NCBI RefSeq assembly: GCF_000092125.1
Contig: NC_014212.1
Location: 186,001-250,000 of the forward strand
Reading direction: 5' to 3'
DNA from: Allomeiothermus silvanus DSM 9946
Lineage (GTDB): Bacteria; Deinococcota; Deinococci; Deinococcales; Thermaceae
Length of the DNA: 64,000 bases
In this document: positions 1 through 64,000 of the stretch, one piece after another
Layout of the letters: each line of letters begins with the position of its first letter
How positions within the stretch are numbered: the first letter of the stretch is position 1
Notes under the pieces: model-generated
Seen by the model: only the letters and a program-made list of their open reading frames with translations
What the model was told of the DNA's origin: nothing
The model's database searches: none
Position numbers and translations under genes: made by a program

Positions 1-1205
1 TGGCCCAGCGCAGCCCCCGGCTCCGCCTGCCCATCTACGCGGTGGCCGCTTTGGCGGGGGTGCTGACTTTCCTTTGGCTGGGCTCGAGCGGCGGCCACAC
101 CTACCTGCCCCGGATGGCCGGTTACTACAAGCTGCTGATGCCCACCGGCTCCGAGACCGAGCGCAAGCTGGTGGAAGACTATAACGCCGCGATCCCGCAG
201 AAGAACGCCATCCTCAAGGAGATCGGACAGCCCACCCTCGAGCCCATCACCTCGCTCACCGACCTCAAAGGGAGCATTCCCCAGGAGGCCAGCGAGGCCG
301 GGTATCGCCTCTTGCAACCGGCCCGTACCCAGTACGGGGCGCTGGCCCTTTTCGTGCTGGCGGGGTTGATGCTGGGGGCGGGCTTGATGGGGCTGCGCCG
401 CCCGAATTTGCAGGAGGCAGGCGACCTGCGGGCGGGGATGATCTTCGCCGGGGTGGTCTCGATTTTGCTGCCCGCCTTCGAGGCCACCGAGTTCCAGCTG
501 CAGAGGCTGGTCAAGGGCTGGCCCTTCTTGGTGGGATTCTTCCACAAAGCCTGGCCGCCCAACCTGGCTAACCCTGATGCCAACGTCTTCCCCCTGCAAA
601 GCGTCCTCTCGGAGATGGCGCTCACCATCGAGATCGCCCTGGTGGGAACCTTCCTAGCGGCGATTTTCGCGGTTCCCTCGAGCTTCTTAGCAGCCCGCAA
701 CCTCACCCAGGGCAGCGCTCTCATGCGCGGGGTGTTCGCCTTTATGCGCGGTTTTTACAACGTAGACCGTGGGGTGGATACCCTGATCCTGGCCCTGATC
801 TTCGTGGCGGCGGTGGGCTTGGGGCCATTTGCTGGGGTGTTGGCGATGGCCATTCACTCCATAGCGGATTTAGGCAAGCTCTACTCGGAGGCCATCGAGA
901 ACGTGGACAAGGGGCCCATCGAGGCGCTCGAGTCTACCGGGGCCGCGGGGGTCAACGTGCTGCGTTGGGCGATCTTGCCTCAGGTGCTGCCGCTTTTCGT
1001 CTCCTACACCCTCTACCGCTTCGAGATCAACTTCCGGGTCTCGGTGGTACTGGGGCTAGTAGGGGCCGGGGGGATCGGCTACTTCATCAAGGGGGCTATG
1101 GACGCGGGCAACTACGACCAGATGATCATCGGGGTGATCGCCATCGTGATCGTGGTCAACCTCATCGACTTTGCCTCGAGCTGGCTGCGCAGCCGGTTGG
1201 TCTAG
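1..1205 (+). CDS. phnE: Phosphonate/phosphate-type ABC transporter permease, 5' end outside window
   Basis: Inner-membrane permease subunit of a PhnCDE-type importer. The frame is open from the first bases, so the true start is upstream; a GTG at 42 is only an internal candidate. The first visible hydrophobic helix lies near the left edge, a second near 345-410, and the C-terminal third (from about 600) is a typical BPD_transp_1 domain. The coupling-helix region has the EALESTGAAG and GLVGAGGIGYF motifs seen in PhnE. A long hydrophilic segment between the first two helices is also usual for this subfamily. PhnC, PhnD and perhaps a second PhnE would lie to the left. It converges on the sugar ABC operon, with only 34 nt between the two stops. 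Substrate (phosphonate, phosphite or phosphate) cannot be told from this subunit alone. Confidence 0.85.
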   Translation, partial: AQRSPRLRLPIYAVAALAGVLTFLWLGSSGGHTYLPRMAGYYKLLMPTGSETERKLVEDYNAAIPQKNAILKEIGQPTLEPITSLTDLKGSIPQEASEAGYRLLQPARTQYGALALFVLAGLMLGAGLMGLRRPNLQEAGDLRAGMIFAGVVSILLPAFEATEFQLQRLVKGWPFLVGFFHKAWPPNLANPDANVFPLQSVLSEMALTIEIALVGTFLAAIFAVPSSFLAARNLTQGSALMRGVFAFMRGFYNVDRGVDTLILALIFVAAVGLGPFAGVLAMAIHSIADLGKLYSEAIENVDKGPIEALESTGAAGVNVLRWAILPQVLPLFVSYTLYRFEINFRVSVVLGLVGAGGIGYFIKGAMDAGNYDQMIIGVIAIVIVVNLIDFASSWLRSRLV

Positions 1206-1239
1206 GTATCAGCCGGGCGAGCTGGGCCCTTCAATGGCC

Positions 1240-2097
1240 TCAGTGGGCCAGTGCGTCGGGGGGGATGTCCTTGGGTTCCATTGCCCCGGTCATGACCGCT
1301 ACGGTATCGGACATGCTGATGTTATGGGGATTGACCACCGCAGCCCGCTTTCCCAACCGCTGGATGTGGATGCGGTCAGCGATCTCAAAGACGTGGGGCA
1401 TGTTGTGGCTGATGATGATTACCGGTAGGCCACGCTCGCGTACCCGGCGGATCAACTCGAGCACCATGTTCCCTTCCTTGACCCCTAGCGCGGCGGTGGG
1501 CTCGTCCATGATCACCACATGCCGGGCGAAGGCTGCGCTGCGGGCCACCGCTACCCCCTGACGCTGGCCCCCAGAGAGGGTTTCGACGGGCTGACTCATC
1601 GAGCGCAGCCCGATCTTGAGACTTTGCATGTGCCGGACGGTTTCCTCGAGCATCTTTTTCTTATCCAACAGGCGGAAGAAGCGCCCTAAGAACCCCGGCC
1701 TAAAGATCTCCCGACCCAGGAATAGGTTTTCCGCGATGGTCATGGCGGGGGCTACGGCCAGATCTTGGTAGACCGTCTCGATGCCGTGTTGGCGGGCTTC
1801 GTGAGGGCTGCGGAAGTGCACCGGCTTACCGTCTAGCAAAATCTCCCCCTTATCCGGGATAATCGCACCAGAGAGGACTTTGATCAGGGTAGACTTGCCT
1901 GCCCCGTTATCGCCGATCACCGCCAGGATCTCCCCCTCGCGCAACTCGAAGTCAGTGCCGTCTAGGGCGGTGACGTGGCCGTAGGTCTTGACCAGCCCCC
2001 TGGCCTCGAGCACAGGCCGGGGATTCAGTGAGGTTTCTGGGCTGCGTGCGACAGGTGGAACCCCAGCAGGTTGGGTCTGGCCCAAATCGGGTTGCAC
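1240..2097 (-). CDS. Sugar ABC transporter ATP-binding protein, single-domain FrcA type
   Basis: Cytoplasmic ATPase driving a carbohydrate importer of the RbsA/FrcA class. Walker A GDNGAGKS, the signature LSGGQRQGVAVAR and Walker B VVIMDEPTAA are all visible in one ABC domain of 285 residues, half the length of the duplicated RbsA type, which fits FrcA. The GTG start at 2097 is chosen because GGAGGGG lies just upstream (overlapping the permease end) and the permease stop codon ends only 2 nt before; the open frame continues upstream but runs inside the permease gene. It is the last gene of the order LacI regulator, binding protein, permease, ATPase. Sugar specificity is inferred from the binding protein, which looks fructose/ribose-type. 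Confidence 0.88.
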   Translation of the reverse strand: MQPDLGQTQPAGVPPVARSPETSLNPRPVLEARGLVKTYGHVTALDGTDFELREGEILAVIGDNGAGKSTLIKVLSGAIIPDKGEILLDGKPVHFRSPHEARQHGIETVYQDLAVAPAMTIAENLFLGREIFRPGFLGRFFRLLDKKKMLEETVRHMQSLKIGLRSMSQPVETLSGGQRQGVAVARSAAFARHVVIMDEPTAALGVKEGNMVLELIRRVRERGLPVIIISHNMPHVFEIADRIHIQRLGKRAAVVNPHNISMSDTVAVMTGAMEPKDIPPDALAH

Positions 2098-2099
2098 CG

Positions 2100-3080
2100 T
2101 TATCCCCTCCTTTTGGATAGCTGATCGGCGGTTACTGCCAAGATCACCAGGATGCCGGTGATCAAGACCTGATACACCGAGGAGATCCCGGTCAGGGTCA
2201 GACCATTGCGGAAGACCCCCACGATGATGGCCCCTAACAAAGTGCCCAGCACCATCCCGCGCCCGCCAAATAGGCTGGTACCGCCCAGCACCACCGCGGT
2301 GATGGTCTCGAGGTTCTCGGTTTGCCCGGCGTTGGGATCGCCCACGCTGGTGCGAGAGACTAGTAGCCACCCGGCAAGACCATAGAAGAAGCCCGCGATG
2401 GTGTAGGTCAATAGGAGCACCCGTTGGGTGGGGATACCCATTAAGCGGGCTGCTTCGGGGTTGTTGCCCACTGCGTAGAGGTGCCGCCCCGGTGCGGTCT
2501 CGCTCAGGAAGAACCATACCAGCAAATACAGCACGATCATCAGCGCCACCCCATAGGTGATTACCGTCCCGCCCACCTTGAAGGTATTACCCCAGAACAG
2601 GAGCGGGTCCGGGAGTCCGGTTACGGTCTGGGCTTTGGAGTAGATCTGGGTCAGAGCAAAAGCAATGTTCATGGTGCCTAGCGTGACGATAAAGGGCGGT
2701 AGCTTGATGCGGGTGATGAGCAAGCCGTTGAGGAGGCCAAAGGCGGTGGTTGCTGCAATGCCACAAAGAACCGCCAGCAAAGAAGGCAGGCCTAGCTCGA
2801 CGGCGAACTTGGTCATGACCATAGTGCCCAAGGCCATCACAAACCCCACCGAGAGGTCGATGCCCCCGGTAAGGATGACCAGAGTTTGGCCGATGGCTAG
2901 CACTCCCACTACCATTACCTGTTGCAAGATCAAGGAAAAGTTTGGCCCGCTCAAAAAACGGTCCGATTGGATGCCAAAGAAAATGATCGCCAAAGCCAGA
3001 GCTATAAAAGGACCCAAAACCGTGAGGCTGGGTAAGCGGCCCAAGATATTCTTGGTTTTGATCGTTGATTGCTCCGCCAT
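2100..3080 (-). CDS. Sugar ABC transporter permease, RbsC/FrcC family
   Basis: Integral membrane subunit of the sugar importer, 326 residues. The protein is strongly hydrophobic with about eight to ten helices and the BPD_transp_2 hallmarks: QTLVILTGGIDLSVG near residue 70, the LGTMNIAF loop, GNNPEAARLMGIP near residue 205 and VVLGGTSLFGGRG near residue 270. It sits 84 nt after the binding-protein stop, with a strong hairpin in between, and is coupled to the ATPase by 2 nt. Because the binding-protein gene upstream is split by an insertion sequence, this permease may lack its partner and may be transcribed less or from elsewhere. Confidence 0.9.
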   Translation of the reverse strand: MAEQSTIKTKNILGRLPSLTVLGPFIALALAIIFFGIQSDRFLSGPNFSLILQQVMVVGVLAIGQTLVILTGGIDLSVGFVMALGTMVMTKFAVELGLPSLLAVLCGIAATTAFGLLNGLLITRIKLPPFIVTLGTMNIAFALTQIYSKAQTVTGLPDPLLFWGNTFKVGGTVITYGVALMIVLYLLVWFFLSETAPGRHLYAVGNNPEAARLMGIPTQRVLLLTYTIAGFFYGLAGWLLVSRTSVGDPNAGQTENLETITAVVLGGTSLFGGRGMVLGTLLGAIIVGVFRNGLTLTGISSVYQVLITGILVILAVTADQLSKRRG

Positions 3081-3125
3081 GTTAGTCTCCCGATGGATTT
3101 GGTTCGGGCAGGTGATGCTCTAGGG

Positions 3126-3153
3126 GAGGGGAAGACCCGGCGGTCTTCCCCTC
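3126..3153 (-). promoter_or_regulatory. Intercistronic hairpin between binding-protein and permease genes
   Basis: A perfect 12-bp stem (3126-3137 with 3142-3153) closes a 4-nt CGGC loop. On the minus strand it is followed by CCCTA and no T run, so it is not a classical intrinsic terminator. Such hairpins after the binding-protein gene commonly stabilise its message or thin transcription into the permease; that role is inferred here. Confidence 0.6.
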
Positions 3154-3446
3154 GAGCCCTCAGGTCACTGACCCCAGCAGTTTGCCAGCCCGTAGGCGAC
3201 ATCTTTACTGCTCACACCCGCGACTGGGGTCTTGGCGATAAGGGTCACGCCGGTGTCAACGTAGCCGCGGGCCTTCTGGCCGGTCTTGGCGTACTTAACC
3301 CCGGCCTGAACGCCCAAAGCGGCCATTCTCAGGGGGTATTGCTGGCTGGTGGCAGCGATTATCCCGCGATCCACGTTGCGAACACCCTCGCAGCCACCAT
3401 CCACGGAGACGATAATCACGTCTTTTTCCTTTCCGGCAGCCTTGAG

Positions 3447-3455
3447 GGCTTGGTA
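3447..3455. repeat. Left copy of the 9-bp IS target duplication
   Basis: GGCTTGGTA lies directly against the left inverted repeat and is identical to 4600-4608. In the interrupted gene it codes for part of Tyr-Gln-Ala. Confidence 0.92.
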
Positions 3456-4599
3456 CAGACTTGACCGATATACAGCCCTTGGGGTAGAGAAAGATCATGA
3501 CTCTGCGCCAGGCGCTATCTCAGGTCCCGGACCCCCGGGCCCACAACCGGCGGTACCCCCTGTGGGGCCTTCTGGCCCTCATCCTGGTGGCCTTCCTGAG
3601 CCGCGTGGACTCCCTGCGCGGCGTGGAACGCTTTGCCCGCGCCAACCCCCACCTCTTGCCCCACCTGGGCCTGCGCAAGGCCCCAGGCCACACCGCCATC
3701 ACCCTTCTCCTTCACCGCCTGGATCCTGAGAAGCTCCAGGCGGCCCTTGGCCAGGTCTTCCCCGAAGCCGACCTTGGGGAGGTCCTGGTGGTGGACGGGA
3801 AGCACCTGCGGGGAAGCGGCAAGGGGAAAAGCCCCCAGGTCAAGCTGGTGGAGGTCCTGGCCCTGCACCTCCATACCACCCTGGCCCAGGCCCGGGCGGA
3901 AGGGAGGGAGGAGAAGGCCTTCCTGGAGCTTCTGGACCGTTTGGAGGCGAGGGAGCTGGAGGGCAAGGTGGTGGTGGGGGACGCGGGGTACCTGTACCCT
4001 GAGGTGGCGGCCCGGGTGCGGAAAAAAGGGGGGACTATCTCTTGGTCCTGAAGGGGAACCAGGAGGAGCTTTTGTCCTGGGCCCTGGAGGTGTTCAAGGG
4101 GATGGCGGGAAGGCGTCTTCCCGGGGAGACGGAGGCGACCTGGAGTGGGGTGCGGGACGGGGAGGTGTGGACCTACCGGGTTTGGGCTTCCCCCTACCTG
4201 CCGGAAGAGGTGCGGGCCTTCCCTGGGGCCAGGCAGGTGGTGCGGCTTTGGCGGGAGGTGAGGCACAAGGGGACGGGGGAGGTGCGGCGGACGGTGAGCT
4301 ACGCCCTCACCAGCCTGGGGCCGGAGGTAGCGGACGCAAAGCGGCTGGGGAGCCTGTTGCTTTCCCGATGGGAGGTGGAGAACCGATCGTTTTGGGTGCG
4401 GGACGTGTGCTTTGGGGAGGATGCCTGTCAGGTGCGGGGGGTGGGGGCGTGGGTGCTAGCGGTGCTGCGGGCCTTCCTGGTCTCCATGCTTCACCGAGAG
4501 GGGGTGAGGGAGAAGAAGGCAGCCCTAGAAATCTTCTCCTTCAACCCCCTCTCCGCCCTGCGCTTCCTGGGGCTCTATGCGGCATAGCGGTCAAGTCTG
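3456..4599 (+). mobile_element. ISAs1-like insertion sequence, 1144 bp
   Basis: The element is bounded by perfect 12-bp inverted repeats, CAGACTTGACCG at 3456-3467 and its complement at 4588-4599, and flanked by the 9-bp direct repeat GGCTTGGTA. It carries one transposase gene broken by a -1 frame change. ISAs1 elements usually have 8-10 bp duplications, which agrees. Base use differs from the host: no CTCGAG is seen, and Leu-Glu is written CTGGAG. The intact ends and duplication suggest recent insertion. Confidence 0.93.
3497..4587 (+). CDS. ISAs1-family DDE transposase in two frames
   Basis: DDE transposase for this IS. The first frame (ATG 3497 to a stop at 4049-4051) carries the N-terminal domain and two acidic residues in VVDGKHLRGS (D100) and VVGDAGYLYPE (D162). 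The second frame, from about 4034 to 4587, begins DYLLVLKGNQEE and holds the third acidic residue in RWEVENRSFWVRDVCFGED. The join falls at a run of six A then six G (4022-4033); a -1 shift there gives KKGGDYLLVLKGNQ and a protein of about 363 residues, the normal family length. The shift may be programmed or transcriptional slippage, or a simple inactivating indel; the sequence alone does not decide. Confidence 0.85.
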
Positions 4600-4608
4600 G
4601 GCTTGGTA
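4600..4608. repeat. Right copy of the 9-bp IS target duplication
   Basis: GGCTTGGTA lies directly after the right inverted repeat and matches 3447-3455. Confidence 0.92.
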
Positions 4609-5407
4609 GGCGCCAGCGGCGGCGGGCTCATTGATGGTGTAGACTAGGTTGATATTGGGATTCTTCTGCAAGCAGTTCTCCATGGCAGTCTGACCCTTAG
4701 CCAAGTCGCCGTAGGTGTCGGCCATGCACACCACCTCAGCGGGCTTGGCTAGCTCGTTGCTGTCAGCTTCCAGGCTTTTCAGCCCAAAACCCCGCAAGAA
4801 GCCGTTGTGGCGCTGGGCACCCACGGGGTGGCCGGGAAACAGATCGAGGGTGGCGATGACCGGTTTTTTGCCTTTCATTACGGCGGCGGCGTACTCACCG
4901 ATCAGCTCTCCGGCTTTGTAGTTGTTGGTAGCAAATAGTGCGTCCACAGCATCTTCGGGGTCGGTAGGGCTATCTAGGGCGATGACCTGTACCCCGGCAG
5001 CTTGAGCCTTTTTGATGGCAGGGATAATGGCTTTGGCGTCGCTGGGGGTAATGAGGATGGTGTTGACCCCAGCGGCGACCATGTTCTCGATGGCAGCAAC
5101 TTGCCCGGCATTGTCGCCGTCAGTTTTTCCGGCGGCGCTGATGAACTTTGCCCCGAGCTTGGCGGCTTCCTTGCTAGCACCTTCCTTCATTTTCACGAAG
5201 AAAGGGTTGGACTCAGTCTTGGTGATAAGGCCGATGAAGGGTTGCTTATTTTGAGCTACGACAGTGCTCAGAGCAAGGACTATAGCGGTGAGCGTGAGGG
5301 CTAGAACCACAGTGCTTTTGCGCATGAATGAACTCCTTGGGGTTTGGGTACTAGAGGGCTTGGGGCCGGGGAACTTTGTGGGCGCTTTTGTTTTTGGGTT
5401 TCCTCCT

Positions 5408-6427
5408 TTAGGGTTGGCTGATGTGCCCCGGTGGGGCGGTGGAATCGCGAACGATGAGGTTGGTGGCGAGCCGGATGCGGACGGGCTGCATAGCTTTTCC
5501 GTGGCGTAGTAGGCTGAGGAGCGTTTCGCAGGCCAAGAAGCCGATGTCGTATTCGGGCTGGGCCACTACGCTGAGGGCAGGTTGCATGGTGCGCGCCCAG
5601 CGGGAGTCGTCGAAGCCGACGATGGAAAGGTCTTGAGGGATACGCAACCCTAGCTCGCGGGCGGCGAGCACCGCGCCAACGGTCATCTCATTGTTGCCTA
5701 CGAAAAGCGCGGTGGGGCGTTCGCCGGGTGGGCGGGAGAGCAGGGCGTGGGCCGCGATGCGCCCCCCCTCTTCGCGGTGGTTGCCGGGGAGGACCAATTC
5801 CTCGCGGTAAGGAATACCCGCTGCAGCTAGGCCATCACGATACCCTTGGTGCCGCTCGACGGCGGTGGTGATGTCGAGCCGGCCTACAATCATGCCGATA
5901 CGGCGGTGGCCTAGCGCGGTGAGGTGCTCGATGGCAGCTCGGGCTCCGCCTATATTATCCACCATTACGCTATGCGCGCCAGGAGTCCCGCTCTCGCGGT
6001 CGAGCTCGATAGTGGGAAGGTTGGCGACGAGCTTTAGATTCTCCCGGGTTCGGGGGGTGGGCACGATGAGCAGGCCCTGCGGCAGGTGGCCACGCAAGAC
6101 GTTGAGAGCGCGGCGCTCTTTCTCGGGGTCCTCGTCGGTATTAAAGAGAAATACCGTATAGTCATGCTTTTCGGCGGCGTCCTGCACACCCTTGGCTACG
6201 GTGGCGTGGAAGGGGTTGAGGATGTCGGTAATGATTAGGCCAAGGCTGCGGCTACTGCGTTGGCGCAGACTGCGGGCGAGCCGGTTGGGCTGGTAGCCCA
6301 GTTCCTCCACCGCGGCGAGAATGCGCTTACGGGTCTCCTCGGCGACCATGTCGGGCCGTGAAAGTGCCCGCGACACCGTGGCGGTGGAGACTTTGGCTAA
6401 TTTTGCAACATCCTCGAGACTTTTCAT
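5408..6427 (-). CDS. LacI-family transcriptional regulator
   Basis: DNA-binding regulator, 339 residues. Residues 4-25 form the LacI helix-turn-helix (LEDVAKLAKVSTATVSRAL), followed by the hinge YQPNRLARSLRQRSSRSLGLI and a periplasmic-binding-protein-like effector domain ending in SIVGFDDSRWARTMQPALSVV. ATG at 6427 is preceded by AGGAGGT 14 nt upstream. It lies 82 nt before the sugar-binding protein on the same strand and probably controls the whole operon. Two matching operator-like sites lie in its own upstream region, so autoregulation is likely. The effector is probably the imported sugar or its phosphate (inference). Confidence 0.92.
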   Translation of the reverse strand: MKSLEDVAKLAKVSTATVSRALSRPDMVAEETRKRILAAVEELGYQPNRLARSLRQRSSRSLGLIITDILNPFHATVAKGVQDAAEKHDYTVFLFNTDEDPEKERRALNVLRGHLPQGLLIVPTPRTRENLKLVANLPTIELDRESGTPGAHSVMVDNIGGARAAIEHLTALGHRRIGMIVGRLDITTAVERHQGYRDGLAAAGIPYREELVLPGNHREEGGRIAAHALLSRPPGERPTALFVGNNEMTVGAVLAARELGLRIPQDLSIVGFDDSRWARTMQPALSVVAQPEYDIGFLACETLLSLLRHGKAMQPVRIRLATNLIVRDSTAPPGHISQP

Positions 6428-6428
6428 A

Positions 6429-6442
6429 TGTAAACGATTGCA
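6429..6442. promoter_or_regulatory. LacI-type operator, proximal
   Basis: TGTAAACGATTGCA resembles the CG-centred operators of LacI/PurR-family proteins. It overlaps the spacer between the ribosome-binding site and the ATG of the lacI-like gene and matches the distal site at 12 of 14 positions. Confidence 0.65.
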
Positions 6443-6515
6443 CCTCCTGCTAGTAAATTAATCCCGATTCAAACGGCATTTTTAAAGTAGAAAACTGCTT
6501 TTGCGCGAGAAATTT

Positions 6516-6529
6516 TGCAAACGATTGTA
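6516..6529. promoter_or_regulatory. LacI-type operator, distal
   Basis: TGCAAACGATTGTA, 87 nt from the proximal site centre to centre. Upstream of it on the minus strand is TTGACA (6570-6565), a likely -35 element, so this copy would sit just downstream of the promoter, where a bound repressor would block transcription. The two sites could also be bridged by one tetramer (inference). Confidence 0.65.
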
Positions 6530-6575
6530 GGACTAGGCATTAGTCTTGCACTGAACTATCGAATTGTCAAGGGGA

Positions 6576-6920
6576 GGGGCGAGAGCTGCAAGAAAAGACG
6601 GTTGGGCCTATATTTCCTGGGCCGGATAGATTTTTCTAGTGCTTGTATTCTGTCCTTGTAAGCCCCGAGTTCTCGTGAAGCGCCTTCCACCTAGGTGTTA
6701 CCCTAGTGAGGGACTGCCCATGCCCTGCCTAGCTACTTATTGTGTGTGGAGAGTATGTGCCACTGGTATTAGTGGTACAGTCCCATAAATTCTGATGCTA
6801 GCGGCAGCAGTGGGAAAATCCCTGGTTCTAAGGCAAGAGAATCCCGCACCGAATGAAACGCTGTAAGTTTTTCATTTTGGTATCACCTCGATCTGGGCAG
6901 AATAGGGCGGAGGTTGCTTC
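6576..6920. other. Intergenic region with an operator-like inverted repeat
   Basis: No gene is supported in this stretch. It holds an inverted repeat TGTGCCACT (6756-6764) and AGTGGTACA (6771-6779), nine-base arms with one mismatch and a 6-nt centre, which looks like a regulator-binding site for the lipoprotein gene downstream. No convincing terminator or promoter hexamer pair was found. Confidence 0.5.
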
Positions 6921-8075
6921 GTGCGTAGCGCGACACTTTTTTGGCTGGGGATGATCTTGGTATTGGGGGGCTGTAAAAATCCCTCCTCTGTATCTGCACC
7001 GACCAAGCTGCCGGTGGCTCCGATTCCGTCAACGGGTGCTCAGCTCCTCTCCGGCCTCCCGGGGATGCCGCCGTATGATCCTCACAACGTGTATGCGTTC
7101 ACCCAGGCGGGGATGCTTGCGCCTGCGGTGAAGGATTTTCCCCAGCGGGTATATGTGCCCGACGGCAAGACCAACCGGCTGTACGTGATCGACCCCACTA
7201 CCTTTAAGGTCATCGCCGAGCATCCCGTAGATGCCGAACCCCAGCACGTGGTGCCCTCCTACGACCTAAAAACCCTCTACGTAGCGAACGACGTAGGCAA
7301 CACCCTCATCCCCATCGATCCGCGAACCGGTGCACTAGGGGAGCGGATCAAGGTCAAAGATCCCTATAACCTCTACTTCACCCCCGATGGCCGCTCGGCC
7401 ATTGTGGTAGCCGAATACCAGCGCCGCTTGGACTTTTTCGACCCCCACGCCTGGCAGCTCCAAGGGAGCCTGAAGGTACCCTGCAAGGGCATCAACCACA
7501 TGGACTATAGCGCCGACGGGCGTACCCTGGTGGCGGCCTGCGAGTTCAGCGGAGACCTGCTGAAAATCGATGTGGCCGCGCGCCAGCTCCTCGCCAAGAT
7601 TAGCCTGGGGGGCATGCCCCAGGACGTCAAACTCTCGCCCGACGGCAAGATATTTTACGTGGCCGACATGATGGCGGGCGGGGTCCACCTGATCGACGCG
7701 GAGAAGTTTCAGAAGCTCGGCTTTATCCCCACCGGGAAAGGGGCCCACGGCCTGTACCCCAGCCGCGACGCGAGGTACCTGTACATCTCCAACCGGGGGG
7801 AGGGTTCGGTGAGCGTGCTGGAGTTCGCCACCCGGCGCCGGGTGGCCAAGTGGAAGATCCCCGGTGGGGGTAGCCCGGATATGGGCGGGGTCTCGGCGGA
7901 TGGGAAGCAACTGTGGCTTTCCGGGCGCTACCACGGGGAGGTCTACGTCTTCGACACCGACCCCAAGCAGGGCGGCCTCATCCATCGCATCCAGGTGGGC
8001 AAAGGGCCGCACGGGCTGGCCATCTACCCCCAGCCGGGCCGGTACTCGCTGGGGCATACGGGGGTCTTTCGCTAG
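6921..8075 (+). CDS. Beta-propeller (YVTN-type) lipoprotein
   Basis: Exported lipoprotein of 384 residues: signal helix then lipobox LGGC at about residue 18. The rest is a series of roughly 40-residue beta-propeller repeats with motifs such as RVYVPDGKTNRLYVIDPTTFKVI, KTLYVANDVGNTLIPIDPRTG, KIFYVADMMAGGVHLIDAEKF and RYLYISNRGEGSVSVLEFATRR, typical of the YVTN/YncE group. Its ligand or role cannot be read from the sequence. The GTG start follows GGCGGAGG. It converges with the next gene and the two stop codons share CTAG at 8072-8075. Confidence 0.82.
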   Translation: MRSATLFWLGMILVLGGCKNPSSVSAPTKLPVAPIPSTGAQLLSGLPGMPPYDPHNVYAFTQAGMLAPAVKDFPQRVYVPDGKTNRLYVIDPTTFKVIAEHPVDAEPQHVVPSYDLKTLYVANDVGNTLIPIDPRTGALGERIKVKDPYNLYFTPDGRSAIVVAEYQRRLDFFDPHAWQLQGSLKVPCKGINHMDYSADGRTLVAACEFSGDLLKIDVAARQLLAKISLGGMPQDVKLSPDGKIFYVADMMAGGVHLIDAEKFQKLGFIPTGKGAHGLYPSRDARYLYISNRGEGSVSVLEFATRRRVAKWKIPGGGSPDMGGVSADGKQLWLSGRYHGEVYVFDTDPKQGGLIHRIQVGKGPHGLAIYPQPGRYSLGHTGVFR

Positions 8076-9289
8076 GCCGGAACCTCCTTTTTGTTCATCC
8101 CCATTTCGGCTTTGTCCACCACGTACTCGGCGAAGGGCATAGAAGCCGTCCAGGCCGGGGAGATCGCATTCAAGACGTGGACGCCCTCGGCGTTTGCCTC
8201 GACTACAAAGTCCATCACCAGCTTTTGGGCTTGGTGGTCGTACAGCTGAGCCCGGATACCGGGGCGGCCCCAGGTTTGATAGTTCTCCGGCTTGACCCCC
8301 TCGAGCAGCTGGGCAGCCTGGGCCACCAGGAAGGGCCTCGAGTATTTACGGATCTCCTCAAGCGCCAACGAGCGGAAGCCAAAGTCGTTGCGGAGGAACA
8401 GCATCGCCTCGTCGCGTAGGATCGAAAGGGATTCCCGGAGGTCAAAGCCGTGCAGCCCGCCGTAGTGCTCGCGCCAGAAGGCGGGGATGGCGGTGGGACC
8501 GATCTTGGCCTTGCCGTCCACCGTGACCGTAAAGTGGACACCCAGGAAGGTATTACGCAGATCGGGGACTGGGTAGATGTTGGTGCGCAGACTTCCCTTG
8601 GGCTCCGAGCCGTAGAGGTAAAGCCCCTTGAAGGGCAGGATCCGGTAGCGCAAGCCTACCCCGAAGTCGTGGGCCACCTGATCGGCATAGAGCCCGGCGG
8701 CGTTCACCACGAACCCCGCGCTGATGACTTCACGGGGGGTGATGATACTCTTTCCCCGCCGGGCCTGGTAGGGGCTTTCCAGCAGGATCTTGATTCCCCG
8801 GTCTCGAGCTTCCTGGGCCAGGGCGGCCATGCACTCCAGCGGGTCTACCGTAGCGGTGCTGGGCGACCACAAGGCGAGTTCGGTGGTCTTGACCCGGGGT
8901 TCGATCTTCTTGGCTTCCTCCAGGCTAATTAGGTGGGTTTCGACCCCATTTGCGTCGCCACGGCGTTTGAGTTCCTTGAGCCCTTCGATCTCTCCTTCGT
9001 GTTTGGCCACCACCAGCTTGCCGCACTCGTTGATCCTGAGCCCGCGCTCCCGCACGAACTCCTTCCAGCGCCGGTTACCGTCGCGGGTAAAGCGAGCTTT
9101 TAGGCTGTCGGCGGTGTAATAAAACCCGGCGTGGAGCACCCCCGAGTTGCGCCCCGAGCCGTGCTGAGCCAGCTCTTTTTCCTTCTCCAGCACAATGATT
9201 TTGGCTTTGGGGTGGCGGCGGGAAAGCTCGAGGGCGATGGTCAAACCCACCACGCCTCCCCCGATGACGAGAAAGTCTGCGGTCTTCAT
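8072..9289 (-). CDS. lhgO: FAD-dependent oxidoreductase, L-2-hydroxyglutarate oxidase-like
   Basis: Flavoenzyme of the DAO family, 405 residues, probably oxidising L-2-hydroxyglutarate to 2-oxoglutarate. The Rossmann FAD motif VIGGGVVGLTIALEL is at residues 7-21, followed by VLEKE near residue 34 and the LhgO-like HGSGRNSGVLHAGFYY. FVVNAAGLYADQVAH lies mid-protein and KIGPTAIPAF later. LhgO proteins are about 400-420 residues, so it is full length. ATG at 9289. The exact substrate is inferred from similarity; other 2-hydroxy acids or sarcosine-like substrates are less likely. Confidence 0.85.
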   Translation of the reverse strand: MKTADFLVIGGGVVGLTIALELSRRHPKAKIIVLEKEKELAQHGSGRNSGVLHAGFYYTADSLKARFTRDGNRRWKEFVRERGLRINECGKLVVAKHEGEIEGLKELKRRGDANGVETHLISLEEAKKIEPRVKTTELALWSPSTATVDPLECMAALAQEARDRGIKILLESPYQARRGKSIITPREVISAGFVVNAAGLYADQVAHDFGVGLRYRILPFKGLYLYGSEPKGSLRTNIYPVPDLRNTFLGVHFTVTVDGKAKIGPTAIPAFWREHYGGLHGFDLRESLSILRDEAMLFLRNDFGFRSLALEEIRKYSRPFLVAQAAQLLEGVKPENYQTWGRPGIRAQLYDHQAQKLVMDFVVEANAEGVHVLNAISPAWTASMPFAEYVVDKAEMGMNKKEVPA

Positions 9290-9384
9290 CCGGATTTCTC
9301 CCGAGGCTCTATCTTAGCTAAGAATCCCAAAGTACCCTTGCAAACATCGCTGGGGGGTGCTTGGGGCTAAGCTGCGCTTAACGA

Positions 9385-9401
9385 TTGTAAGTGACTTACA
9401 A
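9385..9401. promoter_or_regulatory. Palindromic operator-like site
   Basis: TTGTAAG TGA CTTACAA: two perfect 7-bp arms around 3 nt, in the gap between divergent lhgO (from 9289) and the M23 peptidase gene (from 9489). Its form suggests a dimeric regulator; neither the regulator nor the target gene is known. Confidence 0.5.
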
Positions 9402-9451
9402 AAATAAAAGAATCCGTTCCAGCACGCTTGGGCGGCTTGGGTTATATAACC

Positions 9452-9481
9452 TTGACCGGGTATAAACGCCCATGTCATAAT
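9452..9481 (+). promoter_or_regulatory. Promoter of the first M23 gene, leaderless type
   Basis: TTGACC at 9452-9457, 18 nt, CATAAT at 9476-9481, then 7 nt to the ATG at 9489. Transcription would start at or next to the start codon, so the message probably has no leader. Confidence 0.65.
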
Positions 9482-9488
9482 CCCCCGG

Positions 9489-10400
9489 ATGCACCGACGT
9501 CCAGTCCGCTATACGCTCTGGCTGGCGCGCACGGGCGCGGCCCCAAAGAGTTTCTCCTTGCCTGTGTGGGTGCCCCTCGTCTTGGTTTTGCTGCTGATGG
9601 TGTGGACGGGGGTCAACATCTATGTCTGGAACCGCACCGCTGAGATGCGCAACCTGCAACTGCGGCTGGCCAGCCTCTCACAACAGGCCCAGCAGCTCGC
9701 CCTCCAGCTCGAGGCCGAGAAAACCCGTAACTATCGCCTCTCCAACCAGGCTCAGACCACCCTCAAAAGCCTCGAGACCCTAGAAGCGGAGATCAACCGC
9801 TTGCGCGAGCGGGCCGGGCTCCCCAAAATCCGCCTGGTACCGACCCGCAACTCCGCTCCCCGCAGCGGTGCACCGGCTAGCGGCGGGGGTGAGCCTGCGA
9901 GCTTAGAGCAGGTCTGGATGGGCATCGCGCACCAGCTGAAGGAGTACGGGGAAAAGCTCAGCGACCTCGAGCCCGCCTTAGCCGAGACCCTGCGCCGCGA
10001 GGCGGCCATCCCCTCGGGGATTCCCTTGGCCTTCTACGACCGCCTCACCTCGACCTTTGGCTATCGGAGGAACCCCTTCGGGCGCGGCTTTGAGTTCCAC
10101 AACGGCCTGGACTTGGCCGCCCCCCCAGGCACTCCGGTGTACGCCGCGGCCTCCGGCACGGTGGTCAGCGCGGGTTGGAACGGGGTTTTTGGGCAGGCCG
10201 TAGAGATTGATCACGGCTATGGCTACCGAACCCTGTACGGCCACCTCTCCAGGATCGAGGTCCGAGTGGGGGATCAGCTGGAAAAAGGGGACCTGGTAGG
10301 CCGGGTGGGCTCCACCGGGCGCTCGAGCGGCCCCCACCTGCACTACACTGTTTTCCGCAACGGGTTGGCGGTGGACCCCAGCCCCTATGTGTTTCCGTGA
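9489..10400 (+). CDS. Membrane-anchored M23 peptidase with coiled coil
   Basis: Envelope LytM-type metalloendopeptidase expected to cut peptidoglycan cross-bridges or to act as a division/elongation factor. A transmembrane helix (about residues 26-46) is followed by a coiled coil (about 50-110, QAQQLALQLEAEKTRNY and LETLEAEINRLRERAG), a linker and a C-terminal Peptidase_M23 domain (about 185-300). The zinc ligands are visible: H and D in FHNGLDLAAP and HxH in GPHLHYTVF, so it should be active. It is paralogous to the gene at 10967, with a bactofilin gene between them. Confidence 0.9.
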   Translation: MHRRPVRYTLWLARTGAAPKSFSLPVWVPLVLVLLLMVWTGVNIYVWNRTAEMRNLQLRLASLSQQAQQLALQLEAEKTRNYRLSNQAQTTLKSLETLEAEINRLRERAGLPKIRLVPTRNSAPRSGAPASGGGEPASLEQVWMGIAHQLKEYGEKLSDLEPALAETLRREAAIPSGIPLAFYDRLTSTFGYRRNPFGRGFEFHNGLDLAAPPGTPVYAAASGTVVSAGWNGVFGQAVEIDHGYGYRTLYGHLSRIEVRVGDQLEKGDLVGRVGSTGRSSGPHLHYTVFRNGLAVDPSPYVFP

Positions 10401-10445
10401 AGAGACTGAGCGGCTAACCAACCGCTCTAATTTTATGGAGGAACC

Positions 10446-10817
10446 ATGCTATCACGTAAATCCAACGCGGCCACCCTGACCTATCTGGGCGAGGGGGCAG
10501 AGTTCGAAGGGGTGCTCAAGGTGCGCGGCCAGGTACGGATTGACGGGCGCGTGCAGGGCACGGTGATCGTGGAGGGAGACCTCGAGATCGGCCCCAAGGG
10601 CGAGGTCGAGGGCGAGCTGGTCCAGGCCATCAACCTCCAGATTCACGGGTTGGTGCGGGCCCAGGTGATCGCCCAGGAAAAGCTGATGCTCTCCAAGACC
10701 GCCCACCTCGAAGGCGACATCCGCGCCAAGGCCCTCGATATCGAGGCCGGGGCAGCCTTCATCGGGCGCAGCTACACCGGCGAGCCCCGCGCGCTACCGC
10801 AGCCGGAATCGGCGTAG
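10446..10817 (+). CDS. Bactofilin
   Basis: Small cytoskeletal beta-helix protein, 123 residues, that polymerises without nucleotide at the inner face of the membrane. The repeated pattern AEFEGVLKVRGQVRIDGRVQGTV, LEIGPKGEVEGEL, IHGLVRAQVIAQEKLMLSKTAHLEGDIRAKALDIEAGAAFIG is the DUF583 right-handed beta-helix. A short polar N-terminus and a disordered PQPESA tail flank it. ATG at 10446 follows GGAGG. In many bacteria a bactofilin recruits an adjacent M23 peptidase to shape the cell wall; here there is one on each side. Confidence 0.93.
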   Translation: MLSRKSNAATLTYLGEGAEFEGVLKVRGQVRIDGRVQGTVIVEGDLEIGPKGEVEGELVQAINLQIHGLVRAQVIAQEKLMLSKTAHLEGDIRAKALDIEAGAAFIGRSYTGEPRALPQPESA

Positions 10818-10919
10818 CGGCAGGCTTGTGGCAGGTGGTGGGTGGGCTACGGGCTTTCTTCGTCGGGTTAGCCGTCACCGGTTCGGCGGATTCCTCCGGG
10901 TAGACTGGGTTGTTCGCCA

Positions 10920-10941
10920 CCCCTCGCTTCGCTCGGCGAAA
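10920..10941 (+). repeat. Short interspersed repeat, copy 1 (22 bp)
   Basis: The 22 bases here recur exactly, inverted, at 13018-13039 and with one mismatch at 23156-23177. They contain the small dyad TTCGC-TCG-GCGAA. A partial second copy (GGCGAAAATACGCC) begins near 10952 and matches the flank of copy 3. Confidence 0.7.
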
Positions 10942-10966
10942 GAAGCGTCTCGGCGAAAATACGCCT

Positions 10967-11905
10967 ATGAAACGGCCCCTGAGCCCCCTGTTCTCCCAGA
11001 CCGTGGCGGTGCCGCTATGGGCCTTGGTTTTGCTGGTGTTGACGGTAGCGGGGGTCATGGCCTACACCTGGAGCCGGGTGAACGACACCCGATATGCTTT
11101 GGCCCAAGTGAATCAGCTCTCGCAGCAGGCCCGCAAGTTGCAACTCGAGCTCGAGGCCGAGAGAGCCCGCAACCAGACCTACTCGGTGGAGGCCGAGCAG
11201 ATGCGGCAGAACCTCAAGGGGCTCGAGGTCGAGATCAACCGCCTGCGCAAAAAAGCCGGGCTCCCGGCGGTCCAGCTGATCCCCCAGCCCACCTCCACCC
11301 CACCCAAACCCGACACCCCCAAAGGTCCGCAAGGAGCGGGCGAGCCGCTGGATCTGGGCGACCAGCTCCTCAGCCTGCGGGCCATGATGGGCAACTTCGC
11401 CGCCGAGATCGAGCCGCTCGAGGAGGGCCTGGACTCGCCCCTGCGCGACGAACCCCGCCGCATTATTCGCCCGGCCCCTCAGCTCACCCGCATGATCCCC
11501 CAGGGTGCCCCCCTGCGGGTGGCCACCTACATCTCCTCGACCTTCGGCTACCGCACCAACCCCTTTGGCGGCTATAATCCCGAGTTCCACAACGGCCTGG
11601 ACTTTCCTGCTCCTACCGGCACGGCGGTGTTCGCCACCGCGCCGGGCACCGTGGAGGAGGTCGGCTGGAACAACATCTTCGGCCTGATGATCCTGCTCGA
11701 CCACGGCAACGGCTACCTGACCCTCTACGGCCACCTCTTGGGGGTAGCGGTCAGCAAGGGCCAGCAGGTGGGGCTGGGGGATTTGCTCGGGCAGGTTGGC
11801 TCGACCGGGCGCTCGACAGGGCCACACCTACACTACTCGGTCTTCCGCTACGGGGTAGCGGTGGACCCGATGCCCTACGTGAACGGGGCGATGGTCAGCC
11901 GCTAG
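10967..11905 (+). CDS. Second membrane-anchored M23 peptidase
   Basis: Paralogue of the gene at 9489, 312 residues from ATG 10967; the frame is open further upstream but that part lies in a repeat and does not align with the paralogue. Transmembrane helix (PLWALVLLVLTVAGVMAYTW), coiled coil (QQARKLQLELEAERARNQ, LEVEINRLRKKAGLP), Pro-rich linker, then the M23 domain with FHNGLDFPAP and GPHLHYSVF zinc motifs. Likely acts on peptidoglycan together with the bactofilin. No strong ribosome-binding site is seen before the ATG. Confidence 0.88.
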   Translation: MKRPLSPLFSQTVAVPLWALVLLVLTVAGVMAYTWSRVNDTRYALAQVNQLSQQARKLQLELEAERARNQTYSVEAEQMRQNLKGLEVEINRLRKKAGLPAVQLIPQPTSTPPKPDTPKGPQGAGEPLDLGDQLLSLRAMMGNFAAEIEPLEEGLDSPLRDEPRRIIRPAPQLTRMIPQGAPLRVATYISSTFGYRTNPFGGYNPEFHNGLDFPAPTGTAVFATAPGTVEEVGWNNIFGLMILLDHGNGYLTLYGHLLGVAVSKGQQVGLGDLLGQVGSTGRSTGPHLHYSVFRYGVAVDPMPYVNGAMVSR

Positions 11906-12140
11906 GCCATGTGGCGCGCCTGGACGATCTCATCGTTGTTCGCAGGCCGAATCGCTGCGGGCGGTACTGACCCTACCGCTCGCCTCTGACCGAGAAGTAT
12001 GAGGAGTCTCCTCTTACACCAGGAAGAGGGTAAGGGTAGGGTTCATATCACAAGAGAAACCGGGGAATTTACACCGCGTCCAAGCAAAATCCGTTGGAGC
12101 CAAGCCCGTTCTGGGTGTAATGTTATACTTTGGGTCTCCG

Positions 12141-12168
12141 GTCGGCCTGAGGCCGACTCGGGTACAAT
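12141..12168 (+). promoter_or_regulatory. accD promoter with palindromic operator over the -35 region
   Basis: TACAAT (12163-12168) lies 7 nt before the accD ATG, so the message is probably leaderless. The -35 position is occupied by a perfect palindrome GTCGGCC TGA GGCCGAC (12141-12157) and has no TTGACA-like hexamer, which suggests regulator-controlled expression of acetyl-CoA carboxylase. A second possible extended -10, TGTTATACT, is at 12121-12129. Confidence 0.6.
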
Positions 12169-12175
12169 GGAGCCT

Positions 12176-13048
12176 ATGGCTTTAGAACGTCTGTTCCGCC
12201 GCCGCCGCGCCCAGGGGGAAGCAAGAGATATCCCCGAGTTGTGGGTCAAGTGCCCCAGCTGCGACGCCACGATCTACAAGAAAGACCTCGAGGCCAACTG
12301 GCAGGTCTGCCCCAAATGTGGCTACCACATGCGGATCCCGGTGGAAAAGCGCATTGCTCTATTGGCCGACGAAGGGACCTTCGAGCCCACCACCGGGCAG
12401 GTACACCCCGCCGACCCGCTCCACTTCGTAGACACCGAGCCCTACCCCAAACGGCTCGAGCGCTATCAGAAGGAGACCGGACGGCCCGACGCCATCTTGG
12501 GCGGTCGCTGTGCCATCGGCGGAGTGGCCAGCATGTTGCTCGTGATGGACGGGGCTTTTGCTGGGGGCTCGATGGGGAGCGTGGTAGGTGAGGAGATCGC
12601 CCGCAACACCGAGCTGGCTGCGCAAGAGAAACGGGCTTTGGTGATCGTTGCGACCTCGGGAGGGGCGCGGATGCAAGAAGCCGCCCTCTCGCTGATGCAG
12701 ATGGCCAAAACCACCCTGGCCCTGGACCGGCTCTGGGCCAAGCGCCTGCCCTATATCTCGATCATGACCGACCCTACCACCGGTGGGGTGACCGCCAGCT
12801 TCGCGGCCCTCGCCGATGTGATCTTCGCCGAGCCGGGAGCCCTGATCGGCTTTGCCGGGCCTCGGGTCATTAAGCAGACCATCCGCCAGGACTTGCCCGA
12901 AGGGTTCCAGCGCTCCGAGTTCCACCTCAAACACGGGATGGTGGATGACGTGGTAGACCGCCGAGCGCTCAAGGAGCGGGTGGTGGCGGTGCTAAAGCAC
13001 TTGTATCCGAGGCGGAGTTTCGCCGAGCGAAGCGAGGGGAGGAGATAG
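12176..13048 (+). CDS. accD: Acetyl-CoA carboxylase carboxyltransferase subunit beta
   Basis: Cytoplasmic subunit of the carboxyltransferase that makes malonyl-CoA for fatty acid synthesis. The N-terminal zinc ribbon is plain (CPSCDA and CPKCGYH near residues 25-45), followed by the crotonase-like domain with [22 protein letters not shown] and [15 protein letters not shown] 12176 is preferred because a -10 box lies 7 nt upstream and [10 protein letters not shown] is a usual start; ATG 12167 is an alternative. The last residues ([12 protein letters not shown]) are coded by the short interspersed repeat, an unusual tail. accA follows 80 nt later. Confidence 0.94.
13018..13039 (-). repeat. Short interspersed repeat, copy 2, inside the accD end
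   Basis: Exact inverted copy of 10920-10941. It supplies the codons for most of the last nine residues of AccD, so the repeat appears to have extended or replaced the gene's 3' end. Confidence 0.7.
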
Positions 13049-13128
13049 CGGGATGTTATACGTCATACGCCCTACGTTGTACGATCCGCAACCCTCGACC
13101 TCCAGCCTCCAACTCACCGGAGGTGCCT

Positions 13129-14079
13129 GTGCCGCTTGAGTTCGAGAAGCCGATCTTCGAGCTTCAGGCCAAGATCGCCGAGCTCGAAGCTGCGGCCAAA
13201 CAAAGCGGGGTGGACCTCGAGGCCGAGTTGTCGGTGTTGCGGGAGCGGTTGCACCGCCTCGAACAGGAAACCTACGGCAACCTTTCCCGTTGGCAGCGGG
13301 TGCAACTCGCCCGGGCTCCGGGGCGGCCCACCAGCCTGGACGTGATCGGCCAGGTTTTCGAAGGGTTTGTCGAACTTCACGGCGACCGGGCAGTGGGCGA
13401 TGATCCGGCCATCGTGGGTGGGCTGGCTTACCTGGACGGTGAACCCGTGGTGTTGGTAGGGCAGCAAAAGGGGCGCGACACCAAGGAAAACCTCCTGCGC
13501 AACTTCGGGATGCCGCACCCCGAGGGTTACCGCAAGGCTATGCGCATGATGGACCTGGCCGACCGCTTCGGCCATCCCTTTATCGCCCTCATCGACACGC
13601 CGGGGGCCTATCCGGGGATCAGCGCGGAGGAGCGCGGCCAAGCCTGGGTGATCGCCCAGAGCATCCAGCGGATGGCCCGGCTCAAGGTTCCGGCCATCGC
13701 GGTGATCCTCTCCGAAGGGGGTTCGGGCGGGGCCCTGGCGATCGGGGTGGGGAACCGCATTCTGATCCTCGAGAACGCTTGGTACTCGGTCATCTCCCCG
13801 GAGTCTTGCGCCGCCATCTTGTGGCGCGATGCCAAGGAAGCCCCCAAGGCCGCCGAGGCCCTCAAGCTCACCGCCTCCGACCTGCTCAAGCTCGGCGTCG
13901 TAGACAAGGTGATCCCTGAACCGGGTGGGGGTGCCCACCGCGATCCGGCGGCGGCCCTCTACCACCTCAAGCGGGGCCTTCAGGAAGCCCTAAATGAACT
14001 CCGCCCGCTCTCCCCGGAAGCCCTGTTCGAAGACCGCTACCGCCGCTTCCGCGAACTCGGTGTGGTCGTCATGAGATGA
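13129..14079 (+). CDS. accA: Acetyl-CoA carboxylase carboxyltransferase subunit alpha
   Basis: Partner of AccD in the carboxyltransferase, about 316 residues. Visible family motifs: [15 protein letters not shown] at the N-terminus, [60 protein letters not shown] and [19 protein letters not shown] at 13129 is chosen because GGAGG (13119-13123) lies 5 nt upstream; a GTG at 13123 overlaps that site. Directly follows accD, so the two subunits are probably co-expressed. Confidence 0.94.
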
Positions 14080-14236
14080 TTATGGGAAAGAGCCGCCGAT
14101 AAAACGTTTCCTTGTTTACCGAATATCATCAAACCTCAACTCATCTTTACTAACTAAAGAGGGGCTCAACATTAAGACCGCAGCCTCTCATTCGGGTCAT
14201 TCCGTCCATCCTAGGCTCGAGACAGGAGGTGGCAGA

Positions 14237-15475
14237 GTGAAGCGAATGAACGCCAAAGGACTTCTCGCAGCTACGCTACTGGGCCTGAGTGGGATGTTGG
14301 CCCTGGCCCAGCCCCGCATCACCCCCCAGGGGATCATCGTTAACCCGGTTCCCACCGATCTCCAGGTAAAGACCTGGGTGGACAAGGACCCCGGCAAGAG
14401 CGGAAACTCCAGCTATCGGATCGGGGAGAACATCACCATCTACGCGCAAGTCAACCAGGACGCCTACGTTTACCTCTTCAACATCAACGCCGACGGAAAA
14501 ATTGACCTGATCCTGCCCAACCACCTGAGCCGGGATAACTTCATGCGGGCCGGGGAGACCCGCCGTTTCCCGCCGCAGGGGGCCAACTACCAGTTCACCA
14601 TCAGCGGGCCGGAAGGCCAGGATCAGGTGCTGGCCGTCGCCAGCAAACAGCCGCTCTCGTTGGCCGATATCGCTGACGTGGAGCGGGGCCAGGTGCGGGT
14701 ACAGGGAGCCGAAAACCTGGCTCGAGCCCTCTCCATCGTGGTCACCCCGATCCCGCAGCAGAACTGGGTGAGCGATGTGGCTACCTACTGGGTTGGGCGT
14801 CCGCAGACCCCACCCCCTCCTCCTCCGCCCTCGAGTGCCACCCTCAACGTGAACTCCAACCCTCAAGGCGCGCAGGTTATCGTAAATGGGCAGTTGGTGG
14901 GCCAGACCCCGCTGACCATCTCGGTACGCCCGGGGCGTACCGAAGTGGAGGTGCGCTTGCGGGGGTATGTTTCTTATTTCACCACCGTCCAGACACGTCC
15001 CGGCGAGAGCGTGAACATCTTCGCCACCCTACAGCCCGAGGTGCGCAACGGGACCCTCTTGGTGAACTCCAATGTGGGTGGGGCCGAGGTGTGGATCAAC
15101 GGAGCGCGTTCGGGCCGCACTCCCTTGCAGCTCAGCCTGCGTGAAGGCACCTACGAAGTGGTGGTGCGGGCCGGGGGCTACAACGAATTCCGCACCAGCG
15201 TGCGGGTCGTGGCTGATCAGACAGTGCGGGTAGATGCCCGGCTGACCCCCATCCAGACCACCCTCGAGATCAGCGTCAATATAGCCGTGCCGGTGCGGAT
15301 CTTCGTGGACGGCAACGAACTCGGCACCACCCAGAACGGCTTCCTGCGGGTGACGGTGAATCCCGACGCCCACGAGCTGGTGGCCCTAGCCCCCGGCTAC
15401 CGGGCTGAGGTAGTTCGGCTGCGCCTCAGTCCGGGTGCCACCGAGCAGATCCGTCTGAGCATGGACCGTCTGTAA
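14237..15475 (+). CDS. Exported DUF4384/PEGA-repeat protein
   Basis: Secreted or surface protein, 412 residues: signal peptide (LLAATLLGLSGMLALAQ), a DUF4384-like domain (about 35-180, NITIYAQVNQDAYVYLFNINADGKIDLILPN), a proline run near 195-202, then three PEGA beta-repeats beginning ATLNVNSNPQGAQVIVNG, GTLLVNSNVGGAEVWING and TLEISVNIAVPVRIFVDG. PEGA modules usually occur in surface or S-layer-associated proteins. The GTG start follows AGGAGGT by 6 nt. It stands alone, followed by a strong hairpin. Function unknown. Confidence 0.85.
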   Translation: MKRMNAKGLLAATLLGLSGMLALAQPRITPQGIIVNPVPTDLQVKTWVDKDPGKSGNSSYRIGENITIYAQVNQDAYVYLFNINADGKIDLILPNHLSRDNFMRAGETRRFPPQGANYQFTISGPEGQDQVLAVASKQPLSLADIADVERGQVRVQGAENLARALSIVVTPIPQQNWVSDVATYWVGRPQTPPPPPPPSSATLNVNSNPQGAQVIVNGQLVGQTPLTISVRPGRTEVEVRLRGYVSYFTTVQTRPGESVNIFATLQPEVRNGTLLVNSNVGGAEVWINGARSGRTPLQLSLREGTYEVVVRAGGYNEFRTSVRVVADQTVRVDARLTPIQTTLEISVNIAVPVRIFVDGNELGTTQNGFLRVTVNPDAHELVALAPGYRAEVVRLRLSPGATEQIRLSMDRL

Positions 15476-15488
15476 GGTTGTTAGGGGT

Positions 15489-15520
15489 CGCGGGCCGGAG
15501 GAGAGAACCCCCGGCCCGCG
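15489..15520 (+). terminator. GC-rich hairpin after the PEGA gene
   Basis: CGCGGGCCGG (15489-15498) pairs perfectly with CCGGCCCGCG (15511-15520) across a 12-nt loop, 11 nt after the stop. There is no T tract, so terminator function is inferred from position and strength. Confidence 0.5.
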
Positions 15521-15618
15521 GCACCTTGGCGTTCGCTGGAGGTGCGCTGGGGCATCTCAGCGCATTCAGGATATGGCGCAGGACCCTGTATCTTCGCCAA
15601 TTTCCTGGCCCCTACCTT

Positions 15619-15646
15619 TTGTCCTTCGCCTCCCGCGTGTTATCTT
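15619..15646 (+). promoter_or_regulatory. Leaderless-type promoter of the nucleotidyltransferase gene
   Basis: TTGTCC (15619-15624), 16 nt, TATCTT (15641-15646), then 6 nt to the GTG start at 15653. Confidence 0.6.
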
Positions 15647-15652
15647 GCCCCC

Positions 15653-16360
15653 GTGGACGCCATCGTGTTGGCTGGGGGAAAAGCTGAGGACCCCTTAGCC
15701 AAGCGTTTTGCGGTTCCCGCCAAGACCTTAGTACCCTACCGGGGCCGTCCGCTAGTCGAATACACCCTCGAGCCCTTGGCCCAGGCCGGGCTGGGGCTCA
15801 TCTATGTAGGCCCTCAGGTAAGGCTCTCACCCCAGCCCAGGGTTTTTTTACCGGACCAAGGGGGGATGCTGGAGAACCTCGAGGCTGCCCTTCCTGAAGC
15901 CCGGGGAGAAAAGGTGCTGGTCTCGACCGGGGATATGCCCTTTCTCACCGCCCCGGCAGTACAGTACGTGCTCGAGCATGCCCCTTCTGCCGGGTTGGTG
16001 TACTGTGCGGTCCCTAAAGAGGCCATCGAGGAGCGCTTCCCCAAGATGCGCCGTACCTATGCCCGGCTCAAAGAGGGCTTCTTCACCGGGGGGAACCTTA
16101 TCCTGCTGGACAAAGCCCTGTTCGCTACAGCCCTCCCGTTAGCCAAAAAAGCGGTGGCGCTACGCAAAAATCCTCTGGCTTTGGCGCAGATGATAGGGTT
16201 GGGCACGGTGGTCAAGTTTATATTGGGAAGCCTCACCATCGGCGACCTCGAGCAGCGGGTGAGCCGCATCTTGGGGGTTCCTGCTCGGGCCCTCATCGTG
16301 CCCTATGCAGAGGTCGGCGTAGACTTGGATAAAGAGGAAGACCTGGTATGGTTGGAATAA
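15653..16360 (+). CDS. MobA-like NTP transferase
   Basis: Nucleotidyltransferase-fold protein, about 235 residues. The N-terminal MDAIVLAGGKAEDPLAKRFAVPAK carries the nucleotide-binding LAGG loop and conserved Lys, and VSTGDMPFLTAPAV holds the metal-binding Asp. It resembles MobA/CofC-type transferases, but the true substrate is not evident. GTG at 15653 is chosen because a promoter lies immediately upstream and upstream residues do not resemble the family. A small membrane protein follows 3 nt later, suggesting a two-gene operon. Confidence 0.75.
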   Translation: MDAIVLAGGKAEDPLAKRFAVPAKTLVPYRGRPLVEYTLEPLAQAGLGLIYVGPQVRLSPQPRVFLPDQGGMLENLEAALPEARGEKVLVSTGDMPFLTAPAVQYVLEHAPSAGLVYCAVPKEAIEERFPKMRRTYARLKEGFFTGGNLILLDKALFATALPLAKKAVALRKNPLALAQMIGLGTVVKFILGSLTIGDLEQRVSRILGVPARALIVPYAEVGVDLDKEEDLVWLE

Positions 16361-16363
16361 CCT

Positions 16364-16900
16364 ATGAGAACGGTTCGTGAACTTCGTCAAGCGGGTCTGA
16401 TCGCTTATCTGGCCTCCTTAGTGATCGCGTTGTTGGTATCGGGCTTGGTGCACTGGGCTTTAGGGGGGCGGGGCCTGCTCGGCTGGGAAGGATTCAATTT
16501 CTATGGGCTGCTCGAGGGGTTGGCCTTCGTGGTGAGCTTCACCCTTTCGCTATGGATCGCCAAGCGGGCGGTGCGGGCTACCTCTTCTGCGCTCCTCACC
16601 GCCGGGCTCATCGCGCCCTCCCCGGCGCGCAAGCTGGCCAAGCCGATCCAGACCCTCGAGGCGGTTGAGTCCTTCGAGGGCCGGCTGGCGGTGCTGACTG
16701 AGGATGGGGTGCCCGTGGGGGTGTTGGGGCTTGAAGATAGCATCGTGCCCTGGGAAGAAGCCCCGGTGGTTTCGGGGGAGGTGGCCGCCAGCGAGCTTTC
16801 CCCCTTGTTTTGGCGTTATCCAGTGGTGATCGTAGCGGATGGCAACACCGTCTACGGGGCTATCCGCCGCGAGGCGTTCCGCAAATATATGGGCGTTTAG
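16364..16900 (+). CDS. Two-helix membrane protein with CBS-like tail
   Basis: 178 residues. Two hydrophobic helices (about 13-34 and 47-68) are followed by a cytosolic domain in which LAVLTEDGVPVGVLGLEDS and YPVVIVADGNTVYGAIRREAF look like the strands and helices of a degenerate CBS domain. I do not recognise a specific family. It starts 3 nt after the nucleotidyltransferase stop and is probably cotranscribed with it. Confidence 0.7.
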   Translation: MRTVRELRQAGLIAYLASLVIALLVSGLVHWALGGRGLLGWEGFNFYGLLEGLAFVVSFTLSLWIAKRAVRATSSALLTAGLIAPSPARKLAKPIQTLEAVESFEGRLAVLTEDGVPVGVLGLEDSIVPWEEAPVVSGEVAASELSPLFWRYPVVIVADGNTVYGAIRREAFRKYMGV

Positions 16901-16938
16901 CTCACCCAAAGCGCACGATCTGGGTGAGGCGTTGGCTC

Positions 16939-16965
16939 TTGACTTAGCGGGGAATCCTTTACAAT
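16939..16965 (+). promoter_or_regulatory. Ferredoxin gene promoter
   Basis: TTGACT (16939-16944) and TACAAT (16960-16965) with a 15-16 nt spacer, followed by a 30-nt leader carrying GAGGAGGT. Confidence 0.6.
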
Positions 16966-16995
16966 AGGCAGAGTTGCTGAGTGAGGAGGTTCGTT

Positions 16996-17235
16996 ATGCC
17001 CCATGTCATCACGGAACCCTGTATCGGTGTGAAGGATCAGTCCTGTGTGGAAGTCTGTCCGGTGGAATGCATCTACGACGGCGGAGACCAGTTCTACATC
17101 CATCCCGATGAGTGCATTGATTGCGGCGCTTGTGTGCCGGCCTGTCCGGTCTCGGCCATCTACCCCGAAGAGGACGTACCCGCCGAGTTCCAAAGCTACA
17201 TCGCCAAGAACCGCAAGCTCTCTGGGCTCGAGTAG
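16996..17235 (+). CDS. fdxA: 7Fe ferredoxin
   Basis: Small electron carrier, 79 residues. Cysteines at 9, 17 and 50 fit a [3Fe-4S] cluster and those at 21, 40, 43 and 46 a [4Fe-4S] cluster, with an additional Cys25, the same pattern as the Thermus 7Fe ferredoxin. ATG 16996 is 5 nt after GAGGAGGT; a GTG at 16981 would overlap the ribosome-binding site. Monocistronic, with its own promoter and a good terminator. Confidence 0.93.
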
Positions 17236-17249
17236 GGGCAGTTCTTGAG

Positions 17250-17278
17250 CACCCGAGGGAAAGCCTCGGGTGTTTTTT
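17250..17278 (+). terminator. Rho-independent terminator of the ferredoxin gene
   Basis: CACCCGAGG (17250-17258) and CCTCGGGTG (17264-17272) form a 9-bp stem with a GAAAG loop, followed by six T. Confidence 0.92.
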
Positions 17279-17321
17279 GTTGCCTCACCGCCACCTGCCT
17301 CCAGTCCGATAGGCTGGAAGG

Positions 17322-18086
17322 GTGGGAGTTATCCACAAGGTTTTCCACAAGGGCCAGCTGCGCCTTCACTACACCGAAGCCGGGAGCGGCCCCCCGGTGG
17401 TGCTCATTCACGGGCTCTCCGGCTCGAGGCTGTGGTGGCGGAAAAATCTGCCCGCGCTCAGCCAAGAGTTCCGGGTCTATACGGTAGATCTGGTGGGGTT
17501 TGGCGAAAGCCGCAGACAGCGAATCTTGCCCCTCGTCGAAAGCGCAGCCTTATTAGCCGACTGGATGCACCGCCTCGAGCTTCGAGAACCCCGCTTGGTC
17601 GGGCATTCGATGGGCGCTCACATCGCCTTACACGTGGTTACCTTGGGGCAAGCAAGAATTGCAGCTTTGGTGTTGGTAGCGGCGAGTGCTTTGGTCCGAG
17701 GGGCTTGGTGGAAACTGGCGGCCCGGCTCCCCCGCGCCGGGCTCAACGGGGCGCTGGATTTCCTGCCCACCCTGGCCTTCGACGCGCTGCGCGCCGGGCC
17801 CAGGAACCTCCTCTGGGCCACCCAGGAAATCCTCCGTGACGACCCTGGCACGCGCCTGGCCGAGGTGAGGGTTCCCACCCTGCTCGTCTGGGGCGAGCGC
17901 GACGTGATTGTACCCAGGGAGTTAGGTGAGCAATTGCTGGGCTTCATCCCAGGCTCGAGGCTGGTGGTGATCCCCGGAGCCGGGCACAACGTCATGTACG
18001 ACCGTCCCCAGGACTTCAACCACACAGTGATCCCGTTCGTGCGCGATCCAGCAGGCACACTCGCGCTGCCGAACGGCGAACGCTAA
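17322..18086 (+). CDS. Alpha/beta hydrolase
   Basis: Alpha/beta-hydrolase-fold protein, 254 residues. The oxyanion motif LIHGLSGSRLWW is near residue 28, the nucleophile elbow is GHSMGAH near residue 95, the acid lies in LLVWGERDVIVP and the catalytic His in IPGAGHNVMYDRP. No signal peptide; cytoplasmic esterase or lipase-like activity is likely but the substrate is unknown. GTG start at 17322, just after the ferredoxin terminator. The C-terminal twenty or so residues after the usual end are unconserved in look. Confidence 0.8.
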   Translation: MGVIHKVFHKGQLRLHYTEAGSGPPVVLIHGLSGSRLWWRKNLPALSQEFRVYTVDLVGFGESRRQRILPLVESAALLADWMHRLELREPRLVGHSMGAHIALHVVTLGQARIAALVLVAASALVRGAWWKLAARLPRAGLNGALDFLPTLAFDALRAGPRNLLWATQEILRDDPGTRLAEVRVPTLLVWGERDVIVPRELGEQLLGFIPGSRLVVIPGAGHNVMYDRPQDFNHTVIPFVRDPAGTLALPNGER

Positions 18087-18164
18087 ACGCCGGTCACCGA
18101 GGGCTTGCTGCAGGTCATCCAGGGGCTTTCTCGCGAAGTATTTCTGTGGCATTAGCATATAGGT

Positions 18165-18920
18165 ATGGCCCGTGATGTATGGCTCGAGGTGGGCGGGATC
18201 CGCACCTTCGCCCGGGTGCTGGGGTCAGGGCCGCCCCTCGTGCTGGTGCCGGGGTTGGCCTGCTCGCACCTGTACTTCGGGCCGGTCCAGCGAGCTTTAG
18301 CGGAGCATTTCGAGGTGTGGGCCTATGACCCGCCCGGCCATGGCTACAGCCGGGCCCCGGTGGGGGCTTACACCAAGCTGGGCGAGCTGAGCGACCATTT
18401 GGTGGCCTGGCTCGAGGCCGCCCGGTTACGGGACGTGGTGCTGTTCGGACATTCCCAAGGCGCCGAGATCGCCGTTGACCTGGCCGCCCATCAACCCCAC
18501 CTCGTTTCCAAGCTCGTGCTGTGCGCCCCGACTGGCATCCCTGAATACCCCAACATCGCCGGGCAGATGCTCAACCTGGCTCGAGACGCCCTGCGCGAGC
18601 GCCCAGTTTTGGTCTGGCGGGTACTCCGTTCGTACGCCCTGGCCGGGCCAAGACGGGCCTGGGGGCTTCTCGAGGATCAGCTTCATCACCAGACCGTCCC
18701 CAACCTGCCCCGACTCAAAGCCCCAGTCTTGCTCGTCACCGGGAGCCGCGACCCGATCATCCGGCCCCGGCTGGCGGAGGTGATGAACGAACTCCTGCCC
18801 GAGTCGGGGTGGGTGGAGATCCAGGGGGGAACCCACGCCGTCCACGACTCGCACACCGCCCAGGTGGCGGCGGCGGTCAAGCGCTTCATCCTGACCGGGC
18901 TCGAGGTCAACCCGGTTTAG
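18165..18920 (+). CDS. Alpha/beta hydrolase
   Basis: Second alpha/beta hydrolase, 251 residues, with LVPGLACSHLYF near residue 27, nucleophile elbow GHSQGAE near residue 95, LLVTGSRDPIIRP and a His in GGTHAVHDSH. The two neighbouring hydrolases are only distantly alike and are probably not a recent duplication. A TAGCAT box (18153-18158) lies 6 nt before the ATG, pointing to a leaderless message. Substrate unknown. Confidence 0.8.
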   Translation: MARDVWLEVGGIRTFARVLGSGPPLVLVPGLACSHLYFGPVQRALAEHFEVWAYDPPGHGYSRAPVGAYTKLGELSDHLVAWLEAARLRDVVLFGHSQGAEIAVDLAAHQPHLVSKLVLCAPTGIPEYPNIAGQMLNLARDALRERPVLVWRVLRSYALAGPRRAWGLLEDQLHHQTVPNLPRLKAPVLLVTGSRDPIIRPRLAEVMNELLPESGWVEIQGGTHAVHDSHTAQVAAAVKRFILTGLEVNPV

Positions 18921-19029
18921 CCCCGGCGTCAGGGTGGTTGGCCTTATTTTTGTATAGCTCGTCGCTTCACCGGGGAGATGCTCAAAATCCTGTGAAAGAC
19001 GCTCTGGGGCGGTGAAGGGCCAGTTCTTC

Positions 19030-20238
19030 CTAACCTCGCCTGAACCGCCGGATCAGATACCCCACCGCCGCCGCCCGGAGGGCCATCGAGGCCACGATGG
19101 GCAGGTGATAGGGGCTCGGCCCGAGTTCCAGGCTGCCCAACGTCCCGCCGACGGTCGCCCCCAGCACCCCACCCACCGCGAAGGCTACCCAGTACCAGGC
19201 CAGGTAGAGGTTGCGCCGCTGCGCGGGGGCGCTTTGCAGGGCAATATTGGTAAGGGCGGTTCCCAGACCGCCCCAGGCGATAGGGTCGCAGACTGCGGCC
19301 AGCCAGATTGGTCCGACCCGACCCGGCCCGCCCAACAGCCACAAGGTCGGCAGGACGACCGCCGCGATACCGCTGGTGTAGATCAAGACCCGCATGTGCC
19401 CGATGTAGTCCGCTACCCGCCCCCACCAGGGGCCCACCAGCAGCCCGGCGGAAGCGGCGATCACCGTCCACAGCCCCACCTCGGCGAAGGTCATACGGGC
19501 GTACTGCAAGAAAAGCGGGAACACAAACGAACTGCCCACCGCCACCGCGCCCATAAAGGCCGCCACGAAGACCAGGAAGCCCCGGAACCCTCCGTCCTTG
19601 AGGGGCGAACGGAACTCAGCGGGGGTAATCTTGGGGATGGGCGCAGGGGGCTCGAGCTGCAAGCGCAGAAACAGCGTGGCGCTCACCCCAGCCACCACCC
19701 CCACCCCCAGCACCAGCAAAAAGCCCCAGGGTTTGCCCATCTGGTCAATCACCGCACCGGCCAGCAGGTTTCCCAGCGTCCCCACCAGCCCCAATATGGC
19801 GTTGCGGAAGCCGAAGTAGCTACCGCGCTCGCGCTCCGGCACCAGGTCGGCCATCCAACTCGTCCACAGCACGTTCACCGGGGCGATCACGAACTGGCTG
19901 AGGGCCGCCACCAGCAGCAAGCCGGGAATCCGCCAATCCTCCGGCAGCAAGGGAAGCAACAGGACCAGCCCGAACAAGGCCCGTCCCCCGCTGGCAAGGA
20001 GGATGGTCAGCCGTTTGCGGCTGCCGCTGAAGAGCAAGGCCAGGGGGGCCGCGAACTGGGCCACCGTGGGCAGGGCCCCGAGCACCGCCAGCGCGGCGGG
20101 GGTCGCCCCCAGCCAGAGCGCATAGCCGGTCATCACCACGCCGGTGCTCCAGTTGATGAACAAGACGGCGAGAAAACCCTCCCAGATAGAGATGTTCTGC
20201 GAACGCTTCGGCTCGGCGGTGCCCCAGAGAAAGCCCAC
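19030..20238 (-). CDS. MFS transporter
   Basis: Twelve-helix major facilitator protein of 402 residues. The loop WMADLVPERERGSYFGFRNAILGL between helices 4 and 5 and GRVADYIGHMRVLIY in the second half are typical of MFS exporters. The GTG start at 20238 lies 7 nt after a CATAAT box. Substrate not evident. It converges with the hydrolase at 18165, the 109 nt between them holding nothing recognisable. Confidence 0.82.
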   Translation of the reverse strand: MGFLWGTAEPKRSQNISIWEGFLAVLFINWSTGVVMTGYALWLGATPAALAVLGALPTVAQFAAPLALLFSGSRKRLTILLASGGRALFGLVLLLPLLPEDWRIPGLLLVAALSQFVIAPVNVLWTSWMADLVPERERGSYFGFRNAILGLVGTLGNLLAGAVIDQMGKPWGFLLVLGVGVVAGVSATLFLRLQLEPPAPIPKITPAEFRSPLKDGGFRGFLVFVAAFMGAVAVGSSFVFPLFLQYARMTFAEVGLWTVIAASAGLLVGPWWGRVADYIGHMRVLIYTSGIAAVVLPTLWLLGGPGRVGPIWLAAVCDPIAWGGLGTALTNIALQSAPAQRRNLYLAWYWVAFAVGGVLGATVGGTLGSLELGPSPYHLPIVASMALRAAAVGYLIRRFRRG

Positions 20239-20264
20239 GCCCCCGATTATGCCGTGGGGGCGTG
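20236..20264 (-). promoter_or_regulatory. Leaderless promoter of the MFS gene flanked by inverted repeats
   Basis: CATAAT (20251-20246) is followed by 7 nt and the GTG. Two 9-bp arms, CACGCCCCC (20236-20244) and GGGGGCGTG (20256-20264), bracket the -10 box symmetrically, as an operator would. Repression by an unknown dimeric protein is inferred. Confidence 0.55.
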
Positions 20265-20530
20265 AGGGACGTATAGGGACTGGCTAGGGAAACTCAGACC
20301 GCATTTAGAGTGAGGAGGACTCCGGCTATTTCCGAGGGAGGAAACCCAAAGACCCCAGCCTTCCTAAGATTCGAGCCCGCCCACCGCTGAGCCAGGCGCT
20401 CGTAGCAAGCCTCTGGGTAAAGCTAGCCCCGAGCTTATGCCGCCGTCTCTGGCGAGAGGGAATCTGGACGCGCAATAAACTTTGCGGCAGACTGGGGAAA
20501 ACGGACCAATGGCAAAACCCTGGAGGAGCT

Positions 20531-21697
20531 ATGAACGTGGTGTTTCTCTCACCGCACTTCCCCCCCAACTTTTACAACTTTTGTGTGCGCTTACGCGAAG
20601 CAGGGGCCAACGTGCTGGGTTTGGCCGATGCCCCTTACGAATCTCTGCGCCCCGAACTCAAAGCGGCCCTCACCGAGTATTACCGAGTCTCGGACATGCA
20701 CCACTACGACGAACTCTTGCGGGCCTTGGGCTACTTCACCCACCGCTACGGCAAGATCGACCGGCTCGACTCGCTCTCGGAGTACTGGCTGGAAACCGAA
20801 GCTGCGCTGCGCACCGACTTCAACATTTATGGCATCCGTCAAGACAGCATCAGCAAGATCAAGCGCAAGTCCGAGATGAAAAAGCTTTTCCAGCAGGCGG
20901 GCTTGCGGGTAGCCAGGGGGCGGGTCTGCCACACTCCGGAGGAGGCTCGAGCCTTTGTAAAAGAGGTGGGCTACCCAGTGGTAGCCAAGCCCGATGTGGG
21001 GGTAGGGGCAGCCAAGACCTACAAGATCATCGACGAGTGGGAACTGCAGCACTACCTTTCCGACAAACTGCCGGTGGAGTATATCCTGGAGGAGTTCATC
21101 CCCGGGACCATCGTCACCTACGACGGGCTGGCCGACCGCGAGGGCCGGGTGGTCTACGCCTCGAGCATGATCTATTCCAAGGGGGTGATGGAGACGGTGC
21201 TCGAGGACTCCGACATCTACTACTACATGCCCCGAGAGATCCCCAGGGATTTAGACGAGGCCGGGCGCAGAATCACAGAGGTCTTTGGGGTCAAGGAACG
21301 GCCTTTCCATTACGAGTTCTTCCGGCTCGAGGATGGGGGGCTGGTGGCCTTAGAGGTCAACATGCGTCCTCCGGGCGGCCTAACCGTGGATATGTTCAAC
21401 TACGCCGGGGACCTGGACTTTTACAAGATGTGGGCCGAGATGGTGGTGAAGGGAGAAACCCACGTTCCCCCTCCCCCCCGTCCGTACTACTGCGCTTATG
21501 TGGGTCGCAAGTACAACCAACACTACCTCTGGCCCCACGAAGCAGTGCTGCATGAGTTCGGCCCCCTGATTGTGCATCACGAGGAGATCAGCGGTATCTT
21601 TGCGCAGGCTATCGGGAACTATGGCTACATCCTGCGCCACCCCGAGCTAGCTCCGCTGCTCGAGGCGTGTGAGCAGATCCAACGAAAGGCAGTATGA
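20531..21697 (+). CDS. ATP-grasp ligase-like protein
   Basis: 388 residues. An N-terminal Rossmann-like preATP-grasp part (MNVVFLSPHFPPNFYNFCVRLREAGANVLGLAD) precedes an ATP-grasp domain: GYPVVAKPDVGVGAAKTYKI binds ATP, EYILEEFIPG follows, and metal ligands are in YEFFRLEDGGLVALEVNMRPPGGLTVDM. It resembles carbamoyl-phosphate-synthase-like ATP-grasp enzymes that join a carboxylate to an amine or thiol, but no partner domain indicates the substrate. ATG follows GGAGGAG. It overlaps the esterase-like gene by ATGA, so the two are translated together. Confidence 0.82.
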   Translation: MNVVFLSPHFPPNFYNFCVRLREAGANVLGLADAPYESLRPELKAALTEYYRVSDMHHYDELLRALGYFTHRYGKIDRLDSLSEYWLETEAALRTDFNIYGIRQDSISKIKRKSEMKKLFQQAGLRVARGRVCHTPEEARAFVKEVGYPVVAKPDVGVGAAKTYKIIDEWELQHYLSDKLPVEYILEEFIPGTIVTYDGLADREGRVVYASSMIYSKGVMETVLEDSDIYYYMPREIPRDLDEAGRRITEVFGVKERPFHYEFFRLEDGGLVALEVNMRPPGGLTVDMFNYAGDLDFYKMWAEMVVKGETHVPPPPRPYYCAYVGRKYNQHYLWPHEAVLHEFGPLIVHHEEISGIFAQAIGNYGYILRHPELAPLLEACEQIQRKAV

Positions 21698-22443
21698 ACG
21701 TCGAATACCACCGCCACTATAGCCAGGCCCTGGGCCACGAGATGGAGTTCAAGGTCTACGGCGAGCGGGGCCAGCCTATCGTGGTTTTCCCGGCGCAGAA
21801 CGGGCGCTTTTATGACTACGAGAACTTCGGCATGGTGGAAGCGGCCCGGCCTTTCCTCGAGTCCGGCCAGATCCAGCTTTACACCGTGGATAGCATAGAC
21901 TGGCAGAGCTGGACGAACCAAAGTGTCCCCCCCGCCCTCCGGGCCCGTCGCCACACCGACTACGACCGCTACATTATGGAGGAGTTCTTCCCCTTCTTGC
22001 GTGAGCACTCCGGCTCGGAGATCGCCTGGGCAACCGGGTGCAGTATGGGGGCTTTTCACTCGGCTAACTTCTTCTTCCGCCACCCCGACCATTTCGACGG
22101 CCTTTTGGCTCTCTCCGGGCTCTACCAGGTGGGGGGCTTCACCGGCGACGAAGGGGGTATGGATGCTTACTACAACAGCCCCTTGTGGTACCTGAAGAAC
22201 ATGGACGACCCCTGGTATCTGGAGCGCTACCGCCGGGCCAAGATCGTCTTCGCGGTGGGACAGGGGCGCTGGGAAGGGGAGTGCATCCGGGACACCCGCG
22301 AGATGGAGCAGATCCTGAGGGCAAAGGGTATTCCGGCCTGGGTGGACTACTGGGGCTACGATGTGGACCACGACTGGCCCTGGTGGCGCAAGATGCTGCC
22401 TTACTTCTTGGGCAAGATGCTGCACGGCTGGGGGCCGCCGTAG
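21694..22443 (+). CDS. Esterase-family alpha/beta hydrolase paired with ATP-grasp
   Basis: 249 residues, esterase D/tributyltin-type (Pfam Esterase) fold. The N-terminus YGERGQPIVVFPAQNGRFYDYEN is followed by YTVDSIDWQSW, a nucleophile elbow GCSMGAFHS near residue 113 and a late VDHDWPWWRK segment that may hold the catalytic His. No signal peptide. Its start overlaps the ATP-grasp stop by 4 bp, which suggests the two act on the same molecule, for example ligation and hydrolysis of an ester or amide. Confidence 0.8.
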   Translation: MNVEYHRHYSQALGHEMEFKVYGERGQPIVVFPAQNGRFYDYENFGMVEAARPFLESGQIQLYTVDSIDWQSWTNQSVPPALRARRHTDYDRYIMEEFFPFLREHSGSEIAWATGCSMGAFHSANFFFRHPDHFDGLLALSGLYQVGGFTGDEGGMDAYYNSPLWYLKNMDDPWYLERYRRAKIVFAVGQGRWEGECIRDTREMEQILRAKGIPAWVDYWGYDVDHDWPWWRKMLPYFLGKMLHGWGPP

Positions 22444-22599
22444 GTCATCCGCCGAGCGGGCCTGCCGCTTAGGGTCAGGGTGTACTTCGAGCAGCCTACG
22501 CTCGCCCTAGCCGCAAATTGAGTTGGCCCCGTAGTTCTGGCTGCTGGGGTTTATGAGTCCGTCCCTGAAAAGCCCACTGAAAGATTGCCAGGCTGTCGG

Positions 22600-23082
22600 C
22601 TAATCGACCTCGAGGGGCGGCCCCACCACTTCCATGCCATGGGCGGCGAACAGCTCTCGAACCTCTGGGTAGGGCGGCATTTCGGGGAGTTTCGTGGCTT
22701 CGTCAAAAAAGGCTTCCATTTTGCCCGCGGGTTGAAAGGCGATTAGCATCCGCCCTGCACCTGGTCCCACCAGCGCCCAGGTATGCGGAACTTGGCGGGG
22801 AGCCAGGATCGAATCTCCGGGACCGAGGCGGTGCTGCTGACCTGCGATTTCCACCACGTACTCGCCCTCGATCACGTAGAACCACTCGTCCTGGCCGTGG
22901 TGCAGGTGCCGGGGTGGTCCACCCCGGTAGGCGTTGGCCTGCTCGAGGATCAACCACCCCTCGCCCACGTCCTGTGCGGTGAGTTTGAGGGCGAAGGGCA
23001 TTACCCCGAACACCTTGCGCTGGCGCTCGAAACGGTCTTGCCCTGCCAGCACTTTTACCGGCTGTCCGTCAAAAGAACCCAT
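22600..23082 (-). CDS. Cupin-domain protein
   Basis: 160 residues, single cupin. The metal-binding motif 1 is clear: GGPPRHLHHGQDEWFYVIEGEYVVEIAG, with H, H and E ligands; motif 2, PRQVPHTWALVGPGAGRMLI, supplies the last His. The layout resembles quercetin-dioxygenase-like and other small cupins of unknown substrate. It reads toward the esterase gene and has a stem-loop element upstream. Preceded by GGAGGGT before the ATG. Confidence 0.82.
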   Translation of the reverse strand: MGSFDGQPVKVLAGQDRFERQRKVFGVMPFALKLTAQDVGEGWLILEQANAYRGGPPRHLHHGQDEWFYVIEGEYVVEIAGQQHRLGPGDSILAPRQVPHTWALVGPGAGRMLIAFQPAGKMEAFFDEATKLPEMPPYPEVRELFAAHGMEVVGPPLEVD

Positions 23083-23134
23083 ACCACCCTCCTAAAACCC
23101 AAATGGACATGCAGACTTCACCAGGAGCTTCCCC

Positions 23135-23198
23135 TTAGGGAGGTTCGAGGGCCCTCCCCTCGCTGCGCTCGGCGAAAATACACCACGAACCTCCCTAA
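23135..23198. repeat. 64-bp stem-loop element carrying repeat copy 3
   Basis: Perfect 13-bp inverted repeats, TTAGGGAGGTTCG (23135-23147) and its complement (23186-23198), enclose the 22-bp interspersed repeat at 23156-23177, which differs from copy 1 at one base. It lies between the cupin start and the end of the cysteine-protease gene and may act as a terminator or be a small mobile repeat. Confidence 0.65.
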
Positions 23199-23203
23199 TC
23201 GGG

Positions 23204-25841
23204 TCAGTTGAGGTTGAACGAATAGTAAGTGCACCTTCCGGTCCACACCGTGATCGGCCCCTTGCTGCGGCTAGGGTCGGGGGCGTTGACCTTTACGGTT
23301 ACACGGCAGTTGTCCGTGCCGAGCCCGGCGTTATGGACATTGTAGAGGTCGAAGACGTTGCTGGTGGAGGCAGTATCGGCGCGGAGGAGGTTATCAAACC
23401 CCGGGCCGCTCACGTAGAGCTTCCAGTCGTAGGTCAGGGCTTCGTTGCTAGGGTTTTCCACGGTAATTCCGCCGTAGTACCGGGTAGGGGCGGGCCCAAT
23501 GCGAAGGGTACAGCCGGTATCGCTCAAGACGATGGTACTGCCACCCGCCACCCTCACGCTCCCGCAGAAGCGGAACTGCCCACCGGTAAACTCCCTCGAG
23601 TACACCCCGTAATCGGTGATCTTGGGGTAGGGGTTGGGGGGGTGGGGGCAGCACGTTCAGGTTGAGGGTCTGGGTAGCGGTGGCCCCGTCGCTATCTTGG
23701 GTGGTCACGCGCACTTGGCGGGATCCGGTAGCCCCAAAGGTGACCGAGACCGAGCAGCCCGTACCTGCCGAAAGCGTATCGGGCGCATCCACTGACCAGG
23801 TGGTGGTACCGCATAGCTTGTTGATGTCGGGCTCGTTAGGGTCGGTGATGAGCGCGGTGATGGGGTAGGCCTCGCCCTGGTGGGGGTCTCCCCCGTATTG
23901 CAGGTTCAGGGTGGGCGGGGTGTTGATCACCTTGACCACGAAGCTGCTGCTGGCTTGGCTGTTGCCGTACTTGGCGAGGAGCGTCAGCGTTCTGCTGCCC
24001 ACCGAGGTGAAGGTGCGCTTGAGTTCGGGGCCGAACAGGCTGCTTTGGTCGGTGCTCCAGCCCCCGCTATAGAGGGTGCCGTCCAGATTTGAGGTCACGC
24101 TCAGGTTGACGCTCTTGGCCACGGGGTGGGTGATCTGGAAGAACTGGGCCAGGTTGGTCTCGACCCGGAGCTGTACGGTAGCGGGGTTGGTTTTGATGGT
24201 GATCTTGGGCGCTTCCGAGCCGCCCGGCGCGGCCTGCTCCTGCTTCCAGGCCTCGCTGCGGCGTCCATCGAAGTTCAGCACGCTCAGGGAATCGAAGATG
24301 CTGCTTACGTAGTCGGCGGGGACGTAGTAAAAGCCGCCGTCGCCCGCGCCGCAGCCCCAGGAGTTCTTGACGATGAAATACCCACCCCCGCCGATGTTGG
24401 GGGTCTGGCCGAACTGGCTCATGTCCTCATTGGAGAGGAATCCCACGATCTGCACGGCGTGGCCGCCGTAGGAGCCGGCCACCTCTTTGCCCTTGTCGTC
24501 GAGCTTGGTCTTGGCGTAGTTGCTCACCACACCGTCGTTTTTCACATCGTCCATGAAGCCTTTGTAGACCGGGAACGAAGCCAAGAGCACATAGCCTTGC
24601 GAGAGTTTCTGGCGCAAGAGGTTGAGCTTGAAGGCCTCGCCGTTTTTCCAGACCTGGATGGTCTTCGAGGAGGCCACTCCGGGCCCGCCAAAGCTTACCT
24701 TGGCGTAGCTACAAAAGGTGAAGATAAAGGTGGTGCAGACCCGGCGGCTTTCGTGGGCCGTATCCGAGCAGGTGCCGGTGTAGCCGTTGCAGCTGTTGGC
24801 ATACGAGTCGCTGTCGCCGTCTTTGACGCTGGGGCGTGAGGTGGCCCCGTTGTAGGTCCAGCCCCCCTCGCTGGGGAAGCTCTGGCCTTTATTGACCGCG
24901 GTCTCGAGGGCCTTCTCCGACCAGTAGCCGTCGGAGTAGTCGCTGGAGTCCCAGTCCTGCTTGACTTTGTTGACCAGGAACTGCTCGGAGAGGTCGGCTG
25001 GGTTGTTGTTTTGCACCCGCTCGCGGCTTTCCACCGCCCCGATCGCGGCGAAGGCCCAGCAGGTGCCGCGTTTGGCCTGGTTTTTGACCGGGCTGATGAA
25101 GTTCTTGAGGGGGAACCAGAAGCGCTTGACCAAGTTGGTAGGGGTGCAGGGGCCGTTGTTGTCGGTGCCGTTGCCAGGGTTGATGGCTTGGGGCCGGATA
25201 CCGCCGCCGGGCTCGAGCCGGGCCGTACGCAAACTCGCAGACTTGCTTCCCAGCAGGCTGTTGAGCTGCTCGAGGGCGGCCTTGACCTCGGCCAGCGACT
25301 TTCCCTTGAGGCTAGCAGGGCTGGGGGCTTGGGGTTTGAGGTCCTCGGGCAAGAGCGAGTAGCTCAAGGCATAATCGTCCAGGGCGTTTTCCACGCTCTG
25401 CGAGCGCTGGTAGGTTTCGGCAGCGTTGCGCAGCTGGGTCCCCAGGCCAAACAGCACCACCGACTCTCCCCCCGGCCCGCTTACCGGGCGGTCACCCTCG
25501 AAGCTGGGGCTGCCCGCGGCCTCGGTGAGCAGGGCCGCGGTGTTGGGGTCTTTCTCCGGGATACTGTTCAGGAAGTTCTTATCGCTTTGGTATTGGGCTT
25601 CTCGAGCCTGTTTAGCTGCGGCGACCGAGGCCGCACTGGAAAGCACCAGCTCGCCCGAGGCAATGCCTTTCTGGAACTCCTCGGGGCTGACCCGCTGAGC
25701 ATCGCTGGGGATCTCGCCTTTCCAAGAGTTGCCCTCGTTGAATAGGTTGGGGTCTGGCTTGCCCCCATTCCCGCCGGGCGAACAGGCCGCCAACGCGCTA
25801 ATGAGGATACCTACCATTCCCAGCCGCTGGAATGCTTTCAT
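23204..25841 (-). CDS. Papain-like (C1) cysteine protease lipoprotein, frameshifted
   Basis: Exported lipoprotein: signal helix with lipobox LAAC (Cys20), a pro-like region (about 40-230), then a papain domain with Gln255 in SPVKNQAKRGTCWAF, catalytic Cys261, His461 in GGHAVQIVGF and Asn493 in VKNSWGCGAGDGG. Two beta-sandwich (PKD/Ig-like) domains follow (about 545-770). The frame is broken at a run of seven C (plus-strand G at 23636-23642): as written the protein ends out of frame after 797 residues, while removing one base continues NPYPKITDYGVYSREF to a normal stop at 23204, about 878 residues. It is either a real mutation, a switchable tract or a base-calling error. ATG follows GGAGG and abuts the zinc-ribbon stop. 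Confidence 0.85.
23636..23642. repeat. Seven-base homopolymer at the protease frame break
   Basis: GGGGGGG on the plus strand, one base before another run of five G. Length 6 would restore the downstream reading frame of the cysteine protease. Such tracts are prone to slippage in replication and transcription. Confidence 0.6.
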
Positions 25842-26096
25842 CTAATTCCTCCTATCTTCTGGAACCCTGATGAGCTCGAGCCCACAGGTGCTGCAGAACC
25901 GCGCATACGGCGAGGTGATGGGGGCCTGGCAGCGGGGGCAGACCTCGAGCAGCCTTTCCCCATCGTTGAGGCAGTAGCGCTCTTTTGTGCTGGCCGGAAC
26001 GGCCCTGGCACAGCGCGGACAGATGCGGTAAAAAATCCCTGGTTCCTCTTCCACACGCTTACCCCCTTGCAAGCTGAGCGAACCCCAGCCATCCAT
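25842..26096 (-). CDS. Double zinc-ribbon protein
   Basis: 84 residues with two zinc ribbons: ICPRCARA paired with YCLNDGERLLEV, and VCPRCQAPI paired with FCSTCGLEL. No signal peptide or membrane helix, so it should be cytoplasmic. Its stop codon touches the protease start, and it starts 7 nt after the stalk-domain gene stop, so it is embedded in the operon. Such ribbons often bind nucleic acid or protein partners; its role here is unknown. The overlapping frame from 26092 codes for nothing recognisable. Confidence 0.75.
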   Translation of the reverse strand: MDGWGSLSLQGGKRVEEEPGIFYRICPRCARAVPASTKERYCLNDGERLLEVCPRCQAPITSPYARFCSTCGLELIRVPEDRRN

Positions 26097-26103
26097 TCGT
26101 GGG

Positions 26104-26820
26104 TTATTTCTGGCAGTCCAGCCGCACCCGCAGGCTGGGGGTAGGGGTGGTGTAGCCCGCCCCGCTGGCCCGGATGGAGTTCTCGAAGCCTTTGGTGTTG
26201 ATCTCGAAGAGCAGCTTGGTGGGGGTTTTGATCTGGTCTTTGGGGGTGTCGTAGCGGTACCAGAACTTGAGTTGATGGGTTACCACCCCGCCCGGCGGGA
26301 GATTGGCAAAGGTCAGCTTCTGCACGTCCAGAGCGTCGGCGGTAAGGGTTTGCGCATCGTCGAAGGCGATCTGGATACCCTGGTCACGGACCCCGGTGAA
26401 AACCGGCTGTACCATCTCCTTAGCCCCGCTGCGCAGCTCCACCGTCACGCCCCAGCCGGGGGTCTCGAGGGGGGTTCCGGCGTCTTTCACGATGGGCTCG
26501 AGCTTGGTTGCTTTGAAGCGCCAGATGCCATTGAAGAGGGTCTCGCCCAAGCAACCTTCCAGCGAGGCCCGCTGGTTGGCCCCGCCCGCGGTCTGGTTGG
26601 CAGGGGCTGGGTTGCCTAGGGTGAGCGTGGTCCCCTTGAGGCTATAGTCAATCCCCAGCTCCTTGAGTACCGAGATGGGCAGATAGGTCTTGCCGTTCAC
26701 CACGATGGCTTTATCGGCGGCCACCTGTCCATTTACCACGATGCTGTAGGTGGTGCCCGCGGCCAGGGCAAGGCTGGCCGCCAATACCAGAGCCAAGGTG
26801 CGCAATTTAGGGTCGAACAT
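26104..26820 (-). CDS. Secreted stalk-domain protein
   Basis: 238 residues: signal peptide (LALVLAASLALAAG), then a short copper-amine-oxidase-N-like 'stalk' domain (TYSIVVNGQVAADKAIVVNGKTYLPISVLKELGIDYSLKGTTLTLG), then a beta-rich domain with no family I recognise (about 85-235). The stalk matches the one in the 111-residue protein at 31859, which supports a shared function in both halves of the locus. Preceded by GGGAGAGGATC before the ATG. Follows the second large regulator by 111 nt. Confidence 0.72.
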   Translation of the reverse strand: MFDPKLRTLALVLAASLALAAGTTYSIVVNGQVAADKAIVVNGKTYLPISVLKELGIDYSLKGTTLTLGNPAPANQTAGGANQRASLEGCLGETLFNGIWRFKATKLEPIVKDAGTPLETPGWGVTVELRSGAKEMVQPVFTGVRDQGIQIAFDDAQTLTADALDVQKLTFANLPPGGVVTHQLKFWYRYDTPKDQIKTPTKLLFEINTKGFENSIRASGAGYTTPTPSLRVRLDCQK

Positions 26821-26931
26821 GATCCTCTCCCTTTGACCCTCAGGGTGCTGCCAGGCCGGTCAGATGGCGGTCAGAAGTTGGCCGGGTTTTGCCGATGGGA
26901 AAAGGGGCGGTGGGTGATGGCCAGGATTTGC

Positions 26932-29900
26932 TCAAGTAGGCGCCGGGATGAGGAAGCTCTGCCAGCTCCCCGGCAAAGTCTCCCCGACCTCGAGCATCCT
27001 CACCTTGGCTTCTTGGTATAGCCGACCCAGGCTCTTGTGGTTCCCCGAGCGGCGCAAGGCCTCGAGCGCCAGGCGCAAAGCCTCTAGGTCGTAGGGCTCG
27101 GCCTCGAGCAGGATCCGCCCTAACCGAGCGGCTTCCTTGGGGTCGGTTTCCAGCACAGCTTCCGCCCTCGAGCGTAGGGCCAGATGCACCGACTCGCGCA
27201 CGGCCTCGTAGCAGGGGGTGAGGCCCTCCAGGTAGACCCCTCGCCACAGACCGGTATCCTGGGTGCGTAAAAACTCCTCCAGGTCAGAGGTGATCGCCGC
27301 ACCCAAAGCGTAACCGGAAGGGGTGGTGACGATGACCGAAGCCCCCAACATCGAGCGCACCGTGTGAATCAGTTCTTTTAGCGAAGAAGCGGCTTTTTCC
27401 TCGGCCTCACCGGGGTAGAGGCGATCCAAAAGCTCGATCTTGCCTACCTCGCTCTTCCCGGCCAGGCGGGCCTCGAGCAGGAGGGCCAGCAGCTCCTGGC
27501 GCTTATGGCCCCGCAGGGGTTCGCCATTGAAGTAGAGGGAACCCAGGACTTCCAAACGCCGGGTGTCGGGCGGAGGGGGCGGGGTGGGCTGGGTCAGCTC
27601 GGGGAAGAGGCGCCGGGCCAAGTGGACTCCGTTGACCAGGTCGCGCTCCGCGAACCACTCCATCCGTTGCCGGGCGCTTTCTGGGTCTTTGAGGAGCCGG
27701 TCTAGCTCGAGGCCGATCTTGTGCTCGTCTACCTCCAGGTGGAGTTCCTGGGCCAGCTTTAGGGCCTGCTGCAACGCTCCCACAGCGGCTATCCGGTTGC
27801 CCAATGCGCCCAGGGCCAAGCCCTTGGCCCAGTGGGTTTGCAGGGTGTCGTAGGGGGAGTCCCCAGCGGCCTCGACCAGGCCTTCTGCCTCGGCGGTGAG
27901 GGCCAGGGCTCGCTCGGGGTATCCGGCTTGGGTTTGGGCGAACGCAGCGTCGAGGAGCACTTCCCGCAGCAACCGGGGGCTTCCCATCTGGCGGGAGTAG
28001 CGGAGTGCCTGCTCGGCGTGCTTGAGGGCCAGGAGTTTGGCGATGGGGGTGTCTTGGGAGCGGTAGAGCAGATTGGCCATCGAGTGGGTGGCGCTCAGGG
28101 GGCGGCTGGGGCCGTACAGCTCGAGGGTGGCAATGGCCTCGCTCAGGGCTTCCTCGGCCCGCTCGTAGTCGCCTTGTTCGATCAGCGCTTCGGCCAGCGC
28201 GGCCTGGGCGAAGGCGTAGGCCTTGGCGTCTGCGCTCTGGCGGCGGATCAGCAGCGCTTTCTCAAGGCACTCGCGCATCTCGCCGTAGCGCCCCAGCATG
28301 CGCAAGAAAGCCGCCCGGTTGACCAGGGCAGTGCCCTGCAGGCGCGGCACATCGAGCGGAGCTAGGATTTCCAGAACCTCCCTCAAGGTGGCCTCTGCCA
28401 GAGCGTATTCGCCCCGGTGGTAGTGGATCAGGGCTTGGGTGGACAAGAACTCGCAGCGCAGGGTGGGGTGGGCCTGGGCTTCGGGGGCGGCGAGGCCCTG
28501 ACGGACGAAGGCTTGGGCCCTCTCGATCTGCCCGGTCGCGAGGGCCGAACCCGCTACCGCTCGTAGCAGCTCTGGCGAAGGGTTGGGGTGAAGCTCGGGG
28601 TGGGCTTCCCAGGTTTCCAGAGCCCGCGCGTTTTCTCCGCCGATGTGATAAGTGCTGATGGATAGCGCGGGGAGGTCTACCGCTTCGCGCAGCCGAGGAG
28701 GGAGTTCACCGAGCAGGGCCTCGAGGTCGGGTACCCGGCCTTGCCGGGCCAGCAGGTGGGCGTAAAACCGCACCGTCTCAGGCGTCGCGGCGGGGGTCGG
28801 CAAGGCCAGCTTGACCAGCTGGGCGGCTTCCGGGAGGTCGTGGTGCTGGAGCACCGATGCGGCTTCCAGGGCCAGCTTTCCCCGTGCCTCGCCCTGGGCG
28901 TACTCCGCCGCCCGGGCCAGCCAGCGGGCGGCTTGCGCCTCATTCCCGAGCTGCTTGGCCCCCTCAGCGGCCCGGCGGAGCAACTCCAGCGCCGGTTTGC
29001 GCCCCAGGCCGGCAGCCCCAACGTAGTCAGCCGCCGCTTGAGGTTCCCCCTCTCGCAACGCCTCGAGCGCCTGTCGGGCCAGCCCTTGGCGGCGCAGCGA
29101 GGGCATCCGGCTAAGGACGACTTCGCGAAAAAGCGGGTGGGCGAACTTCCCACCCCGCATCAACCCTCGGCGTTGGAGTTCAAGATGGGCGGCCTCGAGC
29201 CCTTCCCGGCTCAGCCCGGCCACCTCCGCCCACAAGCTAGCGGAAACCTCTACCGGCAGGATGGCCCTGGCCTCGAGCACAGCCTCTACCGCGGGGTCCA
29301 GGAGGGTTTCCTCCAGCAACCGCTCGATCAGGGCTTCTACGGTCAGGGGTACGTCGCTGGTGGCTGGGGGTCGCCAGCGCCACCTTTTCCCGTCATTCCA
29401 CAAAAACCCCCGCCGAGCTAGGTGGCGGAAGAACTCCAGGGTAAAAAGCGGGTTACCTGCCGCTTGGGCGTAGATCCAGTCCAGCGCTTCCGGGGGCAGG
29501 CTGGCCCCGGCTTCGCCCTCGAGGAGCCGGCGGACACCAGCGGCATCCAAGGGTTCTAGTCGGAATGCGACGAAAGGTGCGGGGGGCATTACCCGGCTGG
29601 TAACGAGCAAGGCTACCCCCCGGGTTCGCTTGACCATCGTGGCCAGCTTCCCCACCCAGTCAAGCCGCTCCGGGCTCGCTTCGTGCAGGTCCTCGAGGTG
29701 CAGGATAACCGGGGCTAGTTCCCCCAGCAAAGCACCCAAGGCCGAGGCCGATTTTTCATTCTCGACGTGCTCCCCTTGCTCGAGGCGACGCAGGAGGCTC
29801 TCGGCCCAGGCTGGAAGCTTAGCGGGGGAGGGAAAGGCTCGGGTTAGCTCAGAGAGAGGTGCTGTGGCGTGGAGGCTGAGGCTGCGGCAGGGGGTTTGTT

Positions 29901-30060
29901 GCAAGAGTTCCTTCACGGTGTAGCTTTTGCCGATACCCGGCTCGCCCCACAACCCCAGGGCCAACCCCTCGCGTTTGAGCGGAAGGTTCTTGAGCTGGCC
30001 GATCAGCGTGGCATAGACAGGACGCATCGCTTCGACGCTCTTGGGTTCCGGCTGCAGCAT
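26932..30060 (-). CDS. Large ATPase-TPR regulator with C-terminal SARP/BTAD domain
   Basis: About 1042 residues, cytoplasmic. Order: AAA/STAND ATPase with Walker A GEPGIGKS (about residues 39-46) and Walker B VILHLEDLHEA, a NACHT-like helical region, a long array of TPR-type helical repeats (about 330-800), then a winged helix (LEVLGSLYFNGEPLRGHKRQELL, from about 834) and a BTAD-like helical domain to the end. SARP regulators usually carry the winged helix first, so this order is reversed. The frame allows ATG 30081, but I prefer ATG 30060: it follows GGGGGA and a TACCCT box, and the earlier ATG sits inside a hairpin. A signal-dependent activator of the adjacent protease genes is the natural inference. 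Confidence 0.75.
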   Translation of the reverse strand: MLQPEPKSVEAMRPVYATLIGQLKNLPLKREGLALGLWGEPGIGKSYTVKELLQQTPCRSLSLHATAPLSELTRAFPSPAKLPAWAESLLRRLEQGEHVENEKSASALGALLGELAPVILHLEDLHEASPERLDWVGKLATMVKRTRGVALLVTSRVMPPAPFVAFRLEPLDAAGVRRLLEGEAGASLPPEALDWIYAQAAGNPLFTLEFFRHLARRGFLWNDGKRWRWRPPATSDVPLTVEALIERLLEETLLDPAVEAVLEARAILPVEVSASLWAEVAGLSREGLEAAHLELQRRGLMRGGKFAHPLFREVVLSRMPSLRRQGLARQALEALREGEPQAAADYVGAAGLGRKPALELLRRAAEGAKQLGNEAQAARWLARAAEYAQGEARGKLALEAASVLQHHDLPEAAQLVKLALPTPAATPETVRFYAHLLARQGRVPDLEALLGELPPRLREAVDLPALSISTYHIGGENARALETWEAHPELHPNPSPELLRAVAGSALATGQIERAQAFVRQGLAAPEAQAHPTLRCEFLSTQALIHYHRGEYALAEATLREVLEILAPLDVPRLQGTALVNRAAFLRMLGRYGEMRECLEKALLIRRQSADAKAYAFAQAALAEALIEQGDYERAEEALSEAIATLELYGPSRPLSATHSMANLLYRSQDTPIAKLLALKHAEQALRYSRQMGSPRLLREVLLDAAFAQTQAGYPERALALTAEAEGLVEAAGDSPYDTLQTHWAKGLALGALGNRIAAVGALQQALKLAQELHLEVDEHKIGLELDRLLKDPESARQRMEWFAERDLVNGVHLARRLFPELTQPTPPPPPDTRRLEVLGSLYFNGEPLRGHKRQELLALLLEARLAGKSEVGKIELLDRLYPGEAEEKAASSLKELIHTVRSMLGASVIVTTPSGYALGAAITSDLEEFLRTQDTGLWRGVYLEGLTPCYEAVRESVHLALRSRAEAVLETDPKEAARLGRILLEAEPYDLEALRLALEALRRSGNHKSLGRLYQEAKVRMLEVGETLPGSWQSFLIPAPT

Positions 30061-30064
30061 ACAT

Positions 30065-30095
30065 CCCCCAGTTACCAACATAGGGTAGCTGGGGG
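30065..30095 (-). promoter_or_regulatory. Inverted repeat at the start of the second regulator gene
   Basis: CCCCCAGTTACC (30065-30076) and GGTAGCTGGGGG (30084-30095): 12-bp arms with one T-G mismatch around a 7-nt centre. A TACCCT box (30087-30082) lies within the upstream arm. It may be an operator for autoregulation or an RNA hairpin in the leader. Confidence 0.5.
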
Positions 30096-30119
30096 GGCGT
30101 TAAACCGCTGTTACGGGCT

Positions 30120-30776
30120 CTAGGGTGTGTATTTGATCAGCTCGTGGACTGCGTTCTGGTCCTCCTGCCGCACCAGCCCCACCCCTTTGGCGTACCACTG
30201 GGTGATGCGGTAGTTGATGGGCTGGCTGGTGCCCTTGGCACCGAACTCGCCTTTCAGGGTCAGCACTACCTTGAAGGTCTGGAAGGTTCCGGCAGGCACC
30301 TTGACCTGCTCCTGCGCCACAATCTGGAAGGTGATCTCGTTTTTGAAGGTGTAGACGAGCTGGCCTCGGGTCTTGTCGTGGGCGGTTATGGTCCCCTCGT
30401 TGGCATAGGTCCAGCTCGAGCCCACCCGCCAGCGGCCCTCGGCGGGGATTACAATGCCGCTGCTGGCTTTGACCTGGGTGGTGATGTTGGCATCGGGACC
30501 AAAACCAGAACTAAACAACGAGGGACTGGTGAGGCCCTCGGGGGTGCAGGTGTAGGGGCTTTCCAGCACCATCACAGGGTCGGTGTACTCATAGCGCAGG
30601 GTGAAGCCGCTGGCGGTAGCGTTGGTCACACGCATGGTATAGGTCTTGGATTCGCCTTGGATGGCGAAAGTTTTGCTCGAGCCCGCCTTGGCCGGGAAAA
30701 AGGGGTTGTCGCAAGCGGCCTGGACAGGGGCGGCTAAAACCAGCAGCCAAAGCATCAGCGTGCCGAATCCCTTCAT
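30120..30776 (-). CDS. Secreted protein of unknown family
   Basis: 218 residues with a signal peptide (GTLMLWLLVLAAPVQAACD). The mature part is beta-rich: SSKTFAIQGESKTYTMRVTNA, VGSSWTYANEGTI, YTFKNEITFQIVAQEQVKVPAGTFQTFKVVLTL and ITQWYAKGVGLVRQED. The segment VPAGTFQTFKV...WYAKGVGLVR is typical of DUF3108-like outer-surface proteins, but I do not assign a family firmly. 12 nt after the previous gene in the operon. Confidence 0.7.
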   Translation of the reverse strand: MKGFGTLMLWLLVLAAPVQAACDNPFFPAKAGSSKTFAIQGESKTYTMRVTNATASGFTLRYEYTDPVMVLESPYTCTPEGLTSPSLFSSGFGPDANITTQVKASSGIVIPAEGRWRVGSSWTYANEGTITAHDKTRGQLVYTFKNEITFQIVAQEQVKVPAGTFQTFKVVLTLKGEFGAKGTSQPINYRITQWYAKGVGLVRQEDQNAVHELIKYTP

Positions 30777-30788
30777 GATTTCCTCCTT

Positions 30789-31340
30789 TTAGGGGAGCCA
30801 CGAGAGGGCTTTTCGCGCCAGGGGCTGGAGGTTCTTCAACTTGGGCGGTTGCTGTCCGTCCAGTTGCACCGCCAACACCTGATTGCCCTTGCAGACCAGG
30901 ATGCCGAGGTCGTATGCCGTCGCTATGATGGGGTTCTTGATTGAGAGCGTGTACCGGAAGATCAGCGCCTCGTCGCCCAGCCCGCTTAAAGGCGTGGTTG
31001 TGATGTTGTTTGTTCCGCCGTCTCCGTCCCTCCCTTGCATCGCTGGCCTTAACAAGTCCAGGCCCATCGCAAACATGGCCTTGCTGTCCAGGGTCTGGTT
31101 ATTCCATTTGAGCGGGCCGACGAAGAGGTCTACCTGTAGGATTTGCAGGCCGCCAGCGGCGGGTTTGGGAAGTCGGTAAGCGCAGAAGCTTTGGTATTCA
31201 TTGGAGTCGCGGATCACCTTGCTTCCCTTGCCCAGCACCGCTTCGGCCTCGGTTTGGGTCAGCAGGGTGCAGGCATCCGTCAGGTTTGCGGCTTGCGCCA
31301 GGCTGAGCCAAAGTCCTAACAGTAGGATGAAACGCCGCAT
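30789..31340 (-). CDS. Secreted DUF3558-like protein
   Basis: 183 residues from ATG 31340, which follows AGGAGGCGAT; the longer open frame upstream overlaps the previous gene. Signal peptide (FILLLGLWLSLAQA), then DACTLLTQTEAEAVLGKGSKVI with a Cys-Leu-Leu-Thr motif as in DUF3558-type exported proteins, CAYRLPKP, and IATAYDLGILVCKGNQVLAVQLDG. It shares the DPC/DAC-LL-x-E pattern with its upstream neighbour, so the pair are probably old duplicates. Function unknown. Confidence 0.72.
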   Translation of the reverse strand: MRRFILLLGLWLSLAQAANLTDACTLLTQTEAEAVLGKGSKVIRDSNEYQSFCAYRLPKPAAGGLQILQVDLFVGPLKWNNQTLDSKAMFAMGLDLLRPAMQGRDGDGGTNNITTTPLSGLGDEALIFRYTLSIKNPIIATAYDLGILVCKGNQVLAVQLDGQQPPKLKNLQPLARKALSWLP

Positions 31341-31348
31341 ATCGCCTC

Positions 31349-31816
31349 CTAGGGTCCCGCTTTCTTCAGCCTCGGGGCCACCTTGCGGGCCAGCTCGAGG
31401 GCGATCTCGAGGGGAGCTTTCTTGGGGTGTAGGACCATCAGCGAAAAGCCCTGGGCGTAGAGGAAGACCCGCTCCTTCCCTTCGCGGGTGTAGAAGGCCC
31501 CCTCGCCCAGAGCGGTGTCCTTCAGGGGGGTGGGGTTCTCGCCCAGCTTGGGAGCCCCTTTGGGGTAGATGATATTGATATCCAGTTTGACCTCCACCCC
31601 TTCCCCGCTCCACAGGCACATGAGTACCGGCAGGCCGACCATGCCCTGGACCGCCTGGTTGGCGGGAGTGCTGGACTCCAGCTTAGCCCCGGTGGCCGCC
31701 GCCACCTCGGTCGCGCTCAGGAGCTTGCAGGGGTCGGGGGAGTTGGCCCCTGGAAGCTGGAACTGGGCCAGCACCGGGCTGAGCAGTAACCCCAAAATCA
31801 TCCATATCCGTTTCAT
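31349..31816 (-). CDS. Secreted DUF3558-like protein
   Basis: 155 residues: signal peptide (IWMILGLLLSPVLAQ), then DPCKLLSATEVAAATGAKLESS and MCLWSGEGVEVKLDINIIYPKG, the same layout as the next gene, with later FYTREGKERVFLYAQGFSLMVL. The stop lies 8 nt before the start of that neighbour. Probably an exported, disulfide-containing small protein; role unknown. Confidence 0.72.
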   Translation of the reverse strand: MKRIWMILGLLLSPVLAQFQLPGANSPDPCKLLSATEVAAATGAKLESSTPANQAVQGMVGLPVLMCLWSGEGVEVKLDINIIYPKGAPKLGENPTPLKDTALGEGAFYTREGKERVFLYAQGFSLMVLHPKKAPLEIALELARKVAPRLKKAGP

Positions 31817-31858
31817 GGCTTCCTTCTAACTCGTTGGATAAAGGTTGTCACCTCAGGC

Positions 31859-32194
31859 TCAGTTGGTCACGCTAAAGTGCACCGTTTTACTGGCTACGAC
31901 CGCGCCAAAAGCATCCCGACCTTCCAGCGTGAGGGCATAGCTTCCTATAGCGAAGCGCTTGGTGAGTGAAGAACCGGTTCCCAGGATGATTGGATCACCC
32001 AGCGTGCCCTGGGTGAGTTCACTCGAGACCCCAGCCGCTTTGAGTGCTGCCAAGGGCACGTAGGTCTGGCCGCCTACCACGATGGCTTGAGTGGAAGCGC
32101 TCTTGCCGTTGATGACCAGCTTGTAGGTGGTGCTGGCGGCGTGGACCCCAGGCAGCGTAAGCAGCAAAGCGATTGCGAGCCTGGTCTTGAGCAT
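31859..32194 (-). CDS. Small secreted stalk-domain protein
   Basis: 111 residues: signal peptide (LAIALLLTLPGVHAAS), then a stalk-domain segment TYKLVINGKSASTQAIVVGGQTYVPLAALKAAGV, and a short beta domain (SYALTLEGRDAFGAVVASKTVHF). The stalk part is clearly related to the 238-residue protein at 26104. ATG is preceded by AGGAGG. It lies between the protease and the DUF3558-like pair. Confidence 0.72.
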   Translation of the reverse strand: MLKTRLAIALLLTLPGVHAASTTYKLVINGKSASTQAIVVGGQTYVPLAALKAAGVSSELTQGTLGDPIILGTGSSLTKRFAIGSYALTLEGRDAFGAVVASKTVHFSVTN

Positions 32195-32260
32195 AGATTC
32201 CTCCTGATTTAGCGAAGTCGGGGTGGCCTCGAGCCCCGTAGAGTTCGAGGTCGCCTAAGT

Positions 32261-34705
32261 TCAGTTGGGCGGTGGAACATAGGTCAGCTTGAAGGCGATG
32301 GAAGCTGAACCGGTCAGGTTGAGGTCATCGGTGACATAGAGCCGGATGGTTCCCCCGTCGTTGTCGAAGCCGCAGCCGTTGGCTACGTTCTGCGCCCCGG
32401 TGGTGTCCCAGGACCAGTAGGGGTCTTGGCCCAGATTGATGGGCGGGTGGTACACGGTGGGGATGTCGGTCTCGGCGCACCCCCCCTTATGGGTGGCCTG
32501 CCAGGTCCAGCGGGGGTTCTTGTAGGGAGCGGTTCCGCCCACCCAGGAGCCCATGAGGATCACGGTTTTACCCACGTAGTCAAAGTCACCGTTGGCTGGC
32601 GCGGTGATGGAGACTTGAGGCGGGCTGCTGTTGGAGGGGGTTTGCACGTTCACCGTCACGCTGGTCTGGGCGCTCTTGCCCCCGTAGGCGGTGGCCGCGA
32701 GGGTGAAGGTGACGCTGGCTGGACTGCCCGAGCGAATCTTGATGGTGGGGGTGCAGTTGCCGGTGATGGGGAACTGGTTGTCGCCCGCGTCGCTGCTTGT
32801 CCAGTTGCAGGGCAAGGGCTGGTTGGCAAAGCCCGAGCCGTTGTCGCCGGTGGCCTGGCCCACGAGGGTGTAGGACAGGGTGCGCAGCAGGGTGTCGCTC
32901 GGTTTGGGGCTCGAGATGCTCACCTGCGGCGGGTCAAAGTCGAAGCGGGTAGCCACGAAACCGGCCCCCGGGCCTGCCGTGCCCGCCATCACCCCGGTCT
33001 CGTGGCTGAAGAGGTAGCCCTGGTAGGTTGTCCCGTTGAGTTGGAAGCTAAACGAGCGGGGGTCAGACACGTTCACTGTACCCGTGAGTGCACCGCCACC
33101 GCCGTCAAAGACCTTGCCGGTGACGGCCCCGGTGCTGCCATTGACCGCGGTGATCGAGAAGAGACCGCTGGGAATATCCAGCCCATAGACCTGCCAGTTG
33201 CCCACATAGGCATTTAGGCTCACCCCGCCACCCGCGATGCCGCTCAAGTAGTCGTGGAGCTTGAGGCCGTAGAAGCCATAAGTCTTCCCGTCTCGGTTGT
33301 CCAGCAGGGTTCCCGCCAGGGTGCGGTTGTCGGCGGCCAGGTAGCCGGTATAGTGCATCCCGCCGAGTTCTCCAAAGCTTCTCGCTCCAGTGTTGCTCCA
33401 GTCAATGTAGAAGTCTATCTGCCGCCCGGCGATGGTACCGTTGACCCGCCGGGGTTGGTTGTCGGGGCCGTAGTAGGTTCCCAGGCGGCGCTCGCTGGCC
33501 CAGTTCGGAGAGTTTTTGATGATATAGGGGATGTGGTAGATGTCCAGCACCCCGCGCTGCCCGTCGTGGTCGAGGTTGTAGCGGCCCAGGAAGAGCCGGT
33601 CGGGGGGCTGGCCGAAGTTGGGCGGCAGCACGCTCTGGACTACGGCGGCCTCGTAGACCTTGCCCTTGGTCACGAAATCGTAGCTGAACCAAACGTAGCC
33701 GCCCTCGGCCCAGCCGGTACCCCAAGAGTTCTTCACCCGGAAGGCTTTTTTGCTGTCGTCATAGCCGACCATCAGCATGGCGTGACCGCCCCAGGTTTTA
33801 GGGTCGGGACGCGGGTTGTCTGCGATTTCCCATACGTCGTTTTTGGGGTTGGGGTCATCGGAATCGAGCAGAACCCCAAAGGCCACCTCGTGCCCGCCTG
33901 CGAGCTGGGTTTTGTACCAGTCCAGCGAGGTGAGGGAATTCTTGGGGGCGTAGAGCACCTGGTTGGCCCGGTACTTGGCGTTCTCCAGGGCAATCTGGGG
34001 CAGGATGGTGGTCTGGAAGGAGCTAGGAATATGCCAGAGGGCTTTTTCCTGGCTCAGGTTGAGGTCATCCACCGCACGCTGAGGGCTGGTGTCCAGGATG
34101 GCCGGCATCCACATGGAGGTGTCGTTGAACCCCCCCTGGTTTATATAAGGCATTTCGGTCTCGAGCGGGATGCCCAGCTCGAGGGTTGAGAAAAGCTGGA
34201 GGTTGAAGGTCACGCTGCCCCCGTCCCAGGGGCCTGGGGGATTTTCGCTGTGGCTGGGGGGGTACGGTGTGCCCAGTTCGTCGGTCAAGAGTTCCATCAG
34301 GTGATGTACGTGGGTCACCCACTGCTCCGACAAGTCAAGCGTCAGGCCATACTGCCGCTTGTACTGGGCCTCGATGGCGGCCACCGCAGCAAAGTTGGTG
34401 CAGGTTCCGCGCGGGTTCTGGTCTTTGACCGGGGTCTGGTACTGCGAGAGGTCTGCGCTAGCGGGCAAGCCCTGCGGTCTGACCGTTTGCGAGGCAGGTT
34501 GGGTTGGGGGCGGATAGCGATCGAGGTAGGATTGGGTGACCTCAGGTTTGTCCAACAGGGCGATTTCCCCATTAGAGAGCTTGTAGGCCGGGGTTCCATT
34601 GACGGTGGTAATGCCGCTGATGCCAGGGCCAATGGAATGGGTCGGCGGTGGGGTGGTGCAGGCTGCCAGAATGCTTAAACTTAGCCAAAGCCAGTATCGT
34701 TTCAT
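32261..34705 (-). CDS. Papain-like (C1) cysteine protease lipoprotein, intact
   Basis: 814 residues: signal helix and lipobox LAAC (Cys16), a short pro-region, then the papain domain with Gln96, Cys102, His308 in WGGHAMLMVGYDD and Asn326 in FRVKNSWGTGWAEGGY. The Trp that normally follows the catalytic Cys is Thr here (GTCTNFAAV). After the protease come a beta-rich region with repeats like LDNRDGKTYGFYG (about 360-600) and two Ig/PKD-like domains (about 600-810). Likely tethered on the outside of the cell membrane. The start follows GAGGAGG, 11 nt after the small gene upstream. Confidence 0.85.
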   Translation of the reverse strand: MKRYWLWLSLSILAACTTPPPTHSIGPGISGITTVNGTPAYKLSNGEIALLDKPEVTQSYLDRYPPPTQPASQTVRPQGLPASADLSQYQTPVKDQNPRGTCTNFAAVAAIEAQYKRQYGLTLDLSEQWVTHVHHLMELLTDELGTPYPPSHSENPPGPWDGGSVTFNLQLFSTLELGIPLETEMPYINQGGFNDTSMWMPAILDTSPQRAVDDLNLSQEKALWHIPSSFQTTILPQIALENAKYRANQVLYAPKNSLTSLDWYKTQLAGGHEVAFGVLLDSDDPNPKNDVWEIADNPRPDPKTWGGHAMLMVGYDDSKKAFRVKNSWGTGWAEGGYVWFSYDFVTKGKVYEAAVVQSVLPPNFGQPPDRLFLGRYNLDHDGQRGVLDIYHIPYIIKNSPNWASERRLGTYYGPDNQPRRVNGTIAGRQIDFYIDWSNTGARSFGELGGMHYTGYLAADNRTLAGTLLDNRDGKTYGFYGLKLHDYLSGIAGGGVSLNAYVGNWQVYGLDIPSGLFSITAVNGSTGAVTGKVFDGGGGALTGTVNVSDPRSFSFQLNGTTYQGYLFSHETGVMAGTAGPGAGFVATRFDFDPPQVSISSPKPSDTLLRTLSYTLVGQATGDNGSGFANQPLPCNWTSSDAGDNQFPITGNCTPTIKIRSGSPASVTFTLAATAYGGKSAQTSVTVNVQTPSNSSPPQVSITAPANGDFDYVGKTVILMGSWVGGTAPYKNPRWTWQATHKGGCAETDIPTVYHPPINLGQDPYWSWDTTGAQNVANGCGFDNDGGTIRLYVTDDLNLTGSASIAFKLTYVPPPN

Positions 34706-34716
34706 CGCATCCTCCT

Positions 34717-34905
34717 CTAGCGCAACCCCCTGGGCTTATGAGTGACCTCGAGGCTGCGCAAATGCTCCGAGAGGGCTTCCAGGCTGGCGAAATGCAACTC
34801 TTTTTCGGCTCCCCGAATGCGCAAAGCATAGCGAATCGAGCCATCCGATTCTCGGATGAGCCGGAGCACGTAGACCTGGCTTCGGATTGCCTTTTCGGCC
34901 CCCAT
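34717..34905 (-). CDS. Small protein heading the protease operon
   Basis: 62 residues, no signal or membrane helix: VYVLRLIRESDGSIRYALRIRGAEKELHFASLEALSEHL. Pattern of strands then a helix; no family recognised. It is supported by position (11 nt before the protease start), by normal codon use and by a TACCCT box 6 nt before its ATG. Could be a small regulator or adaptor. Confidence 0.6.
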   Translation of the reverse strand: MGAEKAIRSQVYVLRLIRESDGSIRYALRIRGAEKELHFASLEALSEHLRSLEVTHKPRGLR

Positions 34906-34911
34906 GTCAGC

Positions 34912-34917
34912 AGGGTA
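34912..34917 (-). promoter_or_regulatory. -10 box before the small gene of the protease operon
   Basis: TACCCT, then 6 nt, then ATG. The same hexamer lies before both large regulator genes (38508-38503 and 30087-30082). No good -35 is present, which fits activator-dependent expression (inference). Confidence 0.45.
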
Positions 34918-35000
34918 GAAAAGGCGGCGTCACTTTACCGTCACAAAGTAGGGCTTCGGGAGCAGGCGCAAGATTGAACTCGAGCCCACCGGATGCGGGG

Positions 35001-38000
35001 CTAACCCTCGGGGCCGTAGCGCCGCAAAAACCCCACCCTGAACTCGGGGAACCCCTCGAGCCCCGCTGCGATCTTGCGGCACCGCTCCGCCGCCGCTTGG
35101 CGATACTTCCGGGCCTGAGCGGGGCGGGCGGCGCGGCTCATGGCCCGGTACAGCTCGAGGGCCTCCAGCAGCGGGACGGTGTTTGCCGCCAGCAGGGCCT
35201 CGGCCTCCCGGATGAGGGCCGGGGTGTCTCGCTCGAGCAGAGCCGAAGCCTCGAGCCGCACCGCCAGCGCCCGGGCCTGAAACGGCGGGTTGGGCGGAAC
35301 CTCGAGGCGCTCTACCGTTTCCAACGCCTTTCCCGGCTCGCCCAGGGCGAGCCAGGCCAGCCCAGCCGTCCAGGCCGCCCGGGCCCCGTCGTGAGCGTCG
35401 GCGAAGGGTCCGGCCAGAAGCGGCTCGAGCCGCGCTAGGGCGGCCTCGGGCTGGGCGGTGAGCACCTCCCGGCGGGCGTACTGGGCTTGGAGCCAGGCCC
35501 GCAGCTCGTCCAGTCCGGCTCCTTCGATCAGTGCCTCGGCCTCCCCCAGCAGCGGCAGCGCTTCCTCGGCGCGGCCTAGGTCTAGGTAGTACTCCACCAG
35601 CGACATCCGCCGCCGGGCCCGGCCTTGGGCGATGCCGTTGCGTTCGGCCACCGCTAAAGCGGCCTGCAGCGTCTCGAGAGCCAAGCCGAACTCGCCGCGC
35701 ATCCGCTGGAGCACGCTCAGGTTGTTGAGAAAGATGCCCTCCTGCAAGGGGTCGGGGTGGTTGCCCAACAGCGCCCGGCCTTGCTCGAGGTGGCGCAGGG
35801 CGGCTTCCAGTGCCCCGGTCTCGAACTCAAACTTGAACAGGTTGAGCAGGATATGCCGCTGCGACACCACGTCCCCGGCGGCGACCGCTTCCTGGAGGGC
35901 CTGTTCCAGAATCTGAATTGCCCGGGCGGTGTCGCCCCCGATCCCCACCGCCCGGCCCAGGTTGCGCAGGGCCATCCCCTTGCCGCGCCGATCCCCCTCC
36001 GCCTGGAAAGCCGCCAGGGCCTCGCGCGCGTGGCGCTGCCCTGCCGCCAGGTCGCCTTGTCCCACGGCCTGATCTGAGAGGATCAGGTGGGCCTCGGCGG
36101 CGAGGGGGGAGAGGGGAGAGGGCTCGAGGCGGAGGGCCTGATATAGCTGCTTCTGGGCCTCATCGCCGCGTCCCAGGGTTAGCAGAGTCTGGCCGCGCTC
36201 GAAGAAGGCCCTGGCCCGCAGGACCTCTGGCAGGGCCGGGTCTTGCAGGAGGGGCTCGAGCCGACCCAGGGCTTCGCCATAGCGTCCGGTGTGCCGCTCG
36301 AACTTGGCCCCGGCCAGCGCGGCGCGGGCCTGTAACACCGGGTCACCGAGCGAGTAGGCGCTTTCTTCCAGCGCCCGCAACTCCTCCTGCCAACCTTCCT
36401 GCTCATCCAGGAGCCGGTACAACTCGGCCCGGGCCGCGTGAACCTCGAAGGCCGTGGGGCCTTCTGCTCCGTCTGCCAGGGCTTTGTCATACTGGTTCAG
36501 GGCTTCTCGGTTAGCGTAAATAGCCTGGGCGGCCTCGGCAGCCTTGAGCCGCCAAGGCACCGCTTCCTTGGGGCGCCCGGCCTGCTCCAAATGCCTGGCG
36601 ACCCGGGTTGGGGCCCCGTCGAGGCGGGCCAGAGTCTCAGCCAGCTTGCGGTGCAGCACCTTGCGGCGTTCGAGCGAGAGCCCCTCCTGCAAGGCCCGGC
36701 GCAGCAGGTCGTGGGCGAAGCCCAGGCCGTCGGGTTTTTGCTGTAACAGGCCGGCCCGCACCGCGACCTCAGCGGCTTCGAGTGCCTCCCAATCCGAGAG
36801 CGCGGTGGCCCCGGAGAGTTCCTCGAGGCTGAACCCTTCTCCGGCCAGGCTGGCCGCCTCCAAGAGCCGCCGCACCGCACCGCCCAGCCGGTCCACCCGG
36901 CGGTTCACCGCGGCCTGTACGCTCCTGGGGAGGGGCAACTCGCGGTAGTCCTCGGTCGCCTCATCGTAAGGAGTGCTCCAGATCCCCTCTTCCACGCGCA
37001 GGTCGCCCGAGGCGAAGAGCTCCTTGAGGGTTTCCAGGGCGAAAAGCGGGTTGCCTCCGGTGGCGTTGTAAAGCCGTCGGCTGAAGAGTCGGGCCTCGCT
37101 GCCGGAGAGCACCCGCACGAGCGCTCCGACCCCCTCCGGGGCCAGCGGCTTGAGCTCGATCAGCACCGCCAGGCCGCGCTCGACCTGCTGGAAGATGGCT
37201 TCTCGGATCGGCGGGATCAGCTCCTCGCCGCGGAAGGCCGTGATGGGATAGCTCAGCCGTTCGGGCAGCACCCGGGCCATGGCGTAAGCCGAGACCTCGA
37301 GGCTGGCCGCGTCGGTGACGAACTGCAGGTCGTCGGCGACGACGATCCCTACACCGGCTCGAGCCAGCTGCCGGATCACCTCGGTGATAGCCTCCAAGAG
37401 CCGCAGCTTACCCTCCTCGCTGGTGATGGGAGGCGGGGGTGCTTCGGCCAGCTCGGGAACCAGCCGTGAGACCTCCTGGCGCACCCAGGAGGGTAGCTCG
37501 GTTGCGCCCAAGAGGCTTAGTGACTGGCGCAGGGCGCGGGTGTGAAAGGCGTAGGGGATACCGCTATCGCTTGGACGGCCCTCCAAGAGCAAGAACTGGC
37601 CTTTGCTGCGGGCAAACTCGAGCATCAGCCGGGTTTTGCCCACGCCGGGTGGCCCCGAGAGGTAGAGGGCTTTCCCGGTCTGCCACGCCGCCTCCATCTG
37701 CTCCCACTCCCGCTCACGGCCCACCAGCGGAGGGTGCTCGAGGGCCTGTGGTATGGAGGGAGGTGCCTCCGAGGCGGGAGCCGGAGGCGGGGCTTGGCCC
37801 CGCCGCAGCCGCTCGACGAGTTCCAGGGTTTCGGGTAGCGGCTCGAGCGAGAACTCCCGCTGGAGCAGGGCCCGGTAGCGCTCGTAGCGCCCCAGCGCTG
37901 CGGCAGCCCCCTCGACCCGCGCGGTGAGGGCCAGCAGCGCACGCTGGAGGTCCTCCTGGAAGGGGTCGGCTTCCAGGAGACACCTCAGCAGGGCCTGGGC

Positions 38001-38492
38001 TTCCTCGGGGCGGGCTGCTTCCAGCTCCTTGGCTCGTTTGCGGGCGGCCTCCCGCCACAGCCCCTGCCAGTGTTCGCGCTCCAAGAGCAGCCAGTCCTCG
38101 AAAGTTGGGGCACCCCGTACGCTGAGCCCGGCGGCAAACTCCCCCCGGAAGCAAGCCAGCGCCCCCTCCCAGTCGGCCTGCTCGAGGCAGCGCGTAGTCT
38201 CAATCAGGTCTGAGGCGTGCCCACCCAAGGCCAGCGTGTCTGGATTGACCACTAGCAGTGCCTCGGCTGGGCTGCCGCGCAGCCGGTAGAGTTCCTGTCG
38301 CAGGTTGCCCCGCGCCCGCTCCTCGTCGGCTTGATCCCACAGCAGCCCGGCGAGCTTCCCCCGCTCCACCGGGCGCCCTTGGGCGGCCAGATACACCACC
38401 ATGGCCCACAGCTTGCGGGTGGGCAGCACAAGCTTTTGCCCGTTCAGGTGGAGCTCCGGCGGGCCGAGCAGACGTAGCTCCAGGCGGCTCAC
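35001..38492 (-). CDS. SARP-type ATPase-TPR transcriptional regulator
   Basis: 1163 residues, cytoplasmic. N-terminal winged helix (LELRLLGPPELHLNGQKLVLPTRKLWAMVVYLAA), BTAD helical domain (about 95-232, FEDWLLLEREHWQGLWREA...LLEADPFQEDLQRALL), linker, then a AAA/STAND ATPase with Walker A GPPGVGKT (280-287) and Walker B GIVVADDLQF, and from about 600 a long TPR-like array. This is the AfsR/large-SARP architecture: signal sensing by the TPRs, ATP-driven switching, DNA binding through the winged helix. The GTG start at 38492 has TACCCT 10 nt upstream. Its likely targets are the secreted protease genes directly downstream. Confidence 0.87.
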   Translation of the reverse strand: MSRLELRLLGPPELHLNGQKLVLPTRKLWAMVVYLAAQGRPVERGKLAGLLWDQADEERARGNLRQELYRLRGSPAEALLVVNPDTLALGGHASDLIETTRCLEQADWEGALACFRGEFAAGLSVRGAPTFEDWLLLEREHWQGLWREAARKRAKELEAARPEEAQALLRCLLEADPFQEDLQRALLALTARVEGAAAALGRYERYRALLQREFSLEPLPETLELVERLRRGQAPPPAPASEAPPSIPQALEHPPLVGREREWEQMEAAWQTGKALYLSGPPGVGKTRLMLEFARSKGQFLLLEGRPSDSGIPYAFHTRALRQSLSLLGATELPSWVRQEVSRLVPELAEAPPPPITSEEGKLRLLEAITEVIRQLARAGVGIVVADDLQFVTDAASLEVSAYAMARVLPERLSYPITAFRGEELIPPIREAIFQQVERGLAVLIELKPLAPEGVGALVRVLSGSEARLFSRRLYNATGGNPLFALETLKELFASGDLRVEEGIWSTPYDEATEDYRELPLPRSVQAAVNRRVDRLGGAVRRLLEAASLAGEGFSLEELSGATALSDWEALEAAEVAVRAGLLQQKPDGLGFAHDLLRRALQEGLSLERRKVLHRKLAETLARLDGAPTRVARHLEQAGRPKEAVPWRLKAAEAAQAIYANREALNQYDKALADGAEGPTAFEVHAARAELYRLLDEQEGWQEELRALEESAYSLGDPVLQARAALAGAKFERHTGRYGEALGRLEPLLQDPALPEVLRARAFFERGQTLLTLGRGDEAQKQLYQALRLEPSPLSPLAAEAHLILSDQAVGQGDLAAGQRHAREALAAFQAEGDRRGKGMALRNLGRAVGIGGDTARAIQILEQALQEAVAAGDVVSQRHILLNLFKFEFETGALEAALRHLEQGRALLGNHPDPLQEGIFLNNLSVLQRMRGEFGLALETLQAALAVAERNGIAQGRARRRMSLVEYYLDLGRAEEALPLLGEAEALIEGAGLDELRAWLQAQYARREVLTAQPEAALARLEPLLAGPFADAHDGARAAWTAGLAWLALGEPGKALETVERLEVPPNPPFQARALAVRLEASALLERDTPALIREAEALLAANTVPLLEALELYRAMSRAARPAQARKYRQAAAERCRKIAAGLEGFPEFRVGFLRRYGPEG

Positions 38493-38515
38493 GGTTAGTC
38501 TTAGGGTACTGCAAG

Positions 38516-38755
38516 CTATCCGTCGAGGTGAAAGCGATTCGAGGGGGTCTCGGGTTCCAAGAAAGCCCCCGGCGGGCTCTGGCCGCCAAGACCCCGGACC
38601 GCCGTTCGCCCCGCCCCTGGGGCTGGGGTTCGTTCCTTTCGGGGGCGGCGGTTTTTGGAGGGTCGGGACCGGGTCGGAGTCAGGGGGTTACGCGTACAAT
38701 AGGTGAGGGCCAACAACACCATCACCAACAGCACCGAAACCCAGGAAGTCTCCAT
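38516..38755 (-). CDS. Possible small membrane protein (doubtful)
   Basis: An open frame of 79 residues from ATG 38755 with one hydrophobic helix (SWVSVLLVMVLLALTYC) and a long Arg/Pro-rich tail. It ends 23 nt before the regulator start. The first 25 residues look like a real membrane peptide but the tail has the composition of noncoding GC-rich DNA. The surrounding gap (38493-38836) shows nothing else clear. Confidence 0.3.
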   Translation of the reverse strand: METSWVSVLLVMVLLALTYCTRNPLTPTRSRPSKNRRPRKERTPAPGAGRTAVRGLGGQSPPGAFLEPETPSNRFHLDG

Positions 38756-38836
38756 GTCCCACTCCACTCTTAAGGCCAGTGTAAAGAGGAGGGGGTTAAA
38801 AAAGCGTTACAAATGACCGGGGCCAGAAGGGGATGT

Positions 38837-39541
38837 CTAGCTGGCTCTGCCGGGGATTTCCGGGTTAGGCCGGGTCTCCTCCACCTGGATAAGCCGCCCG
38901 TCTCGCAGATAGAGCACACGTTCGGCTTTCCGGGCTAGCTCGAGGTCGTGCGTCACCAAAATCACCGTGCGGCCCTCGCGGGCTTGCGCGGTGAGCAGTT
39001 CCACCACCTTGGCCCCCGCGACGGAGTCCAGGTTCCCGGTGGGCTCGTCGGCGAAGAGGATCGGCGGGTTCAGGGCCAGCGAGCGGGCTATGGCCACGCG
39101 TTGCTGTTCGCCGCCGGAGAGCTTATTGGGCAGGTGATGGGCCCTTTTTTCCAGCCCCACGCTCTCCAAAAGGGCTGCCGCGCGGGCCTGGCGTTCGCGC
39201 TGACCGATTCCCGCCAGCATCATCGGGAAGGCCACGTTCTCCCAGGCGGTGAGGGTCGGCACCAGGTTCCACTGCTGGAACACAAAGCCCATGTGCTTGA
39301 GCCGTACCTCCGAGCGGGCGTCCTCGGAGAGCCTTGAGAGCACCGTGCCGTCTAAGCGCACCTCGCCCTCGGTGGGCACGTCGAAGCCCGCCAGCAAGTT
39401 CAAAAGCGTGGTCTTGCCCGAACCCGAAGGTCCCACCACAGCGGTGAGCCCCGGGGGAAAGCGAAAGCTGAAATGATCTACTGCCACCACGTCGATATCG
39501 CCCTGGTGGTAGCGCTTGTGCAGGTGGATGGCCTCGAGCAT
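38837..39541 (-). CDS. ABC transporter ATPase, LolD/MacB type
   Basis: 234 residues. Walker [10 protein letters not shown] (near 38-46), [19 protein letters not shown], signature [16 protein letters not shown], Walker [14 protein letters not shown] and the switch His in VTHDLELA: the pattern of ATPases paired with FtsX-like permeases. It follows such a permease gene by 133 nt on the same strand and should form one exporter or mechanotransmission complex with it. Substrate unknown (macrolide, lipoprotein or peptide are usual). Confidence 0.9.
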
Positions 39542-39674
39542 GTATTACCGTCAGCGGATCGTGCTTGCCAGACTGGGGGGTAGCATACTACACGGTAAAA
39601 AGCGGTGGATTTACGGCCCCTATAAGTAGCTGCCTGCTGATTTTCTCATCCGACGAGCAACTCCACTAGGGTAT

Positions 39675-40814
39675 TTAGATGCGCCCCAGCGCCTCCACCA
39701 CCGGGATGCGGCTGGCGGTACGGGCCGGGAGAAACCCGGCGAGCAAACCCAACACCACCGCGACCAGCATAGCGAATAGCGCAAGCCTGAAGGTCACCGC
39801 GGAGAGGGCCAGGCCCACCTCGCGCACCGTGTACCAGTTGACTGCCGCAGAGGCCAGCCCCCCCAGCCCCAACCCTACCAGCCCCCCCGCCAGCCCCAAC
39901 AGCAGGGCTTCTAAGAGCACCAGGCCGAAGATGAACCCACGCTTGGCCCCCAACGCCCGCATCAGGCCAAACTCGCGGACGCGCTCGTAGACCGACATCA
40001 TCACCGTGTTAGCTACCAAGAGCCCGCCCACCACCAACGCCACCAGGCTGATGCCAAAGCGCACCAGGTCGGAGATCCGCACTGCCCGCTCGGCAAAGCG
40101 CAGCACGTCGCCGGCGGTCTGGGCACTTACGCCGGGGATGCGCTCCTGGATGGCCTTGGCCACGTCCTCGGCCTTGCGGCCCTCGCGCACGGAAACTGCG
40201 ATCGAGGTGTAGTTTTGGGTGTTGAGCGCAGCGTGTACGGCGCTCGCTGAGACGTAGATCACGCTATCGGAAAGGCCGCCGACAGGCTGCAAGATGCCCT
40301 CCACCTGGAGCGAGATTCGGGGGGAGAGGCGCAGGGTCTTGCCGAGAGTGAGCTGACTGCGCTCGGCGACCCGGCTACCCACCACCGCGCCCCGGGGGCT
40401 AGGGGTGAGAGCCCCTTGGCTTACCGTTAGGTGGGGATAGAGGGTTTTAGGGCTGGTGCCGTCGGGAAGCCCCTGGAAGATAAAGGTGCTCTGGGGGTCG
40501 AAGCCCCCCCGGGTGAGCACCACGTAAGGGATTACTTGGGTAATACCCAACTCACCCGCTAAACCCTCGAGCTTCCGCACCGTGTCGGGGCCTAGCTCGG
40601 GGTAGCCGGGGCTGATGGCCTCGACCCCCTCGGGAAGCACCAGGATGGCCGGGCCGACGCTGGAAAGCTCAGAGCCCAGAGCCCGGCGCAACCCTTCGCC
40701 AAAGGATAAGAAGAGCACCATCGAGGCCGTCGAAACCACGATCCCCAGCAGGGTCAGGATGCTGCGGACGGGCCGGGCCCGCAGGTTTCGGTAGACCAGG
40801 GCGAGCACTTCCAT
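39675..40814 (-). CDS. FtsX-like (MacB-type) permease
   Basis: 379 residues: helix 1 at about 15-40 (SILTLLGIVVSTASMVLFLSF), a large extracytoplasmic MacB_PCD domain (about 45-245), then three helices in the FtsX domain (about 260-375) with YERVREFGLMRALGAKRGFIFGLVLLEALLLG. Pairs with the ATPase downstream. TATTCT lies 6 nt before the ATG, so it is probably leaderless and starts a two-gene operon. Divergent from ykgJ-like gene. Confidence 0.88.
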   Translation of the reverse strand: MEVLALVYRNLRARPVRSILTLLGIVVSTASMVLFLSFGEGLRRALGSELSSVGPAILVLPEGVEAISPGYPELGPDTVRKLEGLAGELGITQVIPYVVLTRGGFDPQSTFIFQGLPDGTSPKTLYPHLTVSQGALTPSPRGAVVGSRVAERSQLTLGKTLRLSPRISLQVEGILQPVGGLSDSVIYVSASAVHAALNTQNYTSIAVSVREGRKAEDVAKAIQERIPGVSAQTAGDVLRFAERAVRISDLVRFGISLVALVVGGLLVANTVMMSVYERVREFGLMRALGAKRGFIFGLVLLEALLLGLAGGLVGLGLGGLASAAVNWYTVREVGLALSAVTFRLALFAMLVAVVLGLLAGFLPARTASRIPVVEALGRI

Positions 40815-40867
40815 CCCCTAAGAATACCCGCTGAACCCCGGCAAAAGTTGGACTATGCTGAGAACCT
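40815..40867. promoter_or_regulatory. Back-to-back leaderless promoters
   Basis: In only 53 nt: minus-strand TATTCT (40826-40821), 6 nt before the permease ATG; plus-strand CTGAAC (40831-40836), 17 nt, TATGCT (40854-40859), 8 nt before the next ATG. The two promoters overlap, so firing of one may hinder the other. Confidence 0.6.
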
Positions 40868-41212
40868 ATGAACGCGGCAGTTGACGAGGTCCCTGGGCAA
40901 GCAGAGGTTTTCCCGTCCAGCCTTTGGCACCTCGAATGCACCCTTTGCGGGGCCTGCTGTGCTGCGCCGGACATTTCTACTTTGCAAAAGCCCCTGGGGG
41001 TTCCTTGTAAGCACCTGGACTCGAGCTGCTGGTGCGCGATCTACGCCGCTCGCCCTCAGGTCTGCCGCGGTTATACCCCAGACTGGGTCTGCGGCGAGGT
41101 AGCCCCGCTACCGACCCTTGCGGAGCGAGTCCAGCGTTACTTGGAGATCTACGGGCTCGAGCGCCCGGCCAGAAAGCTTTCCACTTCGGCCTCTGTGGGG
41201 AGCGAAGGCTGA
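40868..41212 (+). CDS. YkgJ-family cysteine-cluster protein
   Basis: 114 residues with the CxxCxxCC core (LECTLCGACCAAP) and later C-K-H, C-W-C, VCRGY and VCG cysteines, typical of the YkgJ/UPF0153 zinc- or iron-cluster family of unknown function. The last 64 nt overlap the 3' end of the ribokinase gene on the other strand; the unconserved tail (KLSTSASVGSEG) lies there. Confidence 0.82.
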   Translation: MNAAVDEVPGQAEVFPSSLWHLECTLCGACCAAPDISTLQKPLGVPCKHLDSSCWCAIYAARPQVCRGYTPDWVCGEVAPLPTLAERVQRYLEIYGLERPARKLSTSASVGSEG

Positions 41213-42066
41213 GCCCCCTCCTGGGTCGTCGCCAGGGCTCCGGCGGCGCTAGCCCAACGCAGGGCAGGTGCCAGGGCTTCGCCCTTGGCTAACCGGCTGG
41301 CTAGCATCCCCACAAAGGCATCCCCGGCCGCCGTCGTATCTACCGGCTGGACCTGGAAGGCTGGGACGTAGCCTTGCCCGCTGGTATCTGCCCAGACACA
41401 GCCCTCTGCCCCCAGGGTGATGACCACGCTCGATACTCGCTCGCGCAAACTCTGCGCCGCCGCCAAAGCCTCCTCGATTCCCTGGGGCGCTTTTTGCTCC
41501 AGCACGATCCCTGCCTCGAACTCGTTGACCACCAGCAGGTCCACGTCGTGAAGCGCATCGGCGCTTAGGCTTCGCGCTGGGGCGGCGTTCAGGATCACCG
41601 TGGTCCCCGCTTCTTTACCTCGGCGGGCTGCCTCGAGCACGGTGGGAAGGGGAACCTCGAGCTGCAGAAGGATTACCTTTGCGCCCCGGAACACCTCGGC
41701 TTTCAGGTCTTCCGGCAAGAGCCGATAGTTGCTCCCCGGCGCCACGATGATGCTGTTTTGGCCCTGGGCGTTCACCACGATGAAAGCGACCCCGCTAGGG
41801 CCCTCCACACGTTTGATCCAATGGGTATCTATCCCGTCTTGGAGGAGCCCCTCAAGGAGCTGTGCGCCGAAGCTGTCGCTCCCCAAGCATCCGATCATCC
41901 GTACTGAACCACCTGCTCGGGCCGCCGCCACCGCCTGGTTGGCTCCTTTCCCACCGGGAAAAGTCTGATAATCCGAGCCCAGCAGGGTCTCGCCGGGGAG
42001 GGGGTGACGCTGTACACGCACCACCAAATCCATATTGATGCTGCCCACCACGATGATGTCTGGCAC
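41149..42066 (-). CDS. rbsK: Ribokinase (PfkB family)
   Basis: 305 residues. N-terminal VVGSINMDLVVRVQRHPLPGETLLG with FPGGKGANQAVAAARAG, NAAPARSLS, VVNEFEA, ITLGAEGC and the C-terminal DTTAAGDAFVGMLAS signature with the catalytic Asp identify a ribokinase-like sugar kinase phosphorylating ribose or a similar pentose. Starts with GTG at 42066, 6 nt after TAGCTT. It could feed on sugar from the transporter at 1.2-5.3 kb, but is far from it. 3' end overlaps the YkgJ gene. Confidence 0.88.
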   Translation of the reverse strand: MPDIIVVGSINMDLVVRVQRHPLPGETLLGSDYQTFPGGKGANQAVAAARAGGSVRMIGCLGSDSFGAQLLEGLLQDGIDTHWIKRVEGPSGVAFIVVNAQGQNSIIVAPGSNYRLLPEDLKAEVFRGAKVILLQLEVPLPTVLEAARRGKEAGTTVILNAAPARSLSADALHDVDLLVVNEFEAGIVLEQKAPQGIEEALAAAQSLRERVSSVVITLGAEGCVWADTSGQGYVPAFQVQPVDTTAAGDAFVGMLASRLAKGEALAPALRWASAAGALATTQEGAQPSLPTEAEVESFLAGRSSP

Positions 42067-42227
42067 GTCTACAAGCTACCACGCGGCTAAGAAGGAAGCC
42101 TGAAACTCATGAGGTTGGTGCAGCCAAGTGCCCTCCCACTGATTTTGCTCCCCACGGAAGGCGCTTTATCGATCCAGGAGAGAAAAAATCGCCTTCCACA
42201 ACAAACCTAAGTTGAGAAGTGGGGTAC

Positions 42228-43340
42228 TTAGTGCACCCCGGCCTCGGTGATGGCTGCCGCCGAGTTGAGGGCGAAGCGCACGTTGCCACGGAACTCGTTG
42301 AGATTGGTGGCGTTCACGTAGGTCATGGCGCTTTGTAGACCCTCGCGCAGCCTCGAGACCGCCTCTCGCGCGTCTTTGTGAAAAGCCCGCAGGGTCTGCG
42401 AGGAGCCCTCGATGTAGTTGCGCTTCTCGGTCACCAGCGAGGAGGCCATGCCGAAGAGCAACACCCCCTCGAGGTGACCGTCCTTTTTGATCAGCACCTC
42501 GTCTTCGAAAGACCCCGAGGCGAAGAACTTGCCCATCATCACCCCTTCGCTATAGGCCAGGGCCTTCACGAAGTCGCCCGAGGCATTCACCCCGCCGTCG
42601 GCGATGATCTGGGCGTCGGCGTAACCGGCGTGGTTGCGGAAGCGGTAGATCTCCTCGAGCAACGAGAGTTGCCCCACCCCCACCCCGGTGTTGATCCGCG
42701 TCGTGCAGACCGAGCCTGGCCCCACCCCCACCTTGATGGCGAAGTGCTTAAACCCCGAGAGCTTCATCAGCCAGTAGGCATAGGCAAAGCCCTCGATGCT
42801 GCCCACATTGCCCAGGATGATCCCGCTTTCTACGCCCTGGGCCCGGATTTTAGCCAGCACCGGCAGCACCGCCGCGTTGGCCCCGTGGGCGATATCAATC
42901 GAGGCGAAAGCCAGGTTGGGCTGCTGGAACAGCTCGGTCAGGAAGGCCTGGTCTTCGTGGATGCCGAGGGCCACCCCGACCAAGGCCGGAGCGCTGGCTT
43001 TGACCTCCTGGATGCGCTCTATATCGGAAAGGCCCACCCTGGGCAGGATGTGGATTCCGCCGTTTCCTCCGTCCCACACGTCGCGAGCAAACCTCGAGCG
43101 CATCATGCTCATGGAAGCGCCGAAGGCCGGGAAGATCTCCTGGGGGCCGCGCAGGGTGTAAAAAAGCTGCCGGGTATTTACCTGACTGCGCGAGAAAGGA
43201 CGGGTGAGGAAGGTAGGGATGATGGACTTGTCGGCGAAGGTGTAGTAGGTCTCGAGGCGGGGGAAGGGATAGCTGGCGATGGCGGTCTGGGCCTGCTCGA
43301 GGGCCTGATGCGACAACTGATCCAGCGCGGTTGTATCCAC
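42228..43340 (-). CDS. guaC: IMP dehydrogenase/GMP reductase-family protein
   Basis: 370 residues, TIM-barrel. The active-site loop KVGVGPGSVCTTRINTGVG contains the catalytic Cys; IIADGGVNASGDFVKALAYSEGVMMGKFFA and ILGNVGSIEGFAYAYWLMK are the phosphate-binding parts. The lack of CBS domains and the length point to GMP reductase (GMP to IMP plus ammonia with NADPH) or the related IMPDH-like subgroup. GTG start, 8 nt after TACAAT. A palindrome GGGGT...ACCCC overlaps its stop codon. The 161-nt gap to the ribokinase holds an 8-bp inverted repeat (42156-42163 with 42190-42197). Confidence 0.8.
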   Translation of the reverse strand: MDTTALDQLSHQALEQAQTAIASYPFPRLETYYTFADKSIIPTFLTRPFSRSQVNTRQLFYTLRGPQEIFPAFGASMSMMRSRFARDVWDGGNGGIHILPRVGLSDIERIQEVKASAPALVGVALGIHEDQAFLTELFQQPNLAFASIDIAHGANAAVLPVLAKIRAQGVESGIILGNVGSIEGFAYAYWLMKLSGFKHFAIKVGVGPGSVCTTRINTGVGVGQLSLLEEIYRFRNHAGYADAQIIADGGVNASGDFVKALAYSEGVMMGKFFASGSFEDEVLIKKDGHLEGVLLFGMASSLVTEKRNYIEGSSQTLRAFHKDAREAVSRLREGLQSAMTYVNATNLNEFRGNVRFALNSAAAITEAGVH

Positions 43341-43392
43341 GAACCGTCATTGTAGCTCAGATAACCGACGAGCGTCTATGTATCATGGGTTT
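43341..43392. promoter_or_regulatory. Divergent leaderless promoters
   Basis: Minus strand: TACAAT (43354-43349), 8 nt before the guaC-like GTG. Plus strand: TATCAT (43381-43386), 6 nt before the Uma2 ATG at 43393. Confidence 0.55.
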
Positions 43393-43959
43393 ATGGTCAC
43401 GCTCGAGCATCAGATCGTCGCCCCGCAGAAAAAGCGGTGGACAGTGGATGAGCTGTTGGCGATGGAAAAGGCGGGCCTGCTCGACCCTGAAAAGCGCATC
43501 GAACTCCTGGATGGCGAGGTGTACGAGATGCCCCCCACTAGTGAAGGCCATGCAAGTAGCGTAGACTGGCTGGTTCGTTTATTCCTCAAGCAATTCGATG
43601 AGCGGGCGGTGGTGCGAAGCCAGAATCCCATACGCCTCGATGATGAAGACCTTCCCCTACCGGACTTGGCTCTTCTGGAATGGAAAGAAGATTTTTATCG
43701 TCAGGGGCACCCCAGACCGGAAAACGTTTATTTGGTGGTCGAGGTCTCGGATGCCACCCTTTGGTTTGACCGAAGCAGCAAGCTCAAACGTTATGCCAAA
43801 GCTGGGCTTCGTGAGGTCTGGATCGTCAACCTCAAAGACCGGCAGACCGAGGTTTTCCGCGACCCCTCGGGCGAAGAGTACCTGACCCGTTTTGTGGTCA
43901 AGCCAGGAGAATCGGTAGCACCGCTGGCCTTCCCCGATGATCCGATCACCCCGCTGTAA
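43393..43959 (+). CDS. Uma2-family (DUF820) putative endonuclease
   Basis: 188 residues from ATG 43393 (a frame start at 43378 lies inside the promoter). The restriction-endonuclease-like core is visible: RIELLDGEVYEMPPTSEGHASSV, PLPDLALLEW (Asp), VYLVVEVSDATLWFDRSSKLKRYAKAGLREVWIVNL with the E and K of a PD-(D/E)xK fold. Uma2 genes are abundant in Deinococcota and cyanobacteria and of unknown role. Monocistronic. Confidence 0.85.
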   Translation: MVTLEHQIVAPQKKRWTVDELLAMEKAGLLDPEKRIELLDGEVYEMPPTSEGHASSVDWLVRLFLKQFDERAVVRSQNPIRLDDEDLPLPDLALLEWKEDFYRQGHPRPENVYLVVEVSDATLWFDRSSKLKRYAKAGLREVWIVNLKDRQTEVFRDPSGEEYLTRFVVKPGESVAPLAFPDDPITPL

Positions 43960-44128
43960 GGTTTTTTTCGCCTTTACATCTGCATAAAGCCCTTGTATAT
44001 TCAAATCCAGATGCGACACCCTGCTCGAGCTACCCGCTGACGGCGCTCTTTCTACGGAAAGGGGCCTTTGGGGTTTGCGAGGGTGGGGTTTCCCTTTTTA
44101 TGCTGTTGGGGCTTGAAAGGAATCTGTC

Positions 44129-46813
44129 ATGTACATGACGACCGCCGAAATCCGCGAGAAATACCTGCAGTTCTTCCAGTCGAAGGGCCATCTTCGGCTT
44201 CCCTCCTTCAGCGTCATCCCCCAGGACGACCCCTCGCTTTTGTTCATCAACGCGGGCATGACCCCACTTAAACCCTACTTTCTGGGTAAGACCCCGATCT
44301 TTCACACCCCGGAAGGGGAGAAGATCTCTTACCGCGTCACCACCTGCCAGAAGTGCGTGCGTACGGGCGACATAGAAAACGTAGGCCGTACTAACCGGCA
44401 CCAGACGGTCTTCGAGATGCTAGGAAACTTCAGCTTCGGGGACTACTTCAAGAAGGAAGCGATCCTTTGGGCCTGGGAGTTCCTGACCGACAAGCGGTGG
44501 TTGGGCCTCGAGCCGGAGCGCATCTATGTGACGATCTACGAGGAGGACGACGAGGCGTTTGAGTACTGGACCCAAGACGTCGGTTTGCCGCCGGAACGCC
44601 TACACCGCTTTGGTGCCGATGAGAATTTCTGGCCCGCCGACGCTCCCAGCAAAGGCCCCAACGGGCCCTGCGGGCCGTGCTCGGAGATCTACTACGACCG
44701 GGGGCCGGAGTTTGGCGCGGATACCTGGGCTGATTACTACCAGACCCGCGAGAGCAACCGTTTCGTGGAGATTTGGAACCTGGTCTTCCCCCAGTACGAC
44801 CGCAAGGACGGAGGTATCCTCGAGCCTTTGCCCAAACCCAACATCGACACCGGGATGGGCCTGGCGCGGGTGGCGATGGTCTTGCAGGGCGTGACCGATT
44901 TCTACGAGACCGACGAGTTCAAACCCATCATCGCCAAGGTTGTAGAGCTGTCTGGGGTGAGCTACGAGGGGCCCTCTTCGCTAGCCCACCGGGTCATCAG
45001 CGAGCATGCCCGCGCGGTGAGCTTTATCCTCTCTGACGGGGCTACTTTCTCCAACACCGGGCGCGGCTATGTAGTGCGCCGCTTGCTGCGCCGAGCGGTG
45101 CGGTATGGCTATTTGCTGGGCTTGCGCGAGCCGTTTATGCACCGGCTAGCCGCGGTAGTAGCCGAGGTGATGGGCGGGGTCTACCCTGAGCTAAGGGAAA
45201 ACCTCGAGAGCGTACAGAAGCAGATCCGGCTGGAGGAGGAGCGCTTCTTCGAGACCCTCGAGCAGGGCGTGGAGCGCTTGGACGCTTTGCTGTCAGGCCT
45301 CGAGCCCGGCGATACCCTCTCCGGCGAGGAGGCTTTCCGGCTGTACGACACCTACGGTTTCCCTCTCGACCTCACCCTCGAGATCGCTGATGAGCGCGGG
45401 ATCAAAGTAGACACTGAAGGCTTTCAAAAGGCGCTCGAAGAGGCCCAGGAACTCGCCCGGCAGCGCGCGGCCTTTGACAAGGACGTATTCAAGCGGCCCA
45501 ACGAGGCTCTACTGGCCATCGCCAGGGACTCTGGCGGCACGGTCTTCGTGGGCTACGAGCGCACCGAGGAGACCGCCCAGGTCAAGCTTTTGCTGGCAGG
45601 GAACCAGTCCTTGGACGAGGCCCCCGCCGGGACCGAGGTACAGGTGGTGCTTGACCGGACCCCCTTTTACGCCGAAGGCGGCGGACAGATTGGGGACTTC
45701 GGGGTGCTCGAGTGGGCCGGGGGCTGGGCCAAGGTTTCCACCACCCAGAAAAACCCCGATGGCATCTACCTCCACTTAGCTAAGGTAGAGGAGGGAACGC
45801 TCAAAGCGGGTACCACCGTGCGGGCTTTGGTAGACCCCCACCGCCGCGATACCGAGAAGAACCACACCGCTACCCACCTCCTGCACGCCGCCTTACGCGC
45901 GATCTTGGGAACCCACGTCCGCCAAGCGGGAAGCTACGTGGGGCCGGACCGGCTGCGCTTTGACTTCACCCACCCCGAGCCCGTAAGCCCCCGGGAGTTG
46001 GCTCGGATTGAACTGCTAGTGAACCGGTGGATCCAGGGAGACTTCCCGGTCAGTTATACCTACAAACCGCTCGAGGAGGCCAAAAAAGAAGGAGCCATGG
46101 CCCTATTCGGCGAGAAGTACGCCGACGTGGTGCGGGTGGTGGCGGTGGAAGGTACGGCGGACAACGTCGCTGCCGGGACAGCCATCTCCAAGGAGTTGTG
46201 CGGCGGTTGCCACGTGCGCCGCACGGGGGAGATTGGGATGTTCGTGATCCGCTTTGAGGAAGCGGTCTCGTCGGGGGTGCGCCGGATCGAGGCCCTCACC
46301 GGAACCGGGGCAGTCCAGTATGTGCGGGAGAACCTGGATGTGCTCCAGGCCCTCTCTCGCGAGCTAGGGGTGAACCCAGAGGGCCTGCCTGAGCGTTTAG
46401 GTAAGCTCCAAAACGAGATAAAAGCCCGCGAGAAGGAGATTGAGCGGCTCAGGCGGGAACTGGCCCGAGCCCAGCTGGGTGGCGGGACGGCTTCCGCGCT
46501 CAAGGAGGCGGGCGGCTACCAGTACTTGGCGGTGCGGCTCGAGGGCCTCGAGGTCGGGGCCTTGCGCTCTGCTGCCGATGAGCTGCTGGACAAGCACAAA
46601 GCGGACTTGGTGGCGGTGGGGTCGGGGCAGAACCTGGTCATTAAACTTTCCAAGGAGGCCCAGGCCAAGGGGCTCGACGCCGGGGCGGTGATGAAGCGGC
46701 TTACCGAGGCAGCAGGCGGGCGCGGGGGTGGGAAAGGGGCCTTAGCCCAGGGGGGCGGTTTCGACCTGGAACGGGCCTTTGCCGCTCTGGAGGGGGCCCT
46801 GCTCTCACGGTGA
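44129..46813 (+). CDS. alaS: Alanyl-tRNA synthetase
   Basis: Charges tRNA-Ala; 894 residues, full length. Class II catalytic domain from the N-terminus (EIREKYLQFFQSKGHLRLPS, FINAGMTP, GRTNRHQTVFEMLGNFSFGDYF), editing domain with HTATHLLHAALR and the zinc-binding CGGCHVRRTGEIG, and a C-terminal DHHA1 domain (GGGRGGGKGALAQGGG region). ATG 44129 has GAAAGGA upstream; the 169-nt region before it holds no clear T-box or riboswitch. Confidence 0.97.
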   Translation: MYMTTAEIREKYLQFFQSKGHLRLPSFSVIPQDDPSLLFINAGMTPLKPYFLGKTPIFHTPEGEKISYRVTTCQKCVRTGDIENVGRTNRHQTVFEMLGNFSFGDYFKKEAILWAWEFLTDKRWLGLEPERIYVTIYEEDDEAFEYWTQDVGLPPERLHRFGADENFWPADAPSKGPNGPCGPCSEIYYDRGPEFGADTWADYYQTRESNRFVEIWNLVFPQYDRKDGGILEPLPKPNIDTGMGLARVAMVLQGVTDFYETDEFKPIIAKVVELSGVSYEGPSSLAHRVISEHARAVSFILSDGATFSNTGRGYVVRRLLRRAVRYGYLLGLREPFMHRLAAVVAEVMGGVYPELRENLESVQKQIRLEEERFFETLEQGVERLDALLSGLEPGDTLSGEEAFRLYDTYGFPLDLTLEIADERGIKVDTEGFQKALEEAQELARQRAAFDKDVFKRPNEALLAIARDSGGTVFVGYERTEETAQVKLLLAGNQSLDEAPAGTEVQVVLDRTPFYAEGGGQIGDFGVLEWAGGWAKVSTTQKNPDGIYLHLAKVEEGTLKAGTTVRALVDPHRRDTEKNHTATHLLHAALRAILGTHVRQAGSYVGPDRLRFDFTHPEPVSPRELARIELLVNRWIQGDFPVSYTYKPLEEAKKEGAMALFGEKYADVVRVVAVEGTADNVAAGTAISKELCGGCHVRRTGEIGMFVIRFEEAVSSGVRRIEALTGTGAVQYVRENLDVLQALSRELGVNPEGLPERLGKLQNEIKAREKEIERLRRELARAQLGGGTASALKEAGGYQYLAVRLEGLEVGALRSAADELLDKHKADLVAVGSGQNLVIKLSKEAQAKGLDAGAVMKRLTEAAGGRGGGKGALAQGGGFDLERAFAALEGALLSR

Positions 46814-46864
46814 GGGGGATAGGCTTCAGCCTCGGCTCAGGTAAGTAGCCTAGGGTGGTAGGAG

Positions 46865-47272
46865 ATGAAGGTCGCCGCTTTGGACGTAGGCGAGGCCCGC
46901 ATTGGCCTGGCCGTGGGGGAGGTGGGCTCGCCGTGGGCCTTCGGGCGGGGCTACCTGGTGCGCCGGACGCCCCAGGCGGATGTGCTGGCGTTGCGAGCGT
47001 TCGCCGAGCGCGAACGGGTAGCCAAACTCATCGTGGGTTTGCCACTTCGTACCGACGGCACCCCCAGCGCTCAGGCCGCTAGGGTGCTCGAGCTGGTGAG
47101 GGCCTTGCGGGAAGCTGGGCTCGAGGTCGAGACCTTGGACGAGCGCTTTACCACCCAGCTGGGGGCGCAGCGGCTCAAGGAAGCACCCCGACGGGTGCGG
47201 CAGGAGAAAGGTAAACTGGACGAAGCCGCCGCGGTGGCCTTGCTGGAGAGCTATCTCGAGCGGGCTCGCTAG
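46865..47272 (+). CDS. ruvX: Holliday junction resolvase-like RuvX/YqgF
   Basis: 135 residues, RNase H fold: [19 protein letters not shown] (catalytic Asp), [32 protein letters not shown] and [15 protein letters not shown]. Family members process pre-16S rRNA and/or Holliday junctions. Follows alaS by 51 nt and precedes mltG, a common gene order. Confidence 0.92.
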
Positions 47273-47308
47273 CTGGTCTGGGTCGGTTTATCCATCACAG
47301 GTGAAGCA

Positions 47309-48367
47309 TTGAATCCAGAAAAGCCCACATCTGTTCCCGATAGACTTCCCCTAGCTGAACGCGAAGGACGCCGTAGTCCTTGGCTGAGGTGGGGGGTATT
47401 GCTGCTATTTAGCCTGCTGGCCGGGGTCTTGGGGTATCTGCTGTGGCTGTCGGGGCCAACCGGGGTGCAGGCGCAGGTGCGGCTCGAGCGGGGCCAGGGG
47501 GCGCTGGCGGTGGGCCGCACCCTGGAGCGGGCCGGGCTGGTGCGTTCGGGGCAGCTCTTTGCGGTGTATCTGCGGGCCTCGGGGCGGGACAAGCTGCTCA
47601 AGCCGGGGGTGTACCAACTCGAGGGGGACGGGGTGCGGCGGTTGGCGATCGCACTCACCGAGGAAGCCCAGCCCCTCACCGTGCGCCTGACCTTTCCCGA
47701 GGGCTGGCGCATGCACCAGATGGCCCTACGGCTTAGCCAAAATGGCCTGCCAGGAGAAAAATTCCTCGAACTGGCCGAACACCCACCCGCTGATCTGCGG
47801 CCCAGTTATGTTCAAAGCCCCACCCTCGAGGGCTTTTTGTTCCCCGCCACCTATACCTTCCCCCTGGACACCACTGCCCGTGAGATCATCCAGGCCATGC
47901 TGGCGCGTTTCGAGCAGGAGCTGACCCCCGAGGTACGAAGCCGCTTGGCCCAGGAGAAGCTCAGCGTGCAGCAGTGGGTCACGCTGGCTTCCATCGTTCA
48001 GGCTGAGGCCGCTCACCCCGAGGAGAAGCCGCTGATCGCGGGGATCTTCCTCAACCGGCTGGAGGCCGGAATGCCCCTGCAAGCGGATCCCACCGTGGCG
48101 TACGGATTAGGTAAGGCCCTCCCCGAGCTTTCCCGACCCGCGGGAGACTTTGCGAGCGATACCCCCTATAACACCTACCGGGTAGCTGGTTTGCCGCCCG
48201 GTGCCATAAGCAACCCTGGCTCCGAGGCCTTGCGGGCGGTGCTCGAGCCCCAGCGCACCGACGCACGGGGGAGGGCGCTTTTCTATTTCTTCCACAACCG
48301 CCAGGGCAAACTCTTTGTCAACCCCGATTTCGCTAGCCATAGCCGGGATCTGGCGCGGTACCGCTAA
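47309..48367 (+). CDS. mltG: Endolytic murein transglycosylase MltG
   Basis: 352 residues: a cytoplasmic tail, one transmembrane helix (LRWGVLLLFSLLAGVLGYLLWL, about 26-47), a LysM-like region and the YceG domain with WVTLASIVQAEAAHPEEKPLIAGIFLNRLEAGMPLQADPTVAYGLG, including the catalytic Glu. It cuts nascent glycan strands and sets their length. Starts with TTG at 47309 by the frame; no ATG lies near. Confidence 0.93.
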   Translation: MNPEKPTSVPDRLPLAEREGRRSPWLRWGVLLLFSLLAGVLGYLLWLSGPTGVQAQVRLERGQGALAVGRTLERAGLVRSGQLFAVYLRASGRDKLLKPGVYQLEGDGVRRLAIALTEEAQPLTVRLTFPEGWRMHQMALRLSQNGLPGEKFLELAEHPPADLRPSYVQSPTLEGFLFPATYTFPLDTTAREIIQAMLARFEQELTPEVRSRLAQEKLSVQQWVTLASIVQAEAAHPEEKPLIAGIFLNRLEAGMPLQADPTVAYGLGKALPELSRPAGDFASDTPYNTYRVAGLPPGAISNPGSEALRAVLEPQRTDARGRALFYFFHNRQGKLFVNPDFASHSRDLARYR

Positions 48368-48429
48368 GGCCAAGCGCTATGTAGTTTGCACACAATTGTT
48401 GGGGCAAGCGCGAGTAATATAGGGCGGGT

Positions 48430-48633
48430 ATGGAGTTGATCTTCGAAGTCCGTGATGCCGAAGGGGGGTTCGCCGCCCGCGCGATCGGTGAGGAAAGCAT
48501 CGCCACCCACGGCCAGACCTGGGAGGAGCTTAAAGCTAATGTGCTCGAGGCCGTGCGCAACTACTTTGGCCCGGGCATGACTCCCCGCACGGTGCAGCTA
48601 CACTACGTCCGCGACGAACTCGTTCTCATCTAG
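48430..48633 (+). CDS. Small HicB-like protein without a toxin partner
   Basis: 67 residues: FEVRDAEGGFAARAIGEESIATHGQTWEELKANVLEAVRNYFG has the strand-strand-helix pattern of the HicB antitoxin partial RNase-H fold. No HicA-like toxin is adjacent, so this is an orphan. TAATAT precedes the ATG by 9 nt. Confidence 0.7.
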   Translation: MELIFEVRDAEGGFAARAIGEESIATHGQTWEELKANVLEAVRNYFGPGMTPRTVQLHYVRDELVLI

Positions 48634-48771
48634 GTACCTTCCCACACCCGTGGCCGTCGGAGGCTGTGCTGGCAGCGCCTGGTTGCAAGCTAAGCCAGAG
48701 CATCCGCGCTCCCTTTTGAGTGTGCCGCGGAGGGGTGTTGGCCTGCCCATAGCAGAACGCTTCGGGCGTAC

Positions 48772-50370
48772 CTAGCCAGCCTCGAGCCCCCTTCCAGGCC
48801 GGTACCGCAGCTTCCGGGCCAAACGCTTGGGGGCGTCGGGGCGGTTTTGCGTTTTATCCACCCAGTACAGCTCGTAACGGACGGCTTCGGGTGTGACCTC
48901 GAGCACGGCATAGCCGTTGATATCGCCGTCAAAGAAGTTCAGGTGCGGGTTGGCCTGCTCCAAGAAGGCGTTGCCGGGCCAGAAGGCTAGGCGCCGCAGG
49001 GTCTCGGCAGGGCCGGGGCTGGTCAGGGAGGGGGCCATAAACTCGGCTCCCAACCAGGGCTCACCGGGCTTGAACGTGGGGGAGACCTGCGAGGCCAGGG
49101 CGGAGTGAAGATCGCCACTCAGCACTACCAGGTTGTGCACCCCGGCTCGAGCCCAGGCGTTCAGCAGGGCCTGGCGCTCGGCGGCGTAACCGTCCCAGCC
49201 ATCGGTGTTGAGGGTGAGATCACCCGAACGCAAGGGGGAGAACATCACCGCGCTGGTCAGCCCCCGCCACTTGGCCGGGCTTTGCATCAGGTTTTCCGCC
49301 AGCCAGCGGTACTGCTCAGCCCCCAGCATGGTCTGGCTAGGGCTCATCTGGGCCGAGCAGGTGGCGAATTGTCGCTGTCCGAAGCCCCCCTCGCCGCAGG
49401 GGTGGGGCGAGCGGTAGCTGCGGGTGTCGGTTACGAATAGCTCGAGCAGATCGCCAAAAGCCAGCCTGCGGTACTGGCTCATCTGGCGGTGGGGTTCGTT
49501 CGCCATGGGGTCGTAGACTATCCGCGCCGGGACGTACTCGGTCCAGGCTTGGTTAGCCTCGAGGCGGAGCTTCTTGAGGCGCTCGGGTTGCCCCTGGAAG
49601 GGGTGATCGGGGGCTCCGGGGGCGTGGGTGGTGGGGTCCCAGTAGGTATCGTTGGCAAACTCGTGGTCGTCCCACAGGAACACCCAGGGATGGGCGGCCA
49701 GGGCTTGCTGCAAAAAAGGGTCGCTGCGGTAGGCGCGGTATAAAGCGCGGTAATCGGCTAGATTCACCGCCAAATAGCTTCCGCTCGGCAGGCGGAAGGC
49801 CCGCCCCAAAAACCGTTCGCGGCGGTAGCGAGGGTCGCCGGAGTACTCGTAGATGAAGTCCCCCAGGTGGATCACCGCGTCGAGTTCTTCTCGGGCTAAG
49901 TGGGCCAAGGCCCCGTAGTAGCCGCTCCCGAACTCCTGGCAGGTGATGAGGCCCAGGCGTAGACGCTCGGGCATGGTGCCGGGTGGGTGCAGGGTGCGGG
50001 TGCGCCCGATGGGGCTCGTCACGCCACGGTAGATAAAGCGGTAAAAGTAGCCCCTTCCAGGCTCGAGCTGGCCATCCAGGTCGGCCCGCACGGTGTAGTC
50101 GGTCTCGGGGCCAAAGCCGGTCTCGATCAGGCCCCCTTGGGGCTCGAGAAACTCCGGTGACTCACACACTTCGACCACGATGGGTTCGCCAGGCCGGAAG
50201 GCTTCCGGGGCGACTCGTGTCCACAACACCACCCCGTCCGGGCTTGGATCACCGGAGGCTACGCCGATGGGAAAAACTCCCTGGGGCTCGAGCGGGGCCT
50301 GCCCCCGCGACACCCCCACCAACCCCACTCCCAAGCCGAGCAACTTGCGACGACTGAGCCGGACCTGCAC
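48772..50370 (-). CDS. phoD: PhoD-like alkaline phosphatase, Tat-exported
   Basis: 532 residues. N-terminal twin-arginine signal SRRKLLGLGVGLVGVS, PhoD N-domain (GVASGDPSPDGVVLWTRVAPE) and metallophosphatase domain (ITCQEFGSGYYGALAHLAREELDAVIHLGDFIYEY, FLWDDHEFANDTYWD, LVVLSGDLHSALASQV). Releases phosphate from phosphate mono- or diesters at the cell surface. The GTG start is 6 nt after TAGGAT, so it may be transcribed without a leader despite lying 34 nt after uspA. Confidence 0.92.
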   Translation of the reverse strand: MQVRLSRRKLLGLGVGLVGVSRGQAPLEPQGVFPIGVASGDPSPDGVVLWTRVAPEAFRPGEPIVVEVCESPEFLEPQGGLIETGFGPETDYTVRADLDGQLEPGRGYFYRFIYRGVTSPIGRTRTLHPPGTMPERLRLGLITCQEFGSGYYGALAHLAREELDAVIHLGDFIYEYSGDPRYRRERFLGRAFRLPSGSYLAVNLADYRALYRAYRSDPFLQQALAAHPWVFLWDDHEFANDTYWDPTTHAPGAPDHPFQGQPERLKKLRLEANQAWTEYVPARIVYDPMANEPHRQMSQYRRLAFGDLLELFVTDTRSYRSPHPCGEGGFGQRQFATCSAQMSPSQTMLGAEQYRWLAENLMQSPAKWRGLTSAVMFSPLRSGDLTLNTDGWDGYAAERQALLNAWARAGVHNLVVLSGDLHSALASQVSPTFKPGEPWLGAEFMAPSLTSPGPAETLRRLAFWPGNAFLEQANPHLNFFDGDINGYAVLEVTPEAVRYELYWVDKTQNRPDAPKRLARKLRYRPGRGLEAG

Positions 50371-50404
50371 CAGGTTATCCTACCTGAGCGGGATAAGTGC
50401 GGAG

Positions 50405-50839
50405 TCATTTGCTACGTATCACCAGCACAGGCTTCTCCGAGCGGTGCAGCACCCCTTCGGTCACTGAGCCGAGCAAGAGCCGGTCGATGCCGCTGCGCCC
50501 GTGGGTGCCCATTACGATCAGGTCGTGGTTCTTGGCTTCGCTCAAGATAGCGTCTATGGGTTTGCCCTCGAGCAGCTTGCTCTGGGCGCTCACCCCGGCC
50601 TGCGCCGCCATTTGTAAAGCCGCCTGTAGGGCCTCGTTCCCGGCTTTTTTGAGGTCCTCGATTAGCTCGAGGCCATAGGGCACTGCTTCGGGGCTGATCC
50701 AAAGGGTGCGGGTGGGGTCTTCCACCACGTACACGAAAGTAACCTGGGCACCTAGGGTTTTGGCCAGCTCGAGCCCTTGTTCGATAGCCTTGGAGCTACA
50801 GTTGCTGCCATCGGTGGGCATCAGGATTTTGCTGTACAT
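50405..50839 (-). CDS. Universal stress protein
   Basis: 144 residues, UspA fold with the ATP-binding end motif GTHGRSGIDRLLLGSVTEGVLHRSEKPVLVI and N-terminal KILMPTDGSNCSSKAIEQG. ATP-binding type, stress-related. ATG follows AGAGGTGG; TACACT about 20 nt upstream may be the -10 box. Confidence 0.92.
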   Translation of the reverse strand: MYSKILMPTDGSNCSSKAIEQGLELAKTLGAQVTFVYVVEDPTRTLWISPEAVPYGLELIEDLKKAGNEALQAALQMAAQAGVSAQSKLLEGKPIDAILSEAKNHDLIVMGTHGRSGIDRLLLGSVTEGVLHRSEKPVLVIRSK

Positions 50840-51001
50840 ACACCACCTCTTGAGCCTAGTGTAGCCCTGAAATGCAGGGACAATCTACCCCGACGGACGC
50901 TGGCAGATGCGGAAAGCCCAAAGACCACTAGGCTGGTTGCGATCAGCACTCTTGTGCAAAATCCGCTGGGCGTTACGCCCTTCCCCCCTACGATTGGAAG
51001 G

Positions 51002-52126
51002 ATGACTTTCCCCGAGCTTCTCGCCCAACTCGTCTCCCAAGGGGCCTCCGACATCCACATCCACGCCGGGATGCCGCTCATGGTCCGGCTCCACGGGCGG
51101 TTGCAACCTATCGGTCAGAGCAAGCTCACTCCGCAGTGGACCGCTACCCTGGTGGATCTGATGTGCGACGAGCGCCAGAAGGTGCTGTTCAAGCAGAGGT
51201 ATCAGGTGGACATAGCCTATAGCCTCCCCGGTGTGGCTCGTTTCCGGGTCAACCTCTTCCGGCAGCGGGGCTCGGTGAGCGCGGTGATGCGGGTCATCAA
51301 CTCCGACGAGGAAAAGCTCAAGATCGTTTCCTTGCCCCAGGAGACGATCGAGTACTTCCGCGACCAGGAGAAGGGTTTGGTGCTGATCACCGGCCCCACG
51401 GGCTCGGGGAAGTCCACCACGCTGGCCCGCATCCTCGACGAAATCAACCGGACCCACGACAAGATGATCATCACCATCGAGGACCCCATCGAGTACTTGC
51501 ACAAGCCCAAGAAGTCGGTGATCGTGCAACGCGAGCTGGGCTCGGACACGCTCTCCTTCGACGAGGCCCTGATCGCCGCCATGCGGCAAGATCCCGACGT
51601 GATCATGATCGGGGAAATCCGCAACTACGAGACCGCGGCGGCAGCGCTCGAGGCCGCCCAGACCGGCCACCTGGTCTTTTCCACCATGCACACCCTCGAT
51701 ACCGTGCGCACCGTGAACCGCATGATGGACCTGTTCCCCCCACATGAGCGCGAGGTGGCCCGGATCCTCTTCGCGGAGAGCTTGGTGGGCATCGTCTCGC
51801 AGCGGCTGCTCAAGAGCAAGGGAGGCGGGCGGGTGGCCGTCACGGAGATTCTCAAGGGCACGCTGCGAATCCGCGACATGATCAAAGACCCGGCCAAGAC
51901 CTACGGCCTCTACGACGCCTTGCGCGAGTCGCGCCTGGACGGAATGCAGACCTTCGACGACCATCTGGCCGAACTCTACGGCCAAGACCTCCTCGACTAC
52001 GAGACCGCCATTAGCCACGCCACCAGCCGCCAGAGCTTCAAGGTGGCCGCGATGCGCATTGACCAGGAGCGAGGCCAAACCACCCCCACCAGCGGGTTGA
52101 CCCAGGTCATCGAGCCCGCTTCGTAA
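51002..52126 (+). CDS. pilT: Type IV pilus retraction ATPase PilT
   Basis: 374 residues, hexameric motor for pilus retraction and twitching. SDIHIHAGMPLMVRLHGRL at the N-terminus, Walker A GPTGSGKST (near 135), Asp box TIEDPIEYLH, Walker B DPDVIMIGEIRNYETA and the His box GHLVFSTMHTLDTVRTVNRM are all present. ATG 51002 is 7 nt after TACGAT and next to GGAAGG; the longer open frame upstream is unlike the family. No other pilus gene is nearby. Confidence 0.93.
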   Translation: MTFPELLAQLVSQGASDIHIHAGMPLMVRLHGRLQPIGQSKLTPQWTATLVDLMCDERQKVLFKQRYQVDIAYSLPGVARFRVNLFRQRGSVSAVMRVINSDEEKLKIVSLPQETIEYFRDQEKGLVLITGPTGSGKSTTLARILDEINRTHDKMIITIEDPIEYLHKPKKSVIVQRELGSDTLSFDEALIAAMRQDPDVIMIGEIRNYETAAAALEAAQTGHLVFSTMHTLDTVRTVNRMMDLFPPHEREVARILFAESLVGIVSQRLLKSKGGGRVAVTEILKGTLRIRDMIKDPAKTYGLYDALRESRLDGMQTFDDHLAELYGQDLLDYETAISHATSRQSFKVAAMRIDQERGQTTPTSGLTQVIEPAS

Positions 52127-52297
52127 TCGAGCCTTCCTCGAAAAACTATCCCCCCGGACCGGGTAGACTGAGGCTCATGCTCCCTCCGTCGAAAACCGGT
52201 CTCGATGGGATGATTCTATGCGGATCTAGGGGCGTAACCCGGTGCTCGAGACGTTCACTACGAGCATGGACTAGGATGTTGGAACCATGGTGAAGAT

Positions 52298-53011
52298 ATG
52301 CTAATTTACGGTAGAAATCCGGTGCTCGAGGCAATCAAGGAAGGCCGGGCAGTGCGGGTCTGGGTCGCCAAAGGCGTGGAGAACTGGCTGATCCGTGAAC
52401 TCGAGGGGCTGGGGGCCGACTACGAACTCCTCCCCCGCATTGAACTCGATCAGAAAGTGCGTACCACCCAGCACCAGGGTTTAGTAGCTGAGGTGGCCGA
52501 ACTCAAATTCTCGGATCCCGAGGCTCCTTTTCGCCTTGCCAAGGAGCGCCAAGAAGGCGTTTTGCTGGTCCTTTTGGATGGGGTGACCGACCCCCGCAAC
52601 TACGGGGCCATTATCCGAACTGCTGTGGCTTTAGGAGCTCACGGGGTCATCAGCGAGGAGCGCCGCAGCGCCCCGCTCTCGCCGCTGGTGCTCAAAGCCT
52701 CAGCGGGGACTGCCCATAAGCTACCCCTGGTACAGGTCAAAAATCTGCCGCGCTACATGGAGGAGATCAAAAAGCGTGGGGTGTGGATCTACGGGGCTAG
52801 CGGCAAGGCCCAGAAAGACCTCACGATGCTCGACTACAAACGCCCTCTGGCCATCGTGATCGGCTCAGAGGGAGAGGGGATGCGCCGATTGGTAGAACAG
52901 CGCTGCGACGAGACCGCCCGCATCCCCCTTGGGCCCGGCGCCGAGTCGCTGAACGCGAGCGTTGCTCTGGCGATTTTCTTGTACCAGGCGAGGTTGGGGC
53001 GATCGCACTAA
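52298..53011 (+). CDS. rlmB: 23S rRNA 2'-O-methyltransferase, RlmB-like
   Basis: 237 residues, SpoU family trefoil-knot methyltransferase using S-adenosylmethionine. N-terminal substrate-binding domain (MLIYGRNPVLEAIKEGRAVRVWVAKG) and catalytic motifs LLVLLDGVTDPRNYGAIIRTAVALGAHGVI, IVIGSEGEGMRRLVEQRCDE and IPLGPGAESLNASVALAIFLYQ. Modifies a guanosine of 23S rRNA by family analogy. The 171-nt gap before it holds no clear signal. Confidence 0.92.
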   Translation: MLIYGRNPVLEAIKEGRAVRVWVAKGVENWLIRELEGLGADYELLPRIELDQKVRTTQHQGLVAEVAELKFSDPEAPFRLAKERQEGVLLVLLDGVTDPRNYGAIIRTAVALGAHGVISEERRSAPLSPLVLKASAGTAHKLPLVQVKNLPRYMEEIKKRGVWIYGASGKAQKDLTMLDYKRPLAIVIGSEGEGMRRLVEQRCDETARIPLGPGAESLNASVALAIFLYQARLGRSH

Positions 53012-53073
53012 ATCGGTCTGTACCGAGGGGATAAGCCCTACCTGCGTAGGCTCCGGCAGTAAGCTAAGACCCG

Positions 53074-53352
53074 ATGGAAGAACATTCCCCACCCCCCACC
53101 GATGCGGTGAAGACGCGCCTGATCGGAGGGGTGCCCTACGCATTGTTGGGTACTTTCCCCCGCCCCTTCGCCGAGGGAATCCGAATACGGCTCGAGGGCC
53201 GCAAGATCCCGGTTCGCCTAGAGACTCCCTTTACCTACTTCGGCCTCCCCGAGGCGTATATCGGCACCTATACCGGGGATGTGGCACTCTGGATCCCCCA
53301 GCGCTTTTACGACGAGGCGGTGATGCTACTCGAGCGAGACCAGCCAGGTTAG
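53074..53352 (+). CDS. Conserved-looking hypothetical protein, 92 residues
   Basis: Short soluble protein: TRLIGGVPYALLGTFPRPFAEGIRIRLEGRKIPVRLETPFTYFGLPEAYIGTYTGDVALWIPQRFYDEAVMLLER. A beta-rich fold is likely; no family recognised. TAAGCT lies 8 nt before its ATG. No operon partner. The 170 nt after it hold no gene. Confidence 0.65.
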   Translation: MEEHSPPPTDAVKTRLIGGVPYALLGTFPRPFAEGIRIRLEGRKIPVRLETPFTYFGLPEAYIGTYTGDVALWIPQRFYDEAVMLLERDQPG

Positions 53353-53522
53353 GCAAAGCCGGTCCATCGCGGCAAACGGCCCCAGTACCAGGGGCGTTAA
53401 GGTCGGCGTTACCTCGCTCGAGGGTTTTCCCGGCACCGCGTAACGGGTAACCACCCCTCCCTATGGGATGAGTAAATCCACCATTACGAGCCGTTCACGG
53501 GCTGCCTTTAAGCTAGACTTGA

Positions 53523-53975
53523 ATGCCGCGTTGGATTGTCATTGGGGTGGTGCTGCTGAGTCCGGTCACGGCTCAGTACCAGAGCAATGCGGCATCCCTG
53601 ACCCCTGAAAAGCCCTGCCCCCAGTCTGTGCAGTACTGGCTCGAGCTCCCCCCTACGCGCTGGCCGGTGGAGAGCTTGCGCTTAGGCGGCCAGCGCTACG
53701 GGATGGAACTCCTCTTGCGGTTGTTGGGTTCGGAGGCTCGCCAGCCGCAAGCTTACCTGCGCCAGCAACTCGCCGCGGCCAAGCTCAGCCTGGCTAGCGG
53801 GGCCGAGCCCTCCGCGATCGCGGCCACCGTGGCCGAGGCCGATCAGATGCTGCAACGGTTCGCCACGCGCGAGCAGATGCTGGCTTTGGGGGATGCGCTC
53901 GAGACGTGTGTTTCGCTGCGCGAAAGCAGCGAGGCCTACACCCGTTACCGTCGCTACACCCCGGGGTGCCGATGA
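53523..53975 (+). CDS. Secreted protein at the head of the polysaccharide locus
   Basis: 150 residues with a signal peptide (IVIGVVLLSPVTAQ), then a helical region with LEDAL/LASGAEPSAIAATVAEADQML-type heptads and two Cys. No family recognised. It overlaps the next gene by ATGA, so it belongs to the glycan operon. TAAGCT 8 nt before the ATG may be the operon promoter. Confidence 0.65.
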   Translation: MPRWIVIGVVLLSPVTAQYQSNAASLTPEKPCPQSVQYWLELPPTRWPVESLRLGGQRYGMELLLRLLGSEARQPQAYLRQQLAAAKLSLASGAEPSAIAATVAEADQMLQRFATREQMLALGDALETCVSLRESSEAYTRYRRYTPGCR

Positions 53976-54562
53976 CCCTGCACGTATTTTGGCCGTTCCG
54001 GCTGGGTTTGGCGATCCTGACGGTGATCGGGGGATTTGTATGGCTCGAGGCCGCCTGGACGGCTTACCAGGCCGATACCGCCCTGAGCCAGGCTCGCGCC
54101 CTGCACCGCCAAGGGCAAGCCGATCGGGCCCTAAGGGTGCTTCAGGCGGCGCAGCGGCGTGTTTCGGGCAATGCCGAGCTGGCTCTTGCGGCTGGAGACC
54201 TTTACCTGGTGCGGTACTTGCTCGAGGGGGACGGCATAGAAGAGGTCATCAACCAATATTCTCGGGCCTCCCAGCTCAATCCGCTCGAGCCTTTTTACTC
54301 CTCCAGTCTGGGCCTGGCCCTCTTGCTGGCGGGGCGCTTCGACTGGGCCGAGGAAGCCCTGGAGCGGGCCTTGCCGGGCGATCCGCACAACCTCGAGTAC
54401 CTGTGGTGGATAGGTCGGGCCAAAGAGGGGCAAGGCGACCTAAAGGCGGCGCGAGAGTTCTTCCGGCAAGCGCTCGAGGTGCGCGAAGACCCCCGGGTGC
54501 GGGCTGACTTCCTGCGGATCGGGCAGATACTCCCTACGCCGCGTAGCGGGGTGGGGCGATGA
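53972..54562 (+). CDS. Membrane-anchored TPR protein
   Basis: 196 residues from the ATG that overlaps the previous stop. One transmembrane helix (LGLAILTVIGGFVWLEAAW) then TPR repeats: ALSQARALHRQGQADRALRVLQAAQRR, PLEPFYSSSLGLALLLAGRFDWAEEALERALP and LEYLWWIGRAKEGQGDLKAAREFFRQALEV. Probably a periplasm-facing scaffold for the O-antigen-ligase-like protein, with which it overlaps by ATGA. Confidence 0.78.
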   Translation: MTLHVFWPFRLGLAILTVIGGFVWLEAAWTAYQADTALSQARALHRQGQADRALRVLQAAQRRVSGNAELALAAGDLYLVRYLLEGDGIEEVINQYSRASQLNPLEPFYSSSLGLALLLAGRFDWAEEALERALPGDPHNLEYLWWIGRAKEGQGDLKAAREFFRQALEVREDPRVRADFLRIGQILPTPRSGVGR

Positions 54563-55767
54563 TCCGGGCTGCCGGGTTGGAATCCGCTGCCTGGGGCGTG
54601 CTGATCGCCCTCGTGCTCTTCGCCGGTCTGAGCCAGGGCGGGTTCTCGGGGTGGGGCTTGTTCGGTTTGCGGGTGTTGGTTGGGGCGGGGTTGATCCTGT
54701 GGTTAGGTTCGGTGGTGATGCGGGGCTTTATACGATGGCCACCGTTGCCGGTCGCCTTGGCTGCGCTGGCGTATCTGCTCATCACGGTGGTGGGGGCGCT
54801 CTCGAGCCCCTACCCCTATGGCAGCGCCCAAGCCCTGCTCAACACGGCGATGTTCGGGGCGGTTTTTTTTCTGGGCTATGCCTGTAGACCAAGCTGCAGA
54901 CCGGTTTTGCTAGTGGGGTTCGGGCTGGGGGCGGGGATACTCGGGGTCTATGGGCTGTGGCAGGCTTTGAGCTTGGGCCTCACCCGGGTGACCGGGCTCT
55001 ACTTCAATTCCAACCACTACAGCGGGTTTCTGGCCTTGGCTGTGCCGATCACCCTGGGACTGGCCCTCTCGAGCCGGGGTTTGTGGCGTGGGCTGTGGGC
55101 GGGTTTAGCGGGGTTATTGTGCGTCAACCTGATCCTGACCTTCTCCTGGGGCTTGCTGGCGGTGGCGCTGGCCTTGGCGGGGTGGCTGCTGGCGGGGTTC
55201 GGGCGAAGGGGGTGGGCCGGGGTGTTGCGCGGTGGGCTGCTGGCGCTGAGCCTGGTCGGGCTGGCCCTGCTGATGTTGGTGAGCCTGAGCCCCCAATTGG
55301 CCGGCAATCTAGGCCAGCGCACGGTACAGCTTTGGGGGGACTGGGCCCGGGTGAGCCTCGAGAGCCGGGCCGGAATTGCTCGAGGGAGTCTCGAGCTAAT
55401 CAAGACCCACCCCTGGCTGGGGGTGGGGCCGGGCAGCTTCGTCTACGCTTGGCCGCGCTACCGCCCGCCCAAGATCGAGACCGTGCCCCAGGAGATCCTG
55501 CACAAACGCATCAACTACGCCCACAATGACTACCTCCAGGTTGCCAGCGAGACCGGGCTGCTGGGCCTGGCTGCGTTTTTAGGGTTTTGGATCGTGGTGC
55601 TGGGGAAGGGCTCGCGCTCGCTCGTTGGCACCGGCATCAAAGTGGGGTTGATCGCGCTGTTGCTCCACGGCCTGACCGATGGGAACCTGACCTTTATTCC
55701 GGCCAATGCCGTATTGGCGTACCTGTTTGCCGGGCTTTATGTGGGGGAAACCAATGATCCTGATTGA
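54559..55767 (+). CDS. O-antigen ligase/polymerase-family membrane protein
   Basis: 402 residues with roughly ten to twelve transmembrane helices and a late extracytoplasmic loop holding the Wzy_C pattern PWLGVGPGSFVYAW...INYAHNDYLQVASETGLLG. It should polymerise or transfer lipid-linked glycan outside the membrane. Translationally coupled to the TPR gene before it and overlapping the glycosyltransferase after it. Confidence 0.85.
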   Translation: MIRAAGLESAAWGVLIALVLFAGLSQGGFSGWGLFGLRVLVGAGLILWLGSVVMRGFIRWPPLPVALAALAYLLITVVGALSSPYPYGSAQALLNTAMFGAVFFLGYACRPSCRPVLLVGFGLGAGILGVYGLWQALSLGLTRVTGLYFNSNHYSGFLALAVPITLGLALSSRGLWRGLWAGLAGLLCVNLILTFSWGLLAVALALAGWLLAGFGRRGWAGVLRGGLLALSLVGLALLMLVSLSPQLAGNLGQRTVQLWGDWARVSLESRAGIARGSLELIKTHPWLGVGPGSFVYAWPRYRPPKIETVPQEILHKRINYAHNDYLQVASETGLLGLAAFLGFWIVVLGKGSRSLVGTGIKVGLIALLLHGLTDGNLTFIPANAVLAYLFAGLYVGETNDPD

Positions 55768-56875
55768 CGCTACGCCGCTACAGTCCGAACATCGCCTGCG
55801 TGGGGTGGGGGCCTACGTCCGCCACCTGGTTCAGCACCTGGAAGCTAAAGGTCACACACCTTTTTACTTTGCCTCGACGGTGGGGCTCGAGCACGTCCAG
55901 GGCCTCCTCCCCCCCGAGCGCACCCTTACCGTCTACCGCCCCCACACCCCGGCCCAGGTCTACTGGGCCTACAACGAGTTGGCCATGCGCTGGGCCATCC
56001 TGCGCCTGCGGCCACGGGTATTTTTCTGCCCGGATTTCAACGGGCTCCTCAGCAACCCCTTTGGCGAATCGGTACCGATGCTGCACGACCTGATCCCCCT
56101 CAAAATGCGGGAGGAAGGGGAGGGGCTAGGGATCCGACTCTCCCGGCTGCGCTGGGGGGTTTACTTCGCCAAGGTGCGGCGGGCACGGCACATCATCGCC
56201 CGCAGCGAATGGGTCAAGAAAGATGCGATAGAGTTGCTGGGCATCGCCCCCGAGCGGATCACGGTGGTGGCCCAGGGCTTGGATCGGGAACGCTTCGTGC
56301 CGAGTACCGGGCAGGGCCCCTATGCTGCGGAGCCCCCGTACTTCTTGCACGTGGGAGGCTCGGGGACCAACAAGAACATGCGGCGGGTGCTGGAGGCGTT
56401 TGCCCGGGTAGCCCCCACCCATCCCCAGACCCGGCTGTACTTTGTGGGGCCATGGGCTCCTGCCGAGCGGGAGTGGCTGGAGGCCGAGAAAACCCGGCTG
56501 GGGCTTGCCGAGCGGGTGCGTCACCTGGGGTTCATCCCCGACGCCGATCTGCCGAGCCTGTACGGCAACGCGGCGGCGGTGGTGTTCCCCTCGCTCGAGG
56601 AGGGCTACGGTCTGCCGGTGCTCGAGGGGATGGCCTCGGGGGCTCCGGTCATCACCTCGAATGTTTCCTCGCTGCCGGAGGTGGCCGGGGACGCAGCCTT
56701 GCTGGTCAACCCGCTGGAGGTGGAGGCCATCGCGGCAGCTATGCGGCGGATTCTCGAGGAGCCGGGACTAGTCCAGGCGTTACGGCAGAAGGGCCGGATC
56801 CAGGCTAGCCAGTTCTCCTGGGAGGCCCTGGCGGATCAGGTTTGGGAGACCTTGAACCGGATTGCCCAGACCTAA
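55754..56875 (+). CDS. GT4-family glycosyltransferase
   Basis: 373 residues from ATG 55754, overlapping the previous gene by 14 nt. GT-B fold: ATPLQSEHRLRGVGAYVRHL near the N-terminus, HVGGSGTNKNMRRVLEAFARVA and the GT4 motif EEGYGLPVLEGMASGAPVITSNVSSLPEVAGDAALLVNPL, with the retaining E-x7-E. Adds one sugar in the cytoplasm; donor unknown, possibly GDP-heptose from the adjacent genes. Confidence 0.88.
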   Translation: MILIDATPLQSEHRLRGVGAYVRHLVQHLEAKGHTPFYFASTVGLEHVQGLLPPERTLTVYRPHTPAQVYWAYNELAMRWAILRLRPRVFFCPDFNGLLSNPFGESVPMLHDLIPLKMREEGEGLGIRLSRLRWGVYFAKVRRARHIIARSEWVKKDAIELLGIAPERITVVAQGLDRERFVPSTGQGPYAAEPPYFLHVGGSGTNKNMRRVLEAFARVAPTHPQTRLYFVGPWAPAEREWLEAEKTRLGLAERVRHLGFIPDADLPSLYGNAAAVVFPSLEEGYGLPVLEGMASGAPVITSNVSSLPEVAGDAALLVNPLEVEAIAAAMRRILEEPGLVQALRQKGRIQASQFSWEALADQVWETLNRIAQT

Positions 56876-56908
56876 GCAACCTCGGTATGAAGCCTAAGGC
56901 TGGAGTTT

Positions 56909-56968
56909 GTTACGCCCCTTGTGATTTGAGCGTTTCCTCAAAGCCCTCAGGCTCGAGTGGGGCGTAAC
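56909..56968 (+). ncRNA. Possible structured RNA before the heptose genes
   Basis: A perfect 10-bp helix GTTACGCCCC (56909-56918) with GGGGCGTAAC (56959-56968) encloses two smaller hairpins, TTTGAG-CGTTTC-CTCAAA (56925-56942) and GCC-CTCA-GGC (56943-56952), a three-way-junction layout. It lies 34 nt after a glycosyltransferase gene and 116 nt before hddA. It may be a leader element or part of a terminator; no T tract follows. Confidence 0.35.
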
Positions 56969-57084
56969 GGAGGGATTTGTTGCGGCAGACACAAGCTTGA
57001 GTGCTGTAACGGGGCCGTTATGGAGGCTTGGCTAAATTAGGGCCTGGAGACATTGGCACTGCTCAAGACAGAGGGGGTATGCAG

Positions 57085-58137
57085 ATGATTATTCGAGCCC
57101 GTGCGCCTTTACGAATTAGCTTTGGGGGTGGGGGAACCGACGTCCCCCCCTACTGCGACGAACGTGGCGGGGTAGTGCTCTCGGCCACCATTAACCGCTA
57201 TGCCCTGGCCTCGCTGGTCCCCGGTGGCGACCGTTTTAGCGTGCGCAGCATCGATTACGACCAGAGCATTGAGTACGGGATCCATGATTCCTTTGTCTTT
57301 GACGGCCAGCTCGACCTTGCCAAGGGGGTGCTCGAATACTTTCGGCGGACGCAGGGGCTCAAGGATGGCTTTGAAGTCGCGCTGCACAACGACGCCCCCC
57401 CAGGGTCGGGTTTGGGCTCTTCCTCGGCCATTACGGTAGCCCTGATCGGGGCCATCGCCGAGCATCTACGCCTCTCCCTGGATAAGTACCAGATCGCTGA
57501 CCTGGCCTACCGTATTGAACGCCAGGACGTGGGCATCAAAGGCGGTAAGCAGGATCAGTACGCGGCCACTTTCGGCGGGTTTAACTTCATCGAGTTCCAC
57601 CCCGAACTCACCGTGGTGAACCCCCTGCGGCTCCCGGCACAAACGGTCTGGGAACTCGAGTACAGCCTGGTCTTCGCCTTCGTGGGAGGGCAGCACTTCT
57701 CCGGGCACATCATCGAGAAGCAGCAGGAGAACTACCAGAAAGGCCAGTACGACGCGGTGCAGGCCATGGACGAGATCAAGGCCATCGCCTACGAGATGAA
57801 GCGGGCCCTGCTGCGGGGGCATCTCCAGGAGTTCGGCGCTCTCTTGGACGCCGCCTGGCAGTGCAAAAAGCGCATGGCCGAGGGCATCAGCAACCCCCAT
57901 ATAGACGAGGTATACCAGGAGGCCAAGAAGGCCGGGGCCATAGGCGGCAAGGTCACCGGCGCAGGCGGCGGTGGCTTTATATTCTTCTACTGCGATCCCT
58001 ACCGCCGCTTTGCCGTGCAGGAAGCCCTCAAGAAGACCGGGGCCCAGGTGGTAAACCTGAGCTTCGTGGAGGAGGGCATCTCGGCTTGGACGCTCAACGC
58101 TCGCGCCCTCGAGTCTAAGGCCCTCGTCGCCAAATAG
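57085..58137 (+). CDS. hddA: D-glycero-alpha-D-manno-heptose 7-phosphate kinase
   Basis: GHMP kinase, 350 residues. IIRARAPLRISFGGGGTDVPPYCDERGGVVLSATINRYA is the HddA N-terminus; PPGSGLGSSSAITVALIGAI is the ATP-binding GHMP loop; GKVTGAGGGGFIFFYC is motif 3. It phosphorylates the heptose 7-phosphate at C1. ATG 57085 is 7 nt after GAGGGGG; ATG 57079 lies against that site and a GTG at 57028 is upstream of it. First of three genes making GDP-heptose. Confidence 0.9.
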   Translation: MIIRARAPLRISFGGGGTDVPPYCDERGGVVLSATINRYALASLVPGGDRFSVRSIDYDQSIEYGIHDSFVFDGQLDLAKGVLEYFRRTQGLKDGFEVALHNDAPPGSGLGSSSAITVALIGAIAEHLRLSLDKYQIADLAYRIERQDVGIKGGKQDQYAATFGGFNFIEFHPELTVVNPLRLPAQTVWELEYSLVFAFVGGQHFSGHIIEKQQENYQKGQYDAVQAMDEIKAIAYEMKRALLRGHLQEFGALLDAAWQCKKRMAEGISNPHIDEVYQEAKKAGAIGGKVTGAGGGGFIFFYCDPYRRFAVQEALKKTGAQVVNLSFVEEGISAWTLNARALESKALVAK

Positions 58138-58144
58138 GAGGCTT

Positions 58145-58720
58145 ATGACGCAACCCGCTACATCCGTGTTTGACCAAGCGATGGATCTTCACCTCGAGGT
58201 AGCGCGGGCCACCCGTGCCCTGGCTCCCCAAGTGGCCCAGGCCGCCCAGATGATGAGCGAGTGCTTACGCCAGGGGGGGCAGATCCTCTTCTGCGGTAAC
58301 GGCGGCTCCGCCGCCGACGCGCAGCACCTTGCTGCCGAGTTTGTGGGCCGCTTCCTCAAGGAGCGCCGGGCCTTACCCGCCCAGGCCCTCAGCGTGAACA
58401 CCTCGATTCTCACCGCCATCGGTAACGACTACGGTTACGAGAGGGTCTTCGCTCGGCAGGTTGAGGCCATGGGCAAACCCGGCGACGTTTTGGTGGGGAT
58501 CACCACCAGCGGTAACAGCCCCAATATCCTCGCCGCTGCCTTAGCCGCCCGCGCCGCAGGCCTGAAGGTCATCGGCATGACCGGCGAGGGCGGGGGCAAG
58601 CTGGCGGCCTTTTGTGATTTGCTGCTGGCGGTTCCCTCCCAGAGCACCCCGCGCATCCAGGAGATGCATATCCTGATAGGCCACAGCTTCTGCCAGATGG
58701 TCGAGGAAGCCCTGCTTTAA
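58145..58720 (+). CDS. gmhA: Sedoheptulose 7-phosphate isomerase
   Basis: 191 residues, SIS domain: FCGNGGSAADAQHLAAEFVGRF, ALSVNTSILTAIGNDYGYERVFARQVE, VGITTSGNSPNILAA and EMHILIGHSFCQMVEEAL with the conserved His. Converts sedoheptulose 7-phosphate to D-glycero-D-manno-heptose 7-phosphate, the first step of the pathway. Starts 7 nt after hddA, with TAGGAGG upstream. Confidence 0.95.
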   Translation: MTQPATSVFDQAMDLHLEVARATRALAPQVAQAAQMMSECLRQGGQILFCGNGGSAADAQHLAAEFVGRFLKERRALPAQALSVNTSILTAIGNDYGYERVFARQVEAMGKPGDVLVGITTSGNSPNILAAALAARAAGLKVIGMTGEGGGKLAAFCDLLLAVPSQSTPRIQEMHILIGHSFCQMVEEALL

Positions 58721-58745
58721 GCGGATATGAGGCCGAAGACCTAAC

Positions 58746-59972
58746 ATGGGCAAACCACCCAGACAAGCCGTGATCCTGGCCGGGGGCTTAGGCACCCGGC
58801 TGGGGGCTTTGACGCGAGAGACTCCCAAGCCGCTTCTTCCGGTGGCGGGTAAACCCTTTCTGGACTATCTGCTGTGGAACCTCAAGCGCCATGGCTTCGA
58901 GCGCGTCTTGTTCCTGCTCGGGTACAAGGCTATGCGGATCATCGAGCACTATGGTAGCGGAGCAGGCCACGGCCTCGCTGATGACGCGCAGCGAAACACA
59001 CGCCTCGAGGTCGAGTACGCTGTCGAGACCGAGCCGATGGGCACGGGGGGTGCCTTACGGCTAGCCAAGGATTATCTGGACGAGCGCTTTCTTTTGCTCA
59101 ATGGGGACACCCTGTTCGACTTCAACTACCTCGATCTGGCTTTGCTCGAAGGTCCCGCCGCCGTAGCCCTGCGCCGGGTACCGGACACGGCCCGCTACGG
59201 GCGGGTGCGGCTGGAGGGAAACCGGATCATCGGGTTTGGCGAGAAGGAAGGGAAAGGCCCCGGCTTGATCAATGGCGGGGTGCACGTGCTTTCGCGGCCA
59301 GCCGTGGAACTCCTGCCGGAAGGGGTGAGCTCGCTCGAGCGCGACCTCTTCCCCCGCCTCGTCGAGCGGGGGGAACTGCTGGGCAAGCCCTATGAGGGTT
59401 TCTTCCTGGACATCGGCCTACCCGAGGCCTATACCGAGGCCCAGAAGGCCCTCCCGGCTTGGCGAAAAAAACCGGCGGTGTTCCTCGACCGGGATGGGGT
59501 ATTGAACCACGACGAGGGCTACACCCATCGTCCCGAGCAGTGGCGCTGGACCGAAGGGGCCGTAGAGGCGGTGAAGTGGCTCAATGACCGGGGGTATCTG
59601 GTCTTGGTCATAACCAACCAGGCGGGAATCGCGCGGGGCTACTATACCGAGGAACACTTTTTGCAGTTCACCGCTTGGATTCACGAACAGCTGCGCCTGG
59701 CCGGAGCGCACCTCGAGGCCACCTACTACTGCCCCTACCATCCCCAGGGCTTGGGTCCGTACCGCCGCGACTCGGAAGACCGCAAACCCAACCCCGGCAT
59801 GTTCCTGCGGGCGATTGCCGATTGGCAGCCCGATCTATCGCGCAGCTTGGCCATTGGCGACAAGGAAAGCGATCTTCAGGCGGCGCAAGCGGTGGGGGTG
59901 CGGGCTTTGCGCTTTGCTGGGGGGAACCTGCTCAGGTTTGTGCAGGATGCTCTCAGTGAATCTGGGCGTTAG
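58746..59972 (+). CDS. Fusion: heptose-1-phosphate guanylyltransferase and GmhB-like phosphatase
   Basis: 408 residues, two enzymes in one chain. Residues 6-235: nucleotidyltransferase (AVILAGGLGTRLGALTRETPKPLLPVAGKPFLDY, LLNGDTLFDFN), HddC-like. Residues 243-395: HAD phosphatase (FLDRDGVLNHDEGYT with D248 and D250, VITNQAGIARGYY, DRKPNPGMF, AIGDKESDLQAA), GmhB-like. With GmhA and HddA this completes GDP-D-glycero-alpha-D-manno-heptose synthesis. The GmhB zinc loop keeps only the first Cys (C329); the other three usual ligands are Y331, S343 and D345, so zinc is probably not bound. Confidence 0.88.
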   Translation: MGKPPRQAVILAGGLGTRLGALTRETPKPLLPVAGKPFLDYLLWNLKRHGFERVLFLLGYKAMRIIEHYGSGAGHGLADDAQRNTRLEVEYAVETEPMGTGGALRLAKDYLDERFLLLNGDTLFDFNYLDLALLEGPAAVALRRVPDTARYGRVRLEGNRIIGFGEKEGKGPGLINGGVHVLSRPAVELLPEGVSSLERDLFPRLVERGELLGKPYEGFFLDIGLPEAYTEAQKALPAWRKKPAVFLDRDGVLNHDEGYTHRPEQWRWTEGAVEAVKWLNDRGYLVLVITNQAGIARGYYTEEHFLQFTAWIHEQLRLAGAHLEATYYCPYHPQGLGPYRRDSEDRKPNPGMFLRAIADWQPDLSRSLAIGDKESDLQAAQAVGVRALRFAGGNLLRFVQDALSESGR

Positions 59973-59981
59973 GAGGAGTAG

Positions 59982-61127
59982 ATGCGGGTCGGATTTTTCA
60001 CCTACGGGATGGGGCAGCGCCTCACGGGAATAGGCCGTTACACGGTGGAGCTGACCCGTGCCTTGAAAGCTGCTGAACCCGGCCTCGAGATCGTCCTGCT
60101 CAACCCCTACCCGGATTCTCCGCTAGAGTGGTATCGGGAGTTCGAGACCTACCCGGTTCCCGCATTGCAAAAGGTTCCCGCTGCGGCCAGCCTGGGTAAT
60201 TGGCTGCTGCACCGGGCGGCGCTTGAACTCCAGCTCGACATACTCCACGACCCCTGCGGGATTGCCCCTTTCCTCATTCCGACTAAAGCCTACCGAAGGG
60301 TCACTACTATCCACGATGCGATTCCCTTGGTAATGCCTGAAGTCCAGCCCCTGGCGACGCGGCTAATTTTTCGCACCCTGGTTCCGCTGGCCCGGTACAC
60401 CGCTGATGCTATCTTTACCGTGAGCCAACATGCTGCGCTAGACTTGGCCCGCCATGCCCGGCTACCCCAGAGCAAGCTCTTTGTAGCCCCCAACGCGGTG
60501 AACCCGCCCCTGGCGATCTCCGAAGCAGAGGTTCGGGCGGCACTCGAGCGGCTGGGGGTTATCCCCCCCTACTTTTTGGCGGTGGGCCAGCTGGCCTCCC
60601 GCAAAAACCTGCCCCGGCTGCTGGAGGCCTTCGCTCTTCTTCGGCGGGAGAACCCTGAGTTGAGCCTCGCTGTAGTGGGGCCGAGCACTTGGAAGGGCCA
60701 CGAGATCTTCCAAAAAGCCCGAAACCTGGAGGGCGTGACTCTTACCGGTTTCGTTTCCGACTCGGATTTGGATGCGCTGTACTACGGGGCGCTGGCCTTG
60801 GTCTTTCCCTCGCTTTACGAAGGCTTTGGCATCCCCGCGCTTGAGGCCATGGCCCACGGAACTCCGGTCTTGGCCGCTCGTGCTAGCGCCTTACCAGAGG
60901 TGGTAGGCGAGGCTGGGTTACTCTTCGACCCGACATCGGTAGAGGCTATAGCCGCAGCAATGCGCCGAATCTGGCAGGATAAGGGTTTGCGTGAGGAACT
61001 TAGGAGGCGGGGGCTCGAGCGGGCCAAGCAGTACACTTGGGCTGAAACCGCTGGCAAAACCCTGGAGGTTTACCGGAATTTATCGGGTGGCCAGGCCGTG
61101 CGAAGAGGCGCATATTCGGAAGCTTAG
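59982..61127 (+). CDS. GT4-family glycosyltransferase
   Basis: 381 residues. GQRLTGIGRYTVELTRAL at the N-terminus, TTIHDAIPLVMP, ILAVGQ-like FLAVGQLASRKNLPRLLEAFALL and the donor-site motif YEGFGIPALEAMAHGTPVLAARASALPEVVGEAGLLFDPTS. Second retaining GT4 of the locus and distantly related to the one at 55754. ATG follows TTAGGAGGAG, 9 nt after the fusion gene, so it is in the heptose operon and a likely user of GDP-heptose. Confidence 0.88.
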   Translation: MRVGFFTYGMGQRLTGIGRYTVELTRALKAAEPGLEIVLLNPYPDSPLEWYREFETYPVPALQKVPAAASLGNWLLHRAALELQLDILHDPCGIAPFLIPTKAYRRVTTIHDAIPLVMPEVQPLATRLIFRTLVPLARYTADAIFTVSQHAALDLARHARLPQSKLFVAPNAVNPPLAISEAEVRAALERLGVIPPYFLAVGQLASRKNLPRLLEAFALLRRENPELSLAVVGPSTWKGHEIFQKARNLEGVTLTGFVSDSDLDALYYGALALVFPSLYEGFGIPALEAMAHGTPVLAARASALPEVVGEAGLLFDPTSVEAIAAAMRRIWQDKGLREELRRRGLERAKQYTWAETAGKTLEVYRNLSGGQAVRRGAYSEA

Positions 61128-61189
61128 GAAACCAGGATTCACCTCGCTGCTTTCGCGCAGCGAAACCCACGCCTCAAGGAGATTGCACC

Positions 61190-63139
61190 ATGCGGAGGAA
61201 TGCTTATATATCGGTCTCAATTTTGCTGGCCATCGTGGTTTTGTTGATAGTCGTGGCCTTCGCCCAAGGTGGGGATCGCACCCGGCCTACCCTCACCTTG
61301 AGCAACCCGCCCAGCGGCACCAATGTTACCGTGGGGAACGTTACCGTGAGCGGGGAGGCCAGCGACGACACCGGCGTGACTCGCCTCACCTATCGCTTGG
61401 GCGCGAACCCCGAGCAGGAGGTAAAAATCACCCCCGGAACCAAAATAGAGTTTGGTTTTACCATAAACCTCAAGCCTGGTCACAACGTCATCATCCTGAG
61501 CGCTTACGATGCCGCCGGAAACCGCACCTCCAGCACCGTCACGGTGAGCTACACCGCGGCTGCGGCCTTGCCCTTACCCGGAGCCTGGCCCTCGCCCACG
61601 GGTGCTCCCCCAACCCTGTTGCAGGCGTACTGGATCAACCATTACGTGACCGCTACCGATAGCCAGGTAGAGGTCAAGTATATGCAGTACCGGCCCCGCC
61701 AATTTGATGCAGGAATAAGCCTGATTCGTCGGGCTGCGGAGCAGAGCTTTGCCGAATCTAGACTCGACGATCCCGGTCCCTATAGGGGTTGGGATGTGCT
61801 CATCTTGCCTGGAGGTGGTACCTACACTGGCTCAACGGGTAAAAATTTGCTCGAACTCTACCTCAACCGCACAGCTAGGGTTGGTCTTGTCTGGTATGGC
61901 AACCCCGATGACCTGCCCTCCTGGATGCCAAACCAGGGCTGGACACGCGGGGTGGATGTTAAGGTAGACGGCAAAAGTTACCCGGTTTTCCTGCGTACGA
62001 TGGGGGCAGGGCAGCAATTTTTGGGGGGGATCGAGCGTAAGTCAGGGCGGGTATATACGGTGCTGCTGGCGGAGAAGGACAGCAAACCCTCCAGCCCCCC
62101 GCCGGTTCCCGCCGGGCTCGAGGTGCCCAAACCCAACACCGCCTGTCCCGATTGGGTGCACGACCAGTACATGGTCAAGGGCTTCGATGGGAAGATGTAC
62201 CGCACCTGGCATCCCCAGATTGACCCGGTCTACTGGTGTTACTTCGGCCACGAACACGGCTCCGACCCGCGCATGTTCGCGGCCTTTGACAAAATCGCCC
62301 CGGCCTTCGGCTATGTAAGTCAAAAAGCCAATGCCGATGAACCCCATACCGGTTTTAAGCTCTTCGCCTACGACGACAACCAAGGGCATTCGTGGTTGAT
62401 TCAGTTCCACATCGGTACAGGTGGTAAGGGCCGGCTTTGCACCCGCTTCCACGAATACAATGTGTGGGTAGCGAACCGACAAAGCGGTGAATTGTTGGCT
62501 GATCTGCACTTTATGACCGACACCGGCCCGGCTTTGAACGCCAGCGCCACCGGAACCCCGGACGACCCCGGCAAAGCCAACACCACCCGTTACAAACCCG
62601 AAGGGTGCCCGGACAATCTCAGCATCCCCATGAACAACGACCAGGGTCGCCGCCGGATTCCCCAGATTGATCGCAACGGCTACGAGACCTGGCAACCTAG
62701 CCTGCCCTCCACCTTGGGCCTCTTCGGCGGGCGCGGCTACAACACCGACAACCCCCAGACCCGCTGCTCCACCGAGACCGATGCTCAGGGCAATCCCACC
62801 TGCAATGAAGTGATCAAGACTAAATCCGACTATGATTGGGGCGAGAACCGCTGGTTTATCATCGCCGAGGCTGATGCCAACAAGGGCTTTGGCATTGATG
62901 CCAGCACCGCCCTAGCCACCGGGGTTTTCTACACCGATCCCAAGGGCCTCGAGCTACGCAAACCCATCGACCCCGACGCGGTGCACCAGTACATCAAACC
63001 CGGCTTGAACATCGTTCACATCACCGGGGAGCGCTGGATTCCCTATGACCCCTGGTGGGTGCAGTACCGAGCAGTACCCTCGGGCAAGGTGTTTTTCTCC
63101 GGGCATAACCTTGAAGACTCACTGCGCCAGCCCAACTGA
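61190..63139 (+). CDS. Large exported protein with Ig-like domain, family unknown
   Basis: 649 residues. A signal or anchor helix (ISVSILLAIVVLLIVVAFA) precedes a bacterial Ig-like domain (about 32-122: PTLTLSNPPSGTNVTVGNVTVSGEASDDTG...AYDAAGNRTSSTVTVSY). The remaining 500 residues include WDVLILPGGGTYTG, YWCYFGHEHGSDPRMF, FHIGTGGKGRLCTRFHEYNVWV and DYDWGENRWFIIAEADANKGFG; I recognise no family. His, Asp and Tyr are abundant. ATG follows AAGGAGA. It ends the polysaccharide locus, so a surface role is likely. Confidence 0.75.
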   Translation: MRRNAYISVSILLAIVVLLIVVAFAQGGDRTRPTLTLSNPPSGTNVTVGNVTVSGEASDDTGVTRLTYRLGANPEQEVKITPGTKIEFGFTINLKPGHNVIILSAYDAAGNRTSSTVTVSYTAAAALPLPGAWPSPTGAPPTLLQAYWINHYVTATDSQVEVKYMQYRPRQFDAGISLIRRAAEQSFAESRLDDPGPYRGWDVLILPGGGTYTGSTGKNLLELYLNRTARVGLVWYGNPDDLPSWMPNQGWTRGVDVKVDGKSYPVFLRTMGAGQQFLGGIERKSGRVYTVLLAEKDSKPSSPPPVPAGLEVPKPNTACPDWVHDQYMVKGFDGKMYRTWHPQIDPVYWCYFGHEHGSDPRMFAAFDKIAPAFGYVSQKANADEPHTGFKLFAYDDNQGHSWLIQFHIGTGGKGRLCTRFHEYNVWVANRQSGELLADLHFMTDTGPALNASATGTPDDPGKANTTRYKPEGCPDNLSIPMNNDQGRRRIPQIDRNGYETWQPSLPSTLGLFGGRGYNTDNPQTRCSTETDAQGNPTCNEVIKTKSDYDWGENRWFIIAEADANKGFGIDASTALATGVFYTDPKGLELRKPIDPDAVHQYIKPGLNIVHITGERWIPYDPWWVQYRAVPSGKVFFSGHNLEDSLRQPN

Positions 63140-63267
63140 TACCAGATTTGGTTAATTCGTTACCGAACGGTAACGAATTAACCCGACCAAAGGGAGTGCT
63201 CTAGGATTCAAAAAGATAGCCTCTGGGGTTTTGGGTTTTGATAACTGTCTTTTTGAATCCGGTATCA
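63137..63267. repeat. 131-bp element of nested inverted repeats, MITE-like
   Basis: Ends TGATACC (63137-63143) and GGTATCA (63261-63267) are complementary. Inside lie a perfect palindrome with 16-bp arms around AA (63150-63183) and a second hairpin with 13-bp arms (63204-63216 and 63248-63260). The left end overlaps the stop codon of the preceding gene. No target duplication is evident. It could be a small non-autonomous element or a double terminator. Confidence 0.55.
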
Positions 63268-63342
63268 CAGGGCGGTTACGGGGGGCCTAAGCTACCCCTA
63301 CCGACACACGAGTTCAGTGGCTGTCCGTTGCGAGCGGAGAGT

Positions 63343-63672
63343 TTAGCCACGGGAGACTCCTTTGTTGAAGGGGCGGCACCAAAACACGACGATAAGGGCC
63401 GCCAGGACGTTGAATAACAGTCCCGCGCTCTGCGCGAAGCGCTCGAGCGGGGAGGCGATGAGCTCGAGGTGGGCCAGATGATAGGCGTTGTGGGGGAGTT
63501 GGTAGGCCAGGGAGGCCAGGGCGAAGGGCGCGGCCAGGCCGGGCTGCCACAGGGCCAGCAGCCCCAGGACGCCCAGGGCCAGGTTCAGCCTGCCCACGTC
63601 GCGGATAAGGTGCTCGTTGTAAGGGCCGTCCACGCTGACCCAGGCCCAGCCGAGCTCAGGAGGAAGGTCCAC
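63343..63672 (-). CDS. Small membrane protein, probably missing its N-terminus
   Basis: 109 residues with three hydrophobic helices: WVSVDGPYNEHLIRDVGRLNLALGVLGLLALW, PFALASLAYQLPHNAYHLAHLELI and FAQSAGLLFNVLAALIVVFW. The GPYNEHLIRDVG motif is familiar from a family of small membrane proteins that usually has a further N-terminal helix. Here GTG 63672 is the only start in frame, yet GAGGTGA and a better-placed GTG (63693) lie upstream in another frame, so the 5' end may have suffered a frameshift or deletion. Confidence 0.6.
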   Translation of the reverse strand: MDLPPELGWAWVSVDGPYNEHLIRDVGRLNLALGVLGLLALWQPGLAAPFALASLAYQLPHNAYHLAHLELIASPLERFAQSAGLLFNVLAALIVVFWCRPFNKGVSRG

Positions 63673-63719
63673 GTAAGGGCGGCGGGTTTCACGGATTCAC
63701 CTCGGGGCGTCCGGCGGAC

Positions 63720-64000
63720 TTACTCGCCCGCCTGGAAGTTGCTGTAGGCCAGGTAGTAGGCGTTGGCCTTGGCGTCGTAGGTGAGCTTGAAGCGGGTGGG
63801 GTAGAGGGTCTTGCGGCCTGTCTTGGCCGGGCGGCTGACCTCGAGGTCGAGGTTCTGCTTCTTGAGCAGGAACTCGCGGGTGATCATGGGCTCGGTGAAG
63901 GTGTACTGCCCCTTGTAGAAGCCGGCGATCAGCACGTGGTCAAAGAGGCCGGGCTTGAGCTGGCCGGGGGCGCTGAACTCCGACATCGGCACGCCGTGGA
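63720..64000 (-). CDS. Unrecognised protein, truncated by the window end
   Basis: At least 90 residues are visible as a C-terminus: VPMSEFSAPGQLKPGLFDHV, LIAGFYKGQYTFTEPMITREFLL and KLTYDAKANAYYLAYSNFQ. The frame is open to the window edge, so the start is probably outside; a GTG at 63992 is the first internal candidate. Looks beta-rich; no family assigned. It lies 47 nt upstream of the small membrane protein on the same strand. Confidence 0.55.
   Translation of the reverse strand, partial: HGVPMSEFSAPGQLKPGLFDHVLIAGFYKGQYTFTEPMITREFLLKKQNLDLEVSRPAKTGRKTLYPTRFKLTYDAKANAYYLAYSNFQAGE

Follow-up and report, generated by a model that had tools for sequence, protein, structure and literature searches.

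In Meiothermus silvanus DSM 9946, the locus consists of two tandem units whose named genes all lie on the minus strand (Table 1; positions refer to the window, i.e., the whole 64-kb stretch of DNA that was analysed). Unit 1 comprises the SARP-STAND-TPR regulator sarpA and the papain lipoprotein pap1. In unit 2, the STAND-TPR-SARP regulator regB is joined by a stalk/Ig protein, a double zinc ribbon and pap2, the second of the papain lipoproteins. The genes flanking the units are ordinary housekeeping genes, and nearby ABC/MacB/FtsX genes resemble systems of the export or lipoprotein type.

Table 1. Genes and predicted regulatory elements of the two units, in window coordinates.
Feature	Position	Strand	Remarks
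TAAC-type 11-bp direct-repeat promoter	38778..38810	-	GTAACGCTTTTTTAACCCCCTCCTCTTTACACT; upstream of the sarpA transcript
Putative leader ORF (weak)	38516..38755	-	79 aa, single TM; between TAAC promoter and sarpA
sarpA	35001..38492	-	SARP(wHTH+BTAD)-STAND ATPase-TPR regulator, 1163 aa, AfsR order
sarpA-type predicted operator-promoter	34912..34946	-	TTGTGACGGTAAAGTGACG at 34928-34946, then -10 TACCCT at 34912-34917
62-aa small protein	34717..34905	-	No export signal; between sarpA and pap1
pap1	32261..34705	-	Lipoprotein, C1 papain domain and PKD/Big tail; exchangeable slot 1
stalkA	31859..32194	-	Shortened exported stalk protein; full-length ~230 aa in relatives
P9	31349..31816	-	Exported, 155 aa, weak DUF3558 resemblance
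P8	30789..31337	-	Exported, 182 aa, weak DUF3558 resemblance
P7	30120..30776	-	Exported, DUF3108-like
TAAC-type direct-repeat promoter of regB	30082..30114	-	GTAACAGCGGTTTAACGCCCCCCCAGCTACCCT
regB	26932..30081	-	STAND ATPase-TPR-SARP regulator, 1049 aa, reversed order
regB predicted operator-promoter	26842..26875	-	TCTGACCGCCATCTGACC at 26858-26875, then -10 CACCCT at 26842-26847
stalkB	26104..26820	-	Exported stalk + Ig-like protein, 238 aa; 82-89% identical in 8 relatives
zr	25842..26096	-	Double zinc-ribbon protein; abuts pap2 start
pap2	23448..25841	-	Lipoprotein, C1 papain and PKD domains; exchangeable slot 2; frameshifted, C7 tract 23636-23642
pap2 C-terminal tail	23204..23605	-	Out of frame; not a separate gene

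Regulators, papain lipoproteins and companion proteins

Profile searches confirmed the two large minus-strand regulators with ATPase, TPR and winged helix-BTAD parts that a sequence-only reading had placed here. AAA_16/STAND, TPR and SARP (wHTH+BTAD) parts are present in both; AAA_16 and TPR_12/TPR_MalT matches cover their NOD/STAND ATPase and TPR region, and the ATPase part carries the P-loop GEPGIGKS and the invariant GNPLF. The SARP domain of sarpA (BTAD match, E 2.3e-13) is N-terminal, as in the AfsR type. That of regB lies at the C-terminus (residues ~835-1049) and not at the N-terminus, its place in large SARPs of the AfsR type. The C-terminus of regB orthologues is about 35% identical to the sarpA N-terminus, and close orthologues (G015, G018) gave BTAD matches there at about 4e-4. 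Judging from its domain order, regB is a reversed-order variant of the large SARP regulators (AfsR type). In G041, the regulator is split by a transposase gene.

The identification of two papain-fold lipoproteins with complete catalytic residues was likewise upheld: pap1 and pap2 matched Peptidase_C1 (E 1.7e-15 and 9.8e-13), both have a lipobox, and the catalytic Cys-His-Asn (C102/H308/N326 in pap1, C261/H461/N493 in pap2) is conserved in 15 homologues. Both proteases are predicted from sequence to sit on the cell surface. The M. silvanus pap2 gene is frameshifted in a 7-C tract; in relatives the tract has 6 C and the gene is a single 876-aa frame. The frameshifts at this tract in G000 (+1 C) and G001 (7 nt missing) are independent of each other, and the tail stays conserved, for which reasons phase variation of pap2 may be considered, on one genome per species.

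The small-protein genes listed by the sequence-only reading are present, except that ORF 23204-23605 was rejected as a gene, being the out-of-frame tail of pap2, and that the 62-aa ORF had been missed; P8 starts at about 31337 and not at 31619. The start codon of the 62-aa protein lies 6 nt past the -10 hexamer and its transcript is probably leaderless; it has counterparts in 7 other loci and no significant Pfam match. Export signals are absent from both this protein and the zinc ribbon, which probably stay in the cytosol. No Pfam match was obtained for stalkB even at E 1; its model is poor (pLDDT 66), with a YjhA/DUF4352-like best fold match, and its second domain weakly resembles DUF4352/telokin-like folds. 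A known protease-inhibitor family was thus not recognised in the stalk protein, as it has no Pfam match and the fold match (from a poor model) is not an inhibitor. The proposal that the small proteins are inhibitors, substrates or anchors found no positive support.

Predicted operators and promoters

Operators and promoters had no place in the earlier reading. Downstream of each regulator gene lies an 11-bp direct repeat, and a -10 hexamer comes after it at constant spacing; such repeats at a fixed distance from the -10 are the published rule for SARP binding sites (PMC10936776). Downstream of 43 regulators, which had been fetched partly for having a protease nearby, the 11-bp period was enriched (12/18 regulator clusters versus 1-4 at other periods). 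The -10 pattern NANNNT fell at one single offset in 24 of 27 operators, nearly all other offsets giving 0-2. Operator sequences differ by regulator family. The regB pattern had 11 matches in 50 Thermaceae genomes, ten of them beside regB genes or fragments, and the sarpA operator with its -10 matched only once in the M. silvanus genome. The operators are not all clean: in the S8 family L054-L063 the core is a short GTCAT, the G004 operator is degenerate, and no clear repeat was found at the expected place for the L084 and L085 regulators. In G012, the operator, the small gene and pap1 are retained without a regulator beside them. Because SARP-type operators are predicted at these places, activation of the adjacent genes by the regulators is very probable, in agreement with the action on neighbours first supposed for them.

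The TAAC-type promoters were found ahead of 13 of these 43 regulators (0.3 expected). In the window this pattern has two matches only, the sarpA and regB promoters, and a reversed-pattern control had none in 1.64 Mb. In ten relatives the same element stands 24-60 nt ahead of regB, and in L071 it precedes a sarpA-type gene. Scans for sigma-70 promoters and terminators gave nothing clearly above background.

A single operon from sarpA to pap2 was rejected as the sole reading, since regB and the stalkB operon have direct-repeat promoters of their own. Read-through from the pap1 operon into regB may still occur because the gaps are short (11-66 nt). The idea of one module is better put as two tandem, independently wired operons with separate operators.

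Conserved neighbourhood and exchange of proteases and sensors

The order regulator, operator, small protein, lipoprotein protease is kept in many Thermaceae and in distant Deinococcales-type MAGs. Of the 18 C1 papain genes that we counted in Thermaceae, 16 have a SARP/STAND regulator within about 6 kb. For subtilases, 15 of 76 matches lie within 6 kb of a BTAD match, against an expectation of 3.1 and a maximum of 11 over 5000 random placements, a placement test that is unbiased, unlike the set of 43 regulators. SARP/STAND genes are numerous in these genomes, so that some neighbours of any kind are to be expected, and the regulators and proteases might be functionally unrelated genes brought together by chance. 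We consider such an accidental cluster highly improbable and rejected it in view of the above-chance association, the order conserved over the phylum and the dedicated operators. The suggestion that regulators and exported proteases belong together, for which co-occurrence in related genomes was the check, is thus borne out across many Deinococcota. Several regulators precede lipoproteins that are not recognisable as proteases; a protease is the commonest output of these regulators but not the sole one.

Polymorphic toxin systems combine a constant trafficking part, a variable toxin part and an immunity gene; here the effector varies among species at a constant site, the exchange takes in the complete gene, and an immunity gene was not recognised. 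In M. hypogaeus and a close relative, a papain in one corresponds to a subtilase in the other inside 98% identical flanks. Elsewhere the pap2 slot holds a C39-like protease, and the same alternative alleles recur in several species. The TPR sensor of regB is also replaced between species, with 24% identity there versus 87-91% in the conserved ends. This gene-precise exchange of unrelated proteases, the exchange of sensors between conserved ends and the sharing of alleles would fit cassettes that cut proteins of competitors, predators or phages, their sensors and proteases being exchanged under diversifying selection. We regard this role of the machinery as rather doubtful: PADLOC returned no relevant defence match (a marginal MkoA match on the sarpA ATPase loop and a generic subtilase match on a relative's effector), no immunity gene was recognised, and the flanks are housekeeping genes. 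The defence or predation role of the sequence-only reading was accordingly not substantiated.

Exchange of sensor and protease would also suit changing substrates if the same machinery served nutrition, as peptide-utilisation operons in which the TPR sensor detects breakdown peptides and a surface protease to match is produced from the operon. The effectors are lipoproteins that carry PKD/Ig tails and are predicted to lie at the surface, and the STAND regulators MalT and GutR are activated by a metabolite (maltotriose, glucitol) and ATP (PMC10936776). This role appears possible, if short of probable, although no peptide importer was seen within the units and no uptake step is visible. The lipoprotein anchoring, the stalk/Ig companions and the PKD tails could instead point to proteases that mature or shed the cell's own surface proteins (e.g., in biofilm, S-layer or pilus remodelling), and coloured biofilms of M. 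silvanus are on record from the paper industry (PMC3035272). We find this use of the machinery unlikely, as replacement of a papain by a subtilase in one slot is hard to square with one fixed self substrate.

Proposed mechanism and comparison with known systems

Whichever role it serves, we favour, with a probability of about 0.8, an interpretation of the locus as two tandem, self-contained operons for surface proteolysis, each induced by a signal through local wiring, in which sensors and proteases are interchangeable. The operators, the conserved neighbourhood, the gene-precise protease exchange and the sensor exchange come directly from the computations. By analogy with AfsR and MalT, activation would be gated by ATP and a ligand: the cytoplasmic STAND ATPase would meet the signal through its TPR sensor, bind ATP and free the SARP domain, which would bind the 11-bp direct repeat just 3' of the regulator gene and draw RNA polymerase to the weak -10 hexamer that follows. 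Regulation in this direction would turn on one operon, whose products are a small protein of the cytosol (62-aa or double zinc ribbon), a stalk/Ig protein that is exported, and a lipoprotein protease presumably located at the surface. Since a TAAC-type direct-repeat promoter is common to both regulator genes, a further SARP or autoregulation may stand above them. In evolution, unrelated versions have taken the place of the protease gene and the TPR sensor, and the promoter, the small proteins and the output domain have been retained.

A broader and tentative proposal, which we think unlikely to hold in full, would see here a phylum-wide polymorphic surface-protease system of Deinococcota, in which STAND/SARP regulators act through dedicated operators. 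TPR sensors and proteases (C1, C39-like, S8, possibly others) would be exchanged independently and allele-like, under diversifying selection in biotic conflict, and the zinc ribbon and the 62-aa protein would be dedicated intracellular partners.

SARP regulators are known mainly as switches of actinomycete antibiotic clusters; in this thermophilic phylum of Gram-negative type, their network would control predicted surface proteases, through operators clear enough to be spotted without a program. With unrelated proteases and TPR sensors exchanged at fixed sites, culturable organisms provide a natural experiment on sensor-signal pairing. The ligand of the AfsR TPR sensor is still unknown (PMC10936776), and the system offers a concrete route to that of a large SARP. 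We found no description of this regulator-protease arrangement in the literature searched; the signal-to-protease system is unstudied and readily testable.

In NprR-NprX of Bacillus, a TPR-containing cytoplasmic regulator controls extracellular protease activity, and a regulator of this kind is likewise tied to an extracellular protease here; NprR, however, has no STAND ATPase or SARP domain, has another DNA-binding domain and belongs to another phylum, and among the genes of Table 1 no signal-peptide gene was noted. With MalT and GutR, regB shares the STAND ATPase front, the TPR-type sensor and the C-terminal DNA-binding output. The output of MalT is a LuxR-type domain, whereas that of regB is a SARP domain (wHTH+BTAD) with surface proteases as predicted targets. 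The proteases share the catalytic Cys-His-Asn and, by profile, the fold of peptidase family C1 (papain), but here they are lipoproteins ending in PKD/Big tails, their host is a thermophile of Gram-negative type, and in 16/18 Thermaceae cases they are tied to a SARP regulator. In Streptomyces, the small AfsS is encoded next to afsR, and here too a small protein is the first gene behind the operator. The AfsR-AfsS system further resembles the present one in its SARP+NOD+TPR regulator (in the same order in sarpA), in the 11-bp direct repeats over the -35 region and in the weak -10 hexamer, CACTGT for afsS versus CACCCT/TACCCT here (PMC10936776). It differs in that the output here is a predicted surface protease operon and not a regulator of secondary metabolism, that each regulator has its own dedicated operator, that the SARP domain of regB is C-terminal, and that sensor and effector are exchanged between species.

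Organisation and conservation of the locus

Genes of the locus in M. silvanus in order of transcription (positions in the window)
Gene	Position	Strand	Description
sarpA	35001-38492	minus	SARP-STAND-TPR regulator
62-aa protein	34717-34905	minus	
pap1	32261-34705	minus	C1 papain lipoprotein, PKD/Big tail
stalkA	31859-32194	minus	111 aa
P9, P8, P7		minus	
regB	26932-30081	minus	STAND-TPR-SARP regulator
stalkB	26104-26820	minus	
zr	25842-26096	minus	
pap2	23448-25841 + out-of-frame tail	minus	C1 papain lipoprotein, PKD/Big tail

The locus lies between ordinary genes, cupin, esterase and ATP-grasp on one flank and ABC/MacB-FtsX, PfkB, IMPDH and alanyl-tRNA synthetase on the other. The Cys-His-Asn residues of pap1 and pap2 are kept in all 15 aligned homologues. 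Seven other loci encode counterparts of the 62-aa protein, most with an RGLR or EGLR end; it gives no significant Pfam match, and a beta-beta-beta-alpha fold is predicted for it with moderate confidence. The 62-aa protein stands between operator and protease in slot 1, as the zinc ribbon (zr) does in slot 2, and our guess is that these two proteins are feedback partners of the regulators. The N-terminus of stalkB is stalk-like and its C-terminal domain weakly matches the folds of YjhA/DUF4352, YxkC and MPT63; stalkA is shortened here, its C-terminal end being unlike the ~230-aa stalk proteins of relatives.

Comparison of neighbourhoods in 50 Thermaceae genomes and 20 fetched regions recovered two recurring units, sarpA-type regulator, small protein, protease slot 1 and stalk, and regB, stalkB, zr and protease slot 2, which are side by side in G000 (M. 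silvanus), G005 (M. granaticius), G006 (M. hypogaeus), G013, G015 and G018. The zinc ribbon is present in 29 of 111 Deinococcota genomes, none of these 29 belonging to the Thermus group g4. Beyond Thermaceae it flags this arrangement in MAGs from further families of the phylum, with a core of regB-like regulator, direct repeat, zr and lipoprotein. The downstream effectors include C1 papains (L142, L149, L154, L155, L160), C39-like proteins (L145, and Calidithermus L162 and L163) and lipoproteins with PKD, NHL, RCC1 or Ig repeats not recognisable as proteases.

By our own count, a SARP/STAND regulator adjoins 16 of the 18 C1 genes of Thermaceae, the exceptions being a 374-aa papain of G002 and G012 contig 38, where operator and small gene are kept and the regulator is absent beside them. 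Of the 76 subtilase matches in six large-contig genomes, 15 were within 6 kb of a match to BTAD, part of the SARP domain (3.1 expected; maximum 11 in 5000 random placements). Two BTAD-subtilase pairs on the large plasmid of M. silvanus (G000:C2 5855-9844, covered by L072, and 259651-263640), inverted with identical spacing, are probably a duplicated unit.

Other variants were observed. In the sole Thermus copy of the slot-1 unit (G041, L042 2801-7567), a transposase-like ORF (3662-4882) interrupts the SARP regulator. A lipoprotein of G008 (L053 6661-9350), adjoining a mere regB fragment, joins the pap2 PKD and tail region to an unrelated N-terminal part with no papain. In M. granaticius, an opposite-strand lipoprotein between the units (L037 11492-13108) carries Ig-like repeats and an apparent glycoside-hydrolase domain. 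In Calidithermus G002, an astacin-like (M12A) lipoprotein with a PKD tail (L051 10979-12796) lies directly 3' of the pap1 homologue and stalk protein, so that a metalloprotease joins the effector set.

Direct repeats and the proposed wiring of the regulators

Aligning the intergenic DNA of the loci revealed direct repeats of 11-bp period: TTCTGACC-N3-TTCTGACC or near variants upstream of stalkB in eight genomes, GTGACG-N5-GTGAC upstream of the pap1 operon in M. silvanus and M. granaticius, and, with more distant regulators, repeated TTGCCACGCCC in G006 and G012 and a less perfect version of it in G041. When the 350 bp downstream of 43 regulators, grouped into 18 sequence clusters, were scanned, the 11-bp period was found in 12 clusters versus 1-4 at other periods, and perfect 8-mers at this period in 6 versus 0-1. 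Of 27 operators, 24 have a NANNNT hexamer at one and the same offset (other offsets nearly all 0-2, one 6), a result that does not depend on how the repeats were picked. In published SARP sites, repeats are 11 bp apart and the 3' repeat is 8 bp from the -10, which is weak in afsS (CACTGT) (PMC10936776).

TCTGACC-N4-TCTGACC has 11 matches in 50 genomes (reversed control, 3), ten adjoining a regB gene or fragment, and the sarpA operator with its -10 matches once in the M. silvanus genome; each regulator therefore appears to serve one predicted operon. The proposed wiring of each regulator to its own operon is computationally well supported (probability about 0.8).

A second conserved element, TTCGGCAAAACCC or, in two cases, CCGGCAAAA, precedes the regB operator by ~15-20 bp; it lies at ~26885-26910 in the window and likewise upstream of stalkB in L034, L035, L036, L038, L041 and L043.

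TAAC-N7-TAAC, distinct from the operator repeats, shares their -10 spacing. It occurs upstream of 13 of the 43 regulators (0.3 expected; no match for the reversed control) and exactly twice in the 64-kb window, upstream of regB and of sarpA; most matches elsewhere are upstream of regB genes, zinc ribbons, SARP genes or lipoproteins. This repeat may form a second regulatory layer, read by a putative SARP.

Exchange of proteases and sensors

G006 and G018 are 98.2-98.5% identical in DNA across sarpA and the small gene until ~45 bp upstream of the protease start; over the protease gene (papain versus subtilase) all similarity is lost, and 97.1% identity resumes ~60 bp past its stop. In slot 2, G015 and G018 have operator, stalkB and zr in common (85%), with a C39-like protease versus pap2. 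Genomes that differ in regB (49-71% identity to that of the window) have pap2 proteins 85-91% identical to one another, and regulator and effector therefore have separate histories.

Identity between the regB proteins of G018 and G015 is 91% in residues 25-100 (the first stretch compared), falls to 24% in residues 501-600 and is back at 87% at the C-terminus; DNA similarity is lost across the TPR region, the presumed sensor, while the operator, stalkB and zr genes are retained. A plain difference in evolutionary rate could contribute to this divergence, but recombination better accounts for the abrupt drop in DNA similarity between well-conserved ends.

The pap2 tail is out of frame in both sequenced species of the genus, its sequence being otherwise conserved: a C tract (window 23636-23642, minus strand) has 7 C in M. 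silvanus versus 6 in intact relatives, and 7 nt are missing at the same tract in the sister species G001 (L040 ~17044-17070). A simple sequencing error in M. silvanus is less likely since Sanger, 454 and Illumina were all used (PMC3035272); a slippage-controlled tail is possible.

Roles in nutrition, conflict or self-processing are each compatible with the locus. What is new relative to known systems is the proposed dedicated wiring of SARP regulators to predicted surface proteases, the reversed domain order of regB, and the pairing of sensor exchange with protease exchange.

Follow-up and report, generated by a model that had tools for sequence, protein, structure and literature searches.

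The window, a stretch of 64,000 nucleotides, belongs to the 3.72-Mb genome of Allomeiothermus silvanus DSM 9946, which comprises three contigs. It carries the following genes, domains and sequence elements:

23448..25841, minus strand, lipoprotein papain-family (C1) peptidase with PKD (Pfam; lipobox by eye)
25842..26096, minus strand, 84-aa double zinc-ribbon protein, conserved partner gene (DZR, E 1.5e-8)
26104..26820, minus strand, exported 238-aa protein, first gene of the putative target operon (signal sequence by eye)
26842..26847, minus strand, putative -10 element CACCCT, 10 bp after the TGACC repeat
26858..26873, minus strand, operator-like direct repeat TGACC-N6-TGACC with 11-bp period, behind the regulator gene
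26932..30081, minus strand, STAND regulator carrying a SARP domain at its C-terminus (ORF of 1049 aa, probably starting at Met-8, position 30060)
26935..27561, minus strand, C-terminal SARP-like domain of this regulator, OmpR-type winged helix then BTAD (fold models and sequence alignments)
27568..27588, minus strand, proline-rich linker, residues 832-838, pLDDT under 50
27592..29046, minus strand, TPR sensor, about residues 346-830
29080..30009, minus strand, NOD/ATPase part, about residues 25-334
30082..30113, minus strand, TAACA-N6-TAACG + N10 + TACCCT, upstream of the regulator
32261..34705, minus strand, second lipoprotein C1 peptidase (Pfam)
34912..34943, minus strand, TGACG-N6-TGACG-N10-TACCCT, between the N-terminal-SARP gene and its C1 peptidase
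35001..38492, minus strand, neighbouring STAND regulator with N-terminal SARP (Pfam)
38778..38809, minus strand, TAACG-N6-TAACC-N10-TACACT, upstream of the N-terminal-SARP gene

The regulator encoded at 26932..30081 is arranged, from the N- to the C-terminus, as a NOD ATPase, a TPR sensor, a short disordered linker and, in the last 209 residues, a winged helix followed by BTAD. Pfam placed AAA_16 at residues 40-152 and TPR repeats at residues 583-653 (TPR_12) and 513-671 (TPR_MalT). The sequences GEPGIGKS and LHLEDLHEA, which we take to be Walker A and Walker B, and the presumed GNPLF motif mark the NOD. Alignment of 20 full-length relatives revealed that the key NOD residues of the P-loop, the acidic Walker B and the GNPLF motif are invariant and that much of the tail is also kept, while the TPR part is variable; mean pairwise identity was 52% for the NOD and 61% for the SARP tail, the TPR being the least conserved part (39%). 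The in-frame Met-8 at 30060, which is also the boundary given in the earlier note, is the likelier start, since the TAnnnT element upstream abuts the first ATG of the ORF, and it fits the predicted promoter better than the ORF start at 30081.

The full-length model had a mean pLDDT of 85.0, with the disordered linker directly before the tail; its pTM was only 0.49, so the placement of the domains relative to each other is unreliable. The closest solved match of the TPR part was the MalT sensor 1hz4 (Z 28.6 and rmsd 4.0 over 350 residues), a top rank that amounts to a tie because unrelated TPR proteins followed at Z 28.5 and 28.3.

Pfam alone was insufficient to assign the tail, since the BTAD match of the C-terminal 209 residues scored 19.1 bits against a cut-off of 22.1; BTAD was listed at E<=1 in the tails of nine of the 20 relatives. 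A tail profile built from the 20 relatives gave AfsR as its top PDB match, both subdomains being covered (E 1.2e-5). The AF2 model of the isolated tail, built with 13 sequences, reached a pLDDT of 91.6, and all six of its Foldseek matches at E<=0.001 were AfsR or EmbR chains. Structural comparison (VIA) gave Z 12.4 over 213 residues with AfsR 8hvr and Z 11.1 over 205 residues with EmbR 2ff4; as the rmsd to AfsR was 5.5, the subdomains agree in fold but their mutual orientation may differ from that in AfsR. BLASTP between the two window regulators aligned residues 843-1020 of this regulator with residues 6-202 of its neighbour (E 4e-8, 32%), and hhalign of the tail profile against seven SARP domains of the same genome gave 99.1% (E 6e-18), the controls against NOD and TPR giving 0.1% and 9.1%. 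The tail thus has the OmpR-type winged helix followed by the BTAD fold that defines the SARP family. The earlier note had read the tail in this way and had staked its reading beforehand on the fold of the last ~210 residues, and it was borne out on both counts. An origin of the tail as chance TPR-like helices was ruled out, as the full-domain AfsR and EmbR matches outrank the TPR rows. Another protein of the genome, G000:C1:266274 (L006), likewise carries a C-terminal SARP but differs in its N-terminal part, in which no NOD or TPR was recognised by eye. A C-terminal SARP behind a different N-terminal part is seen in a 661-aa protein of this genome (L133:2215-4197).

In the neighbouring regulator (35001-38492) BTAD occupies residues 108-230, near the N-terminus, in agreement with the earlier note, whose placement of the SARP part of the first regulator after ATPase and TPR likewise agrees with the Pfam matches and the fold of the tail. 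The NOD and TPR parts are homologous (hhalign 98.9% and 99.4%) and keep their order from one regulator to the other; the SARP module has therefore changed ends and the protein is not reversed as a whole. The description "reversed" consequently holds relative to AfsR for the position of the SARP module, and not for the NOD-TPR order. Domain order in Pfam together with the BLASTP alignment to the SARP of the neighbour ruled out an ordinary N-terminal AfsR. A regulator of the N-terminal type adjoins the C-terminal one in five of seven fetched regions (L126, L127, L128, L134, in which the N-terminus of the former falls outside the slice, and L136), the exceptions being L129 and L135, the latter a slice of the downstream side only. 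On contig C2 of the same genome (G000), L131 and L132 each hold a copy of a 562-aa protein that has an N-terminal SARP and TPR but lacks a NOD; the same lipoprotein gene follows both copies.

Comparison with known systems showed that the regulator shares features with several of them. A P-loop NOD with Walker A, Walker B and GxP, a repeat sensor and an effector at one end place it among the STAND ATPases, for which an excerpt of PMC6468293 names the GxP motif. It shares with MalT of Escherichia coli and the LAL proteins the succession NOD, TPR and C-terminal DNA-binding domain, with a TPR fold near domain III of MalT; the sensor is MalT-like on fold similarity alone, and the output differs, being a SARP (winged helix and BTAD) where MalT and LAL proteins carry a LuxR-type HTH. 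With AfsR and the other large SARPs of Streptomyces it has in common the three parts SARP, NOD and TPR, the SARP fold and the promoter geometry, but in AfsR the SARP is N-terminal, followed by NOD and TPR, and here it is C-terminal. The NOD also differs, being NB-ARC in the large SARPs as described in an excerpt of PMC10972967, which likewise gives their SARP domain as N-terminal, and AAA_16 here. PH0952 of Pyrococcus horikoshii is likewise a STAND protein with a TPR sensor and a DNA-binding effector. EmbR of Mycobacterium tuberculosis shares the SARP fold; it consists of a SARP followed by an FHA domain and is not known to have a STAND core. The earlier note was right that DNA binding lies beside the TPR sensor, and overstated the oddity of this, because MalT is laid out likewise and the effector of STAND proteins may stand at one end or the other (PMC6468293, in excerpt). 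The succession NOD, TPR and DNA-binding domain is the ordinary, already known layout of MalT, and the SARP as C-terminal tail on it is a new variant. An earlier description of a STAND protein with C-terminal SARP was not found in the literature searched, which lay mostly outside subscription papers, and its absence is not thereby proven.

Whole-protein matches at E<=1e-10 were present in 44 of 111 Deinococcota genomes, some of them partial or with only NOD or TPR in common, and matches of the tail alone in 58 of 111, weak general matches included; two genomes had ten tail matches each. Full-length relatives occur in several Deinococcota families, often as paralogues. Six full-length copies lie on Meiothermus and Deinococcus plasmids, annotated as AAA family ATPase, TPR protein, hypothetical protein and, once, BTAD regulator; tblastn of the tail against plasmids, the sole search beyond Deinococcota, returned 6 records, all from Deinococcota. 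The tail alone forms a protein of 220-241 aa in four Thermus-like genomes, one of which (L079) is Thermus composti. The genes of three stand-alone Thermus tails, without NOD or TPR (L123, L124, L125), immediately precede that of a conserved 351-aa exported protein.

The earlier note mentions neither the operator-like repeats nor the zinc-ribbon and peptidase genes linked to the regulator. In 28 of 55 regulators, a double zinc-ribbon gene on the same strand was located less than 5 kb downstream; the 55 comprise hits above 100 bits other than the four Thermus stand-alone genes. Of the 45 zinc-ribbon matches found in the phylum, 33 have a tail match of at least 75 bits within 9 kb. Genes for exported proteins come next. 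The exported 238-aa protein (26104..26820) had no Pfam match. Ten downstream proteins were scanned, of which three were C1, four C39-like (one below its cut-off) and one S8, while two had no peptidase match; a further scan added two S8 proteins, and in the window the two peptidases both belong to C1. The neighbourhoods also contain RICIN lectin and S74 proteins. The frame of the downstream C1 peptidase gene seems to shift at a C-rich tract (23600-23660, and L136:17040-17060 in a genus mate), possibly through phase variation or sequencing error; several relatives have unbroken frames of 875-877 aa. The region between the two regulators (30120-31816) encodes small exported proteins, namely a DUF3108-like protein of 218 aa and the products of two overlapping frames, one of 155 aa and one of 276 aa that matches DUF3558 weakly; among 47 neighbourhoods these found no counterparts but themselves.

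Alignment of the DNA behind the regulator genes revealed CTGACC twice, 11 bp apart. Of 43 loci (L104 being left out as second record of the species in L080), 20 carry two TRACC copies with a period of 11 on the coding strand, many of these 20 being orthologues and not independent. Within the range 6 to 21, no period but 11 gave a pair at any locus; two loci had one at 22 (triple repeats), and the opposite strand gave at most one locus at any period; shuffles gave a mean of 0.07 and a maximum of 2. Because the TRACC core had been fixed after the first locus set had been seen, 20 further held-out loci were fetched. Nine carried the repeat, only at period 11 on the coding strand (3/14 regulator-downstream and 7/14 zinc-ribbon-upstream regions), and eleven did not; it was also absent from all five Deinococcus loci (L081-L085).

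In 27 of 29 distinct sites YANNNT begins exactly 10 bp past the second TRACC, and TANNNT stands at the same offset in all 11 TAACG-type sites upstream of the regulator; these counts leave aside L101 and the first L117 row, which are identical to or overlap other rows, and the one TRACC-type row that lies upstream of a regulator (L097). According to an excerpt of PMC10936776, the repeats of SARP promoters lie 11 or 22 bp apart, the 3' one at 8 bp from a weak -10 element, CACTGT. The predicted sites have this geometry in sequence, with 11-bp direct repeats that end 8 bp before the -10 if two further conserved bases (G/A, then mostly G) are counted. Two of the three Thermus stand-alone genes have an 11-bp repeat of the same layout (wider core TVACS) with TANNNT, 4-5 bp past the stop.

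In the whole genome, YTGACCN5YTGACC occurs four times, once at this locus, against two occurrences of the reversed-pattern control, and the composite pattern occurs 12 times against two for its control. The regulator cluster accounts for three of the 12, all inside a stretch of 12 kb, and the promoter of the regulator itself departs from the pattern by one mismatch. The other nine, all TAACG, lie outside the cluster, which suggests that other regulators use a similar promoter layout. Such TAACG-N6-TAACG-N10-TANNNT sites elsewhere in the genome include L165, L166, L168, L169, L172 and L173, of which two precede glycosyltransferase-like genes (by eye). A looser composite scan of the window, with two mismatches, was no better than shuffles (15 versus a mean of 10.96). 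Generic 11-bp repeats were seen behind other SARP genes of the genome in three of seven regions (L176, L177, L179), a count of little weight as it has no chance estimate. A second exact TGACC-N6-TGACC at 32312-32327, within C1 peptidase coding sequence, is probably due to chance. The composite pattern was not found near the N-terminal SARPs of five relatives (L126-L128, L134 and L136; searched downstream, and upstream where the start lies in the slice), and a single common motif for both window regulators was therefore rejected, though the window's own N-terminal-SARP gene has the pattern.

The domains, fold, conservation, linkage and repeat geometry described above are results of computation. 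By analogy with MalT and AfsR, from which we infer the nucleotide switch, DNA binding and activation, the regulator is probably a MalT-like STAND activator with a C-terminal SARP output, gated by an inducer, dependent on ATP and acting on its own exported-protease operon. At rest the ADP-bound NOD would be closed and held by the TPR sensor. An inducer on the TPR would open the NOD, ATP would bind and the protomers would multimerise, so that SARP domains on short flexible linkers could bind side by side on TRACC-N6-TRACC. Bound 8-10 bp before the weak -10 element, they would recruit RNA polymerase to the operon downstream, which encodes the exported protein, the zinc-ribbon protein and the exported peptidase. 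The repeat upstream of the regulator's own gene might also allow self-activation.

OmpR-type response regulators likewise use direct repeats of about 11-bp period. The repeats may be real promoters recognised by a different OmpR-type factor, either a response regulator or the N-terminal SARP of the neighbour, with the regulator acting elsewhere. The same layout with TGACG or TAACG cores at the N-terminal-SARP gene, at its peptidase and at nine other genomic places speaks for this, but TRACC tracks the C-terminal-SARP family across several genera, placed either ahead of the zinc-ribbon gene or in the gap that separates the regulator from the operon after it, and the pattern is missing around the N-terminal SARPs of five relatives; we thus regard another factor as unlikely. 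A C-terminal SARP acting not as activator but as repressor, or as a tether taken off the DNA by the NOD switch, would be compatible with the site position, which would also suit promoter occlusion. We consider this quite improbable, as the sites are placed like SARP activator sites on weak -10 promoters and AfsR, the closest solved relative, activates (PMC10936776, in excerpt). A STAND immune or conflict protein, with the tail as nucleic-acid-sensing or effector part and the peptidases as effectors, would suit the STAND core, the divergent sensor, the patchy, paralogue-rich spread and the relatives on plasmids, but is hardly credible given the lipoprotein or export signals of the peptidases (by eye) and a tail with a transcription-activator fold and matching operator geometry.

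Under the activator reading, it may be suggested tentatively that SARP-tailed STAND activators form a self-contained, repeatedly duplicated Deinococcota module of regulator, 11-bp operator, dedicated double zinc-ribbon partner and exchangeable exported C1, C39 or S8 peptidase, in which the zinc-ribbon protein might be a co-sensor or feedback partner and to which some genomes would add a second STAND with the SARP at the opposite end. The cluster holds two STAND proteins with the same NOD-TPR order and the SARP at opposite ends, each adjoining a predicted 11-bp-repeat promoter and an exported peptidase, and so offers a natural test of whether the end that carries the effector matters. SARP promoter logic, described in the excerpted literature for antibiotic clusters of Streptomyces, would also be extended to exported proteases of Deinococcota, with a concrete candidate operator.
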